This document shows, in pieces, positions 1 to 38,464 of a stretch of DNA of 38,464 nt; position 1 is the first letter of the stretch; every line of letters starts with the position of its first letter. A program made the position numbers and the translations under genes. A model generated the notes under the pieces. That model ran no database searches, was not told where the DNA came from, and saw only the letters and a list, made by a program, of their open reading frames with translations. Source of the DNA: Acidobacteriota bacterium. GTDB taxonomy: Bacteria > Acidobacteriota > Vicinamibacteria > Vicinamibacterales > JAFNAJ01. The DNA is taken from NCBI GenBank assembly GCA_023384575.1, contig JAHDVP010000030.1:1-38464 (forward strand). The letters are read 5' to 3'.

Positions 1-11
1 GGCCCCGGCAG

Positions 12-97
12 GCCGGGGTGGCGAAACTGGCAGACGCACGGGACTTAAAATCCCGGGGCCCTCACGGGCCGTGCGGGTTCGACGCCCGCCCCCGGCA
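12..97 (+). tRNA. tRNA-Leu (anticodon UAA), host of the element's left attachment site
   Basis: The acceptor strand GCCGGGG (12-18) pairs with CCCCGGC (90-96), and A97 is the discriminator. The anticodon stem CGGGA (39-43)/TCCCG (51-55) holds the loop CTTAAAA with TAA at 46-48. A long class II variable arm and a T-arm GCGGG-TTCGACG-CCCGC follow. CCA is not encoded. The 3' half is repeated, imperfectly, at 14444-14500. The gene is therefore probably chimeric: a host 5' half, with the 3' half restored by the integrated element. Confidence 0.95.
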
Positions 98-98
98 C
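42..98 (+). other. attL: 3' half of tRNA-Leu at the left junction
   Basis: Three blocks are shared with 14444-14500: GACTTAAAATCCCG (42-55), CGTGCGGGTTCGAC (70-83) and CCCGCCCCCGGCAC (85-98). The variable arm between the first two blocks differs from the right-hand copy. This suggests strand exchange within the anticodon stem-loop block, with the element supplying the rest of the tRNA. The integrase gene begins only about 8 bp further in. Confidence 0.8.
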
Positions 99-105
99 TT
101 TCGAA

Positions 106-1221
106 TCAAGCACTTACCGCCGACCGCGTCGAGCGCCGCGCGCCGCGGATCGGGCGAACTGTCCCTTTTCTGTCCCCTCGCGTATCGAGGGGACGCTCGG
201 CGAGCTTCGCCACGGCCGCCCGCAGGTCGGCCTCGTTGACGATGTCGTAGCGGTCGAAGACGCTGCGCGTCTTGTGCCCGGTCAGGAGCATCGCCGTCTT
301 CTCCGGCACGCCCGCCCGGACGAGGTTCCGGACAGCGGTCCGGCGGAAGTCATGCCAGAGCCGGCCAGGACAGCCGGCGGTCTCGCACGCGGTCGCCCAC
401 GCCTTCTTGGCGCTCTTGATCGGCTTCCCGTGCCGGTGGAACACCCACGGCACGATCGCGCCTGTGGCCTTCTGACGTGCCCCGCGCGCCGTGTCCAAGG
501 TCTCGAGCAACGTCGTGAGGTCCGGGTGCGCGGCGAACGGGAACACCCGGCCCTCGCCGCTCTTCGTCGAGCCCGGTTCGAGCCGCACGATCCCCGCGGT
601 GAGGTCGACCTGCGACCACTGGAGCGTCAGGATCTCCGAGGGCACGCGCCAGCCCGTCAGGTAGGCGAAGGTCGCCACGGGCTGCAGGTACGCCGGGAGC
701 GCGTCGTGCACGGCCTCGAACGCGGCCTTCTCGAAGAAGCCCGTTCGGGCGTTCGCCTCGGCCAGCATCGGAATGTGCGGGCGCATGAGCACGCGCCCGT
801 CACGGACCGCGAGCGTGAAGGTCCGCTTGAGGAGCGCGAGCTCCCGGTTGACGCTGGCGGGGGCCGCGCCGGCGTCGAGCCGCTGGCTGATGTAGGTGCG
901 GACGAGCGGCGTGGTGATGGTCGTCAGGCGCCGGCCGCCGAAGAACGGCGTGAGGTACTTCGTGAGGCGCCAGGCGACGTGGGCCAGGCTCTTCCGGCCG
1001 TTCTGGCGGTAGTCGTCGAGCACCGTTTGCGCCGCCTCGTCGAACGTCACGCGCGCCAGGGCCGGCGTGATGGGGAGCCCCTTGGCGATGTCGCCCTCAC
1101 GGAGCCGGAGCAAGGTCTCCGCCTTGCCCTTCTTGTCGGTCTTCGCCGACTCCTCGTACCGGCGGCCGTTGCGGTAGTAGCGGATCCACCACACGCCGCC
1201 GCGCTTGCGTAGCTGGCCCAT
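106..1221 (-). CDS. int: Tyrosine-type site-specific integrase
   Basis: This 371-residue phage-type tyrosine recombinase catalyses integration and excision at the tRNA-Leu site. The N-terminus is a small arm-binding-like domain (VWWIRYYRNGRRYEES). A SAM-like core-binding domain spans about residues 60-160 and the catalytic domain follows. Visible catalytic residues are Arg in TGWRVPSE, the HDFRR box (H-x-x-R), TGHKT (second His) and the Tyr nucleophile in FDRYDI. The gene ends 8 bp from the tRNA end, the usual place for the integrase of a tRNA-targeting element. ATG at 1221 is kept because the sequence from MGQLRKRGG onward looks domain-like. A tandem CTGTCCC motif (159-177) lies inside its 3' end. 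Confidence 0.95.
   Translation of the reverse strand: MGQLRKRGGVWWIRYYRNGRRYEESAKTDKKGKAETLLRLREGDIAKGLPITPALARVTFDEAAQTVLDDYRQNGRKSLAHVAWRLTKYLTPFFGGRRLTTITTPLVRTYISQRLDAGAAPASVNRELALLKRTFTLAVRDGRVLMRPHIPMLAEANARTGFFEKAAFEAVHDALPAYLQPVATFAYLTGWRVPSEILTLQWSQVDLTAGIVRLEPGSTKSGEGRVFPFAAHPDLTTLLETLDTARGARQKATGAIVPWVFHRHGKPIKSAKKAWATACETAGCPGRLWHDFRRTAVRNLVRAGVPEKTAMLLTGHKTRSVFDRYDIVNEADLRAAVAKLAERPLDTRGDRKGTVRPIRGARRSTRSAVSA
159..177 (+). promoter_or_regulatory. Tandem CTGTCCC motif, candidate integrase arm site (left)
   Basis: CTGTCCC-TTTT-CTGTCCC-C shows two 7-mers with an 11-bp period, about one helical turn. A near-identical copy lies at 14308-14326, close to the other junction, in the same orientation. 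Paired direct repeats flanking both ends fit integrase arm-type or accessory sites. A dispersed REP-like sequence is the alternative. Confidence 0.45.
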
Positions 1222-1225
1222 GACG

Positions 1226-1429
1226 TCACCGCCCGGTCGTGGCCGCGGCCGCCAGGACGCGCCGAGCGTCGGCCGTGACCGTCGCCTCGAGCTCGTCGAG
1301 CACGTCCACGAGGCCGCCCTCGAGGTCCTCGAGGAGGTCGGTGGTTTTCGGCGTCAATTCGAGCGAGTCACGCAGCCGGGCGACATCGCCCAAGGCCGCG
1401 CGGAGACGGGTGCGGATCGATTCAGACAT
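1226..1429 (-). CDS. Small acidic helical protein upstream of integrase
   Basis: This 67-residue protein of unknown function is rich in Leu, Asp and Glu and probably all helical (for example LTPKTTDLLEDLEGGL). No known domain is recognised. ATG at 1429 is chosen because the minus strand carries GGAGG about 6 bases upstream, whereas a longer frame to 1504 has no better site. It ends 4 bp before the integrase start, so the two are probably co-transcribed. It could be a recombination directionality or accessory factor, but nothing in the sequence proves this. Confidence 0.6.
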   Translation of the reverse strand: MSESIRTRLRAALGDVARLRDSLELTPKTTDLLEDLEGGLVDVLDELEATVTADARRVLAAAATTGR

Positions 1430-1517
1430 GGTGGGCCTCCGGGTCGAGAGGCCGGGCGGGCCGGCCGTGCGAGAATGCACGGCAGGTCCGACCAGCAGGG
1501 ACACGCTGCGGGGCGAC

Positions 1518-1706
1518 TCAGGAGCGCGTCCGGGTCGCCGCCCGGGGGCGCTCCGTCTTCAGCACCCCTTGGTCCCGCAGCCAGATCGTCAGCGCCCGGC
1601 GTACCTGCTCGGAGTAGGGCGTGCCGTAGCGGGCCTGCAACTCGCGCATCGCGCGGTCGGTGGCCTCGTCGACGCGAATCGTCACGCTGCGGGTCTTCGG
1701 TGTCAT
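1518..1706 (-). CDS. Ribbon-helix-helix (CopG/Arc-like) DNA-binding protein
   Basis: This 62-residue protein has the ribbon-helix-helix layout: a beta strand SVTIRVDEA, then two helices (TDRAMRELQARYG and PYSEQVRRALTIWL) with a basic tail. Such proteins dimerise and bind operator DNA, often as repressors or antitoxins. ATG at 1706 leaves only 16 bp to the divergent gene at 1723, so both starts share one control region. It is probably transcribed with the 67-residue gene and the integrase. This is a likely regulator of element maintenance; the family is clear and the targets are unknown. Confidence 0.75.
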   Translation of the reverse strand: MTPKTRSVTIRVDEATDRAMRELQARYGTPYSEQVRRALTIWLRDQGVLKTERPRAATRTRS

Positions 1707-1722
1707 GTGCGCAGTGTAAGAC
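1707..1722. promoter_or_regulatory. Divergent control region between RHH and HTH genes
   Basis: Only 16 bp separate the two divergent start codons, so the promoters must overlap the coding starts. GACATCACTGTC just inside the plus gene carries GACA/TGTC half-sites that could form an operator. The arrangement resembles a two-way regulatory switch. Confidence 0.4.
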
Positions 1723-2073
1723 ATGGCTGACATCACTGTCAAGCGCTCATCGCGGTACGCCATCGTGCTGGCGTTGCAGACGTTCCCGGAGAGGAGTCAG
1801 AACCAGATCGCCGAGCAGGTCGGGTGCTCTCAGAGGTATGTGTCGATGATTCGAGACGAGGTTAGAACCACTTCTAACCTGCCCGACCACGTCACCGGCA
1901 AGGACGGCAAGCGGTATCCCGCCAGCCGCCAGAAGCCGGTGCTGCCTATCGTGCCGCCCACCTCACAGCGAGCGCGCGCCGACGTCCGCGGTCCCGGGGC
2001 GCGTCAGGCGGCGCGCCCGTCCCCGTGTGGGTCCCTTCGCGGCCTTACGCTCCCCCTTGGTGCTACTCAGTAA
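1723..2073 (+). CDS. Helix-turn-helix regulator-like protein
   Basis: This 116-residue protein has a clear helix-turn-helix at about residues 25-50 (SQNQIAEQVGCSQRYVSMIRDEV). It is followed by a LPDHVTGKDGKRYPA segment of the kind seen after ParB-like and phage or plasmid HTH modules. The C-terminal third is Arg/Pro/Gly-rich and probably disordered. It is divergent from the ribbon-helix-helix gene with overlapping control DNA. Together they may set the element's quiescent or active state. DNA binding is well supported; the role is inferred. Confidence 0.7.
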   Translation: MADITVKRSSRYAIVLALQTFPERSQNQIAEQVGCSQRYVSMIRDEVRTTSNLPDHVTGKDGKRYPASRQKPVLPIVPPTSQRARADVRGPGARQAARPSPCGSLRGLTLPLGATQ

Positions 2074-2265
2074 GCCACTCACACTCAAGCACTTACGGTA
2101 ACATCGACGCGGGGCTCACCGGGCGCGATCGCACGGGCCCCGTGCGCGGGGCCGCTCCGTGGCGGCGGAATCTCCCATGGCGCGGCTCGAGACCTTGTGG
2201 CACACTCACGGCCTCTCTTGCATCAACCGATATACTGGAAGCGTAGAGTCTACTGAGCGTGACCC
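2074..2265 (+). promoter_or_regulatory. Intergenic leader of the HicB/HicA-like pair
   Basis: This 192-bp non-coding stretch precedes the HicB-like gene. TATACT at 2231-2236 is a fair -10 box about 30 bp before the ATG; no good -35 is visible at 17 bp. TCAAGCACTTAC (2085-2096) repeats a 12-mer found at 106-117, beside the left attachment site. Confidence 0.35.
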
Positions 2266-2667
2266 ATGACGACACCGAACAAGACGGACCGGCCCGAGGC
2301 GATCGCCTTCCATGGGACCACGGACGACGGCGACGAGGTGGTCGGATTCGGCAACATCCGCGTCGTGCTCCAGAAGGACGACGACGGCTGGTTCGCGCAA
2401 GGGCTTGAGGTCGACTACGCTGCGGAGGGCGACTCGCTTGAGGAGGTGAAGCGCGCCTTCGAGCAGGGCTTCTTCGCCACGATTGACACGCACCTCAGGA
2501 TGTTCGGCGGGATCGAGGGCCTCCTCCGACCCGCCCCCGTCGAGGTCTGGACGGATGTCCTCACGAACCCGTCTCAGATACGGCGGTTCTCTCATATCTC
2601 GCTGCATCAGCTTCTTCTGCCCTTCCAGGGCATCGAGTACTTCACCGAGGGGCGGGCGCGTGGGTGA
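2266..2667 (+). CDS. HicB-like antitoxin-type protein
   Basis: This 133-residue protein has a HicB-like partial RNase H fold. The strands VVGFGNIRVVLQKDDDGWFAQGLEVDYAAEG lead into the helix DSLEEVKRAFEQGF, matching the family's 'strand - D-G-W-A - GDSLEEA' pattern. The C-terminal half (IEGLLRPAPVEVWTDVL) is not the usual DNA-binding domain and is of unknown role. Its stop codon overlaps the next gene by 8 bases, which indicates translational coupling. As an antitoxin it would neutralise the product of the next gene. The family assignment rests on pattern only and similarity is distant. Confidence 0.55.
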   Translation: MTTPNKTDRPEAIAFHGTTDDGDEVVGFGNIRVVLQKDDDGWFAQGLEVDYAAEGDSLEEVKRAFEQGFFATIDTHLRMFGGIEGLLRPAPVEVWTDVLTNPSQIRRFSHISLHQLLLPFQGIEYFTEGRARG

Positions 2668-2896
2668 GCCCGCCCTGCGCGCGGACGTCCTTCGCGCCCT
2701 CAGGGATGCCGGCGTGCTCCTGGAAGAACGCGCCGACGGCCAACTGGTCCTGGCGCGCCACGGCGGCGACGCCTCCCAGAACGTGCAGGTCGTCTCGCTG
2801 AAGCCGACGGTGTCCCGAAAGATGCTCTCGCGGTTGTCCCGACTCTACGGGATCTCCATGGCGGCGTTCTACGAATCCGCCGGCCCGACACACTGA
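2660..2896 (+). CDS. HicA-like small protein (candidate toxin)
   Basis: This 78-residue protein starts with GTG at 2660, inside the end of the HicB-like gene. It has the size and helix-strand-strand-helix pattern of HicA: an N-terminal helix (RADVLRALRDAGVLLEER), a strand pair (QLVLARH and VQVVSLK) and a C-terminal helix (RKMLSRLSRLYGISMAAFYE). The catalytic GSHH-type motif of HicA mRNA interferases is missing, with RHGGD in its place. It may be a divergent or inactive toxin, or a small regulator. Its end overlaps by 28 bp the remains of a minus-strand gene. Confidence 0.45.
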   Translation: MGEPALRADVLRALRDAGVLLEERADGQLVLARHGGDASQNVQVVSLKPTVSRKMLSRLSRLYGISMAAFYESAGPTH

Positions 2897-3121
2897 ACCT
2901 CGGCACGACCCCGGCCGACCGCCCGGCGCAGCGCGGCCGGATCGAGGCCAGCGACGTGCGCCCAGAAGCGCACGCCGTCGCTCTGGCCCGCGAGCCAGGC
3001 GGCGGCCGCGCGGATCCCCGCGGCGCGCCTCCTCGAGCGCCTGCGCCAGCACGGCGCACGCCAAGCGGACCTCTGGGCCCGGCACGGACCGCACCGGCGT
3101 CTCGTCGTCTATGGGCGTCAT
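2869..3121 (-). pseudogene. Frameshifted small phage-type protein
   Basis: Reading from ATG at 3121 gives a plausible helical start (VRLACAVLAQALEEARRGD). The frame then degrades into Arg-rich nonsense. A convincing continuation, WLAGQSDGVRFWAHV followed by AGLDPAALRRAV, lies in another frame that ends at TAG (2869-2871). The switch falls at a G4 run on the minus strand (plus 3016-3019). Removing one G joins the halves into about 83 residues. The gene is probably broken by a single-base change, or the sequence has a homopolymer error. Short proteins ending in WL..FW..AGLDP..LR are common in phage packaging regions; function is unknown. Confidence 0.55.
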
Positions 3122-3255
3122 GACCAGCCTCCTGGCCTCGTCGCTCGTGCCGCGGCGGGCCGCGCCCCGAGGCGCCGGATGCGGCTCCCCTGCCGCCCGC
3201 GGCTCCCCGACCGCGCCCCAGCCCAGCCCCCGAGGCGCGGCCCGCTGTCGGCGTC

Positions 3256-3867
3256 CTACGCCGTCGACCGCGCGGTCCGCACGGTCGCGCCGGCCGTGGG
3301 CGCCGCGTCGCGGTACCGCCGGTACAGGGCCGGGTCGGCGGCGAAGACCTCGCCGAGGGCCGCCGCGTCGTCGAGCGCCGGCTGTGCCTGTCGCCGCGCG
3401 ACGACGCGCTGCTGAATCTCCGCCTCGAGCGACGGCGGATGCGGCACCGGGAGGTCGGCGATCGCGTGGCGCGATCGCGCGGGAGCCTCCGAGTCGGCGC
3501 GCGGCGCCACCGTGGCGCCGACGGTGGGCGCCGCGTCGCGGTACCGCGTGTAGAGCGCCGGGTCGGCGGCGAAGACCTGCGCGAGCGCCGCCGCCTCGTC
3601 CAGGTCCGTCCGCTGGGCCCGCAGGGTGGTCACCCGGGCCCGGACCTCGTCAGGGAGCGATCGCGGTCGCGGCGGCGGCGCCGGGGATGGGATCGGGATG
3701 GCTGGCCCGATCATCGCGCGTCGCGGCCGCGCGTCGGCGCGCGCCGTCGCGTCCAGGGCCAGGTGGTGGCGACCCGCGTCTGTTGCTTGAAAGACCCCGG
3801 GCGCGACGCACACGAGGTGGCCGAGATCGCCAACCGCACCGGGGCGAATCGAGTGGATCGTAGACAT
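3256..3867 (-). CDS. Element protein with a duplicated FAADPALYxRYRDAAP motif
   Basis: This 203-residue protein of unknown function contains two copies of a module: VFAADPALYTRYRDAAP around residues 98-114 and VFAADPALYRRYRDAAP around residues 175-191. Each is preceded by a helical segment ending in DDAAAL or DEAAAL and followed by a VGATV/AGATV tail. Such A-x-E-D-P-x-L-x-x-x-Y modules occur in phage scaffold/protease-type proteins, but no protease residues are visible here. A GAGGAGACG ribosome site sits just before the ATG. It is the last gene of the long minus operon, beyond the tape measure cluster. Confidence 0.65.
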   Translation of the reverse strand: MSTIHSIRPGAVGDLGHLVCVAPGVFQATDAGRHHLALDATARADARPRRAMIGPAIPIPSPAPPPRPRSLPDEVRARVTTLRAQRTDLDEAAALAQVFAADPALYTRYRDAAPTVGATVAPRADSEAPARSRHAIADLPVPHPPSLEAEIQQRVVARRQAQPALDDAAALGEVFAADPALYRRYRDAAPTAGATVRTARSTA

Positions 3868-3895
3868 CAGTCGTCTCCTCTCAGAGGGTGAAGGG

Positions 3896-4486
3896 CTACG
3901 CCGCCGAGGCGGCCGCGGCCTGCGCCCGCGCGAGCAGGTCGCGCCACGGTTTGTCGACGTGCGGCAGGCTGTGCGGATGCGCCGCGGGATGGTCGGCGAA
4001 GGCGAGCAGCTTCGCGCGCCACGCCCACGGCCGCTGGTACTGGCGCTCGCCGGTCACGGCGTGCAGGTCATGCGCGAGCGAGTAGGCCAGGCGGTAGGCG
4101 ACCGCGGCCTCGTGGAGCACGCGGACGTCGAGCCGCGCCGCGCGGTGCAGGCGCTCGAAGGCGCTCTCGGCCCTCGTGTCGAAGTCGGCGAGCTGCGCGA
4201 CGAGCGCACGGATGGCCGCCTGTCGGTCCGCTTCGCGAGCCTCGGCTTCACGCCGATCGGCCTCGGCGATCGTATCCTCAAGGATCGAGATCTCGCGCGT
4301 GAGCGCGGCCACCTCGGTCTCGAGGCGTTCGAGTGCGGCACGCGCGGACGCTTCACCCGCTTGCACGCGGTAGCGCAGGGCCGGGCGCGCGGCGACATGC
4401 TCGAGCAGCTCGGTCTGGACCACGGCGAGGCGCTGCTGCGCGTCGCGACGGATGGTCGCCGGGTCGGGGATCGTGGCACGGGGCAT
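3896..4486 (-). CDS. Coiled-coil protein of the element, function unknown
   Basis: This 196-residue protein has a central coiled coil at about residues 40-115 (LERLETEVAALTREISILEDTIAEADRR region, continuing through EAREADRQAAIRALVAQLADF). A more globular C-terminus is rich in His and Trp (RPWAWRAKLLAFADHPAAHPHSLPH). Its ATG at 4486 overlaps the upstream gene's TGA by one base. Position downstream of the tape measure suggests a structural or morphogenesis role, but no family is recognised. Confidence 0.65.
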   Translation of the reverse strand: MPRATIPDPATIRRDAQQRLAVVQTELLEHVAARPALRYRVQAGEASARAALERLETEVAALTREISILEDTIAEADRREAEAREADRQAAIRALVAQLADFDTRAESAFERLHRAARLDVRVLHEAAVAYRLAYSLAHDLHAVTGERQYQRPWAWRAKLLAFADHPAAHPHSLPHVDKPWRDLLARAQAAAASAA

Positions 4487-4683
4487 CAGGCACTCCTCTC
4501 GGATAGGGGCGCCGATCGCCGGCGCCGGTACTGGTCGGCCGCATCGGGCCGGAAGCGAAGCAGGCCGGGACCGAGGAGGACCCCCGGCAGCACACCCGCG
4601 CGGTAGAGGCGCAGCACGTCGTCGTCCTCGAGGGCGAGCTGCGCGGCGACGTCCTCGACGGTGAGCCAGCGCGACGCGCTCAC
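4486..4683 (-). CDS. Small MerR/excisionase-like helix-turn-helix protein
   Basis: This 65-residue protein has an HTH_17-like pattern: WLTVEDVAAQLALEDDDVLRLYRAGVLPGV, then LLRFRPDAADQYRRR, where the last helix is basic. The start is GTG at 4683, which overlaps the previous gene's TGA as GTGA. A longer frame upstream lies within another coding gene and is rejected. Proteins of this type act as excisionases or small regulators. A second one is encoded at 13680-13913, so the element has two. Confidence 0.7.
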   Translation of the reverse strand: MSASRWLTVEDVAAQLALEDDDVLRLYRAGVLPGVLLGPGLLRFRPDAADQYRRRRSAPLSERSA

Positions 4684-4940
4684 CAGAGCTCCTCGTCGGC
4701 CGTCGGTGCCGTGTGTGTGGAGGGCGCCGACGACGTCGCTCTCGTCGTGGGCGCCTGGCTGACGCACAAGTTGTAGTCCGGCGCGTCCGGCGTCGCCTTG
4801 CGGCGGTTGGGGAAGATGAGAATCTGCAGGCGGCCGACCTGCGCCGCCAGGAAGGGCTGGTTGTTCCGGTCGGTGCGCTTCCACAGGCCCGTGAGGGTGA
4901 TCAGCGGTGAGCGGTCGGTGGTCGGGGTAGCGTCGGGCAT
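4680..4940 (-). CDS. Conserved small phage-type protein (LTGLWK family)
   Basis: This 86-residue protein has a compact beta-rich core: LITLTGLWKRTDRNNQPFLAA, GRLQILIFPNRRK and DAPDYNLCVSQAP. The pattern TGLWK-(T)D-x-(N)-x-PFL ... LLIFPN-(K/R) ... PDYNL is familiar from small uncharacterised phage and plasmid proteins. The Ser/Thr-rich tail is disordered. It overlaps the following HTH gene by 4 bases. Function is unknown; a small OB-like fold is possible but unproven. Confidence 0.65.
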   Translation of the reverse strand: MPDATPTTDRSPLITLTGLWKRTDRNNQPFLAAQVGRLQILIFPNRRKATPDAPDYNLCVSQAPTTRATSSAPSTHTAPTADEELW

Positions 4941-4964
4941 GGTGTGTGTCCTTTCGATGAAACC

Positions 4965-7900
4965 TTAGGCACGGATCTGGCGTAGGCGCGTCCGGGTACC
5001 GGCGGTGTTACTGCGGAAGGCGTCGACGATCTCCGGCGCGATCTTCGACTTGATGACCGAGCGGAACGACGCGGCGTCGATGGCCTGCACGGTGAGGTTG
5101 ACCGTGAGGCCGGCGCCCGCTGGCCCGGTGTCGCCGAAGGGCGTCGGAATCGCGTCGGCGACCAGGTCCGCGACCTCGGCCCGTGACGGCCCACGCTCGG
5201 CCGCCAGCTGACTGAGGCCGAGCCGGTCCACCTTCGCGCCAACGTGCAGGAAGGCGTCGCTCATCTCGCGTTCCCACGCGCGCGCGAGCGCCAGGTGTCG
5301 GCGGAGCGCGAGGTCGATCTCCTTGAGCCCGCCCGGTGAGTGGCCGAAGCTCACGCCGTTGATGGCGTCCTCGACCTCGCGGGCGGCGGCGACGCCATTC
5401 GCGGCCCACCGGGACCAGTCCGTGCGGGCGAGCTGGTTGTCGACCGTCGCGACCGCGCCGGCCACACCGCCACTGAGCACCCGCTCGAGCGATCCGAGCC
5501 GCTCCGTCAGTTTCTCGACCGCCGAGATCATCCGGTCCTGCACCGAGCGGAATTGCTCGCCGACCTGGCCCGACTCCACCGCCTGGTCGATCAGGGCCTG
5601 CGTCGACTCGTCGACGGCCCAGCCAAACTGCTGCTGGAGTTCCCAGATCCGCTGCAGGTCGGGCTGCAGGGCGGCGAGCGCGAGCGGGCCGTCCTTCCCC
5701 TGCGCCACGAGTTCGGCGTGCCCCTGGCCGACCGCCGACGCGAACCCGAGGAACATCTCCTCGTTCAGGAGGGCGAGGTTGGCCAGGGAGGTCATCGCCC
5801 CCGTGGCCGCGTTCGTCCCGGCCGTCACGTCCTGCACCAACTCGTCGCCGAAGAAGCTGACGAGGTCCGTCAGTTTCGAGAACTCCTCCCAGCCCGCGAG
5901 CCCGAGCCGCTCCATCTCGCGCTCGACGATCTGAATCGAGGGCCCCAGCGCTTCGAGCGCCTGCGCGCGGCTCAGCCCCTGCCGCTGCAGCTCGTCGAAC
6001 AGCCCGAGGATGGCGCCGACCGCGGCGGATGCCTGCGTCTCGGTCTCGATCGGCAGGTGCTCCAGCCAGGCGCTGATGTTCTCGGTGGCGGTTTTCGCCT
6101 CGCGTTGCATGAACGCGAAGATCGCCGCCGTCCCGCCCTCTTTGCCCTGGAGGGCTTGCATCTCGGCGGCCAGGTCCGCGGTCACCAGGCCGCCAGTCGC
6201 GCTCACCTGCTCGAGCGACGTATTCAGCGCCTGGATCCGCGCGTCCATCGCCGCGACCGCGGCCTCGAGCTTCTGCACCTCCGCCTGGAACGTCTTGGTC
6301 TTCTTCGTCGACAGCAACGTCGTCAGGCTGACGTCCGCGTACTCCGCCTGCTTCCGCACTTCGGCGAGCCCACCCGCCGAGGCGAGGAACTCGTCGCGCA
6401 TCTTGCGCGTCTCTTTCGCTTCCCCGCCACCAAAGACCTTGCCGAGGAGCGACCCGAGCGCCCCGCCGCCGAGCGTACCGAGGACCGGAATGACCGACCC
6501 GATTGCCGAGAAGGCCGTGCTCATCCCGCCCGTCAGGACCTTCGCGGTCGTCGAGAACGCGTTCGCAATCGGCGCGGTCAGCATCCCGCCCAACTGCCCG
6601 CCGAGGCTCTTCGCCACGCTCCCGCCGCCCTGGAAGGCGCCGACGACGGTCTTCGTGAGCAGGGCGCCCGCTTGTTGCGGCGTGCCGAACACACTCTGCC
6701 AGAACGACTCGCGGAGCGCCGGCCCGACGAGGTCCTGTTGCTGGCTGACGCTCGGCTGCTTGAACAGCTTCTGGAAGCGCTCGTTGAGCGACCCGAGGTC
6801 GCGGGAGAACAACAGATGCCCGAGCGTGTCTGGCTGCGACAGCACGGGCGACGAAAGGACCGCCAGGAAACTCCTCGTCGGCTCGAGCACGTCTCGCGTC
6901 GCCGTTTCGATCGCGCGCAGGTTCGCCGGCGCCTGCTCGCCCAAGGCGCGGTAGGCGTCGAGCGCCTTGAGGACGCTGTCACGGAGCGCCGTCTTCTGGC
7001 CCGCGGTCAGCTTCGCCACGTTCGCGACGTCGCCGAGCGCCGTGGCGTACTGCTGCGCCTTCGCGATCGTGTCGCGGCCGAAGAGCGCGTCGCGGACCTT
7101 CGCGAGCGCCTCGCCCGCCTTCCCTGCGGCGTCCCCCGTGTCGAGCAGCGGCGGGGCGAGCGCCGAGACTTCCCGACGCGCGTTCGGGATCGCCGTCGTC
7201 ATGCCCCCGAGGACGTCGTCGAGATACCGCACCTGACTGCGGAAGAACTCGACGTCCGTGGCCGACGCGCCGAAGACCTTGCCGAGGACCGGAATCTCTC
7301 GCGATCCTTCGGCGGCCGCGAGCAACACGGCGTAGATCCCCCGCTGCGCCTTGAACCCGGCGGTCAGGAGGTCGGTGAAGCCGTCCTGCAGCCAGGTGAC
7401 GGCCGCGCCCGTCTTCGTGAGCGCCCCCGTGACCTCAATCAAGAGCGGCATCAGGGGTTGGAGGACCTGTCCGAGGACGACTTGCCCGGCCGTCTTCAGC
7501 GCGTCGAGGTTGTTGGCGAGTTCGCCGGCCGCCTGCACCGCGTCGGCCGACAAGACGAGCCCGAGGCGCTCCGCCCTGGCCGTCAGCTCCCCGACGTTCG
7601 CCGTCAGCAGCGGGAGCAGCTCCGCCCCGCTGCGGCCAAAGACCGTCATGGCGACGTGCGCGCGCTCGGTCGGATTCTCAATCTGCCCGACGGCATCCGC
7701 CACGCGCACGAAGAGCTGCTCCGGGTCGAGCCGCGTGAGCGCCTCGACGTCGAGCCCGAGGCGACGATACGCCGCGTGCACCGACTTGTCGTCGCCCATC
7801 AGCCGGTGCGCCAACTGCGCCGAGGCGCTCGACACCTGCGCGAAGGTCACCCCGGACTGCTCGGCCGCGAACTTCAGCCGCTGCACGCCCTCGACCGTCA

Positions 7901-8246
7901 TCCCGGTCTTCGCGGCCAGGTCCGTCAACTCCGAGCCGAAGCGCGCATAGGATCGGATCGCGGCCGTGAGCGCGGCCACTGAGAACGTCGCGACAATCGC
8001 CGGTCCCAACCGCCCCAAGAGCCCCTCGAGGCGGCCGCCCGATCGCTCGACCTGCTGCGTGGCGCGGTCGAGTTCCTGGAGCCCGCCGCGCGCGGTCTGC
8101 TGCGCCGCCTGCCCCGCCGCCGCCGTGCCCGACGCCAGACTCGACGTCGACGTGCCCAACTCCCCGAGCGCGCGCTTCACCGAGTGCACCTCGGTGAGGA
8201 CGCCGCTGGCCGAGGCGCCCAAGCGCAGGACGAGATCATCACTCAT
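4965..8246 (-). CDS. Phage tail tape measure protein
   Basis: This 1093-residue protein matches the tape measure family: the start DDLVLRLGASASGVLTEVHSVKRALG, the characteristic region VAMTVFGRSGAELLPLL around residue 195, long helical stretches, and a Gly-rich hydrophobic segment (VIPVLGTLGGGALGSLLGK) at about residues 580-600. Tape measures set tail length and line the tail lumen. At about 0.15 nm per residue this one would imply a tail near 160 nm. ATG at 8246 is chosen because it forms ATGA with the upstream stop; a longer frame lacks support. No tail tube, tail tip or baseplate gene accompanies it, which is unusual. Confidence 0.9.
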   Translation of the reverse strand: MSDDLVLRLGASASGVLTEVHSVKRALGELGTSTSSLASGTAAAGQAAQQTARGGLQELDRATQQVERSGGRLEGLLGRLGPAIVATFSVAALTAAIRSYARFGSELTDLAAKTGMTVEGVQRLKFAAEQSGVTFAQVSSASAQLAHRLMGDDKSVHAAYRRLGLDVEALTRLDPEQLFVRVADAVGQIENPTERAHVAMTVFGRSGAELLPLLTANVGELTARAERLGLVLSADAVQAAGELANNLDALKTAGQVVLGQVLQPLMPLLIEVTGALTKTGAAVTWLQDGFTDLLTAGFKAQRGIYAVLLAAAEGSREIPVLGKVFGASATDVEFFRSQVRYLDDVLGGMTTAIPNARREVSALAPPLLDTGDAAGKAGEALAKVRDALFGRDTIAKAQQYATALGDVANVAKLTAGQKTALRDSVLKALDAYRALGEQAPANLRAIETATRDVLEPTRSFLAVLSSPVLSQPDTLGHLLFSRDLGSLNERFQKLFKQPSVSQQQDLVGPALRESFWQSVFGTPQQAGALLTKTVVGAFQGGGSVAKSLGGQLGGMLTAPIANAFSTTAKVLTGGMSTAFSAIGSVIPVLGTLGGGALGSLLGKVFGGGEAKETRKMRDEFLASAGGLAEVRKQAEYADVSLTTLLSTKKTKTFQAEVQKLEAAVAAMDARIQALNTSLEQVSATGGLVTADLAAEMQALQGKEGGTAAIFAFMQREAKTATENISAWLEHLPIETETQASAAVGAILGLFDELQRQGLSRAQALEALGPSIQIVEREMERLGLAGWEEFSKLTDLVSFFGDELVQDVTAGTNAATGAMTSLANLALLNEEMFLGFASAVGQGHAELVAQGKDGPLALAALQPDLQRIWELQQQFGWAVDESTQALIDQAVESGQVGEQFRSVQDRMISAVEKLTERLGSLERVLSGGVAGAVATVDNQLARTDWSRWAANGVAAAREVEDAINGVSFGHSPGGLKEIDLALRRHLALARAWEREMSDAFLHVGAKVDRLGLSQLAAERGPSRAEVADLVADAIPTPFGDTGPAGAGLTVNLTVQAIDAASFRSVIKSKIAPEIVDAFRSNTAGTRTRLRQIRA

Positions 8247-8578
8247 ACGGTCCCCCATGTGGACGCCTGCTGTACTTGATTCCAGAAACCGAGCGCGCCG
8301 ACCAGGGCCGTCACTTCCGCCGCCGACAACGACCCGACCCACACGGCGCGCGCGTCCTCACCCCGCGTGCGCACGATGGGCGGGTCCACGCTCGCCGCAC
8401 AGACCCACTGCTGCGCCAGGACGAGGCGCGCCGCCGTCGAGCGCCGCGCCCGCGCCAAGTCCTCAGGCCCAAGCCCCGCCGCCGCGACCAGCGCCGTGAA
8501 CGACAGCGTCCGCAGCACGAACCGGCGGGTCTCGACCACGACCTCGACGACGGCGGGCACGGCGGTCGCGACCGCCAT
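8243..8578 (-). CDS. Putative tail-assembly-chaperone-like protein
   Basis: This 111-residue protein lies directly before the tape measure gene, the standard place for tail assembly chaperones. Its layout fits: an N-terminal strand region ending in RRFVLRTLSF, a helical centre ARLVLAQQWVCAASVDPPIV, then WVGSLSAAEVTALVGALGFW, recalling the 'W..L...E..ALV..I' ends of small tail chaperones. ATG at 8578 overlaps the terminase TGA by one base, and its own stop overlaps the tape measure start as ATGA. No second, frameshifted chaperone product is obvious. Confidence 0.5.
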   Translation of the reverse strand: MAVATAVPAVVEVVVETRRFVLRTLSFTALVAAAGLGPEDLARARRSTAARLVLAQQWVCAASVDPPIVRTRGEDARAVWVGSLSAAEVTALVGALGFWNQVQQASTWGTV

Positions 8579-10038
8579 CAGAACCTCGGCCCCGGGAACG
8601 AGGACAGGGCGGCGCGCCAGGGCTCGTCGTCGACGGGCTCGCGGTCCCCGGCGAAGAGGAGATCGATATTGACGACGTGCCGCGTGGCCGCCAGCTCGAC
8701 GACGCCGGCGACGGCGTTCGCGTAATCGTCGTGCTCGCCGCTCGGGTGGTCGATGCGGCCGCCGCGCCACACGAGGCCGAGGAGCTGCTGCTCGATCAGC
8801 GGCTCGTCGAGCAGGATGACGCCGCGACTGTTCAGGCGCGGCTCGAGCGCCTCGTAGAGCTCGCTCTTGCTGACGGGGCAGACGTCGTACCCGATGTCCC
8901 GGCGCTCGAAGTCGCAGCGGAACGTCTCGCCCGCGTACTTGTCGCCCTGGACGCGCCGCACACCGTAGACCTGCAGCACCGGCACGAAGCGCTCGACCGC
9001 GCGCCGCGGATCGAACGGCGCCGCCGCGCCCTGGTTGACAATCCGGTCGACCACCACGCGCTCGTCGACGTCGCGATGCGCCACCGCAAGGACCGCATCG
9101 TCCCGACTGCCGCCGCTCATGTCGACGAAGGCGACGTAGCCGACGCCGGCCTCAGGCGCCCGCAGGCGCACGCCGCGATCGACGGCGTCCATGACCGGTT
9201 CGGGCTGATAGGCGCTCCCCGCCGGCTGCCCGGGCAGGTTGAGGTGGAGCCGCCGGTACTTGTGCGCCGGCAGGCGCCGCCGCTGCTGCGCGAGATACCC
9301 GGGGTTCTTCCACGCGGCCATCGACGGGTTCGCGCGATCCTCGGGGCTCTTGTCGGCAAACGCCGGGTCCGTCGTGAAGTCGGCGGCGTACCACGAGAAC
9401 AACATCCTCGGGTCCGTGCCCGCCTTGCCCTGCTGCATGAGATCGAAGAGCGGCACGCCCGGCCGGTGAAACAGAGACGCGTACGACGTGATCCACTGCA
9501 GCGCGTCCCACCGGTGCGGGTCGGGCTGCATGGCCTCGAAGATGTCCCACGTCCGGTAGCCGTGGATCTCGTCGTAGCCGCAGAACCGGTAGGTCTTCCC
9601 GTGAGAGCCGACGACGTCATTCGCCGGCAGGATCTCGAGGAAGCCTCGCCCATCCTTGCGCTCGATCACGTCGCGCTTCACCCGGAGCCACTCGCCGAGC
9701 ACCGGGTTCGCTTTGAGCAGCTTTTTCGCGAGCGTGAGGTCGTCGCGCGCCTGGTCGCCGTCGTTCGCGAGCACGTAGCACTCGCTGTCGTGGCCGGCCG
9801 GCGAGTCGCTGACGAGGCAGAAGACTGCCGCCAGGACGAGGTCGAGCGTCTTCGCGTTCTTCTTGCCACGGCCAGCGAGCACGAGGTTCACGCGAGGCCG
9901 GCCAGCCTCGTCGACGTCGTCGAGGGCCTGCGCGAAGAGGCGCGCGCGGTACGGCTCGAGCACAAGCGGCGACCCGTCGAGCCACCGCAGCCGACCGAAG
10001 AACGCGAGCGCCGAGGATCGCGGGGGGTGCGTCATCAT
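8578..10038 (-). CDS. Phage terminase large subunit
   Basis: This 486-residue DNA-packaging motor has both expected domains. In the ATPase, a Walker A-like GRGKKNAKT lies at about residues 56-64 and Walker B with catalytic Glu (GYDEIHG) at about 154-160, with a coupling-type TSYAS after it. In the nuclease, the first acidic residue is in FVDMSGGSRDD (about residue 306) and the last in DDYANAV near the C-terminus. ATG at 10038 overlaps the TGA of the upstream gene; GTG at 10044 is an alternative. No portal or capsid gene follows. The gene leads straight into a chaperone-like protein and the tape measure. Confidence 0.92.
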   Translation of the reverse strand: MMTHPPRSSALAFFGRLRWLDGSPLVLEPYRARLFAQALDDVDEAGRPRVNLVLAGRGKKNAKTLDLVLAAVFCLVSDSPAGHDSECYVLANDGDQARDDLTLAKKLLKANPVLGEWLRVKRDVIERKDGRGFLEILPANDVVGSHGKTYRFCGYDEIHGYRTWDIFEAMQPDPHRWDALQWITSYASLFHRPGVPLFDLMQQGKAGTDPRMLFSWYAADFTTDPAFADKSPEDRANPSMAAWKNPGYLAQQRRRLPAHKYRRLHLNLPGQPAGSAYQPEPVMDAVDRGVRLRAPEAGVGYVAFVDMSGGSRDDAVLAVAHRDVDERVVVDRIVNQGAAAPFDPRRAVERFVPVLQVYGVRRVQGDKYAGETFRCDFERRDIGYDVCPVSKSELYEALEPRLNSRGVILLDEPLIEQQLLGLVWRGGRIDHPSGEHDDYANAVAGVVELAATRHVVNIDLLFAGDREPVDDEPWRAALSSFPGPRF

Positions 10039-10685
10039 CAGCACTCGTCGCCGAACGTGGCGCTGGGCGCGGCTGGCGCGGGCGCTGGCACGCGATCGAC
10101 CATTGGCGCGGGCGCGGGGGTGTCGGGTGTCGTGGGCGGCGTCTGCGGGGCGCTGAGGGCGGCAGGCGCGACGAGATCCGCGAGACTCGGGATGACGGGT
10201 TTCTCGCGGCGCGCGAGACCGAGCGTCGTGGCCATCCGATGCAGACGATCGATGAGCGAGAGGTAGGCCGTCAGCGCCGCGCGGGTCTTGCCCTTGGCTG
10301 ACAGGCAGCCGCGCTCCAACAGGTCGTCACCAATCGCGGCGGCCAACACCTCGAGCCGCGCCGCTTCGCGGACCGCCGCACGCTGCAGCGCGCTCAGCTC
10401 GGGCTCACCGCCGAGGTCGGCCCCGATGGCTGCGACCTGCTCGGTGTGCCACGTGCGGACGTCCGGCAGCTCGAGCAGTCTGGTCGATCGCAACCCGTGC
10501 GTGAGCCTCGCCCCGTTGCCGGGCGTGAACCGGCCCGAGGGCGCCCGGCCCGCCGTGCGCAGCGCACGGACCGCAGCCTTCGCCTCCTCGAAGAGGCGCG
10601 GGTCAACGGCCGGCAGTTCATCGTTCGGATGATCGCGCGGCGGTGCTGGCGGGGACACTTCAGGGACAGTCGACTCGTAAGTCAT
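10038..10685 (-). CDS. Putative terminase small subunit
   Basis: This 215-residue protein lies immediately upstream of the large terminase and overlaps it by one base. After a disordered start it has GRAPSGRFTPGNGARLTHGL, a long helical middle (LSALQRAAVREAARLEVLAAAIG) and AKGKTRAALTAYLSLIDRLHRMATTLGL. This pattern recurs in uncharacterised proteins encoded beside terminases. The C-terminus is Ala/Pro-rich. Recognition of packaging sites is inferred from position and no solved motif is visible. A degenerate CTGTCCC tandem (10651-10669, minus) lies in its first codons. Confidence 0.5.
   Translation of the reverse strand: MTYESTVPEVSPPAPPRDHPNDELPAVDPRLFEEAKAAVRALRTAGRAPSGRFTPGNGARLTHGLRSTRLLELPDVRTWHTEQVAAIGADLGGEPELSALQRAAVREAARLEVLAAAIGDDLLERGCLSAKGKTRAALTAYLSLIDRLHRMATTLGLARREKPVIPSLADLVAPAALSAPQTPPTTPDTPAPAPMVDRVPAPAPAAPSATFGDEC
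10651..10669 (-). promoter_or_regulatory. Third CTGTCCC-type tandem motif
   Basis: On the minus strand this reads CTGTCCCTGAAGTGTCCCC. It matches the two junction-proximal copies in spacing, with one changed base in the second 7-mer. Together with the bases just upstream, GTCGACTGTCCCTG is identical to the right-junction copy. It falls within codons 6-12 of the small-terminase-like gene. Confidence 0.3.
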
Positions 10686-10692
10686 TGGTTTA

Positions 10693-11070
10693 TCAGATAG
10701 TTATCGCGGCGCATTGGATTAGACATCCTGTGTGCCCGCCACGTCCGCCGAGCTCGGCTGGGTCGGCCGACTGCGGCGGCCTCGGCGCCCCCCCGGCCGG
10801 CTGGTCGGGGCCACGACGGGCAGGTGAGAACGCTCGCCACTCGTTGCCCCGGCGGGCGTAGGTGGTATCGCGGATGCCGGACGTGAAGGTCTCGATCCGC
10901 TGGACGGCGGGGTCGATGGCGGTGAACAACGCGATGGCGCCGTCCATGTCGGTGCAGGCGTCGGGCGCGAGCGCCAACGTGCCGGTCTTGGTTCCGAAGT
11001 CGTAGGTCAGACGCGCGGCGAAGCACCCGAGGTCACCGCGCCACGCCGCCTCAGCGAAGGTCACAGCCAT
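10693..11070 (-). CDS. Small element protein of unknown function
   Basis: This 125-residue protein starts FAEAAWRGDLGCFAARLTYDFGTKTGTLAL and has a plausible compact alpha/beta core up to about residue 75, then a Pro/Arg-rich disordered tail. No family is recognised. Two starts are possible. ATG at 11070 has a strong GGAGGAG site and is preferred. ATG at 11208 would form ATGA with the upstream ATPase gene, but it would make the repeat and hairpin region coding, giving a low-complexity leader. Confidence 0.55.
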   Translation of the reverse strand: MAVTFAEAAWRGDLGCFAARLTYDFGTKTGTLALAPDACTDMDGAIALFTAIDPAVQRIETFTSGIRDTTYARRGNEWRAFSPARRGPDQPAGGAPRPPQSADPAELGGRGGHTGCLIQCAAITI

Positions 11071-11100
11071 GTCTCCTCCCGACACTTCAGAAGCCGTCCC

Positions 11101-11204
11101 GACAGCCGACAGCCGACAGCCGACAATCCCCCCTAAAGAGGGGGGGGATTTTGTCGCTTTGTCGCCGACATGTCGTCGCCACTGTCGCCGACAGTTTGTC
11201 GGCG
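11101..11204. repeat. Iteron-like repeats and hairpin beside the rep-like gene
   Basis: GACAGCC is repeated three times in tandem (11101-11121). A perfect 9-bp hairpin follows, AATCCCCCC (11125-11133) with GGGGGGATT (11142-11150). Then come two exact copies of the palindrome TGTCGCCGACA (11160-11170 and 11183-11193, 23 bp apart) and a partial TGTCGGCG (11197-11204). Repeats of this kind next to a replication ATPase suggest a replication origin or an operator. The hairpin could also attenuate the minus operon. Confidence 0.5.
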
Positions 11205-12482
11205 TCATGCCGAGCGCTCCAGAAGGGCGGCCCGCAGCACGCCATCCTTGCCACTGACGCGCGTGAAGAGGCCCGGGTGTCGCTGCACGGTGCGCTCAAC
11301 CGTGTCCACCTTCGCCGACAGCTCGGCAGCCAACTCGATGTAGGTGAGGGGCCCGCGGCGCAGCGCGCTCCGAATCCGGAGGCGCAACGGGAGCGTGGCC
11401 GCCACGTCGTCGCCGACGTCGGCCACGTCACGGCGCCGCACGTCCACCTGGCCCGGGCGCGTGAAGTCGAACTCGAGCCCGACGTGCGGCACGTTCCCGG
11501 TGGTGCTCGTCTTCGTCGGGGACAGCGCGATCGCCGTGACGGGTTCGCCGCGGCCGCTCTCGCTCCGCTTCGCGTGATAGATCAACCGGGCCGCGTTGAA
11601 CCAGAAGGCGGAGCCGAACGGCGATCGGTCGCCGTTTTCACCCTTCGCCTGATGGGCCAGGAGCAGGGCCCCGATGCCGAACCGCCGCACGCACCCCATG
11701 AATGCGAGCGCGTGTTCGGCTTGCTCAGGCGGGCCGCCGCAGCCGAAGGCTACGCTGTCGAGCGCCACATACTGGATCTGCGCGTCGTGAATCACGCAGC
11801 GGATGCGGTCCGCTTCAACGGTGAGTGGCCGATCGGCCCGCAGGTACTGCACGCCAGGATGGTCGGCACCGAAGAGTCCGACGAGCCGGCGCTTGTGGTC
11901 GGCTGACGTCATTTCCCAGTCGACGAGCAGGGTCCGCACGCCCTGCCGCTGGAGACTGCCGAGCACGTAGGCCATGACGAACGACTTCAGACTGTCGCCC
12001 TGGCCGTAGATCATTGTGGGGTGCTCGCGAAGTATCCGGAGCCCGGCGACGTCCCACGTCGCGTCGGCCTCAGACGTGAGCGGCACGGTGCGCAGGTCGA
12101 TGGCGGGCGCGCCGGCCCGGAACGCGGCATCGGTCTGCAAGCACAGTTCCTCGAGCAGGCCGTGCCAGTCGACATCGAACGCGTCGGCGCGGTCGGCCAG
12201 GACGCCCGCCAACTGCTTTCGCGTCGTCAGGCTTGACGCGCCGAAGGTGCCCGAGAGCAGCACGCCCGTCCCGTCGATAGTGCGGGCGCCGGCCAGCATG
12301 GCCCGTACGGTCAGGTGCCCGCGCAGCTCGCCGCGCTCAAGCCGCAGCCGATCGAGGTCGAAGACGATGCCGAGCCCGGGCAACGACAGGCGGTAATGCT
12401 CCGCGTCGGCCACGGTCTCGAAGCGTCGCTCACCCCAGTCCTCGGGACGGGGCTTCCGCCGCTCGTCGGTGGCCGGTCTCAT
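11205..12482 (-). CDS. RepA/DnaB-like AAA ATPase (replication helicase type)
   Basis: This 425-residue protein has a RecA-fold ATPase core like plasmid RepA helicases. The Walker A variant is YGQGDSLKS (about residues 159-167). The strand LLVDWE follows, then a Walker B region YVALDSVAF (about 240-248) and sensor-like LLLAHQAKG. A C-terminal winged-helix-like segment (LRIRSALRRGPLTYIELAAELSAKV) may bind DNA. ATG at 12482 overlaps the upstream stop as ATGA. With the iteron-like block at its 3' end it likely drives replication of the excised element. No separate primase is seen. Confidence 0.75.
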   Translation of the reverse strand: MRPATDERRKPRPEDWGERRFETVADAEHYRLSLPGLGIVFDLDRLRLERGELRGHLTVRAMLAGARTIDGTGVLLSGTFGASSLTTRKQLAGVLADRADAFDVDWHGLLEELCLQTDAAFRAGAPAIDLRTVPLTSEADATWDVAGLRILREHPTMIYGQGDSLKSFVMAYVLGSLQRQGVRTLLVDWEMTSADHKRRLVGLFGADHPGVQYLRADRPLTVEADRIRCVIHDAQIQYVALDSVAFGCGGPPEQAEHALAFMGCVRRFGIGALLLAHQAKGENGDRSPFGSAFWFNAARLIYHAKRSESGRGEPVTAIALSPTKTSTTGNVPHVGLEFDFTRPGQVDVRRRDVADVGDDVAATLPLRLRIRSALRRGPLTYIELAAELSAKVDTVERTVQRHPGLFTRVSGKDGVLRAALLERSA

Positions 12483-13357
12483 GACGCGGGCCTCAAGGTG
12501 TTGGCGAACTGCGACAGGATCTCGCGCTCGGAAGCCTCGGCGACTTCCAGCACTTCGAGCCGTCGCAGATCGACGTGATCCCGGATGCACCGGCGAGCGA
12601 TGCCGCGCAGCTCGTCGGGCGCGATGGCGTCCACTTCGACGGATTCGCCGTCGAAGCGCTTGGCGCGCGTGTCGGTCGCCTTCGTCGGGCGCGTCGGCAA
12701 ATCCCACTCGTCGATTTGATCCCGCGTCACAGCGACGCGCTCGAAGTGGATCTCCGCCTCCGGGGCGTACTGCCGGAGGCGCCGCTCGACCTGCACTGGG
12801 ATGTCGACGCCGCTTGGATCGTGGTCGCCGAAGTAGTAGATGAACGTGGGCTTGTTCACCATGCGGATGGCCGCGGCGGCCTCGTGCATGTAGCTGATGG
12901 ACGGGTAGCCTCGCGTCACCATCAACGGCACGTCCCACTCGTGCGTCACGTCATAGAGCACACCGGCCAGGGCGTCTTTCTCGAGCCACACCTCGACGTA
13001 GGTGTCGAGCGTCGCCCAGAGCGCCCGCCGATATGTCTCCGCGGTCAGGCGCACGGCATCAGCCAGGCTGGCGTAGGTGGTCGGCTTCCGCATCCAGCGC
13101 GTGCTGTCGGCCAGCCAGGAATAAGGCAGCGTGCCGTCCTCACGCATGTCGACGAGCAACCGGCAGACAGTCGCCTTGTACTCGGCCTCGGTCTTCTCGA
13201 TGACGCCGGCCGACACGAGCCGGTAGTAGACCTGTCGCACGGTGGCGGGGTGTTCGGCTTCCAGGATGGTGAAGATCGCGTCGCGGATCTCCACCATGTC
13301 AGCCTTCGTGCGGCGGGCCCGCTGCTTTATGGGGCTAGCCCGATAAGACGCGTTCAT
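12479..13357 (-). CDS. Orphan topoisomerase VI A / Spo11-like TOPRIM protein
   Basis: This 292-residue protein resembles the A subunit of type IIB topoisomerases. A winged-helix segment carries VRQVYYRLVSAG, whose Tyr pair (about residues 44-45) aligns with the DNA-cleaving Tyr motif. The TOPRIM domain follows, with Glu in WLEKDAL (about 126), RGYPS, and the DxD in YFGDHDPSG (about 178-180). No B subunit (GHKL ATPase) lies nearby. This fits the 'Mini-A' group described from mobile elements. It overlaps its neighbours by 4 bases on both sides, inside the replication block, so a role in replication, resolution or controlled cleavage is inferred. Confidence 0.75.
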   Translation of the reverse strand: MNASYRASPIKQRARRTKADMVEIRDAIFTILEAEHPATVRQVYYRLVSAGVIEKTEAEYKATVCRLLVDMREDGTLPYSWLADSTRWMRKPTTYASLADAVRLTAETYRRALWATLDTYVEVWLEKDALAGVLYDVTHEWDVPLMVTRGYPSISYMHEAAAAIRMVNKPTFIYYFGDHDPSGVDIPVQVERRLRQYAPEAEIHFERVAVTRDQIDEWDLPTRPTKATDTRAKRFDGESVEVDAIAPDELRGIARRCIRDHVDLRRLEVLEVAEASEREILSQFANTLRPAS

Positions 13358-13683
13358 GCCGCCGCTCGCGGGCGCGTCGCCTTCAGCCGCGCGATCTCGT
13401 CGAGTAGCCGCTCGACGCGCCGTTTCCTGGCCCGCTCGCGGCCCTCAAGTTCATGCAAGGCATCCAGAGCGCCACGAAGCACCTCGAGGAGCGCCGCGAG
13501 GTCGGCTTCGAGCGCGTGCACGCGCTCGCGGAGCGCGGCCTCGTCGATCGCGAGGTGCTCGGCGACGGCGCGATAGAGGCGCGCCGTCGAGAGCGCGCCC
13601 GCGCGGATCCGCGTACGCGGAGTTGTCGAATCGTCGTCGGGGTGAGGATCCGGAGCGGACGCCCGTGCCGCCGCACGGGTCAT
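13354..13683 (-). CDS. Small coiled-coil protein
   Basis: This 109-residue protein has an N-terminal polar segment and a coiled coil at about residues 45-100 (LRERVHALEADLAALLEVL, continuing into LDALHELEGRERARKRRVERLLDEIARLK). It overlaps the Spo11-like gene's ATG and the excisionase-like stop by 4 bases each, so it belongs to the same operon. No family is recognised. It could be a partner of the TOPRIM protein, but this is only positional. Confidence 0.6.
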   Translation of the reverse strand: MTRAAARASAPDPHPDDDSTTPRTRIRAGALSTARLYRAVAEHLAIDEAALRERVHALEADLAALLEVLRGALDALHELEGRERARKRRVERLLDEIARLKATRPRAAA

Positions 13684-13913
13684 CGCTCGGAGGGCTGCTC
13701 ACGCAGGCGATCGATGAGGCGATCCAACTCGCGCCGCTCGAAATACCAAGCCCGGCCCACCCGCACGACCGCGATGAGCCCGCGGTGCGCGAGGTCACGA
13801 AGCGAGTTGTACGGGATCCCCAGCTCGCGCGCGGCAGCCTTCGCCGTGACGAGCCGCGGGGGTGGCGAAGGTCTCGCGACGTGAGGTCCGGCAGGCGCTG
13901 TCACAAACGTCAT
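13680..13913 (-). CDS. Excisionase-type helix-turn-helix protein
   Basis: This 77-residue protein has the MerR/Xis-like HTH_17 pattern: LVTAKAAARELGIPYNSLRDL, AHRGLIAVVRVGRAWYF, then a basic helix ERRELDRLIDRLRE. Such proteins bend DNA as excisionases or act as regulators. It is near the head of the minus-strand replication/packaging operon and close to the right attachment site. It may therefore serve as the recombination directionality factor, although the integrase is at the opposite end. Confidence 0.75.
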   Translation of the reverse strand: MTFVTAPAGPHVARPSPPPRLVTAKAAARELGIPYNSLRDLAHRGLIAVVRVGRAWYFERRELDRLIDRLREQPSER

Positions 13914-13947
13914 GCTCTAAGTGGAACATGCCGCCGTGTGCACATAA

Positions 13948-14328
13948 TCAGCGGTAGATCATCTTCACGGGCGGTCGCCCCTCGCGGCGCGACTTGAGCA
14001 TGCGCCGGACATCGCGATCGCCCAGGCCGTGGCGCCACTGGTAGAGCTGACGGAGGACCACGTCGGCGCGTTGGGGTCGCCGGCACAGCAGGCGTCGGAG
14101 CCGCGCACGCTGGGCCGTCGTGACCGGCCGGCGAAGCAGGCGACGCGTCAGGCGACAGAGCGCGTCGACCGTCGCGGTGATCGTCTCGTCATCGTCGCGG
14201 GCGTCGCCCGTCGGCAGCAGACGCTTCACGCGCCGCTCGAGCAACAGGGAATCGACCCACGTGCCCGTTGGCCTCAACGCGCGGGGCCGGCCGCGCGGCC
14301 TGGTCGACTGTCCCTGTTCTGTCCCCAT
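13948..14328 (-). CDS. Basic protein of unknown function, first gene of the minus operon
   Basis: This 126-residue, strongly basic protein is Arg-rich throughout (LCRLTRRLLRRPVTTAQRARLRRLL and QRADVVLRQLYQWRHGLGDRDVRRMLKSRREGR). It may bind nucleic acid, but no known fold is evident. The start at 14328 falls exactly in the right-hand CTGTCCC tandem motif, so a later internal start cannot be excluded. It lies 35 bp before the excisionase-like gene and 116 bp inside the right attachment site. Confidence 0.5.
   Translation of the reverse strand: MGTEQGQSTRPRGRPRALRPTGTWVDSLLLERRVKRLLPTGDARDDDETITATVDALCRLTRRLLRRPVTTAQRARLRRLLCRRPQRADVVLRQLYQWRHGLGDRDVRRMLKSRREGRPPVKMIYR
14308..14326 (+). promoter_or_regulatory. 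Tandem CTGTCCC motif, candidate integrase arm site (right)
   Basis: CTGTCCC-TGTT-CTGTCCC-C has the same 11-bp period and orientation as the motif at 159-177 near the left junction; 18 of 19 bases are identical. It lies about 118 bp inside the right attachment site. Confidence 0.45.
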
Positions 14329-14443
14329 CGTGAGGATATTCTACGTGTTCCTCGTGCCCTACGTGCAATCATCCGATCGCGGCAACCCATTGAATTCGCG
14401 AAACTTGGCCAGTTTTCGCGAACTTGGCCAGGGGGCGGGAACC

Positions 14444-14500
14444 GACTTAAAATCCCGAGAGCCGCAAGGCTCGTGCGGGTTCGACCCCCGCCCCCGGCAC
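14444..14500 (+). other. attR: displaced 3' half of tRNA-Leu
   Basis: GACTTAAAATCCCG (14444-14457), CGTGCGGGTTCGAC (14472-14485) and CCCGCCCCCGGCAC (14487-14500) match the 3' half of the left tRNA. The variable arm differs and there is one mismatch in the T-loop. No acceptor 5' strand or D-arm precedes it, so it is not a functional tRNA. It marks the right end of the element. Confidence 0.8.
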
Positions 14501-14575
14501 CATGGAAACCTGGCGCAAAAGGAACCGGGCGGCGTCGAGCAGAACGGCCAGTAGCCTGCGAGCCTTGAGTCCGTC

Positions 14576-14610
14576 GCCTGCAGCCTGCCGCCTGCAGCCT
14601 GTCGCCTGTC
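14576..14610 (+). repeat. Five tandem GCCTGNN heptamers
   Basis: Five consecutive 7-mers (GCCTGCA, GCCTGCC, GCCTGCA, GCCTGTC, GCCTGTC) lie between the right attachment site and the next gene. This is a short low-complexity repeat with no coding sense and no sign of function. Confidence 0.7.
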
Positions 14611-14616
14611 TCCGCC

Positions 14617-14967
14617 CTAATGTACCGTGTCGCTCGTCTTCGCGCCGGCGAGGGCCCGCGACACCAGTGCGTGCAGCGTCTCCTGCGGCACCTGGAACGG
14701 GCCGGCCACGGCCGAGGCGCTGTGGATCTCGAGCGCGATCACCACGCCGTCCCCGTGGGGACTGACGATCCAGCTCAAGCCGCGCAGGGACACCGGCCTC
14801 GGCTCCGCGTCGCCCGAATGCTGGAGGCGATCGATGGCCTCCAGAATCGACGTCAGCACCTGCGCCGCGTCGTCTTCCTGCCAGAGGGCAGGTTCGAGGT
14901 CGTGGCTCAAGGTCTCCGAGTGCACGCGCTCCTGCTGGCGGAGCATGATCTCGACGGTGAACGTCAA
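14617..14967 (-). CDS. Conserved-looking small protein, function unknown
   Basis: This 116-residue protein starts with TTG at 14967, supported by a perfect AGGAGG five bases upstream. It has an alpha/beta pattern: a starting strand FTVEIM, a helix AAQVLTSILEAIDRLQ, then LSWIVSPHGDGVVIALEIHSASAVAGPF and a C-terminal helix ETLHALVSRALAG. No signal peptide or membrane segment is seen. It is the first chromosomal gene after the element. Family and role are not recognised. Confidence 0.6.
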   Translation of the reverse strand: MTFTVEIMLRQQERVHSETLSHDLEPALWQEDDAAQVLTSILEAIDRLQHSGDAEPRPVSLRGLSWIVSPHGDGVVIALEIHSASAVAGPFQVPQETLHALVSRALAGAKTSDTVH

Positions 14968-14990
14968 CGGAACCTCCTGAGTCGGTCTCG

Positions 14991-15049
14991 CCGGGGCTGG
15001 AGCCCCGGCGCTACGACCAATGAGCTGAGCTGAAGCCCCGGCGCTATGG
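14991..15049. repeat. REP-like palindromes
   Basis: CCGGGGCTGGAGCCCCGG (14991-15008) followed by CGCTAC is a perfect hairpin. A degenerate copy, GCTGAAGCCCCGGCGCTAT, follows around 15029-15047. The same GGGGCTGAAGCCCCG...CGCTAC core recurs at 30683-30705, so a dispersed repeat family is present. It may also act as a terminator downstream of nearby genes. Confidence 0.6.
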
Positions 15050-15078
15050 CCGAAGGACGGAGCGGAGGCCTTGGCGCG

Positions 15079-17226
15079 CTACCCGAGCAGTGCATCGAGG
15101 GCCTCGGGCGACGTCACCGGCGACTCGCACGTGAAATTCCGGCAGACGTACGCCGTCGGGCGGCCGTCGCGGGCGTTCATCGCTTCGACCCACGGCAACA
15201 CGCGGGCGAGTCGCGCCTGCGCCTCGCCTGGCGCCACGGGTACGACGACGGCAAACGGCAGGTAGCGCCGCGCGACGACCTGCCGGAGCGCGCGGGTCGC
15301 GTCGAACGCGGGGTCGCCAACGATCACGACCTGCGAAGAGCCCGCATGCCACTGGTCGAGCGCCGCCAGCATGAGCGGCATCGCGCGCGCCATGCGCCGG
15401 GCCCGTGGGCCGATCCGCCCGAGCGTGCGTTCGACGCGCGCCGCCCACTCGTCCCGGATCACGAGGTGCCCGAGTGTGAGCAGGTTGAGCACCGACACGG
15501 ACCCCGCCGACGGCTCGGCCCCGTCGTACTCCTCCTTCATCCGCAGGAGCACCGATCGATCGTGCCCTGTCGTGCTGAACCACCCGCCCTCCTCCTCGTC
15601 CCAGAAGAGTGCATCCTGTCGTGCCTGCAGGTCGATGGCCCACTCGAGCCAGGTCACATCGCCACTCGATTGGAACAGATCGAGCAAGCCGAAAATCAGG
15701 AAGGCGTAGTCCTCGGCATAGCCTTCGATGGCCGCGTCGCCGGCGCGCCACCGTCTGAGCAGCACGCCGCGCTCCGCATCCCACGAGCGCTCGCGCAGGA
15801 AACGCGCGGCTCGCGCCGCCGTGGCCAGGCAGGCAGCGCTCGCGCCGCCCGAGGGGTCGTAGCTCCCGTTGTCGAGCACCCGCGCCGCGCGGGCGAAGGC
15901 GCCGATCATCAGCCCGTTCCACGACGTCAACACCTTGTCGTCCAGATGCGGGCGCGGGCGAGCGGCCCGCACGCCGAGCAGCGTCGTGCGCGCGCGTGCC
16001 AGCGCCGCGAGGAGGTCGTCCTCGCCGCGCCCCGTCTCGCGCGTGATGTCGTCGAGCGACCGCGCGGTGTAGAGGATGTTGCCCGAGCCGAACTCGTCCT
16101 GCGGGTCGCTCGGGGCGTTGCCACCCGGCTCGCACCCGAAGCGCAGCTTGAAGACATGGCTGTCCGCGCCGAGGTGCCGATCGAGCTCCTCGGTCGACCA
16201 GAGATAGAAGGCACCTTCGGTCTTGCGCGCACCCGGCACCGACGCCTCCTCCGGAGGCACGCTGTCGGCGTCCTCGGCCGAGTAGAAGCCGCCGTCGGGG
16301 TGCATCAGGTCGCGCTGCACGTACTCGAGTGTGTCCTCCGCAATCGACAGCCAGTAGTCCTGGGTGCCGGCCTGCCCGGCCTCGAGCAGCGCGAGCACGA
16401 GCTGCGCCTGGTCGTACAGCATCTTCTCGAAGTGCGGCACTCGCCACTGGGCGTCGACCGAGTACCGATGGAACCCGCCACCGAGCTGGTCGCGCATGCC
16501 GCCGAGCGCCATGCCCTGGAGCGCGTGGTGCACCAGTCCGACGAGGTCCGCGTCGGGCCGTCGCGCGTGGTGGCGCAGCAGGAACAGCAGTTCGGACGGC
16601 CGCGGGAATTTCGGGGCGCCGCCGAACCCGCCGTGCCGGGGGTCGGCCGCGCGACGGTACTCTTCGGCGGCGTGATCCAGTTCGTCGGCGGAGGCGAGGC
16701 CGCGCTCGGCCCCGCGATCGGGGGCCGTCGCCGCCTGCAGGCGTTCGGTCAGCGACGCGGCCGACGCCAGAACGCGCCCCCGATCCTCGTGCCAGGCCCT
16801 CGCCACCTCGCGGAGCACCTCGGTGAAGCCCGGACGCCCCCACCGCGACGTCGGCGGGAAGTAGGTCCCCCCGTAGAAGGGCTGCAGGTCGGGCGTCAGC
16901 CACACGCTCATCGGCCAGCCGCCGGCGCCCGTCGTCGCCTGCACGAACAGCATGTAGACCCGGTCGACGTCGGGCCGCTCCTCCCGATCGACCTTCACGG
17001 GCACGAAGTGTTCGTTGAGCACGGCCGCCACCGCAGCGTCCTCGAACGATTCGTGCTCCATCACGTGGCACCAGTGGCACGTCGAGTAGCCGATCGACAG
17101 GAAGATGGGCCGCTCGGTGGCACGCGCCACCCCGAAGGCCTCCTCGCCCCACGGATACCAGTCGACCGGGTTGCCGGCGTGCTGCAGGAGGTAGGGGCTG
17201 CTCTCTCGCGCCAGGCGGTTGGGCAT
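15079..17226 (-). CDS. yyaL: YyaL/DUF255 thioredoxin-domain protein
   Basis: This 715-residue protein of the DUF255 / spermatogenesis-associated-20 family has the standard length. The N-terminal thioredoxin-like domain begins [21 protein letters not shown] and carries the hallmark CHWCHVM within [29 protein letters not shown] and GGTYFPP follow. The remainder is an (alpha/alpha)6-barrel-like region with [15 protein letters not shown] and the family's DDYAFLI-like [10 protein letters not shown]. No signal peptide is seen. The biochemical role of the family is unsettled (redox or glycan-related proposals). It stands alone on the minus strand. Confidence 0.92.
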
Positions 17227-17289
17227 CGGAAGGCCAGAATATCATCCGCCGTGGTCACGCCCTTGAGGATCACGAGCGCGACCCCGGCA

Positions 17290-19419
17290 TCACCTCGGGT
17301 GAGGAGGAGTCAGGCGGGTCACGTCGGTGGCGAAGGTCACGGCCTCAGTCAGGCCGGTGCGCTCGCAAACAGCGGAGGTCTCCCGGGGAAACGGCCAACC
17401 ACCGGTGCCGGCGTCGGCGGTGACCTGCTCGAGCAACTCGACGAACGACGAGCCCCAGAGCTCGATCTCCTTGAGCCGCCGTGACCGGTCTTTCGCCAGG
17501 GCCGACGCGAAGGCCGCATCCACCTCGGGCGGCAGTCCCGACACGAACGACGACGGCGGGGCAGGCACCGCGTTGAGGACGTTGATCAGGACGCGCCCGA
17601 GATCGTCACCCGAGACGGCCTTCCTGCCGGTCAGCGCCTCGTAGCAGACGGCGGCGAACGAGTAGACGTCGGTCCGGGCGTCGACGTCCTCGCCCTGGAC
17701 CTGCTCCGGTGACATGTACGTCGGGGTGCCCATGACCGTTCCGGCCTGCGTCAGACCCCGCTCGAACGTCACCGACTTGGCCAGCCCGAAGTCGAGGACC
17801 TTGACGCGGAACCCGGCCGGATCGTCCACGAGGAAGATGTTCTCCGGCTTCACATCGCGGTGCACGACGCCGGCGCGGTGCGCGGCACGCAGCGCGGCGC
17901 ACCCCTGGCGGACCAGCTCCGCCACCTGCGCCGGGGTGCCTCGCCCGTGGCCCCTGATCTGCGTCGCGAGGTCGCACCCCGAGAGCTTCTCCATCACCAG
18001 AAAGGAGGTCCCATCGTCCAGCTCGCCCGAGTCGTAGAGGGCAATCACCCCGGGGTGCTGGATGCGCGCGACGGTGCGCGCCTCGCGATCGAAGCGCTGT
18101 CGCAGGTCGGGGTTGTTGAAATGATCCGGGTGGATCAGCTTGACGGCAACGTGGCGATCCAGGCGCTCGTCCCAGGCGGCCAGGACGATGCCCATGCCGC
18201 CTTCGCCGAGCACGCGCGTGAATCGGTAGCGGTCCAGCAGGCGATACGGCAGCGTGCGCGGCGACTCGAGCGCCGAGCCGTCGTCGCCGCAGGTGCCCGC
18301 CGCGTGGTCGTAGCAGCGCCCGCACCGCGGGCACGTCTGCAGCGTCGCGATACCCCGCTCGTGCATCTCGTGGCGCGTCAGGGCCCGTCGCTCGTCGAGC
18401 GCCGCCAGCTGGATGCGCATCCGCTTCATGTCGAGCGCCGCTCCCAGCTGATGTGCGAACCCGCCGACGAGGCGCCGCTCCGTCCGTGTCCAGCGCAGAG
18501 AGGGACCGGAGACGACGAGTGCGCCGCGCAACTCGCCGCTCATCCCGTGGACGGCGACCAGGATGCCCTGCGTCGTGTGAGCGAACGTGCCTTCGGGCGC
18601 GGGGGCCAGGCCGTTCACGTCGTCGACCGAGGGCGGGGCGAGGCCACCGGCGTCGACCGGCACAAGGCCGTTCGCTCCCGTCTCCCAGATGCCGATCCTC
18701 TCGGCCCCGATGGCGCCGGCGACTTCGCTGGCCATGGACACCGACCACCCGGGAATGGTGTCGGACGCGCTGGGGGACGCCTGCAGGAGTCGGGAGATCG
18801 TGCCTTCGGCTTCGCGCAGGAGGAAGAGCGCCCGATCGCGCTGGAAGACGAAGAAGTAGAGGGCCCCGAAGACGCTCACCGTCGTGGTGGTCGTCATGAT
18901 CCCGAAGACGACGGCGTTCGCGAATTCGGGGAGCGGACGGGCCCACGACACGCCATCGCCCATCGCGATGCACAGTGCGAGCGACGCGAGATAGGCGCCG
19001 AGCAGCCACCAGGCCCGCCGGCGGTTCGGGAACGCGAGTGCGTACAACGGACCGATGAGCCCGATCAGCACGATGCCTCCCGAACTCGAGAGGCCGCCCA
19101 TCGCCAGCACGCCGGCACACGAGAAGATCACACATGCGAACTGGCTCGCGAGCGCCATCGAGTCCACGCCGCGGCGGAACAGGCCCGTCAAGACGACCTG
19201 GCCGGCCCAGAACGCGGCGCCGAGCATCGACAGGATTGCCGCCGGGACCGCTCCGAGCGCTGCGAAGACGGGTGCCATGAGCCCGCTGATGGGGATCGCG
19301 CCGGCGACCAGCGTGATCATCCAGATCAGGCGGCGGACGCGCTCGTCCTCGGACTCGGCGGGATGTGCGCCGATGGCGGCCACGCGATCGAGGAGTCGTC
19401 CCAGCGAGGACCCGCGCAT
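17290..19419 (-). CDS. Membrane-anchored Ser/Thr kinase with GAF and zinc-ribbon modules
   Basis: This protein has 709 residues from ATG at 19419, with GGAG upstream. Residues about 30-195 hold roughly six membrane segments. A GAF-like domain spans about 230-335 (MASEVAGAIGAERIGIWE and TERRLVGGFAHQLGAALD). A zinc ribbon (CPRCGRCYDH...CGDDG) lies at about 363-380. The kinase domain follows, from about residue 397, with GEGGMG, VAVKLI, HRDVKPEN, DFGLAK and GTPTYMSPEQ all intact, so it should be active. Bacterial PknB-type kinases usually have the catalytic domain N-terminal; here it is C-terminal behind the sensor. The stimulus is unknown. Confidence 0.9.
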   Translation of the reverse strand: MRGSSLGRLLDRVAAIGAHPAESEDERVRRLIWMITLVAGAIPISGLMAPVFAALGAVPAAILSMLGAAFWAGQVVLTGLFRRGVDSMALASQFACVIFSCAGVLAMGGLSSSGGIVLIGLIGPLYALAFPNRRRAWWLLGAYLASLALCIAMGDGVSWARPLPEFANAVVFGIMTTTTTVSVFGALYFFVFQRDRALFLLREAEGTISRLLQASPSASDTIPGWSVSMASEVAGAIGAERIGIWETGANGLVPVDAGGLAPPSVDDVNGLAPAPEGTFAHTTQGILVAVHGMSGELRGALVVSGPSLRWTRTERRLVGGFAHQLGAALDMKRMRIQLAALDERRALTRHEMHERGIATLQTCPRCGRCYDHAAGTCGDDGSALESPRTLPYRLLDRYRFTRVLGEGGMGIVLAAWDERLDRHVAVKLIHPDHFNNPDLRQRFDREARTVARIQHPGVIALYDSGELDDGTSFLVMEKLSGCDLATQIRGHGRGTPAQVAELVRQGCAALRAAHRAGVVHRDVKPENIFLVDDPAGFRVKVLDFGLAKSVTFERGLTQAGTVMGTPTYMSPEQVQGEDVDARTDVYSFAAVCYEALTGRKAVSGDDLGRVLINVLNAVPAPPSSFVSGLPPEVDAAFASALAKDRSRRLKEIELWGSSFVELLEQVTADAGTGGWPFPRETSAVCERTGLTEAVTFATDVTRLTPPHPR

Positions 19420-19615
19420 GAACGTGCGCTCCGGTCGCGCCGGCACGGGCGCGGCCCTGCCGCACGTTACCACGAGCCGGCCCGACGTGACAGGAGCGCC
19501 GGATCGCGCGCCAGAACGGCCGGGGGGCCCTCCCTGGTTTGGTTCCGTGGACGAGCCCGGCGCGGGTGGTCAGGATGCGAAACCGGAGCCCTCCGGACGC
19601 CCGATGGGCGGACGC
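19420..19615. other. Spacer between napH and the kinase gene
   Basis: This 196-bp GC-rich stretch is non-coding. No convincing terminator hairpin with a T-run, no promoter and no RNA gene is visible. Confidence 0.5.
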
Positions 19616-20488
19616 TCAGTGCCGAGGCGTCGTGGTGCCGGCACGCGGCGCGATGCCAAGGGCACGAGCGGGTCCCCTCGTCGTGACCGAGAGCGAGCCG
19701 GTCGGGCACCCGTCGACGCAGGCGAAGCAGTTGGTGCAGCCGTCGAAGCGCCCCATCTCGCGCGGGTCGATCCCCCACTGGCATCGCAGATGGCACAGCG
19801 CGAGGCGCGGGCAGTTGCACGTCTCGGCCCGATACCCGACGGTGAGCGTGCGCGGCGTGCGGAGGTAGTTGGCCAGCGCGCCAACGGGACAGAGCGCCCG
19901 GCACCACAACCGGCGAGGCCCGACGAGCTCGAACACCAGGAGGCCCGCCAGCAGGCCGCCGGTCACGAGCGACACGTTCCGCAGGAAGATCATCTCGATC
20001 GGCAGCGTCGTCACGAGGCGGGGCGCCGAGAGCCAGGCGGCGACGGGGACGCCAAGCGCGACGGCCGCGGCCGCGCCGAGCCCGAGCGTCGCCCCGCGCA
20101 ACCGCCGGATGCCTTCCCACGGCCGCCCGCGCCACACGCGCCGTCGCCCATGGTGCCGCCGGGCGTCGAGCCACTCGGAGCACGCGCCCCACGGGCAGAT
20201 CCAGGAACAGAACACGGGGCCGGCGACGAGCGCCAGGGCGACGACGGGCAGCATGCCGACGAGCAGCGTCATGCCGACCGAGCCGGCGGCGACGATCGCC
20301 GAGAGCCCTGCCGCAGGCTCCACGAGATCCACGGGGCCGAGCTTGAGCGCGGCGAGGGTCCCGGGCATCCCGTAATAGCCGGCGACGGCCAGCACGGGCA
20401 GGACGATGTACAAGATGGCGATGGCGGCCTGCGACGCGCGCCGCCACCTGGTCCACCGCCACGTCCGGGCTTGCGTCCCCCGCGTCAC
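19616..20488 (-). CDS. napH: Quinol dehydrogenase membrane subunit NapH
   Basis: This 290-residue membrane iron-sulfur protein passes quinol electrons to the periplasmic nitrate reductase. About four membrane helices are visible (for example AAIAILYIVLPVLAVAGYYG and TLLVGMLPVVALALVAGPVF). The family's CP motifs CSWICPWGACSEW and CRALCPVGAL are present, and the C-terminal ferredoxin-like cysteines are CNCPRLALCHLRCQWG and CTNCFACVDGCPTGSL. GTG at 20488 overlaps the napG stop as GTGA, which fixes the start. It is the last gene of the napMADGH operon. Confidence 0.92.
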   Translation of the reverse strand: MTRGTQARTWRWTRWRRASQAAIAILYIVLPVLAVAGYYGMPGTLAALKLGPVDLVEPAAGLSAIVAAGSVGMTLLVGMLPVVALALVAGPVFCSWICPWGACSEWLDARRHHGRRRVWRGRPWEGIRRLRGATLGLGAAAAVALGVPVAAWLSAPRLVTTLPIEMIFLRNVSLVTGGLLAGLLVFELVGPRRLWCRALCPVGALANYLRTPRTLTVGYRAETCNCPRLALCHLRCQWGIDPREMGRFDGCTNCFACVDGCPTGSLSVTTRGPARALGIAPRAGTTTPRH

Positions 20489-21009
20489 GGCCAGGCCCTC
20501 GCGCTGGCCGGCCTCACCGGAATCGCGCTCACGGTCACCGGGCAGACCCGTTCGCAAATCCCGCAGCCGACGCACTTGTCGGTGACGACCGGCCGCAGGT
20601 AGCCGTCCTGGTGGATAGCCTCGCCGGTCAGCGGGCACTCGTCGATACACGTCCGGCACAGGATGCCGAGAAACGCGTAGCAACGCTCTTCGTCGACGAT
20701 GGCGACGCCCATCCGCACCGCGCGCTTGTCGGTAATCGGGTCGAGCGCGCCGGTCGGACACACCGGAGGGCACGCCATGCACAGGTAACAGGGCACGTCG
20801 CGCGCGACGACCATCGGCGTCCCGGCCTCGGGACCGTGACGCCAACCGGCCGGCACCAGCGTCTGGTATGGACAGACCTCGACGCAGCGGCTGCAGCGGA
20901 TACACAACGCCGCGAACTCGTCCTCGGGACGGGCCCCCGGAGGGCGAAGCGGCGGCTGCGCGAAGAGCCGGCGCAGCCAGCCGCGTCGAGAGAGACTCAC
21001 GGGGCTCAC
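20485..21009 (-). CDS. napG: Ferredoxin-type periplasmic protein NapG
   Basis: This 174-residue protein has four [4Fe-4S] cysteine clusters: CIRCSRCVEVCP, CYLCMACPPVCP, CRTCIDECP and CVGCGICERVCP. The N-terminus SLSRRGWLRRLF is a twin-arginine-type signal, so it is exported folded and works with NapH as the electron route from quinol to NapA. Its stop overlaps napH as GTGA and its start overlaps napD. Length and order match napMADGH-type clusters. Confidence 0.93.
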   Translation of the reverse strand: MSPVSLSRRGWLRRLFAQPPLRPPGARPEDEFAALCIRCSRCVEVCPYQTLVPAGWRHGPEAGTPMVVARDVPCYLCMACPPVCPTGALDPITDKRAVRMGVAIVDEERCYAFLGILCRTCIDECPLTGEAIHQDGYLRPVVTDKCVGCGICERVCPVTVSAIPVRPASARAWP

Positions 21010-21245
21010 GACTCCGAGTCGTCGCCGACGAAGGTCGGGAAGACGCCGAGCACCTCCTGATCGTCCTGGAGCAGCGCCTCCCCCATCCGCTCGAGCGACT
21101 GCCCGTCGGGCCCCACCCAGACCGCCGCGAGGCGCCGCGATCCGTCGCCCGCCTGGAGGGTCAGGCCGGGCCGGCCGGCGAGCCGCGCTGCCACCCGGCT
21201 CGCCGCCCCTTCACACGTCTCGATGACGACACCAGCCACGATCAT
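21006..21245 (-). CDS. napD: NapA-specific chaperone NapD
   Basis: This 79-residue cytoplasmic protein has the NapD ferredoxin-like fold pattern: strand MIVAGVVIETCEG, helix AASRVAARLAG, strand LTLQAGDGSRRLAAVWVG, helix QSLERMGEALLQDD and a final strand EVLGVFPTFVG. The family binds the Tat signal of NapA and proofreads its export. It overlaps napG by 4 bases and follows napA after 10 bp. Confidence 0.9.
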   Translation of the reverse strand: MIVAGVVIETCEGAASRVAARLAGRPGLTLQAGDGSRRLAAVWVGPDGQSLERMGEALLQDDQEVLGVFPTFVGDDSES

Positions 21246-21255
21246 GTCGTCCTCC

Positions 21256-23520
21256 TCAGACCTTCGCGACCTTCACCGCGCAGATCTTGAACTCCGGCTG
21301 GCGCGAGACCGGGTCGACGACGTCGTTGGTCAGGCGATTGCACATGCGATCGGGATCGTGCATGTGCACGTAGATCAACCCCTCGCGCGAGTTGTCGGTC
21401 ACCTTCACGCGGAACGTCTCCTCGCCGCGCCGCGAGGTGAGCTTCACGCTGTCGCCCTGCTTGATACCGAGCTTCGCGGCATCCTTCGGATGGAACTGCG
21501 CCATCGACTCGAGGTTGGCGTGACGCAGTTCCTTGACGTTCCGCGTCATGGTGGCCGTGTGCCAGTGTTCGATGTCGCGTCCGGTCGTGTAGAAGAACGG
21601 GTACTCGGCGTCGGGCAGCTCCTCGGCCTGCTGCTGCGGCCGCAGCCACACCACGGCCCGATCGTTGGGCCGTGCGTAGAACTTGATCCGGTACGGGTGG
21701 TCGGCCGGCACGAGCGGGTCATCGCCCTTCACGAACCGCAGCTGCGTGCCGGGATGCCCGACGGTCGGCATGGGCCAGAACAACCCGTGCGTCTGCCGCA
21801 GGCGCTCGCGGGTCATGCCGCTGAAGTCGTACCTCGTGCCCTTGCACGCGACGAGGATCTCATCCCAGACGTCGTTCGGCGTCTTGAACGGGACGAGCGC
21901 GCCGTGGCCGAGCCGACGCCCGAGATCGCAGAGGATCTCCATGTCGGGTTTGGCTTCGCCGAGCGGCGGGATGGCTTGCTCGAGCAGTTGATAGCGGCGC
22001 TCCGCGCACCCGTAGACGCCCTCCTTCTCGGCCCAGAGCGCCGCGGGCAGCACGACGTCGGCGAGTTCCGACGTTCGGGTCGGGTGATACGCCTCGGCCA
22101 CGACGACAAATGCCCCTTCGCGCCGCATCGCCGCGCGGTAACGGTTGACGTTCGGCAGCGACTGCCCGGGGTTCGTCGTCATCACGTACAGACACTTCAG
22201 CTTGCCCTCCTCGAGCGAGCGGAAGAGGTCGATGGTGGGCAGGCCCGGCTTGGGCTGGATGGTACCCGCCGGCACTTTCCAGATGGCCTCCATCTGCGCG
22301 CGGTGCTGCTCGTTGGCGATGACCCGCCCGTAGGGCAGCAGGTGCGAGAGCGCGCCGCCATCGCGCACGCCGCCACACGCATTCGGCTGCCCCGTGAGCG
22401 AGAACGGCGTCGAGCCTGGAATGCCGATCTTGCCGGTCACGAGGTGCAGGTTGTGCACGAGGTTGTTCGCCCAGACGCCCTTCGTGCGCTGGTTGAGGCC
22501 CATGCACCACATCGAGGTGGCCTTGCGCCCCTTCTCACCGAACCACCGCGCCACCGTCACGATGTCCTCGGCCTTGACCTCGGCTTCCTTGGCGACCCGT
22601 TCCGGTGCGTACTCGGCGAGGAAGGCCTTGTAGTCGTCCCAGCTCTTGTCGGTCTCGGTCCCCTGCCCGAAGACGAGGTGGGTCTTGATGAAGTCCTCGT
22701 CGACCATCCCTTCCTTGACGATCACGTGTGCCATGGCGTTGAGGATGGCGAGGTCGGTGCCAGGCTTGAAGGCGAGGTGCAGGTCGGCGATGCGCGTGGT
22801 CGGCGTCACGCGCGGATCCATCACGACGATCTTCACGTTGCGGTTGTTCTCGCGCCGTCGGACGACGCGCTGGAAGATGATGGGGTGCGCCTCGGCGGCG
22901 TTCGACCCGATGAGCAGGATGACATCGGCGTGGTCGATGTCCTCGTAGGTGCCCATCGGCTCGTCCATGCCGAAGGTCTGCACGTAGCCAGCCACGGCCG
23001 ACGCCATGCACAGGCGCGGGTTGCCCTCGACGTTGTTGGTGCGGATGCCGGCCTTGAAGAGCTTGTTGGCCACATACGTTTCTTCCGTCAGCCCCTGGCC
23101 CGACCCGTAGAAGCCGACGGCGTCGGGCCCGAACTTGTCGATCGCCTCGCGGAACCGACCGGCCACGAGCGTCATCGCCTCGTCCCACGTGGCCCGCACG
23201 AACTTGCCGTCGCGCCGGATGAGCGGGTGCTGCAGGCGATCGGGCGCGCCCATGATCTGGGGCAGCAGGAAGCCCTTGAGGCACAACAGGCCGACGTTGT
23301 GATTGTCGCGGTCGCCCTTGACGCTGGCCACCTTGCCGTTCTCGACGCCGATGTAGAGGCCGCAGCCCGTGCCGCAGTAGCGGCACACGCTCTTCACCCA
23401 CTTCGTCGAGCCGCCCACCTGCGCGGCCATGGCCTCGAGCGACCGGGTCGAGCCGATCGCGCCCACGGCCGACGCGGCGGCCGTGATCTCGAGGAATCGT
23501 CGTCTGCTGACGCCCATCAT
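21256..23520 (-). CDS. napA: Periplasmic nitrate reductase catalytic subunit NapA
   Basis: This 754-residue molybdopterin enzyme reduces nitrate to nitrite. A twin-arginine signal (VSRRRFLEIT) opens it. The [4Fe-4S] cysteines are in CRYCGTGCG and GLLCLKG (about residues 46, 49, 53 and 80). The likely Mo-ligating Cys (about 171) lies in NPRLCMASAV. The C-terminal cofactor-binding domain includes YPFFYTTGRDIEHWHT. The length is near that of the monomeric Desulfovibrio-type NapA rather than the longer E. coli form. The start is ATGATG (23520/23517), overlapping the upstream stop, after a strong GGGGAGG. Confidence 0.95.
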   Translation of the reverse strand: MMGVSRRRFLEITAAASAVGAIGSTRSLEAMAAQVGGSTKWVKSVCRYCGTGCGLYIGVENGKVASVKGDRDNHNVGLLCLKGFLLPQIMGAPDRLQHPLIRRDGKFVRATWDEAMTLVAGRFREAIDKFGPDAVGFYGSGQGLTEETYVANKLFKAGIRTNNVEGNPRLCMASAVAGYVQTFGMDEPMGTYEDIDHADVILLIGSNAAEAHPIIFQRVVRRRENNRNVKIVVMDPRVTPTTRIADLHLAFKPGTDLAILNAMAHVIVKEGMVDEDFIKTHLVFGQGTETDKSWDDYKAFLAEYAPERVAKEAEVKAEDIVTVARWFGEKGRKATSMWCMGLNQRTKGVWANNLVHNLHLVTGKIGIPGSTPFSLTGQPNACGGVRDGGALSHLLPYGRVIANEQHRAQMEAIWKVPAGTIQPKPGLPTIDLFRSLEEGKLKCLYVMTTNPGQSLPNVNRYRAAMRREGAFVVVAEAYHPTRTSELADVVLPAALWAEKEGVYGCAERRYQLLEQAIPPLGEAKPDMEILCDLGRRLGHGALVPFKTPNDVWDEILVACKGTRYDFSGMTRERLRQTHGLFWPMPTVGHPGTQLRFVKGDDPLVPADHPYRIKFYARPNDRAVVWLRPQQQAEELPDAEYPFFYTTGRDIEHWHTATMTRNVKELRHANLESMAQFHPKDAAKLGIKQGDSVKLTSRRGEETFRVKVTDNSREGLIYVHMHDPDRMCNRLTNDVVDPVSRQPEFKICAVKVAKV

Positions 23521-23948
23521 CGACCTCCCCCTGCGACCCGATGCGGGCTGAGCGCGTGCGGATCGTGGCAGGTGAAACACGTCTTGTCCTTCATGAACGC
23601 CGTCGTCATCGTCTCGACCTGAGGCGCATGGCAGCCGATGCAGCCGGTCGTCGTCGGGGTGCGCGTGAAGTCATCGCCGACCGACCCGTGGCACACGAAA
23701 CACTTCACGCCGTTGAGCGCGTGCTCACCCGACTCCCACCCCTTCACGACGTCGGCGTGCGTGTCGGCATGACACGACTCGCAGGTGTCGATCGGGTCGA
23801 CCTCCGGGTGCGGCGCGGCCTGCGTCGCAGCCGCGCCGGTGGCCGTCGCGCGCAGCTCGGCGCGCGCCGCGTGGCCAAACGCCCAGGCCGACGCCAGCGC
23901 CAGCGCGACGAGCGCCGTCAGGGGGAACGAATACCGTCTTCGCATCAT
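23517..23948 (-). CDS. napM: NapM-type tetraheme cytochrome c
   Basis: This 143-residue exported protein has a signal segment (FPLTALVALALASAWAFGHAARA) and four CxxCH haem-binding motifs: CESCH, CFVCH, CIGCH and CFTCH. Extra His residues can serve as second ligands. It is immediately upstream of napA with a stop/start overlap. That position and haem count match NapM of napCMADGH clusters, not the dihaem NapB. It probably delivers electrons to NapA in the periplasm. Confidence 0.85.
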   Translation of the reverse strand: MMRRRYSFPLTALVALALASAWAFGHAARAELRATATGAAATQAAPHPEVDPIDTCESCHADTHADVVKGWESGEHALNGVKCFVCHGSVGDDFTRTPTTTGCIGCHAPQVETMTTAFMKDKTCFTCHDPHALSPHRVAGGGR

Positions 23949-23955
23949 CGTCTCC

Positions 23956-25551
23956 TCACTTCAGCTTGAGGCCAGCGAAGTTGAAGCGGACCGTGGTGCG
24001 CAGCTCCCACGGGTTCGTCTTGAACTGGTTGGTGCCGTTGATCAGGTACCCCGCCGCGTCGCCTGCCCACATGTACCCGCCGCGCAGCGTCCACACGACG
24101 TTCGGCATGAGCGTCCAGTCGATCATGAAGTCGAGCTCCTTGCCGAGGTCCTTCGACGACTCCGCGCCGAACTCGCCGGGCTCGATGACGCCGTTGCCGT
24201 TCACGTCGCGCCACGGGCGCAGCGCCTCGGTGGCGCGAATGAGGCTCGCCGCGGTGAAGACGCGCCACTGCCTGTTCACGGGAAGGTTGTAGTTGAGCTG
24301 CAGCAGCGTCGTGTTCTCGAACTCGCGGTACCCACGCGAGGCCGGCGAGCCGAGCCCTTGCGGCGTGATGCCCTCCTCGTCCGGCATGATCGAGTCTTCC
24401 CAGATCTCGGTCACGTAGAAATGGCCGTAGGTGCGGATCTTCGTGATGTTGCCCTTGCCCGACATCGGGTCGTTGTCGCCGGAACCAAGGCCGAGGATGC
24501 CGCCGACCTTGCCCTTGCCCGCCGGCACCTTCACGTCGGCGTAGAACGTGTAACCCGACAGGTCGCCGTCGTTGACGTCGAGCAACTGGTTCGGCCCGGA
24601 GTTGACGTTGGCGATCTTGTCCTTGCCGGTGAGCACGACGGCCTCGCCCCTGAAGTCGATGCCCTTGTGCGCCCCGTTCCACGCGAGGCCGAGCGCCGTC
24701 GCCTGGTTGATGTTCGGCGTGAAGCGCGGCTTGTTGTACTGCAGGTAGTTCGGGATGTAGCTCCTGTCGTCGGTGTGGCCGCGATCGCTGTAGAAGACCA
24801 GGTACGGCATCAGCGTGAAGCCGCCGGCCTTGTGCTGCACCTCGACGTAGAAGAGGTCGGCGTCACGCCCGTCGAGCCCCTCGAACCGGTCGTCGGTGAG
24901 GCCGTCGACGCCTTCCCACATCTTCGTCCAGCTCGCCGTCATCGAGGTCTTGCCGCCGGCAAACGCCTTCACGGCCTGCACGCCGTCGCCGTTCTGGTCC
25001 ACCACCAGCAGGTGGCCCACCTGGTTCTTCATGCGGCCGAGCCGGGCCATCCAGCCGCCGAACTGCGGCGGCGCGAGCTCGATGTAGGCCCAGTCGAGAT
25101 GCACGAGGAAGTGCGTGTCCTTGTTGTTGAACAGGTTCGAGAAGCCAGGCCGGAAGTTGTCGCGCTGCTCGTTGTCGAGCCCGAAGATCTTCTGCGCGAG
25201 GTCGATGCGCAGGATGCCGCGCACGCCGGTGCCGTAGCTGATGACCGGCTGGAGGCGGAAGAGCTGAATCATGTAGTCGTCGCGATCGCTCACCAGACCC
25301 GACGCCCGCTTGCCCAGGAAGAAGTTGTTCTGCGTGTAGCCGTCGAACTGGTAGAAGCCTCCGAGCGTGATCTCCATCGTCGGGGGAGGTGGCGGATCGG
25401 CCGGCTTCTCCTGATCGGCCCCGGCTTCGGCCGTGATGGCCGGAGGCGCTTCTTTCGGGGCCGTTCCGGCACCCGGCTCGGCCGCGATGACCGGGCCGGC
25501 GGCCCACGCGGCCCCGACGCCGAGCATCAGCAACGCACAACGGATGGACAT
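23956..25551 (-). CDS. Outer-membrane beta-barrel porin-like protein of the nap operon
   Basis: This 531-residue protein has a signal peptide (CALLMLGVGAAWAAGPVIAA), then an Ala/Pro/Glu-rich linker, then alternating amphipathic strands typical of a long beta barrel (MEITLGGFYQFDGYTQNNFFL to the final WELRTTVRFNFAGLKLK). ATG at 25551 has AGGAG eight bases upstream. It heads the nap operon, 7 bp before napM, and sits behind the sigma-54 promoter. It may admit nitrate or related anions, or form part of an electron conduit; substrate choice is inference. Its overall style recalls alginate-export/phosphate-selective porins. Confidence 0.75.
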   Translation of the reverse strand: MSIRCALLMLGVGAAWAAGPVIAAEPGAGTAPKEAPPAITAEAGADQEKPADPPPPPTMEITLGGFYQFDGYTQNNFFLGKRASGLVSDRDDYMIQLFRLQPVISYGTGVRGILRIDLAQKIFGLDNEQRDNFRPGFSNLFNNKDTHFLVHLDWAYIELAPPQFGGWMARLGRMKNQVGHLLVVDQNGDGVQAVKAFAGGKTSMTASWTKMWEGVDGLTDDRFEGLDGRDADLFYVEVQHKAGGFTLMPYLVFYSDRGHTDDRSYIPNYLQYNKPRFTPNINQATALGLAWNGAHKGIDFRGEAVVLTGKDKIANVNSGPNQLLDVNDGDLSGYTFYADVKVPAGKGKVGGILGLGSGDNDPMSGKGNITKIRTYGHFYVTEIWEDSIMPDEEGITPQGLGSPASRGYREFENTTLLQLNYNLPVNRQWRVFTAASLIRATEALRPWRDVNGNGVIEPGEFGAESSKDLGKELDFMIDWTLMPNVVWTLRGGYMWAGDAAGYLINGTNQFKTNPWELRTTVRFNFAGLKLK

Positions 25552-25624
25552 GATGAGTGCTCCTTGAACGAGTGGCGAGCCCCGGCCGACCGGCACACGG
25601 GCGTACGACATCCCCCTCTCGTGT

Positions 25625-25640
25625 TGCAGGTTGCAGGCCA
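25625..25640 (-). promoter_or_regulatory. Sigma-54 (-24/-12) promoter of the porin-nap operon
   Basis: On the minus strand TGGCCTGCAACCTGCA has the invariant GG-N10-GC spacing and a good -12 (CTGCA). It lies about 74 bp before the porin ATG. A 16-bp inverted repeat sits 73 bp upstream, and a sigma-54 activator gene is adjacent. Confidence 0.7.
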
Positions 25641-25703
25641 GCCGCGACCCGGCGGGTTTCGGCCGAATTCTCCACGAGGGCGGAAGGGCGGCGCGGCGGA
25701 CGA

Positions 25704-25729
25704 TGCCGCACTGCGGCAACCGATTGCCG
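25704..25729 (-). promoter_or_regulatory. Upstream activator site of the nap operon
   Basis: Two overlapping palindromes are present: TGCCGCACTGCGGCA (25704-25718, perfect 7+1+7) and, on the minus strand, CGGCAATCGGTTGCCG (25714-25729, perfect 6+4+6). The latter matches 15 of 16 bases of the site at 28470-28485 in front of nrfHA, at the same distance from its promoter. It is a probable binding site for the adjacent sigma-54 response regulator. Confidence 0.7.
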
Positions 25730-25863
25730 GCCACGGGTGTATTCGGTGGCCGGCCGGGGGTGGAGCGGAGAGGACCGTCGCCGGCGGCCTCCGTGCCGGA
25801 GCCCGCCGCCAGGCGGGTGGCCCGACAGGAGGGGCTCGACCGGGATCGCCGTGGGCCGGCGGC

Positions 25864-27237
25864 TCAGGCGTTGGCGTCGTCGGGCGGGGCGGCCCCCGGC
25901 GCCAGCCCGTACTTGTGCAGCAGGTTGTAGAGCTGGCGCGGCGAGATGCCAGTGCGTCGGGCGGTCTCCCCGAGGCGCCCGCGGCAGGCCTCGAGGGCCG
26001 CACGCAGGTAGTCGCGTTCGAAGGCTTCGATGACCTGCCGCTTCTCTTCGTGAAACGGCGTAATCAGGTCGGGCGTCACGGCGCCCTGCGGTGTCCGCAG
26101 CACGCCGTCGCGGTTGAGCACGACGAGCCGCTCGAGCGTGTGCTGCAACTCGCGAACGTTGCCGGGCCACGCCTGGTGCGACAGCCAGTCGACGACGCGG
26201 CCGTCGACGTCGCGGATCACCTTGCCGTGCCGCTCGGCCAGGCGTGGGAGCATGTGGGCGACGAGCTGCGGGATGTCCTCGCGCCGGTCCCTGAGCGGTG
26301 GGAGCTCGATCGGCACGACGTTGAGGCGGTAGTACAGATCCTCGCGAAATCGCCCCTGCTCGACGTCCTCGCGCAGCCTCCGGTTGGTCGCGGCCACGAG
26401 GCGAACGTCGACCGGCTGCGCCACGTCGGCCCCGAGCGGCGTCACCTCGCCGGCTTCGAGCGCGCGCAGCAGCTTGGGCTGGAGCACGAGCGGCAGGTCG
26501 CCGATCTCGTCGAGGAAGAGCGTGCCGCCGCTCGCCGACAGGAACCGGCCGTCGCGCTGGCGCACGGCCCCGGTGAAGGCGCCCTTGACGTGGCCGAACA
26601 GCTCCGCCTCGAGCAGTGTCTCGGGGAACGCGGCGGCGTTCACGGCGACAAAGCGCGCCCGCGCCCGCCTCGAGGCGGCGTGGATCGCCCGCGCGACGAG
26701 CTCCTTGCCGGTGCCCGTTTCACCCAGAATCAGCACGACGGCGCTGGTCGGCGCGACGTCGGCGATCGTCTCGCGCACCGCGCGCATCGCATCCGACTCG
26801 CCAATCAGCTCCTCGCCGCACCCGCCGATCCGGGCCTGGCGCAGGTCGCGGCGCAGGCGCCGCAGCTCGGTCGCCCGCCGCACGACGAGGCCAACTTCGT
26901 CGAAGTTGAGCGGCTTCGGGAGGTAGGCGAACGCGCCAAGCCGCATCGCCTCGACGGCGAGCCGCTCGTCGCCGTGCGCGGTCACGGTCACAACCGGCAG
27001 GTCGGGCAGGCGCCGCTGCAGCAGGCGCAGGACGTCGAGCCCGTTCATGCCCGGCAGCTGGTGGTCGAGGATGACCGCGTCGGGGTCGATCTCCCCGCTC
27101 GACAGCCGCTCGAGCGCCGCCGCGCCGTCGCCGACGCTCTCAACGCGAAAGCCCTCCTCCTCGAGCGCGAGCGTCAGCACGCGCACGGCCGGCGGCTCGT
27201 CTTCGACGACGAACACGAGAGGACGAGCGGGGCTCAT
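25864..27237 (-). CDS. Sigma-54-dependent response regulator (NtrC family)
   Basis: This 457-residue protein has three parts. The receiver domain carries the phospho-acceptor Asp in [13 protein letters not shown] and Lys in YLPKPLN. The AAA+ domain has Walker A GETGTGKE, the sigma-54 contact loop GAFTGA, Walker [11 protein letters not shown] and the arginine-finger region [13 protein letters not shown] Fis-type C-terminal HTH follows ([25 protein letters not shown]). ATG at 27237 overlaps the kinase stop as ATGA. It lies between nap and nrf and both have matching upstream sites, so it probably activates both operons. Confidence 0.93.
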
Positions 27238-28427
27238 TGGCACATCAGGCGGGCCGTGACGCGACTGCCGCCTTCGGGCCGGTTCGTGACCTCGAGGTCG
27301 CCGCCGTGCAGCCGGCACACCTCGCGCATGATGACGAGGCCGAGCCCCGTGCCGTCCGGGCGTGTCGTCACGAACGGCTCGAACAGGTGGTCGAGCACCT
27401 CCTCGGCGAAGCCCGGCCCGTTGTCGGCCACCTCCAGGGTGAGCGACTCGCCGTCGCCGCGCGTCTCGAGCCGCACCACGACGTCGATCGCCCCGCCTGG
27501 GCCCGCGGCGCGGGCGGCGTTGTCGAGGGCGTTGGTCAGGAACCGCCCGAGCAGCACGCCGTCGAGGCGCAAGCGGGGCAGGTCGGGCGGCGACTCGAGC
27601 GACACGACGCAGTCGTGCTGCAGGCGGATGTCGCGCAGGGAGGCCGCGACCACGTCCTTCACGTCACATGGTTCGCGCTTCACCTCGAGCGGCCGGGTCA
27701 CTTCGCGCAGATGGTCGATGAGCTGCGACAGGCGTCCGACCTGCGCGTCGATGATCGACACCATCTCGGTCGCGGCCGCGTCGGGTCGCGCGCTCCGGCG
27801 CAGGTAGTGCAGGGCGCCGTTGACGACGTTGAGCGAGTTCTTGACCTCGTGGGCGAGCCGGCCCGCCATGCGCCCGAGCCCCGCGAGCCGCTCCTGGTGC
27901 AGCACCTGGCGCTGCAGCTCCTTCTGTCGTCGGATGTCGACCGCCACCCAGCTCGCCCCCCGGAACCGGCCGTCGTGCCCGGAGATCCTCGAGTAGTGCA
28001 CCTCCCAGCGGTGCTTCCGCTCGACCACCAGCGGGTGATCGCGATCGGGCGGGTTGTCGCGCAGCCGCGCGAACACCTCGTCGACGGCCTCGTGCGTGCG
28101 CGCGGGATGGCAATCGTTCAACGGACGCCCAAGCCGGTCGCCCACCTCCCGAATCTCGTCGCCGAGCGGGTTGGTGAGGACGATGTTCGTCGCCTCGTCG
28201 ATGACGACGAGGCCGACGGGCAGGCTGCGCAGGACGTCCTCGAGAAACTCCACGCGCGCCGCGAGCGCCGAGGCGCTCGGGCGCGGGTCGGCCTCGCGTG
28301 GTTCTCCACGGCGTGGGGACTCGGTCGTCGTGGACCGGGAGACCGGGGGAGAGGACTCGTGGGACATCGACGGGGCTCGGTCGTTCAGGAAAGCAAAGGC
28401 TGCGCCAGCCGGTCCGGGCAGCTTCAT
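27234..28427 (-). CDS. PAS-containing histidine kinase, partner of the sigma-54 regulator
   Basis: This 397-residue kinase carries a PAS domain at about residues 60-170 ([20 protein letters not shown]), a dimerisation/phosphoacceptor helix with His in [16 protein letters not shown], and an ATP-binding domain with N ([10 protein letters not shown]), G1 (VADNGPGF) and G2 ([12 protein letters not shown]) boxes. No membrane segment or signal is visible, so it senses a cytoplasmic cue, possibly redox, nitrate or nitrite. ATG at 28427 or 28367 is possible; neither has a strong ribosome site. It is translationally coupled to the regulator gene. Confidence 0.9.
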
Positions 28428-28469
28428 TGTCGGTTCGTTCGGCTTCAGGCTGCAACCGCAGCGGAGATT

Positions 28470-28485
28470 CGGCACTCGGTTGCCG
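28470..28485 (+). promoter_or_regulatory. Upstream activator site of the nrfHA operon
   Basis: CGGCACTCGGTTGCCG is an inverted repeat (CGGCA/TGCCG) that differs by one base from the site upstream of the porin-nap promoter. It lies 74 bp before the -24/-12 element. A nearby dyad, GCTGC-AACC-GCAGC (28449-28462), may add a second half-site pair. It also lies upstream of the divergent kinase gene, so autoregulation is possible. Confidence 0.7.
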
Positions 28486-28559
28486 ACATCGAGGCGGCGG
28501 CGCCGGGCCACCGGCCGCCTCAACCGTTGAAAATCGCGGCCAGGCGCGACTGGCGCAAA

Positions 28560-28575
28560 TGGAACGGGTCGTGCT
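28560..28575 (+). promoter_or_regulatory. Sigma-54 (-24/-12) promoter of nrfHA
   Basis: TGGAACGGGTCGTGCT has GG-N10-GC and matches the consensus TGG-ACG at -24 and TGC(T) at -12. Transcription would begin near 28586, leaving a leader of about 58 bases before the nrfH ATG. Confidence 0.7.
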
Positions 28576-28644
28576 AAACAAACGGGCGGGTGCCCGGGCG
28601 TCTCAGCCTCGTCCTTGCCTCGCACCCGCGCGCCAGAGGACACC

Positions 28645-29115
28645 ATGACCAGTCTGCCCGCCATCGTCGTCGGTGCGACCCTCGGCCTGGCCGTCGGGGT
28701 CGGCGGCTACACGTTCATCTACGCGAAGGGGGCCTCGTACCTCACCGACGACCCGGCCGCCTGCGCCAACTGTCACGTGATGACCGAGCAGTACGACGGC
28801 TGGCTGCAGTCGAGCCATCGCGCCGCCGCCGTGTGCAACGACTGCCACACGCCTCACAGTCTGATCCCGAAGTACTACGTGAAAGCAAAGAACGGCTTCT
28901 GGCACTCGTTCTACTTCACCTTCGGCGGGTATCCCGATCCCATCCAGATCACGAGTGCGAACAGGCAGGTGACCGAGCAGACCTGCCGCTCGTGCCACGC
29001 CGACATCGTTGACGCGATCGATGGTCCTGCCGGCGTGCCCGGCGTGATGCGCCACGCCGTGGCCACCCAGACGCCGTGTCTGAGCTGCCATCGATCCGTC
29101 GGTCACCTTCATTGA
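28645..29115 (+). CDS. nrfH: NrfH tetraheme quinol dehydrogenase
   Basis: This 156-residue NapC/NirT-family cytochrome has one N-terminal membrane anchor (PAIVVGATLGLAVGVGGYTF) and four haem motifs: CANCHVM (the CxxCHxM that lends Met to haem 1), CNDCH, CRSCH and CLSCH. It oxidises menaquinol and feeds NrfA at the outer face of the inner membrane. ATG at 28645 follows GAGGACACC. It is the first gene after the sigma-54 promoter. As no napC is present, it might also serve NapA through NapM. Confidence 0.93.
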   Translation: MTSLPAIVVGATLGLAVGVGGYTFIYAKGASYLTDDPAACANCHVMTEQYDGWLQSSHRAAAVCNDCHTPHSLIPKYYVKAKNGFWHSFYFTFGGYPDPIQITSANRQVTEQTCRSCHADIVDAIDGPAGVPGVMRHAVATQTPCLSCHRSVGHLH

Positions 29116-29154
29116 GCCCATTGCACGCCTCATCCCGCCTGGGAGTCGCCCGAC

Positions 29155-30609
29155 ATGACTGACAGCTCTCGTTCGACATCTTCCGGTGGCAGCCGCATGC
29201 GGCTCGTGGTCGTCTCGGCGACCGTCGCCGCTGTCGCCGCCGTCGCGCTCACCGCTCTGCTCGTCAACATCTTCGAGCGCAAGCAGGAGGCCCGCAATCC
29301 GTTCTTCCGCGTCGTCGAGCTCGACGACATGACCGAGGACCCGGAGGTCTGGGGCAAGAATTTCCCCATGCAGTACGACCTCTACCTGCGCACGGTCGAT
29401 CAGGTCCGCACGCGTTTCGGCGGCAGCGAGGCGATGCCCCGCACGCCGACCGACGCCGACCCGCGCTCGGTCGTCGCGCAGTCGCGCCTCGAGGAAGACC
29501 CGCGCCTCGTCACGATGTGGGCCGGGTATGCCTTCTCGGTGGACTTCCGTGAGGAACGTGGCCACGCCTACATGCTCGAGGACCAGACGTTCACCGAGCG
29601 TCAGCAGTTCGTCCAGCAGCCTGGCACGTGCATGAACTGCCATGCCTCGACCTATGTCCCCATGATGAGGGCCGGCGGCGGCGACCTCGTGAAGGGCTTC
29701 GAGATCATCAACGCGATGCCCTACCAGGAGGCCCGCAAGCTCGTCGAGCACCCGGTGACCTGCATCGACTGCCACGACTCGCAGACGATGGCGCTCAGGA
29801 TCACGCGCCCGGCCTTCATGGAGGGGATGAAGGCGTACAAGGCGTCGCAGGGTATTGCCGACTACGACGTCAACCGCGACGCGACGCGGCAGGAGATGCG
29901 CGCGTACGTGTGCGGCCAGTGCCACGTCGAGTACTACTTCAAGGGCCCGGAGAAGCGGCTCGTCTACCCATGGGCGAAGGGTCTCACCGCCGACGACGCG
30001 CTCGCCTACTACGACGAGGTGGGCTTCAGTGACTGGAAGCACAAGGAGACCGGCGCGGGCGTGCTCAAGGCGCAGCACCCCGAGTTCGAGATGTGGAGCC
30101 AGGGCATTCACGCGCGGTCGGGCGTCACGTGCGCCGACTGCCACATGCCCTACACGCGCGTCGGGGGGCTCAAGATCAGCGATCACCACGTGCGCAGCCC
30201 GCTGCTCAACATCAACCGCGCGTGTCAGACGTGCCACCGCTGGGAGCAGGACGAGCTGAAGGCGCGTGCCGAGCAGATCCAGGAGCGCACCTACTACATG
30301 CGCAACATGGCCATCGACGCCGTCGTCGCGCTCATCGAGGACATCAAGGCGGCGGTGGCCCGGGGCGTCAGCGAGAAAAAGCTGAACGCCGCGCGCGACT
30401 TCCAGCGCAAGGCGCAGTTCTTCGCCGATTTCGTCGAAGCCGAGAACTCGATGGGCTTCCACGCGCCGGGCGAGGCGGCACGCATCCTCGCCGACTCGAT
30501 CAACTTCTCGCGACAGGGCCAGCTCGCGCTGCGCGACGGCCCACCGACGACCACGACGACCGCGTCGGCGGCGACGCCCCCGACCGCAACGGCCGGCGGA
30601 TCGCGGTAG
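29155..30609 (+). CDS. nrfA: Ammonia-forming cytochrome c nitrite reductase NrfA
   Basis: This 484-residue pentahaem enzyme reduces nitrite to ammonium. A hydrophobic N-terminal segment (LVVVSATVAAVAAVALTALLV) acts as signal or anchor. Haem motifs are CMNCH (159-163), CIDCH (203-207), CGQCH (253-257), CADCH (326-330) and CQTCH (357-361). Catalytic-site motifs CHVEYYF and KAQHPE (Lys, Gln and His) are present, consistent with a calcium-type site. The first haem, the active site, is normally CxxCK; here it is CxxCH. A Thr/Ala-rich tail ends the protein. It lies 39 bp after nrfH in the same operon. Confidence 0.94.
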   Translation: MTDSSRSTSSGGSRMRLVVVSATVAAVAAVALTALLVNIFERKQEARNPFFRVVELDDMTEDPEVWGKNFPMQYDLYLRTVDQVRTRFGGSEAMPRTPTDADPRSVVAQSRLEEDPRLVTMWAGYAFSVDFREERGHAYMLEDQTFTERQQFVQQPGTCMNCHASTYVPMMRAGGGDLVKGFEIINAMPYQEARKLVEHPVTCIDCHDSQTMALRITRPAFMEGMKAYKASQGIADYDVNRDATRQEMRAYVCGQCHVEYYFKGPEKRLVYPWAKGLTADDALAYYDEVGFSDWKHKETGAGVLKAQHPEFEMWSQGIHARSGVTCADCHMPYTRVGGLKISDHHVRSPLLNINRACQTCHRWEQDELKARAEQIQERTYYMRNMAIDAVVALIEDIKAAVARGVSEKKLNAARDFQRKAQFFADFVEAENSMGFHAPGEAARILADSINFSRQGQLALRDGPPTTTTTASAATPPTATAGGSR

Positions 30610-30647
30610 TCCCTCTCGAGGGTTGCCGCCGTCGCGCGCACCGCGTC

Positions 30648-30705
30648 GTAGCGGCAGGGGCCTTGGCCCCTGCCGTCCCCGCCGGGGCTGAAGCCCCGCC
30701 GCTAC
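30648..30705. repeat. REP/BIME-like double hairpin, bidirectional terminator candidate
   Basis: Outer inverted ends GTAGCGG (30648-30654) and CCGCTAC (30699-30705) enclose two perfect hairpins: an 11-bp-arm palindrome at 30653-30674, centred on GGCCTTGGCC, and CGGGGCTGAAGCCCCG at 30683-30698. The second core also occurs near 14991-15049. It lies between convergent nrfA and the M48 gene, whose TAG stop is made by the repeat's end. Confidence 0.7.
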
Positions 30706-31532
30706 TTCTTCATCGGCTGGGCCGGCGGCAGTTGCCGGAGCCGGCGCTGCACGTCGGTGAACGCCCGGCTCGTACGGCGGCCGGTGCCCATCGACCGCGC
30801 ATCGGCCTGCAGCTGTTCGACGCGCCCCTCGGGCGAGGGATGCGACGAGAAGAACGTCTCGACCGCGCTCGGACGCCGTCGTTGTTCCTGCTGCAGGAGT
30901 TGCAGGAACTCGACCATGCCGCGAGGATCCCATCCCGCGCGGTACGCGATCTCCATGCCCACGCGGTCGGCTTCTCGTTCGTCGTCGCGGCTGAACTTGA
31001 GGAAGACGCCGTTGGCGAGCAGGCCCGCGCCAATCCGCGCCGTGCGTGCCCCGCCCTCGTTGCCGAGCAGCGCACCGAGCAGACCGAGCAGGCCGTTGGC
31101 CACCATCGACTTCGAAAGCTGCTCCGCGGCGTGTCGCTGCGCGATGTGCGCGATTTCGTGACCCAGAACGGCGGCAACCTGCGCCTCGTTGGTCGCAGCC
31201 TGCAGCACACCCCGGTGAATCCACACCGGCCCGCCCGGCAACGCGAACGCGTTGAGCTCGGCGTAGTCGGCGACGGTGAACGTGTAGGGGTACTCCGGGC
31301 CCGGCGCGTGCGCGGCGAGCTGACGTCCGATCTGCTGCACGTAGGCGACGACCTGCCGATCCCGAAGCTCCGGGACCTGTTGTCTCACCTGCCGGTCGGT
31401 CTCCCGGCCGATCTCGATCTCGTCGCGTACCGAGATCAGGCTGAACTGGGCGAGCGCCGTCGCGGCGGTCACGAGCACGGCCACGACGAACACGAGCGCG
31501 ACGCGACCCGGACGCGCGCGTCTTGACACCAT
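30702..31532 (-). CDS. M48-family metalloprotease, exported
   Basis: This 276-residue zinc protease has an N-terminal hydrophobic signal or anchor (RVALVFVVAVLVTAATALAQ). It carries the zinc-binding HEIAH in AAVLGHEIAHIAQRHAAEQL and the third-ligand Glu region FSRDDEREADRVGMEIAYRAG, as in the BepA/LoiP quality-control proteases. ATG at 31532 has GAGGGGG upstream and avoids overlap with the preceding gene; ATG at 31574 is the alternative. It likely acts on envelope proteins. The last codons lie in a REP-like repeat. Confidence 0.88.
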   Translation of the reverse strand: MVSRRARPGRVALVFVVAVLVTAATALAQFSLISVRDEIEIGRETDRQVRQQVPELRDRQVVAYVQQIGRQLAAHAPGPEYPYTFTVADYAELNAFALPGGPVWIHRGVLQAATNEAQVAAVLGHEIAHIAQRHAAEQLSKSMVANGLLGLLGALLGNEGGARTARIGAGLLANGVFLKFSRDDEREADRVGMEIAYRAGWDPRGMVEFLQLLQQEQRRRPSAVETFFSSHPSPEGRVEQLQADARSMGTGRRTSRAFTDVQRRLRQLPPAQPMKK

Positions 31533-31536
31533 GAGA

Positions 31537-32460
31537 TCACCCCCTCGGCGGTGCCACCGGCCCGTCGAGGCCACGGTGACGCCTGAGCCGCGCGTACGCC
31601 GCCGTGTACTCCACGCCGTACAGGAGGATCACCGCGGAGACGTAGACCCACAACAGGAACACGACGACGGCCGCGATCGAGCCGTGCAGGCTGAACCGGG
31701 AGAGGTCGCGCACCCACCACGAGAAGCCCCACAGCGCCGCCCGCCAGAGCAGGCCCGTGAGCAGGGCCCCAATCCACACGTCGCGGAACCGGACCTTCAC
31801 GTTCGGGACGAAGTAGAAGACGAGCCCGACCACGACGACGAACAACGCCGTCGATGCCCACCGCAAGGTCAGGCTCCCGAGTACCTCGAGCGCCGGGGTC
31901 CTGGCCATCACCTCGGCGAACCAGGACGAGCGCACCACGCCGCTCGCGCTCACGAGCAGCAGCGCGAGCAGCATGAGGACGCCGGCGGCGACGAGCATGA
32001 CGAACGACACCAGCTTGTGCTTGAAGAAGGTGTGCTGCTTCTCCACGCCCCACGCGTAGTTGATCGCCGTCGTGACGGCGCCGAAGACGCCCAGCGCCGA
32101 CCACGAGATCAGCAGGAACCCCGCGAGGCCGAGGGGCACGCGCGAGCGACGGAACGCGTCGAGCTGCTCGGTGACGAAGTCGAACTGCGTGGGGAAGTAC
32201 CTGAGCACGAAGTCGAGGACCGCCGCTCGCTCGGCCTCCGACGCCGTGGCCGCGCCGAGCACCGACAGGACGAGCAGGAAGAAGGGAAAGAGCGAGAGCA
32301 GCGCGTAGTAGGCGATCGACGACGCGAACGTGAGGTCGTTGCTGTTGGCGAACCGCACGGCGCCATGCCACGCGGCGAGCCCCGCGTGCGTGGCGATCTG
32401 CAGGGCGCGCCGGGCCACCCGTTCCCCGCGCGAGACACGCCGGAACCGGCGTCCGCTCAC
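31537..32460 (-). CDS. YihY/BrkB-family inner membrane protein
   Basis: This 307-residue protein of the virulence-factor BrkB/YihY family has about six membrane helices. Family features include the start of the core SSIAYYALLSLFPFFLLVLSV, FLLISWSALGVFGAVTTAINYAWGVE and the C-terminal FLLWVYVSAVILLYGVEYTAAYARL. Its function is debated (transport or envelope role). GTG at 32460 overlaps the upstream stop as GTGA, so a longer reading frame is rejected. It ends 4 bp before the M48 gene and is probably co-transcribed with it. Confidence 0.9.
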   Translation of the reverse strand: MSGRRFRRVSRGERVARRALQIATHAGLAAWHGAVRFANSNDLTFASSIAYYALLSLFPFFLLVLSVLGAATASEAERAAVLDFVLRYFPTQFDFVTEQLDAFRRSRVPLGLAGFLLISWSALGVFGAVTTAINYAWGVEKQHTFFKHKLVSFVMLVAAGVLMLLALLLVSASGVVRSSWFAEVMARTPALEVLGSLTLRWASTALFVVVVGLVFYFVPNVKVRFRDVWIGALLTGLLWRAALWGFSWWVRDLSRFSLHGSIAAVVVFLLWVYVSAVILLYGVEYTAAYARLRRHRGLDGPVAPPRG

Positions 32461-32669
32461 GTCCCGCCCTCGGTCCCCGGTTCGTGCGCCGACTGGCGCC
32501 ACGCCTGGCGCACCTCCGACGCGACCCATGCGGGCAGCCACGTGGTCGCGGCGACCCGGACCAGTTGCCACGCGACCCGTCGCGCCGGCCGATAGCGCAC
32601 GAACGCGTACGCGCCAGCGAGACACGCCACCGCCGCGACGAGCGTTTGGGCCCTGCGGGCATCGGCCAT
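32457..32669 (-). CDS. Small single-pass membrane protein
   Basis: This 70-residue protein has one hydrophobic segment (AQTLVAAVACLAGAYAFV) after a short basic start, then an amphipathic helix (ARRVAWQLVRVAATTWLPAWVASEVRQAW). ATG at 32669 is preceded by AGGAAAGGACGG. Its stop overlaps the BrkB GTG start, indicating coupling. No family is recognised. Confidence 0.6.
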   Translation of the reverse strand: MADARRAQTLVAAVACLAGAYAFVRYRPARRVAWQLVRVAATTWLPAWVASEVRQAWRQSAHEPGTEGGT

Positions 32670-32811
32670 GCACTGCCGTCCTTTCCTGGAAACAATCGCT
32701 CCGTGTCTCGTGTCGTCGACCGTCACGTTCGCGCTTCGAGCCTCGCACGTCCGTCACGCCCCCCGGAACGACACGGGCCCCGTGTCAACCCGCGCGAATC
32801 CAGGGCCGGTA

Positions 32812-33093
32812 TCAGTGCGGCCGACCCGGGCGCCCGCCCCCGGGCCAGCCCTCGACCGCGTCGGGCAGGTGCGTGACCAGGCGACTCACCGACTGCCAGC
32901 CCTCACCCGCCACGTCACGAAGCGTCTCGAGGTGGCCGGCCAGCTGACGGGTCCCCTCGAGGAGATCCTCGAGCTTCGGCCCGACCTCGGCCCGCACGCG
33001 CCGGCCGCTGTCCGTGAAGAACAGGAACCCGATGAGCCCGCCGAGCGCCGCCCCCACGAGCGCGAACGCGCCAACCTTCGACCGATCCTCCAT
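32812..33093 (-). CDS. YtxH-like small membrane protein
   Basis: This 93-residue protein starts VGAFALVGAALGGLIGFLFFTDSGRRVR, the Gly-rich membrane segment followed by a basic stretch that defines YtxH-type proteins. A helical region LEDLLEGTRQLAGHLETLRDV follows. GAGGGGG lies upstream of the ATG. Such proteins are often stress-induced and their role is unclear. It follows the sigma-54 regulator gene by 12 bp. Confidence 0.75.
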   Translation of the reverse strand: MEDRSKVGAFALVGAALGGLIGFLFFTDSGRRVRAEVGPKLEDLLEGTRQLAGHLETLRDVAGEGWQSVSRLVTHLPDAVEGWPGGGRPGRPH

Positions 33094-33105
33094 GCCTTCG
33101 CCCCC

Positions 33106-34509
33106 TCAGGCAGGTCCGCTGCGCCGGGCCAGGGCCGCCCGGCCCCGGTCCTCGATCGCGTGCTTCTTCATCTTGCTGTACAGGGTCGGGCGGTACAACC
33201 CCAGGATCTGCGCCGCCTCCTGCTTGTTCCAGTTCGTCCGCTCGAGCGTCTGCACGATCGCCATCTTCTCGATCTCGGCCAGCGTCCGGTGCGGCGGCAC
33301 GATGAAGTCCTTCGCGCCGGCCGGTTCCTCGCGCAGCGACTCGGGCAGATCGCCTACCACGATCTCCGCGCCCTTCGCGACGAGCACCCCGCGCTCGATG
33401 ACGTTCTCGAGTTCGCGCACGTTGCCCGGCCAGCGATGCCGGATGAGCACATGATAGGCGGCCGGGGCGATCGCACGCACCGCCCGCTGGTGGCGCTGCC
33501 GGTACTTCTCGAGGAAGTGCTCGCAGAGCAGCGGAATGTCCTCGGTGCGCTCGCGCAGGGGCGGCACACGGAGGGTAATCGTGTTGATGCGGAAATACAG
33601 GTCTTCACGAAGCTTGCCGTCACGAAGCGCCGCGTCGAGGTCGACGTTGGTCGCGCAGATGAGCCGGAAGTCGACCGGCACCGTCCGATCGCTGCCGACC
33701 GGCCGGTACTCGCGTTCCTGCAGCACCCGCAGCAGCTTCGTCTGCAGGTACGCCGGCATCTCCCCGATCTCGTCGAGCAGCAGCGACCCCCCCTGCGCCG
33801 TTTCGAGCAGCCCTTCCTTGTCGGCGACCGCCCCGGTGAACGCGCCCTTCCGGTAGCCGAAGAGCTCCGACTCGATCAGCTCCTTCGGGATGGCCGCGCA
33901 GTTGATCTTGATGAACGGCCCGCGCGCGCGCTTGCTGTTGAAGTGAAGCGCGTTGGCAATGAGCTCCTTGCCGGTCCCGTTCTCGCCCTGGATCAGGATG
34001 TTCGCGTCGCTCGACGCCACGTTCTCGACCAGCTCGAGCAGGTCGTGCATCCGCCGGCTCTTGCCGATCACACTCGCGAGCCGCGATGGCCCGTGCAACT
34101 GCCGGCGCAACTGCTCGTTCTCGTTGCGCAGCTCGCGCCGCTCGAGCGCCTTCTCGAGCACCGCGAGCAACGTATCGGGAGCGACCGGCTTCTCCACGAA
34201 GCTGAACGCGCCCGCCTTCATCGCGTCGACTGCCTTGGCCACCGTCCCGTGCCCGGTCAGCACGATGACCTCGACCTCGGCGCTGGCCTCCTTGAACCGC
34301 CGAAGCAGGTCGAGGCCGTCCACGTCGGGCAGCAACATGTCCGTCACCACGAGGTCGGGACGCCACACCCGGAACACCTCGTCGCCACGAGCGCCCACGA
34401 GTGCCGTCCGGACGTCGTACCCCTCCTGATCGAGCAGCATCCGCACCCACTCGAGCATCGCGGGCTCGTCGTCGATGGCCAGAATCCTCGTGCGCCTTCT
34501 CGTCGCCAT
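33106..34509 (-). CDS. Sigma-54-dependent response regulator without adjacent kinase
   Basis: This 467-residue NtrC-family protein has a receiver domain with the phospho-Asp in VVTDMLLPDVDG and Lys in FVEKPVA. The AAA+ domain has Walker A GENGTGKE, the GAFTGA loop, Walker B GSLLLDEIGE and REDLYFRINT. A Fis-like C-terminal HTH follows (WNKQEAAQILGLYRPTLYSKMKKH). ATG at 34509 is chosen as the start of the receiver fold. No histidine kinase gene is near, so its partner is elsewhere. The downstream YtxH-like gene is close enough to share its transcript. Targets are not evident. Confidence 0.92.
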   Translation of the reverse strand: MATRRRTRILAIDDEPAMLEWVRMLLDQEGYDVRTALVGARGDEVFRVWRPDLVVTDMLLPDVDGLDLLRRFKEASAEVEVIVLTGHGTVAKAVDAMKAGAFSFVEKPVAPDTLLAVLEKALERRELRNENEQLRRQLHGPSRLASVIGKSRRMHDLLELVENVASSDANILIQGENGTGKELIANALHFNSKRARGPFIKINCAAIPKELIESELFGYRKGAFTGAVADKEGLLETAQGGSLLLDEIGEMPAYLQTKLLRVLQEREYRPVGSDRTVPVDFRLICATNVDLDAALRDGKLREDLYFRINTITLRVPPLRERTEDIPLLCEHFLEKYRQRHQRAVRAIAPAAYHVLIRHRWPGNVRELENVIERGVLVAKGAEIVVGDLPESLREEPAGAKDFIVPPHRTLAEIEKMAIVQTLERTNWNKQEAAQILGLYRPTLYSKMKKHAIEDRGRAALARRSGPA

Positions 34510-34526
34510 GTCAGTCGCGTTCCAAA

Positions 34527-34532
34527 AGTATA
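34527..34532 (-). promoter_or_regulatory. Candidate -10 box of the second response regulator
   Basis: TATACT on the minus strand lies about 18 bp before the ATG. The -35 is weak (TTCAGA at slightly long spacing). Confidence 0.35.
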
Positions 34533-34685
34533 CACTCCCACCCTTCCGCGTCTGAATTCTCGACAGCACACCTGCGGCCGGGCCCCGCGAACCCGGCTGG
34601 TGCCTGCCGCCCACCGGCGGCTGGCCGGCAGCCCGGGCCGTCACACCGGGGCCGACACGCCCGGGGCCGCGCCGAACCTCTTGGG

Positions 34686-34691
34686 TATAAT
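34686..34691 (+). promoter_or_regulatory. TATAAT -10 box with likely leaderless start
   Basis: A perfect TATAAT lies 7 bp before the ATG at 34699. The expected transcription start (about 34698) almost coincides with the start codon. No clear -35 is visible. Confidence 0.55.
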
Positions 34692-34698
34692 GCGACGC

Positions 34699-34869
34699 AT
34701 GGCCGACAGCACGCGACCGACCCCGCTGCCGCCGCCCTCGCCGTCGCGCCACGCGCCCCCGGCCGACGATCCGGTCGTCTGCGAACGGTGTGGCGCCGAG
34801 ATGTTCCGCATGCACGCGGTCTGGCGTTGTCCGGCCTGCGGGTACAAGACCGACTGCTGCGGCTGGTAG
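34699..34869 (+). CDS. Small zinc-ribbon protein
   Basis: This 56-residue protein has a Pro/Ser-rich start followed by a compact zinc ribbon: CERCGAEMF, RMHAVWRCPACGYKTDCCGW. The four main cysteines are spaced C-x2-C...C-x2-C, and two more close the C-terminus. ATG at 34699 fits the TATAAT box 7 bp upstream; ATG at 34690 is possible but overlaps that box. It precedes the carboxylase beta gene by 21 bp. No specific role is known. Confidence 0.7.
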   Translation: MADSTRPTPLPPPSPSRHAPPADDPVVCERCGAEMFRMHAVWRCPACGYKTDCCGW

Positions 34870-34890
34870 CCGCCTGCCCCCCACTGCCGC

Positions 34891-36498
34891 ATGGACGTCC
34901 TCGAATCGCACGTCCGACCCGACACCGACGAATTCCGGTCGAATGTGGCGCAGCTCGGCCACCTCGTCGAAGAGCTGCGGCAGCGCCTGGCCCGGGTCCG
35001 CGAGGGTGGTGGCCCACGCTATCTGGAGCGGCATCGTGAGCAGGGCAAGCTGCCGGTCCGGGAACGCATCAGCCGGCTCGTCGATCCCGGCGCACCGTTT
35101 CTCGAGCTCTCACCGCTGGCGGCCGCCGGCATGTACGACGACGAGATGCCGGCGGCCGGACTCGTGACGGGGGTGGGCCGCGTGTCGGGCCGGGAGGTGC
35201 TGATTGTCGCCAACGACGCGACGGTGAAGGGCGGCACCTACTCGCCCATCACCGTGAAGAAGCATCTTCGAGCCCAGCAGGTGGCGCTCGAGAACCACCT
35301 GCCCTCGGTCTACCTCGTCGACTCGGGCGGCGCCTTCCTGCCCCTCCAGGCCGAGGTCTTCCCCGACCGCGAGCACTTCGGACGAATCTTCTTCAATCAG
35401 GCGCGCATGTCGGCCGCCGGGCTCGCGCAGATCGCCGTGGTGATGGGATCGTGCACGGCCGGCGGGGCCTACGTCCCGGCGATGTCCGACGAGACGGTCA
35501 TCGTCCGCGGCACGGGCACGATCTTCCTGGGAGGCCCGCCGCTCGTGAAAGCCGCGACGGGCGAGGAGGTGACCGCCGAGGAGCTCGGCGGCGCCGACGT
35601 GCACACGCGGCTCTCGGGCGTCGCCGACTACTTCGCCGAAGACGACCCGCACGCGATCCAGATCACCCGAACGATCGTCTCCACCCTCAACACGACGAAG
35701 ACGCTGCCGGCCGACCGGACGAGTGTCGAAGCGCCCGCCTGCGACCCGCAGGAGCTGTACGGCATCGTCAGCGCCGATCTGCGCAAGCCGTACGACGTAC
35801 GGGAGGTCATTGCGCGCCTCGTCGATGGCTCGCGCTTCGACGAGTTCAAGCGACGCTACGCGACGACCATCGTCACGGGCTTCGCGCGCCTGCACGGTTT
35901 CCTCGTCGGCATCGTCGCGAGTAACGGCGTCCTCTTCTCCGAGTCGGCCCTCAAGGCCACGCACTTCATCGAGCTCTGCAACCAGCGCGGCGTGCCGCTG
36001 ATCTTCCTGCAGAACATCACGGGCTTCATCGTGGGGCGGCAGTACGAGCGAGCGGGCATCGCCAAGGACGGCGCGAAGCTGGTGCACGCGGTGGCCAACT
36101 CGGTCGTGCCCAAGTTCACCGTCATCATCGGGGGGTCGTTCGGGGCGGGCAACTACGGCATGTGCGGCCGCGCCTACGACCCGCGGCTACTCTGGATGTG
36201 GCCGAACGCCCGGATCTCGGTCATGGGCGGGGAGCAGGCGGCCGGCGTGCTCGCCACGGTGAAGCGCGATCAGCTCGCGCGCGAGGGTCGAACGCTCGGC
36301 GACGACGAGGACGCCGCCATCCGCCGGCCGATTCTCGACAAGTACGAGCGCGAAGGCTCGCCGTACTATTCGACCGCGAGGCTGTGGGACGACGGGGTGA
36401 TCGACCCGTGCGAGACGCGCGACCTGCTCGGCCTCGCCCTGTCGATGGCGTTCAACGCTCCCATCCCGGAGGCGCGCTACGGTGTCTTCCGCATGTAG
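34891..36498 (+). CDS. mccB: Acyl-CoA carboxylase carboxyltransferase (methylcrotonyl-CoA carboxylase beta type)
   Basis: This 535-residue crotonase-fold carboxyltransferase has the usual MCC-beta length. Markers are [15 protein letters not shown], the CoA-binding region with [16 protein letters not shown] and [19 protein letters not shown], the oxyanion region [15 protein letters not shown], and the C-terminal domain [46 protein letters not shown] and [15 protein letters not shown]. It transfers CO2 from biotin to a branched enoyl-CoA in leucine breakdown. Substrate specificity is inferred from similarity to MCC rather than propionyl-CoA carboxylase. It is followed by the biotin carboxylase gene. 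Confidence 0.9.
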
Positions 36499-36558
36499 CC
36501 GCCGAGCGGGCAGGTGCCGGTTGCGACGACACCCGGCGGGGGTGTGCGGGGCGGCGCC

Positions 36559-38060
<1,502 letters not shown>

Positions 38061-38064
<4 letters not shown>

Positions 38065-38464
38065 GCTTCATCCCGCGCACCGTCTCGCTGCGCCTCGGCG
38101 ACGGCCGCGCCACCGTGCACGTCGGCCCCGACGGCGCGATGACCGTCACCCGCGCATCGGACGAAGCCGGCACGGCCGCGACGGTGACCGCCCACTACCT
38201 CGGTCACGGTCGCCTGCACCTGCACGACGCCGAAGGCCGCCTCACGGCGTACGCGGTCGACGACGGCCGGCGGCGGTGGGTGTTTCTCGAGGGCGAGGTG
38301 TACGTCGTCGACCTCGACACGGGCCCGGCCGCACGGCGGCGAGGGCACGGCGAGCTCGAGTCGCTGGCGGCGCCGATGCCGGCCACCGTGGTCAGGGTCG
38401 CCGTGTCGCCAGGCGCGCGCGTCGCCAGCGGCGACACGCTGGTCGTGCTCGAGGCGATGAAGAT
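38061..38464 (+). CDS. Separate biotin-transfer/carrier part of MCC alpha (partial, runs off the end)
   Basis: This frame is open from TTG at 38061 to the window end (134 codons). It begins FIPRTVSLRLGDGRATVHVG, a beta-rich linker-domain style, and ends in the biotinyl domain: LAAPMPATVVRVAVSPG, then GDTLVVLEAMK with the biotin-accepting Lys. TTG overlaps the biotin carboxylase stop as TTGA, and GGAGGGCGGGAG precedes it, so coupled translation is likely. It completes the alpha function as a second polypeptide. A sequence error creating a false stop cannot be excluded. Confidence 0.75.

What the first reader, a model, noticed from the sequence alone, without database searches (positions are those of the whole stretch)
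12479..13357. Orphan topoisomerase VI A/Spo11-like protein in the replication block
A YY cleavage motif plus complete TOPRIM acidic residues, with no GHKL ATPase B subunit. It matches the Mini-A class of type IIB-like proteins reported from mobile elements, whose function is unresolved. It is locked by 4-base overlaps between a coiled-coil protein and a RepA-like ATPase, which may be its partners.
Basis: partly seen in the sequence, partly recalled or inferred. Interest (0 to 1): 0.55.

Follow-up and report, generated by a model that had tools for sequence, protein, structure and literature searches.

The report
Lone Spo11-like Mini-A in prophage remnant
A reduced virus-like element inserted in a bacterial genome carries an intact-looking DNA-breaking enzyme related to the one that starts meiotic recombination, of a known but functionally unexplained family (Mini-A), and comparison with relatives suggests it is an optional insert in the element's replication operon rather than a dedicated partner of its two neighbours.

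Summary
ORF 12479-13357(-), 292 aa, matches PHROG 6247 'DNA topoisomerase' (6e-61) and is 32% identical to Pseudomonas phage NP1 Mini-A, a review's exemplar. AlphaFold gives pLDDT 95; the best solved match is topoisomerase VI-A (Z 11.7). The second Tyr of YY (Y45) is present in all 163 rows with a residue there, E126 in 169 of 169, E241 in 164 of 168. No B-subunit transducer was found in the host genome or in 67 Mini-A virus records.

The partner idea is weakened. RepA-like ATPase genes occur at nine places in 162 genomes of the order; Mini-A lies beside three. Elsewhere RepA usually follows a small helical protein without Mini-A; Mini-A sits between the two here but before both in L191.

In the window's clade Mini-A adjoins replication proteins of unrelated families (13 of 17 downstream genes scanned). 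Best reading: a new Mini-A member, a Spo11-type homodimer breaking (perhaps rejoining) the element's DNA during replication. Fold and active site are supported; the role is inferred.

The parts
12479..13357 (-). Mini-A (Spo11/topoisomerase VI-A-like) gene, 292 aa; Y45, E126, D178, D180, E241
   Evidence: PHROG 6247 6e-61; AlphaFold2 pLDDT 95.1, pTM 0.88; topoisomerase VI-A 1d3y Z 11.7 over 137 residues; residue conservation
11205..12482 (-). RepA-like ATPase, 425 aa, P-loop-like GQGDSLKS, DWE and LDS motifs (motif reading recalled, not from a call); ATGA overlap with Mini-A
   Evidence: no Pfam hit above cut-off, no PHROG or NCBIfam hit; one of four family members hits AAA_25 at 0.0028; 44% and 49% identical to L191 and L197; its AlphaFold model is poor, pLDDT 45
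13354..13683 (-). small helix-rich (coiled-coil-like) protein, 109 aa, ATGA overlap with Mini-A
   Evidence: same position as the small proteins before RepA in L191, L256, L257, L258, L260, L261; sequence homology to them not shown
13680..13913 (-). HTH_17 excisionase/AlpA-type DNA-binding protein, 77 aa
   Evidence: Pfam HTH_17 8.8e-10, phrog_66 excisionase and regulator 5.4e-8, TIGR01764 excise 2.8e-5, below its cut-off
13948..14328 (-). unknown 126-aa ORF upstream of the HTH_17 gene
   Evidence: GC3 0.85
10693..11208 (-). unknown 171-aa ORF, ATGA overlap with the RepA-like gene
   Evidence: GC3 0.76, no family hit
8578..10044 (-). terminase large subunit
   Evidence: phrog_9 1.8e-19
10038..10685 (-). 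probable terminase small subunit, by position and by relatives before TerL in L187 and L192
   Evidence: L192 2.2e-12, L187 2.6e-8; no PHROG hit
4965..8342 (-). tail tape measure protein
   Evidence: phrog_8462 2.2e-21
106..1221 (-). tyrosine integrase next to the tRNA 3' end
   Evidence: phrog_1 6.9e-50
12..98 (+). tRNA-Leu(taa), left end of the element; its 3' end 70-98 is repeated at the right end
14444..14500 (+). partial second copy of the tRNA-Leu 3' half (probable attR); 29 bases at 14472-14500 match 70-98 with one mismatch

Best explanation
The gene encodes a Mini-A protein, a short stand-alone relative of topoisomerase VI-A/Spo11. By analogy with topoisomerase VI-A it should work as a homodimer: Y45 of one chain's winged-helix domain, with metal held by the partner's TOPRIM acids E126, D178, D180 and E241, breaks DNA and stays linked to the 5' ends, without ATP and without a GHKL subunit. 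In the window's clade it is an exchangeable gene within the replication operon of integrative phage-like elements, and I think it most likely acts on the element's own replicating DNA (relief of topological strain, processing of intermediates, or starting recombination), whichever replication protein the element uses. Shown: family, fold, conserved active-site residues, absence of a detected B transducer, context and exchangeability. Inferred: dimer, cleavage chemistry, target and role.
For: Family: PHROG 6247 6e-61; NP1 and the archaeal plasmid records annotated 'Topo Mini-A' are relatives (32% and 29% identity). Fold: pLDDT 95, topoisomerase VI-A first at Z 11.7, with MksG 10.8, JetD 9.7 and Spo11 9.4 below. 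Active site: Y45 163/163, E126 169/169, D178 and D180 171/171, E241 164/168; global profile alignment with 28 archaeal topoisomerase VI-A proteins puts YY, EK, DxD and the C-terminal E motif in register. No B transducer: 0 of 1 own genome, 0 of 67 records. Context: 13 of 17 downstream neighbours and 3 of 3 upstream neighbours scanned in the clade are primases, helicases or replication initiators of unrelated families.
Against: No activity, dimer or phenotype was tested here, and none for any Mini-A was met in my paper searches. The sequence-profile score with topoisomerase VI-A is modest: 30.8 against a best of 30.3 among 60 column shuffles; the monomer superposition covers only the TOPRIM part, 112-261. 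The window's element lacks recognised head genes, and Mini-A is broken in G037 and G101, so it may be decaying.
Confidence: 0.55

Rival explanations
1. Mini-A forms a dedicated complex with the coiled-coil protein and the RepA-like ATPase, which replace the missing GHKL B subunit.
For: Exact ATGA overlaps. Mini-A and RepA-like genes share 3 of 162 genomes where 0.4 is expected (8 genomes each, hypergeometric 0.004).
Against: Six of nine RepA-like places in the order, and phage contig L197, have no Mini-A; five of eight Mini-A genomes have no such RepA; the order is coiled coil-MiniA-RepA here and MiniA-coiled coil-RepA in L191; other clade members adjoin DnaB, D5-type, Prim-Pol, O-like or CHC2 proteins.
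Confidence: 0.1
2. It is a nuclease aimed at other DNA (host chromosome, rival phages or plasmids), like JetD/MksG of Wadjet.
For: PADLOC JetD3 9.8e-5 (36 residues only) and the fold matches to MksG and JetD.
Against: MksG has no tyrosine candidate in its CAP domain (passages of PMC10123090) whereas Y45 is universal here; no SMC-type partner genes were recognised beside it; JetD_C was not found in the own genome; in several phages the gene lies among replication genes.
Confidence: 0.12
3. It is a decaying passenger of a dead prophage with no present role.
For: The element has TerL and tape measure but no portal or capsid gene was recognised; relatives G037 and G101 carry broken copies.
Against: Open frame, intact catalytic residues, coding GC pattern and intact operon overlaps.
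Confidence: 0.18
4. It is a full topoisomerase subunit that borrows a B subunit encoded elsewhere.
For: Topoisomerase VI-A fold.
Against: No Topo-VIb transducer in the own genome (5.9 Mb, rated 100% complete) or in 67 Mini-A records, while four archaeal control genomes ring. About 55 residues before the tyrosine in archaeal topoisomerase VI-A have no counterpart.
Confidence: 0.03

Closest known systems
Mini-A (type IIB-like proteins of mobile elements; Takahashi et al. 2020, original not held)
   Same: size, missing B subunit, carriage by phages and plasmids, homology to the NP1 exemplar and to records annotated Topo Mini-A
   Different: belongs to a separate branch (39 of 135 rows, support 91, FastTree) found mainly in bacterial genome contigs, apart from the NP1/Chi-like/archaeal branch
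Topoisomerase VI A subunit / Spo11
   Same: TOPRIM fold (Z 11.7 and 9.4), YY, EK, DxD and C-terminal acid motifs in the same order
   Different: 292 aa against about 370, shorter N-terminus, no B subunit found; topoisomerase VI-A works with one
JetD / MksG (Wadjet)
   Same: TOPRIM fold and topoisomerase VI-A-like architecture
   Different: MksG and JetD lack the CAP tyrosine according to PMC10123090; here it is universal; no SMC partners seen
Phage satellites and prophages with AlpA-type regulator and rep genes (PICI, P4-like; recalled and search listings)
   Same: integrase, HTH_17/AlpA-type gene and replication gene in one small tRNA-integrated element
   Different: has a terminase and a tape measure gene; no satellite test was made here

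Membership tests
Mini-A | homology to named Mini-A proteins | tested here: met
   NP1 32% identity, E 4e-34 (NP1 named as Mini-A in passages of PMC7614492); LC711082/LC711084 'Topo Mini-A' 29%, 3e-23
Mini-A | short topoisomerase VI-A homologue with tyrosine-bearing winged helix and TOPRIM | tested here: met
   model and residues; the winged helix itself rests on the tyrosine alignment and a Z 6.7 match of 17-90 to VanR, which alone would be weak
Mini-A | no B subunit | tested here: met
   PF09239 0 of 1 own genome, 0 of 67 records
Mini-A | family-specific motifs and C-terminal domain described in the original paper | not tested
   paper not held; only mentioned in passages of PMC8185306
Topoisomerase VI (holoenzyme) | A2B2 with GHKL ATPase subunit | tested here: not met
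Topoisomerase VI-A / Spo11 superfamily | catalytic Tyr plus TOPRIM acid tetrad acting across a dimer | tested here: inconclusive
   residues present and aligned; the geometry across the dimer needs a dimer model, not available
JetD/MksG | CAP domain without catalytic Tyr, with JetABC/MksBEF | tested here: not met
   Y45 163/163; neighbours of the window
RepA/AAA_25 helicase (neighbour) | significant AAA_25 or RepA match | tested here: inconclusive
   AAA_25 0.0028 in one of four members; PDB profile search gives only weak hits; model poor

The most novel reading that the evidence does not exclude
Mini-A is a self-sufficient Spo11-type DNA-break enzyme that many phages and integrative elements plug into whatever replication machinery they have, making programmed, protein-linked breaks that start or rescue replication and recombination: a prokaryotic, B-subunit-free counterpart of the meiotic break machinery. 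In one phage subgroup it is placed head to tail with a Sak4-type recombinase.
Probability: 0.22. Interest if true: 0.75.

Novelty: new member of a known kind. Interest (0 to 1): 0.42.

Why it matters
Mini-A proteins are common in phages but have no known activity; a review read here in passages calls their function unknown (PMC8084294). This case gives a compact, testable set: an intact member, a mapped active site with a fourth acid, a natural comparison of elements with and without Mini-A around the same RepA-like gene, and a clade in which Mini-A stays while the replication protein changes. That makes the question of what a Spo11-like enzyme does without its B subunit open to direct genetics and biochemistry in laboratory phages.

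Tried and rejected
Rejected: dedicated partnership with the neighbours; a hidden B subunit; a defence-island reading (only short JetD hits; the HTH_17 gene's 'mad1' hit at 1.1e-7 looks like a generic HTH_17 match).

Led nowhere: phmmer of the single protein against the PDB gave nothing, the profile only 1d3y at 0.16; Foldseek against viral models gave no usable match; the RepA-like model has pLDDT 45 and was not searched. The window's coiled-coil protein scores 8.2 bits against a model of six small proteins from the RepA loci; 30 of 500 block shuffles and 1 of 500 letter shuffles score as high, so homology is not shown. A test for an excisionase-type gene just upstream found it in 6 of 39 clade loci and 4 of 132 others with a weak local model. 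Iteron-like repeats: no convincing array.

Caveats on counts: one search's clade figure (19 of 34 adjacent) is circular because its 17 seeds came from those places; the less circular part is that of 14 loci outside the clade with such a gene, 5 have it directly downstream, against a mean of 0.42 at random positions. In some searches, 20 of the 34 clade members at 40% identity or more were given: for 17 a downstream ORF (the longest or the abutting one, up to 340 bases away), for three (L118, L122, L131) an upstream ORF picked after looking at it. L031, L032, L114 and L127 gave no hit. The window's RepA-like gene has no PHROG hit and is not counted. Not given: L034, L036, L041, L116, L117, L119, L124, L125, L128, L130, L133, L134, L143. 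Neighbour ORFs were called by a simple script; some are surely wrong in GC-rich DNA.

Full report
What is there. The window starts with an intact tRNA-Leu (12-98) followed by a tyrosine integrase (106-1221) and ends its foreign part at about 14500 with a second, partial copy of the tRNA 3' half (29 bases, one mismatch). Between lie a tape measure gene, a terminase large subunit and, at the right end, a chain of genes joined by ATGA overlaps: HTH_17 regulator, small helix-rich protein, the protein in question, RepA-like ATPase and an unknown ORF. Portal and capsid genes were not recognised, so this is a reduced prophage or a satellite-like element of about 14.4 kb; I did not decide between these.

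The protein. It is 292 aa and matches PHROG 6247 at 6e-61. tblastn finds relatives in 70 of 50,697 phage records and 48 of 72,556 plasmid records. Among them are NP1, used in a review as the Mini-A exemplar (passages of PMC7614492), and archaeal plasmids annotated 'Topo Mini-A'. An alignment of 129 sequences gave a model with pLDDT 95.1 and pTM 0.88. Among solved structures topoisomerase VI-A comes first (1d3y Z 11.7, rmsd 2.8, 137 residues), followed closely by other topoisomerase VI-A entries and MksG 10.8, then JetD 9.7 and Spo11 9.4, all over about residues 112-261. Residues 17-90 match a winged helix (VanR) at Z 6.7.

The active site. In 173 aligned rows from 171 non-redundant loci Y45 is tyrosine in all 163 rows with a residue there, Y44 in 116; E126 169 of 169; D178 and D180 171 of 171; E241 164 of 168. 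The DxD count is biased by the search pattern; Y45, E126 and E241 are not part of that pattern. Against 28 archaeal topoisomerase VI-A proteins the profile score is 30.8 (E 0.0026); the best of 60 column-shuffled controls reached 30.3 and the reversed one 15.3, so the sequence signal alone is modest, but the global alignment brings YY, EK, DxD and the C-terminal E motif into register. A 2026 structure paper gives the topoisomerase VI-A tetrad as E202/D254/D256/E342 with Y106, acting across the dimer (passages of PMC13040014).

No B subunit. The Topo-VIb transducer family is absent from the host genome and from 67 Mini-A-bearing virus and phage records, while four archaeal control genomes ring. 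Fragmentary records limit this.

Neighbours. First, RepA-like genes were sought without regard to Mini-A: 8 of 162 genomes of the order, nine intact places; Mini-A is beside three (window, G042:C42, G037:C21, the last with a broken Mini-A), and five of eight Mini-A genomes lack such a RepA. The overlap of three genomes exceeds the 0.4 expected (p 0.004), so there is an association but no dependence. Second, upstream of RepA in L256, L257, L258, L260, L261 and in L191 lies a small helix-rich protein, with an HTH_17-like gene (by eye) before it in L258, L261 and L191; Mini-A is absent except in L191, where it precedes the small protein, while in the window it follows it. The six small proteins look alike to the eye, but the window's own could not be shown to be homologous. 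L257 is cut by the contig end and L259 is less clear. Third, in phage contig L197 a RepA-like gene 49-51% identical occurs with no Mini-A in the 41-kb record.

Clade context. A FastTree tree of 135 proteins divides Mini-A into a branch of 39 rows with the window, mostly from genomes of Acidobacteriota, Planctomycetota, Pseudomonadota and Chloroflexota, and a branch of 96 with NP1, Chi-like and archaeal forms (support 91; midpoint root). In the window's branch the neighbouring gene is usually a replication protein, but of unrelated families: DnaB-like (L111, L132, L030), D5-type primase (L113, L115), other primase or helicase (L033, L110, L112, L120, L126, L129), Prim-Pol (L121), O-like initiator (L123): 13 of 17 downstream genes scanned, plus 3 of 3 upstream ones chosen after inspection (the family labels D5, Prim-Pol and O-like are partly my reading of the PHROG and Pfam names). 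Over all 69 downstream neighbours in alignment A2 (window plus genome-derived loci), phrog_239, phrog_19 and phrog_6088 (primase/helicase) match 10, 9 and 7 members; among 87 upstream neighbours phrog_239 matches 2 and the commonest family is an excisionase regulator with 5. In the viral set the downstream genes are mixed: RusA-type resolvases 4, Sak4 3 of 73.

Reading. A gene that keeps its catalytic residues everywhere, stays next to replication genes, but does not keep any one of them, most likely acts on the element's DNA during replication rather than as a subunit of one machine. That it cleaves through a 5'-phosphotyrosine as a homodimer is inferred from the family; which step it serves is not known. 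No paper listed in my searches was seen to report a Mini-A activity; I read only passages of five papers and of PMC10123090. The original description could not be read, so whether its authors noticed the replication-operon context is not known to me.

Verdict. Observation confirmed; Mini-A interpretation supported; partner interpretation not. Known kind, new member, with a useful natural comparison of elements with and without the gene.

Noticed in passing
window 1-14500: Reduced prophage or satellite-like element of about 14.4 kb: integrase, terminase and tape measure but no recognised portal or capsid gene, between an intact tRNA-Leu and a partial imperfect copy of its 3' half.
   Followed up: partly
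L013 6891-7613, also L076, L090, L104, L108, L170: In an NP1-like subgroup the gene directly after Mini-A (gap -1 to -4 bases) is a 226-279 aa ATPase with a Walker A motif near residue 22; NP1's is annotated Sak4-like. A Spo11-like enzyme next to a recombinase-type protein.
   Followed up: partly
plasmid records, L244, L242: 37 of 48 plasmid records with a relative are Streptomyces, and many matches lie near the record ends; L244 (linear) has it 4.5 kb from the end beside a subterminal helicase gene, L242 (linear) 0.5 kb from the end. At least one (L245) is circular; topology of most was not checked.
   Followed up: partly
L016 5986-6873 (Salmonella phage SPN19): The annotated CDS starts at 6115 and leaves out the catalytic tyrosine; the open frame begins upstream at 5986.
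   Followed up: no
L243 5801-6721: An 8.8-kb circular archaeal plasmid carries a Mini-A with a small gene overlapping just before it and otherwise mostly unknown genes.
   Followed up: no
L195, L190 (genomes G037, G101): Relatives in the host order carry Mini-A copies with internal stops, suggesting decay of such elements.
   Followed up: no
L256-L261: A family of elements in this bacterial order with a RepA-like ATPase having an unusual P-loop (GxGDxLKS), mostly with a small helix-rich protein before it and in some an HTH_17-like gene and an integrase; barely recognised by Pfam.
   Followed up: partly
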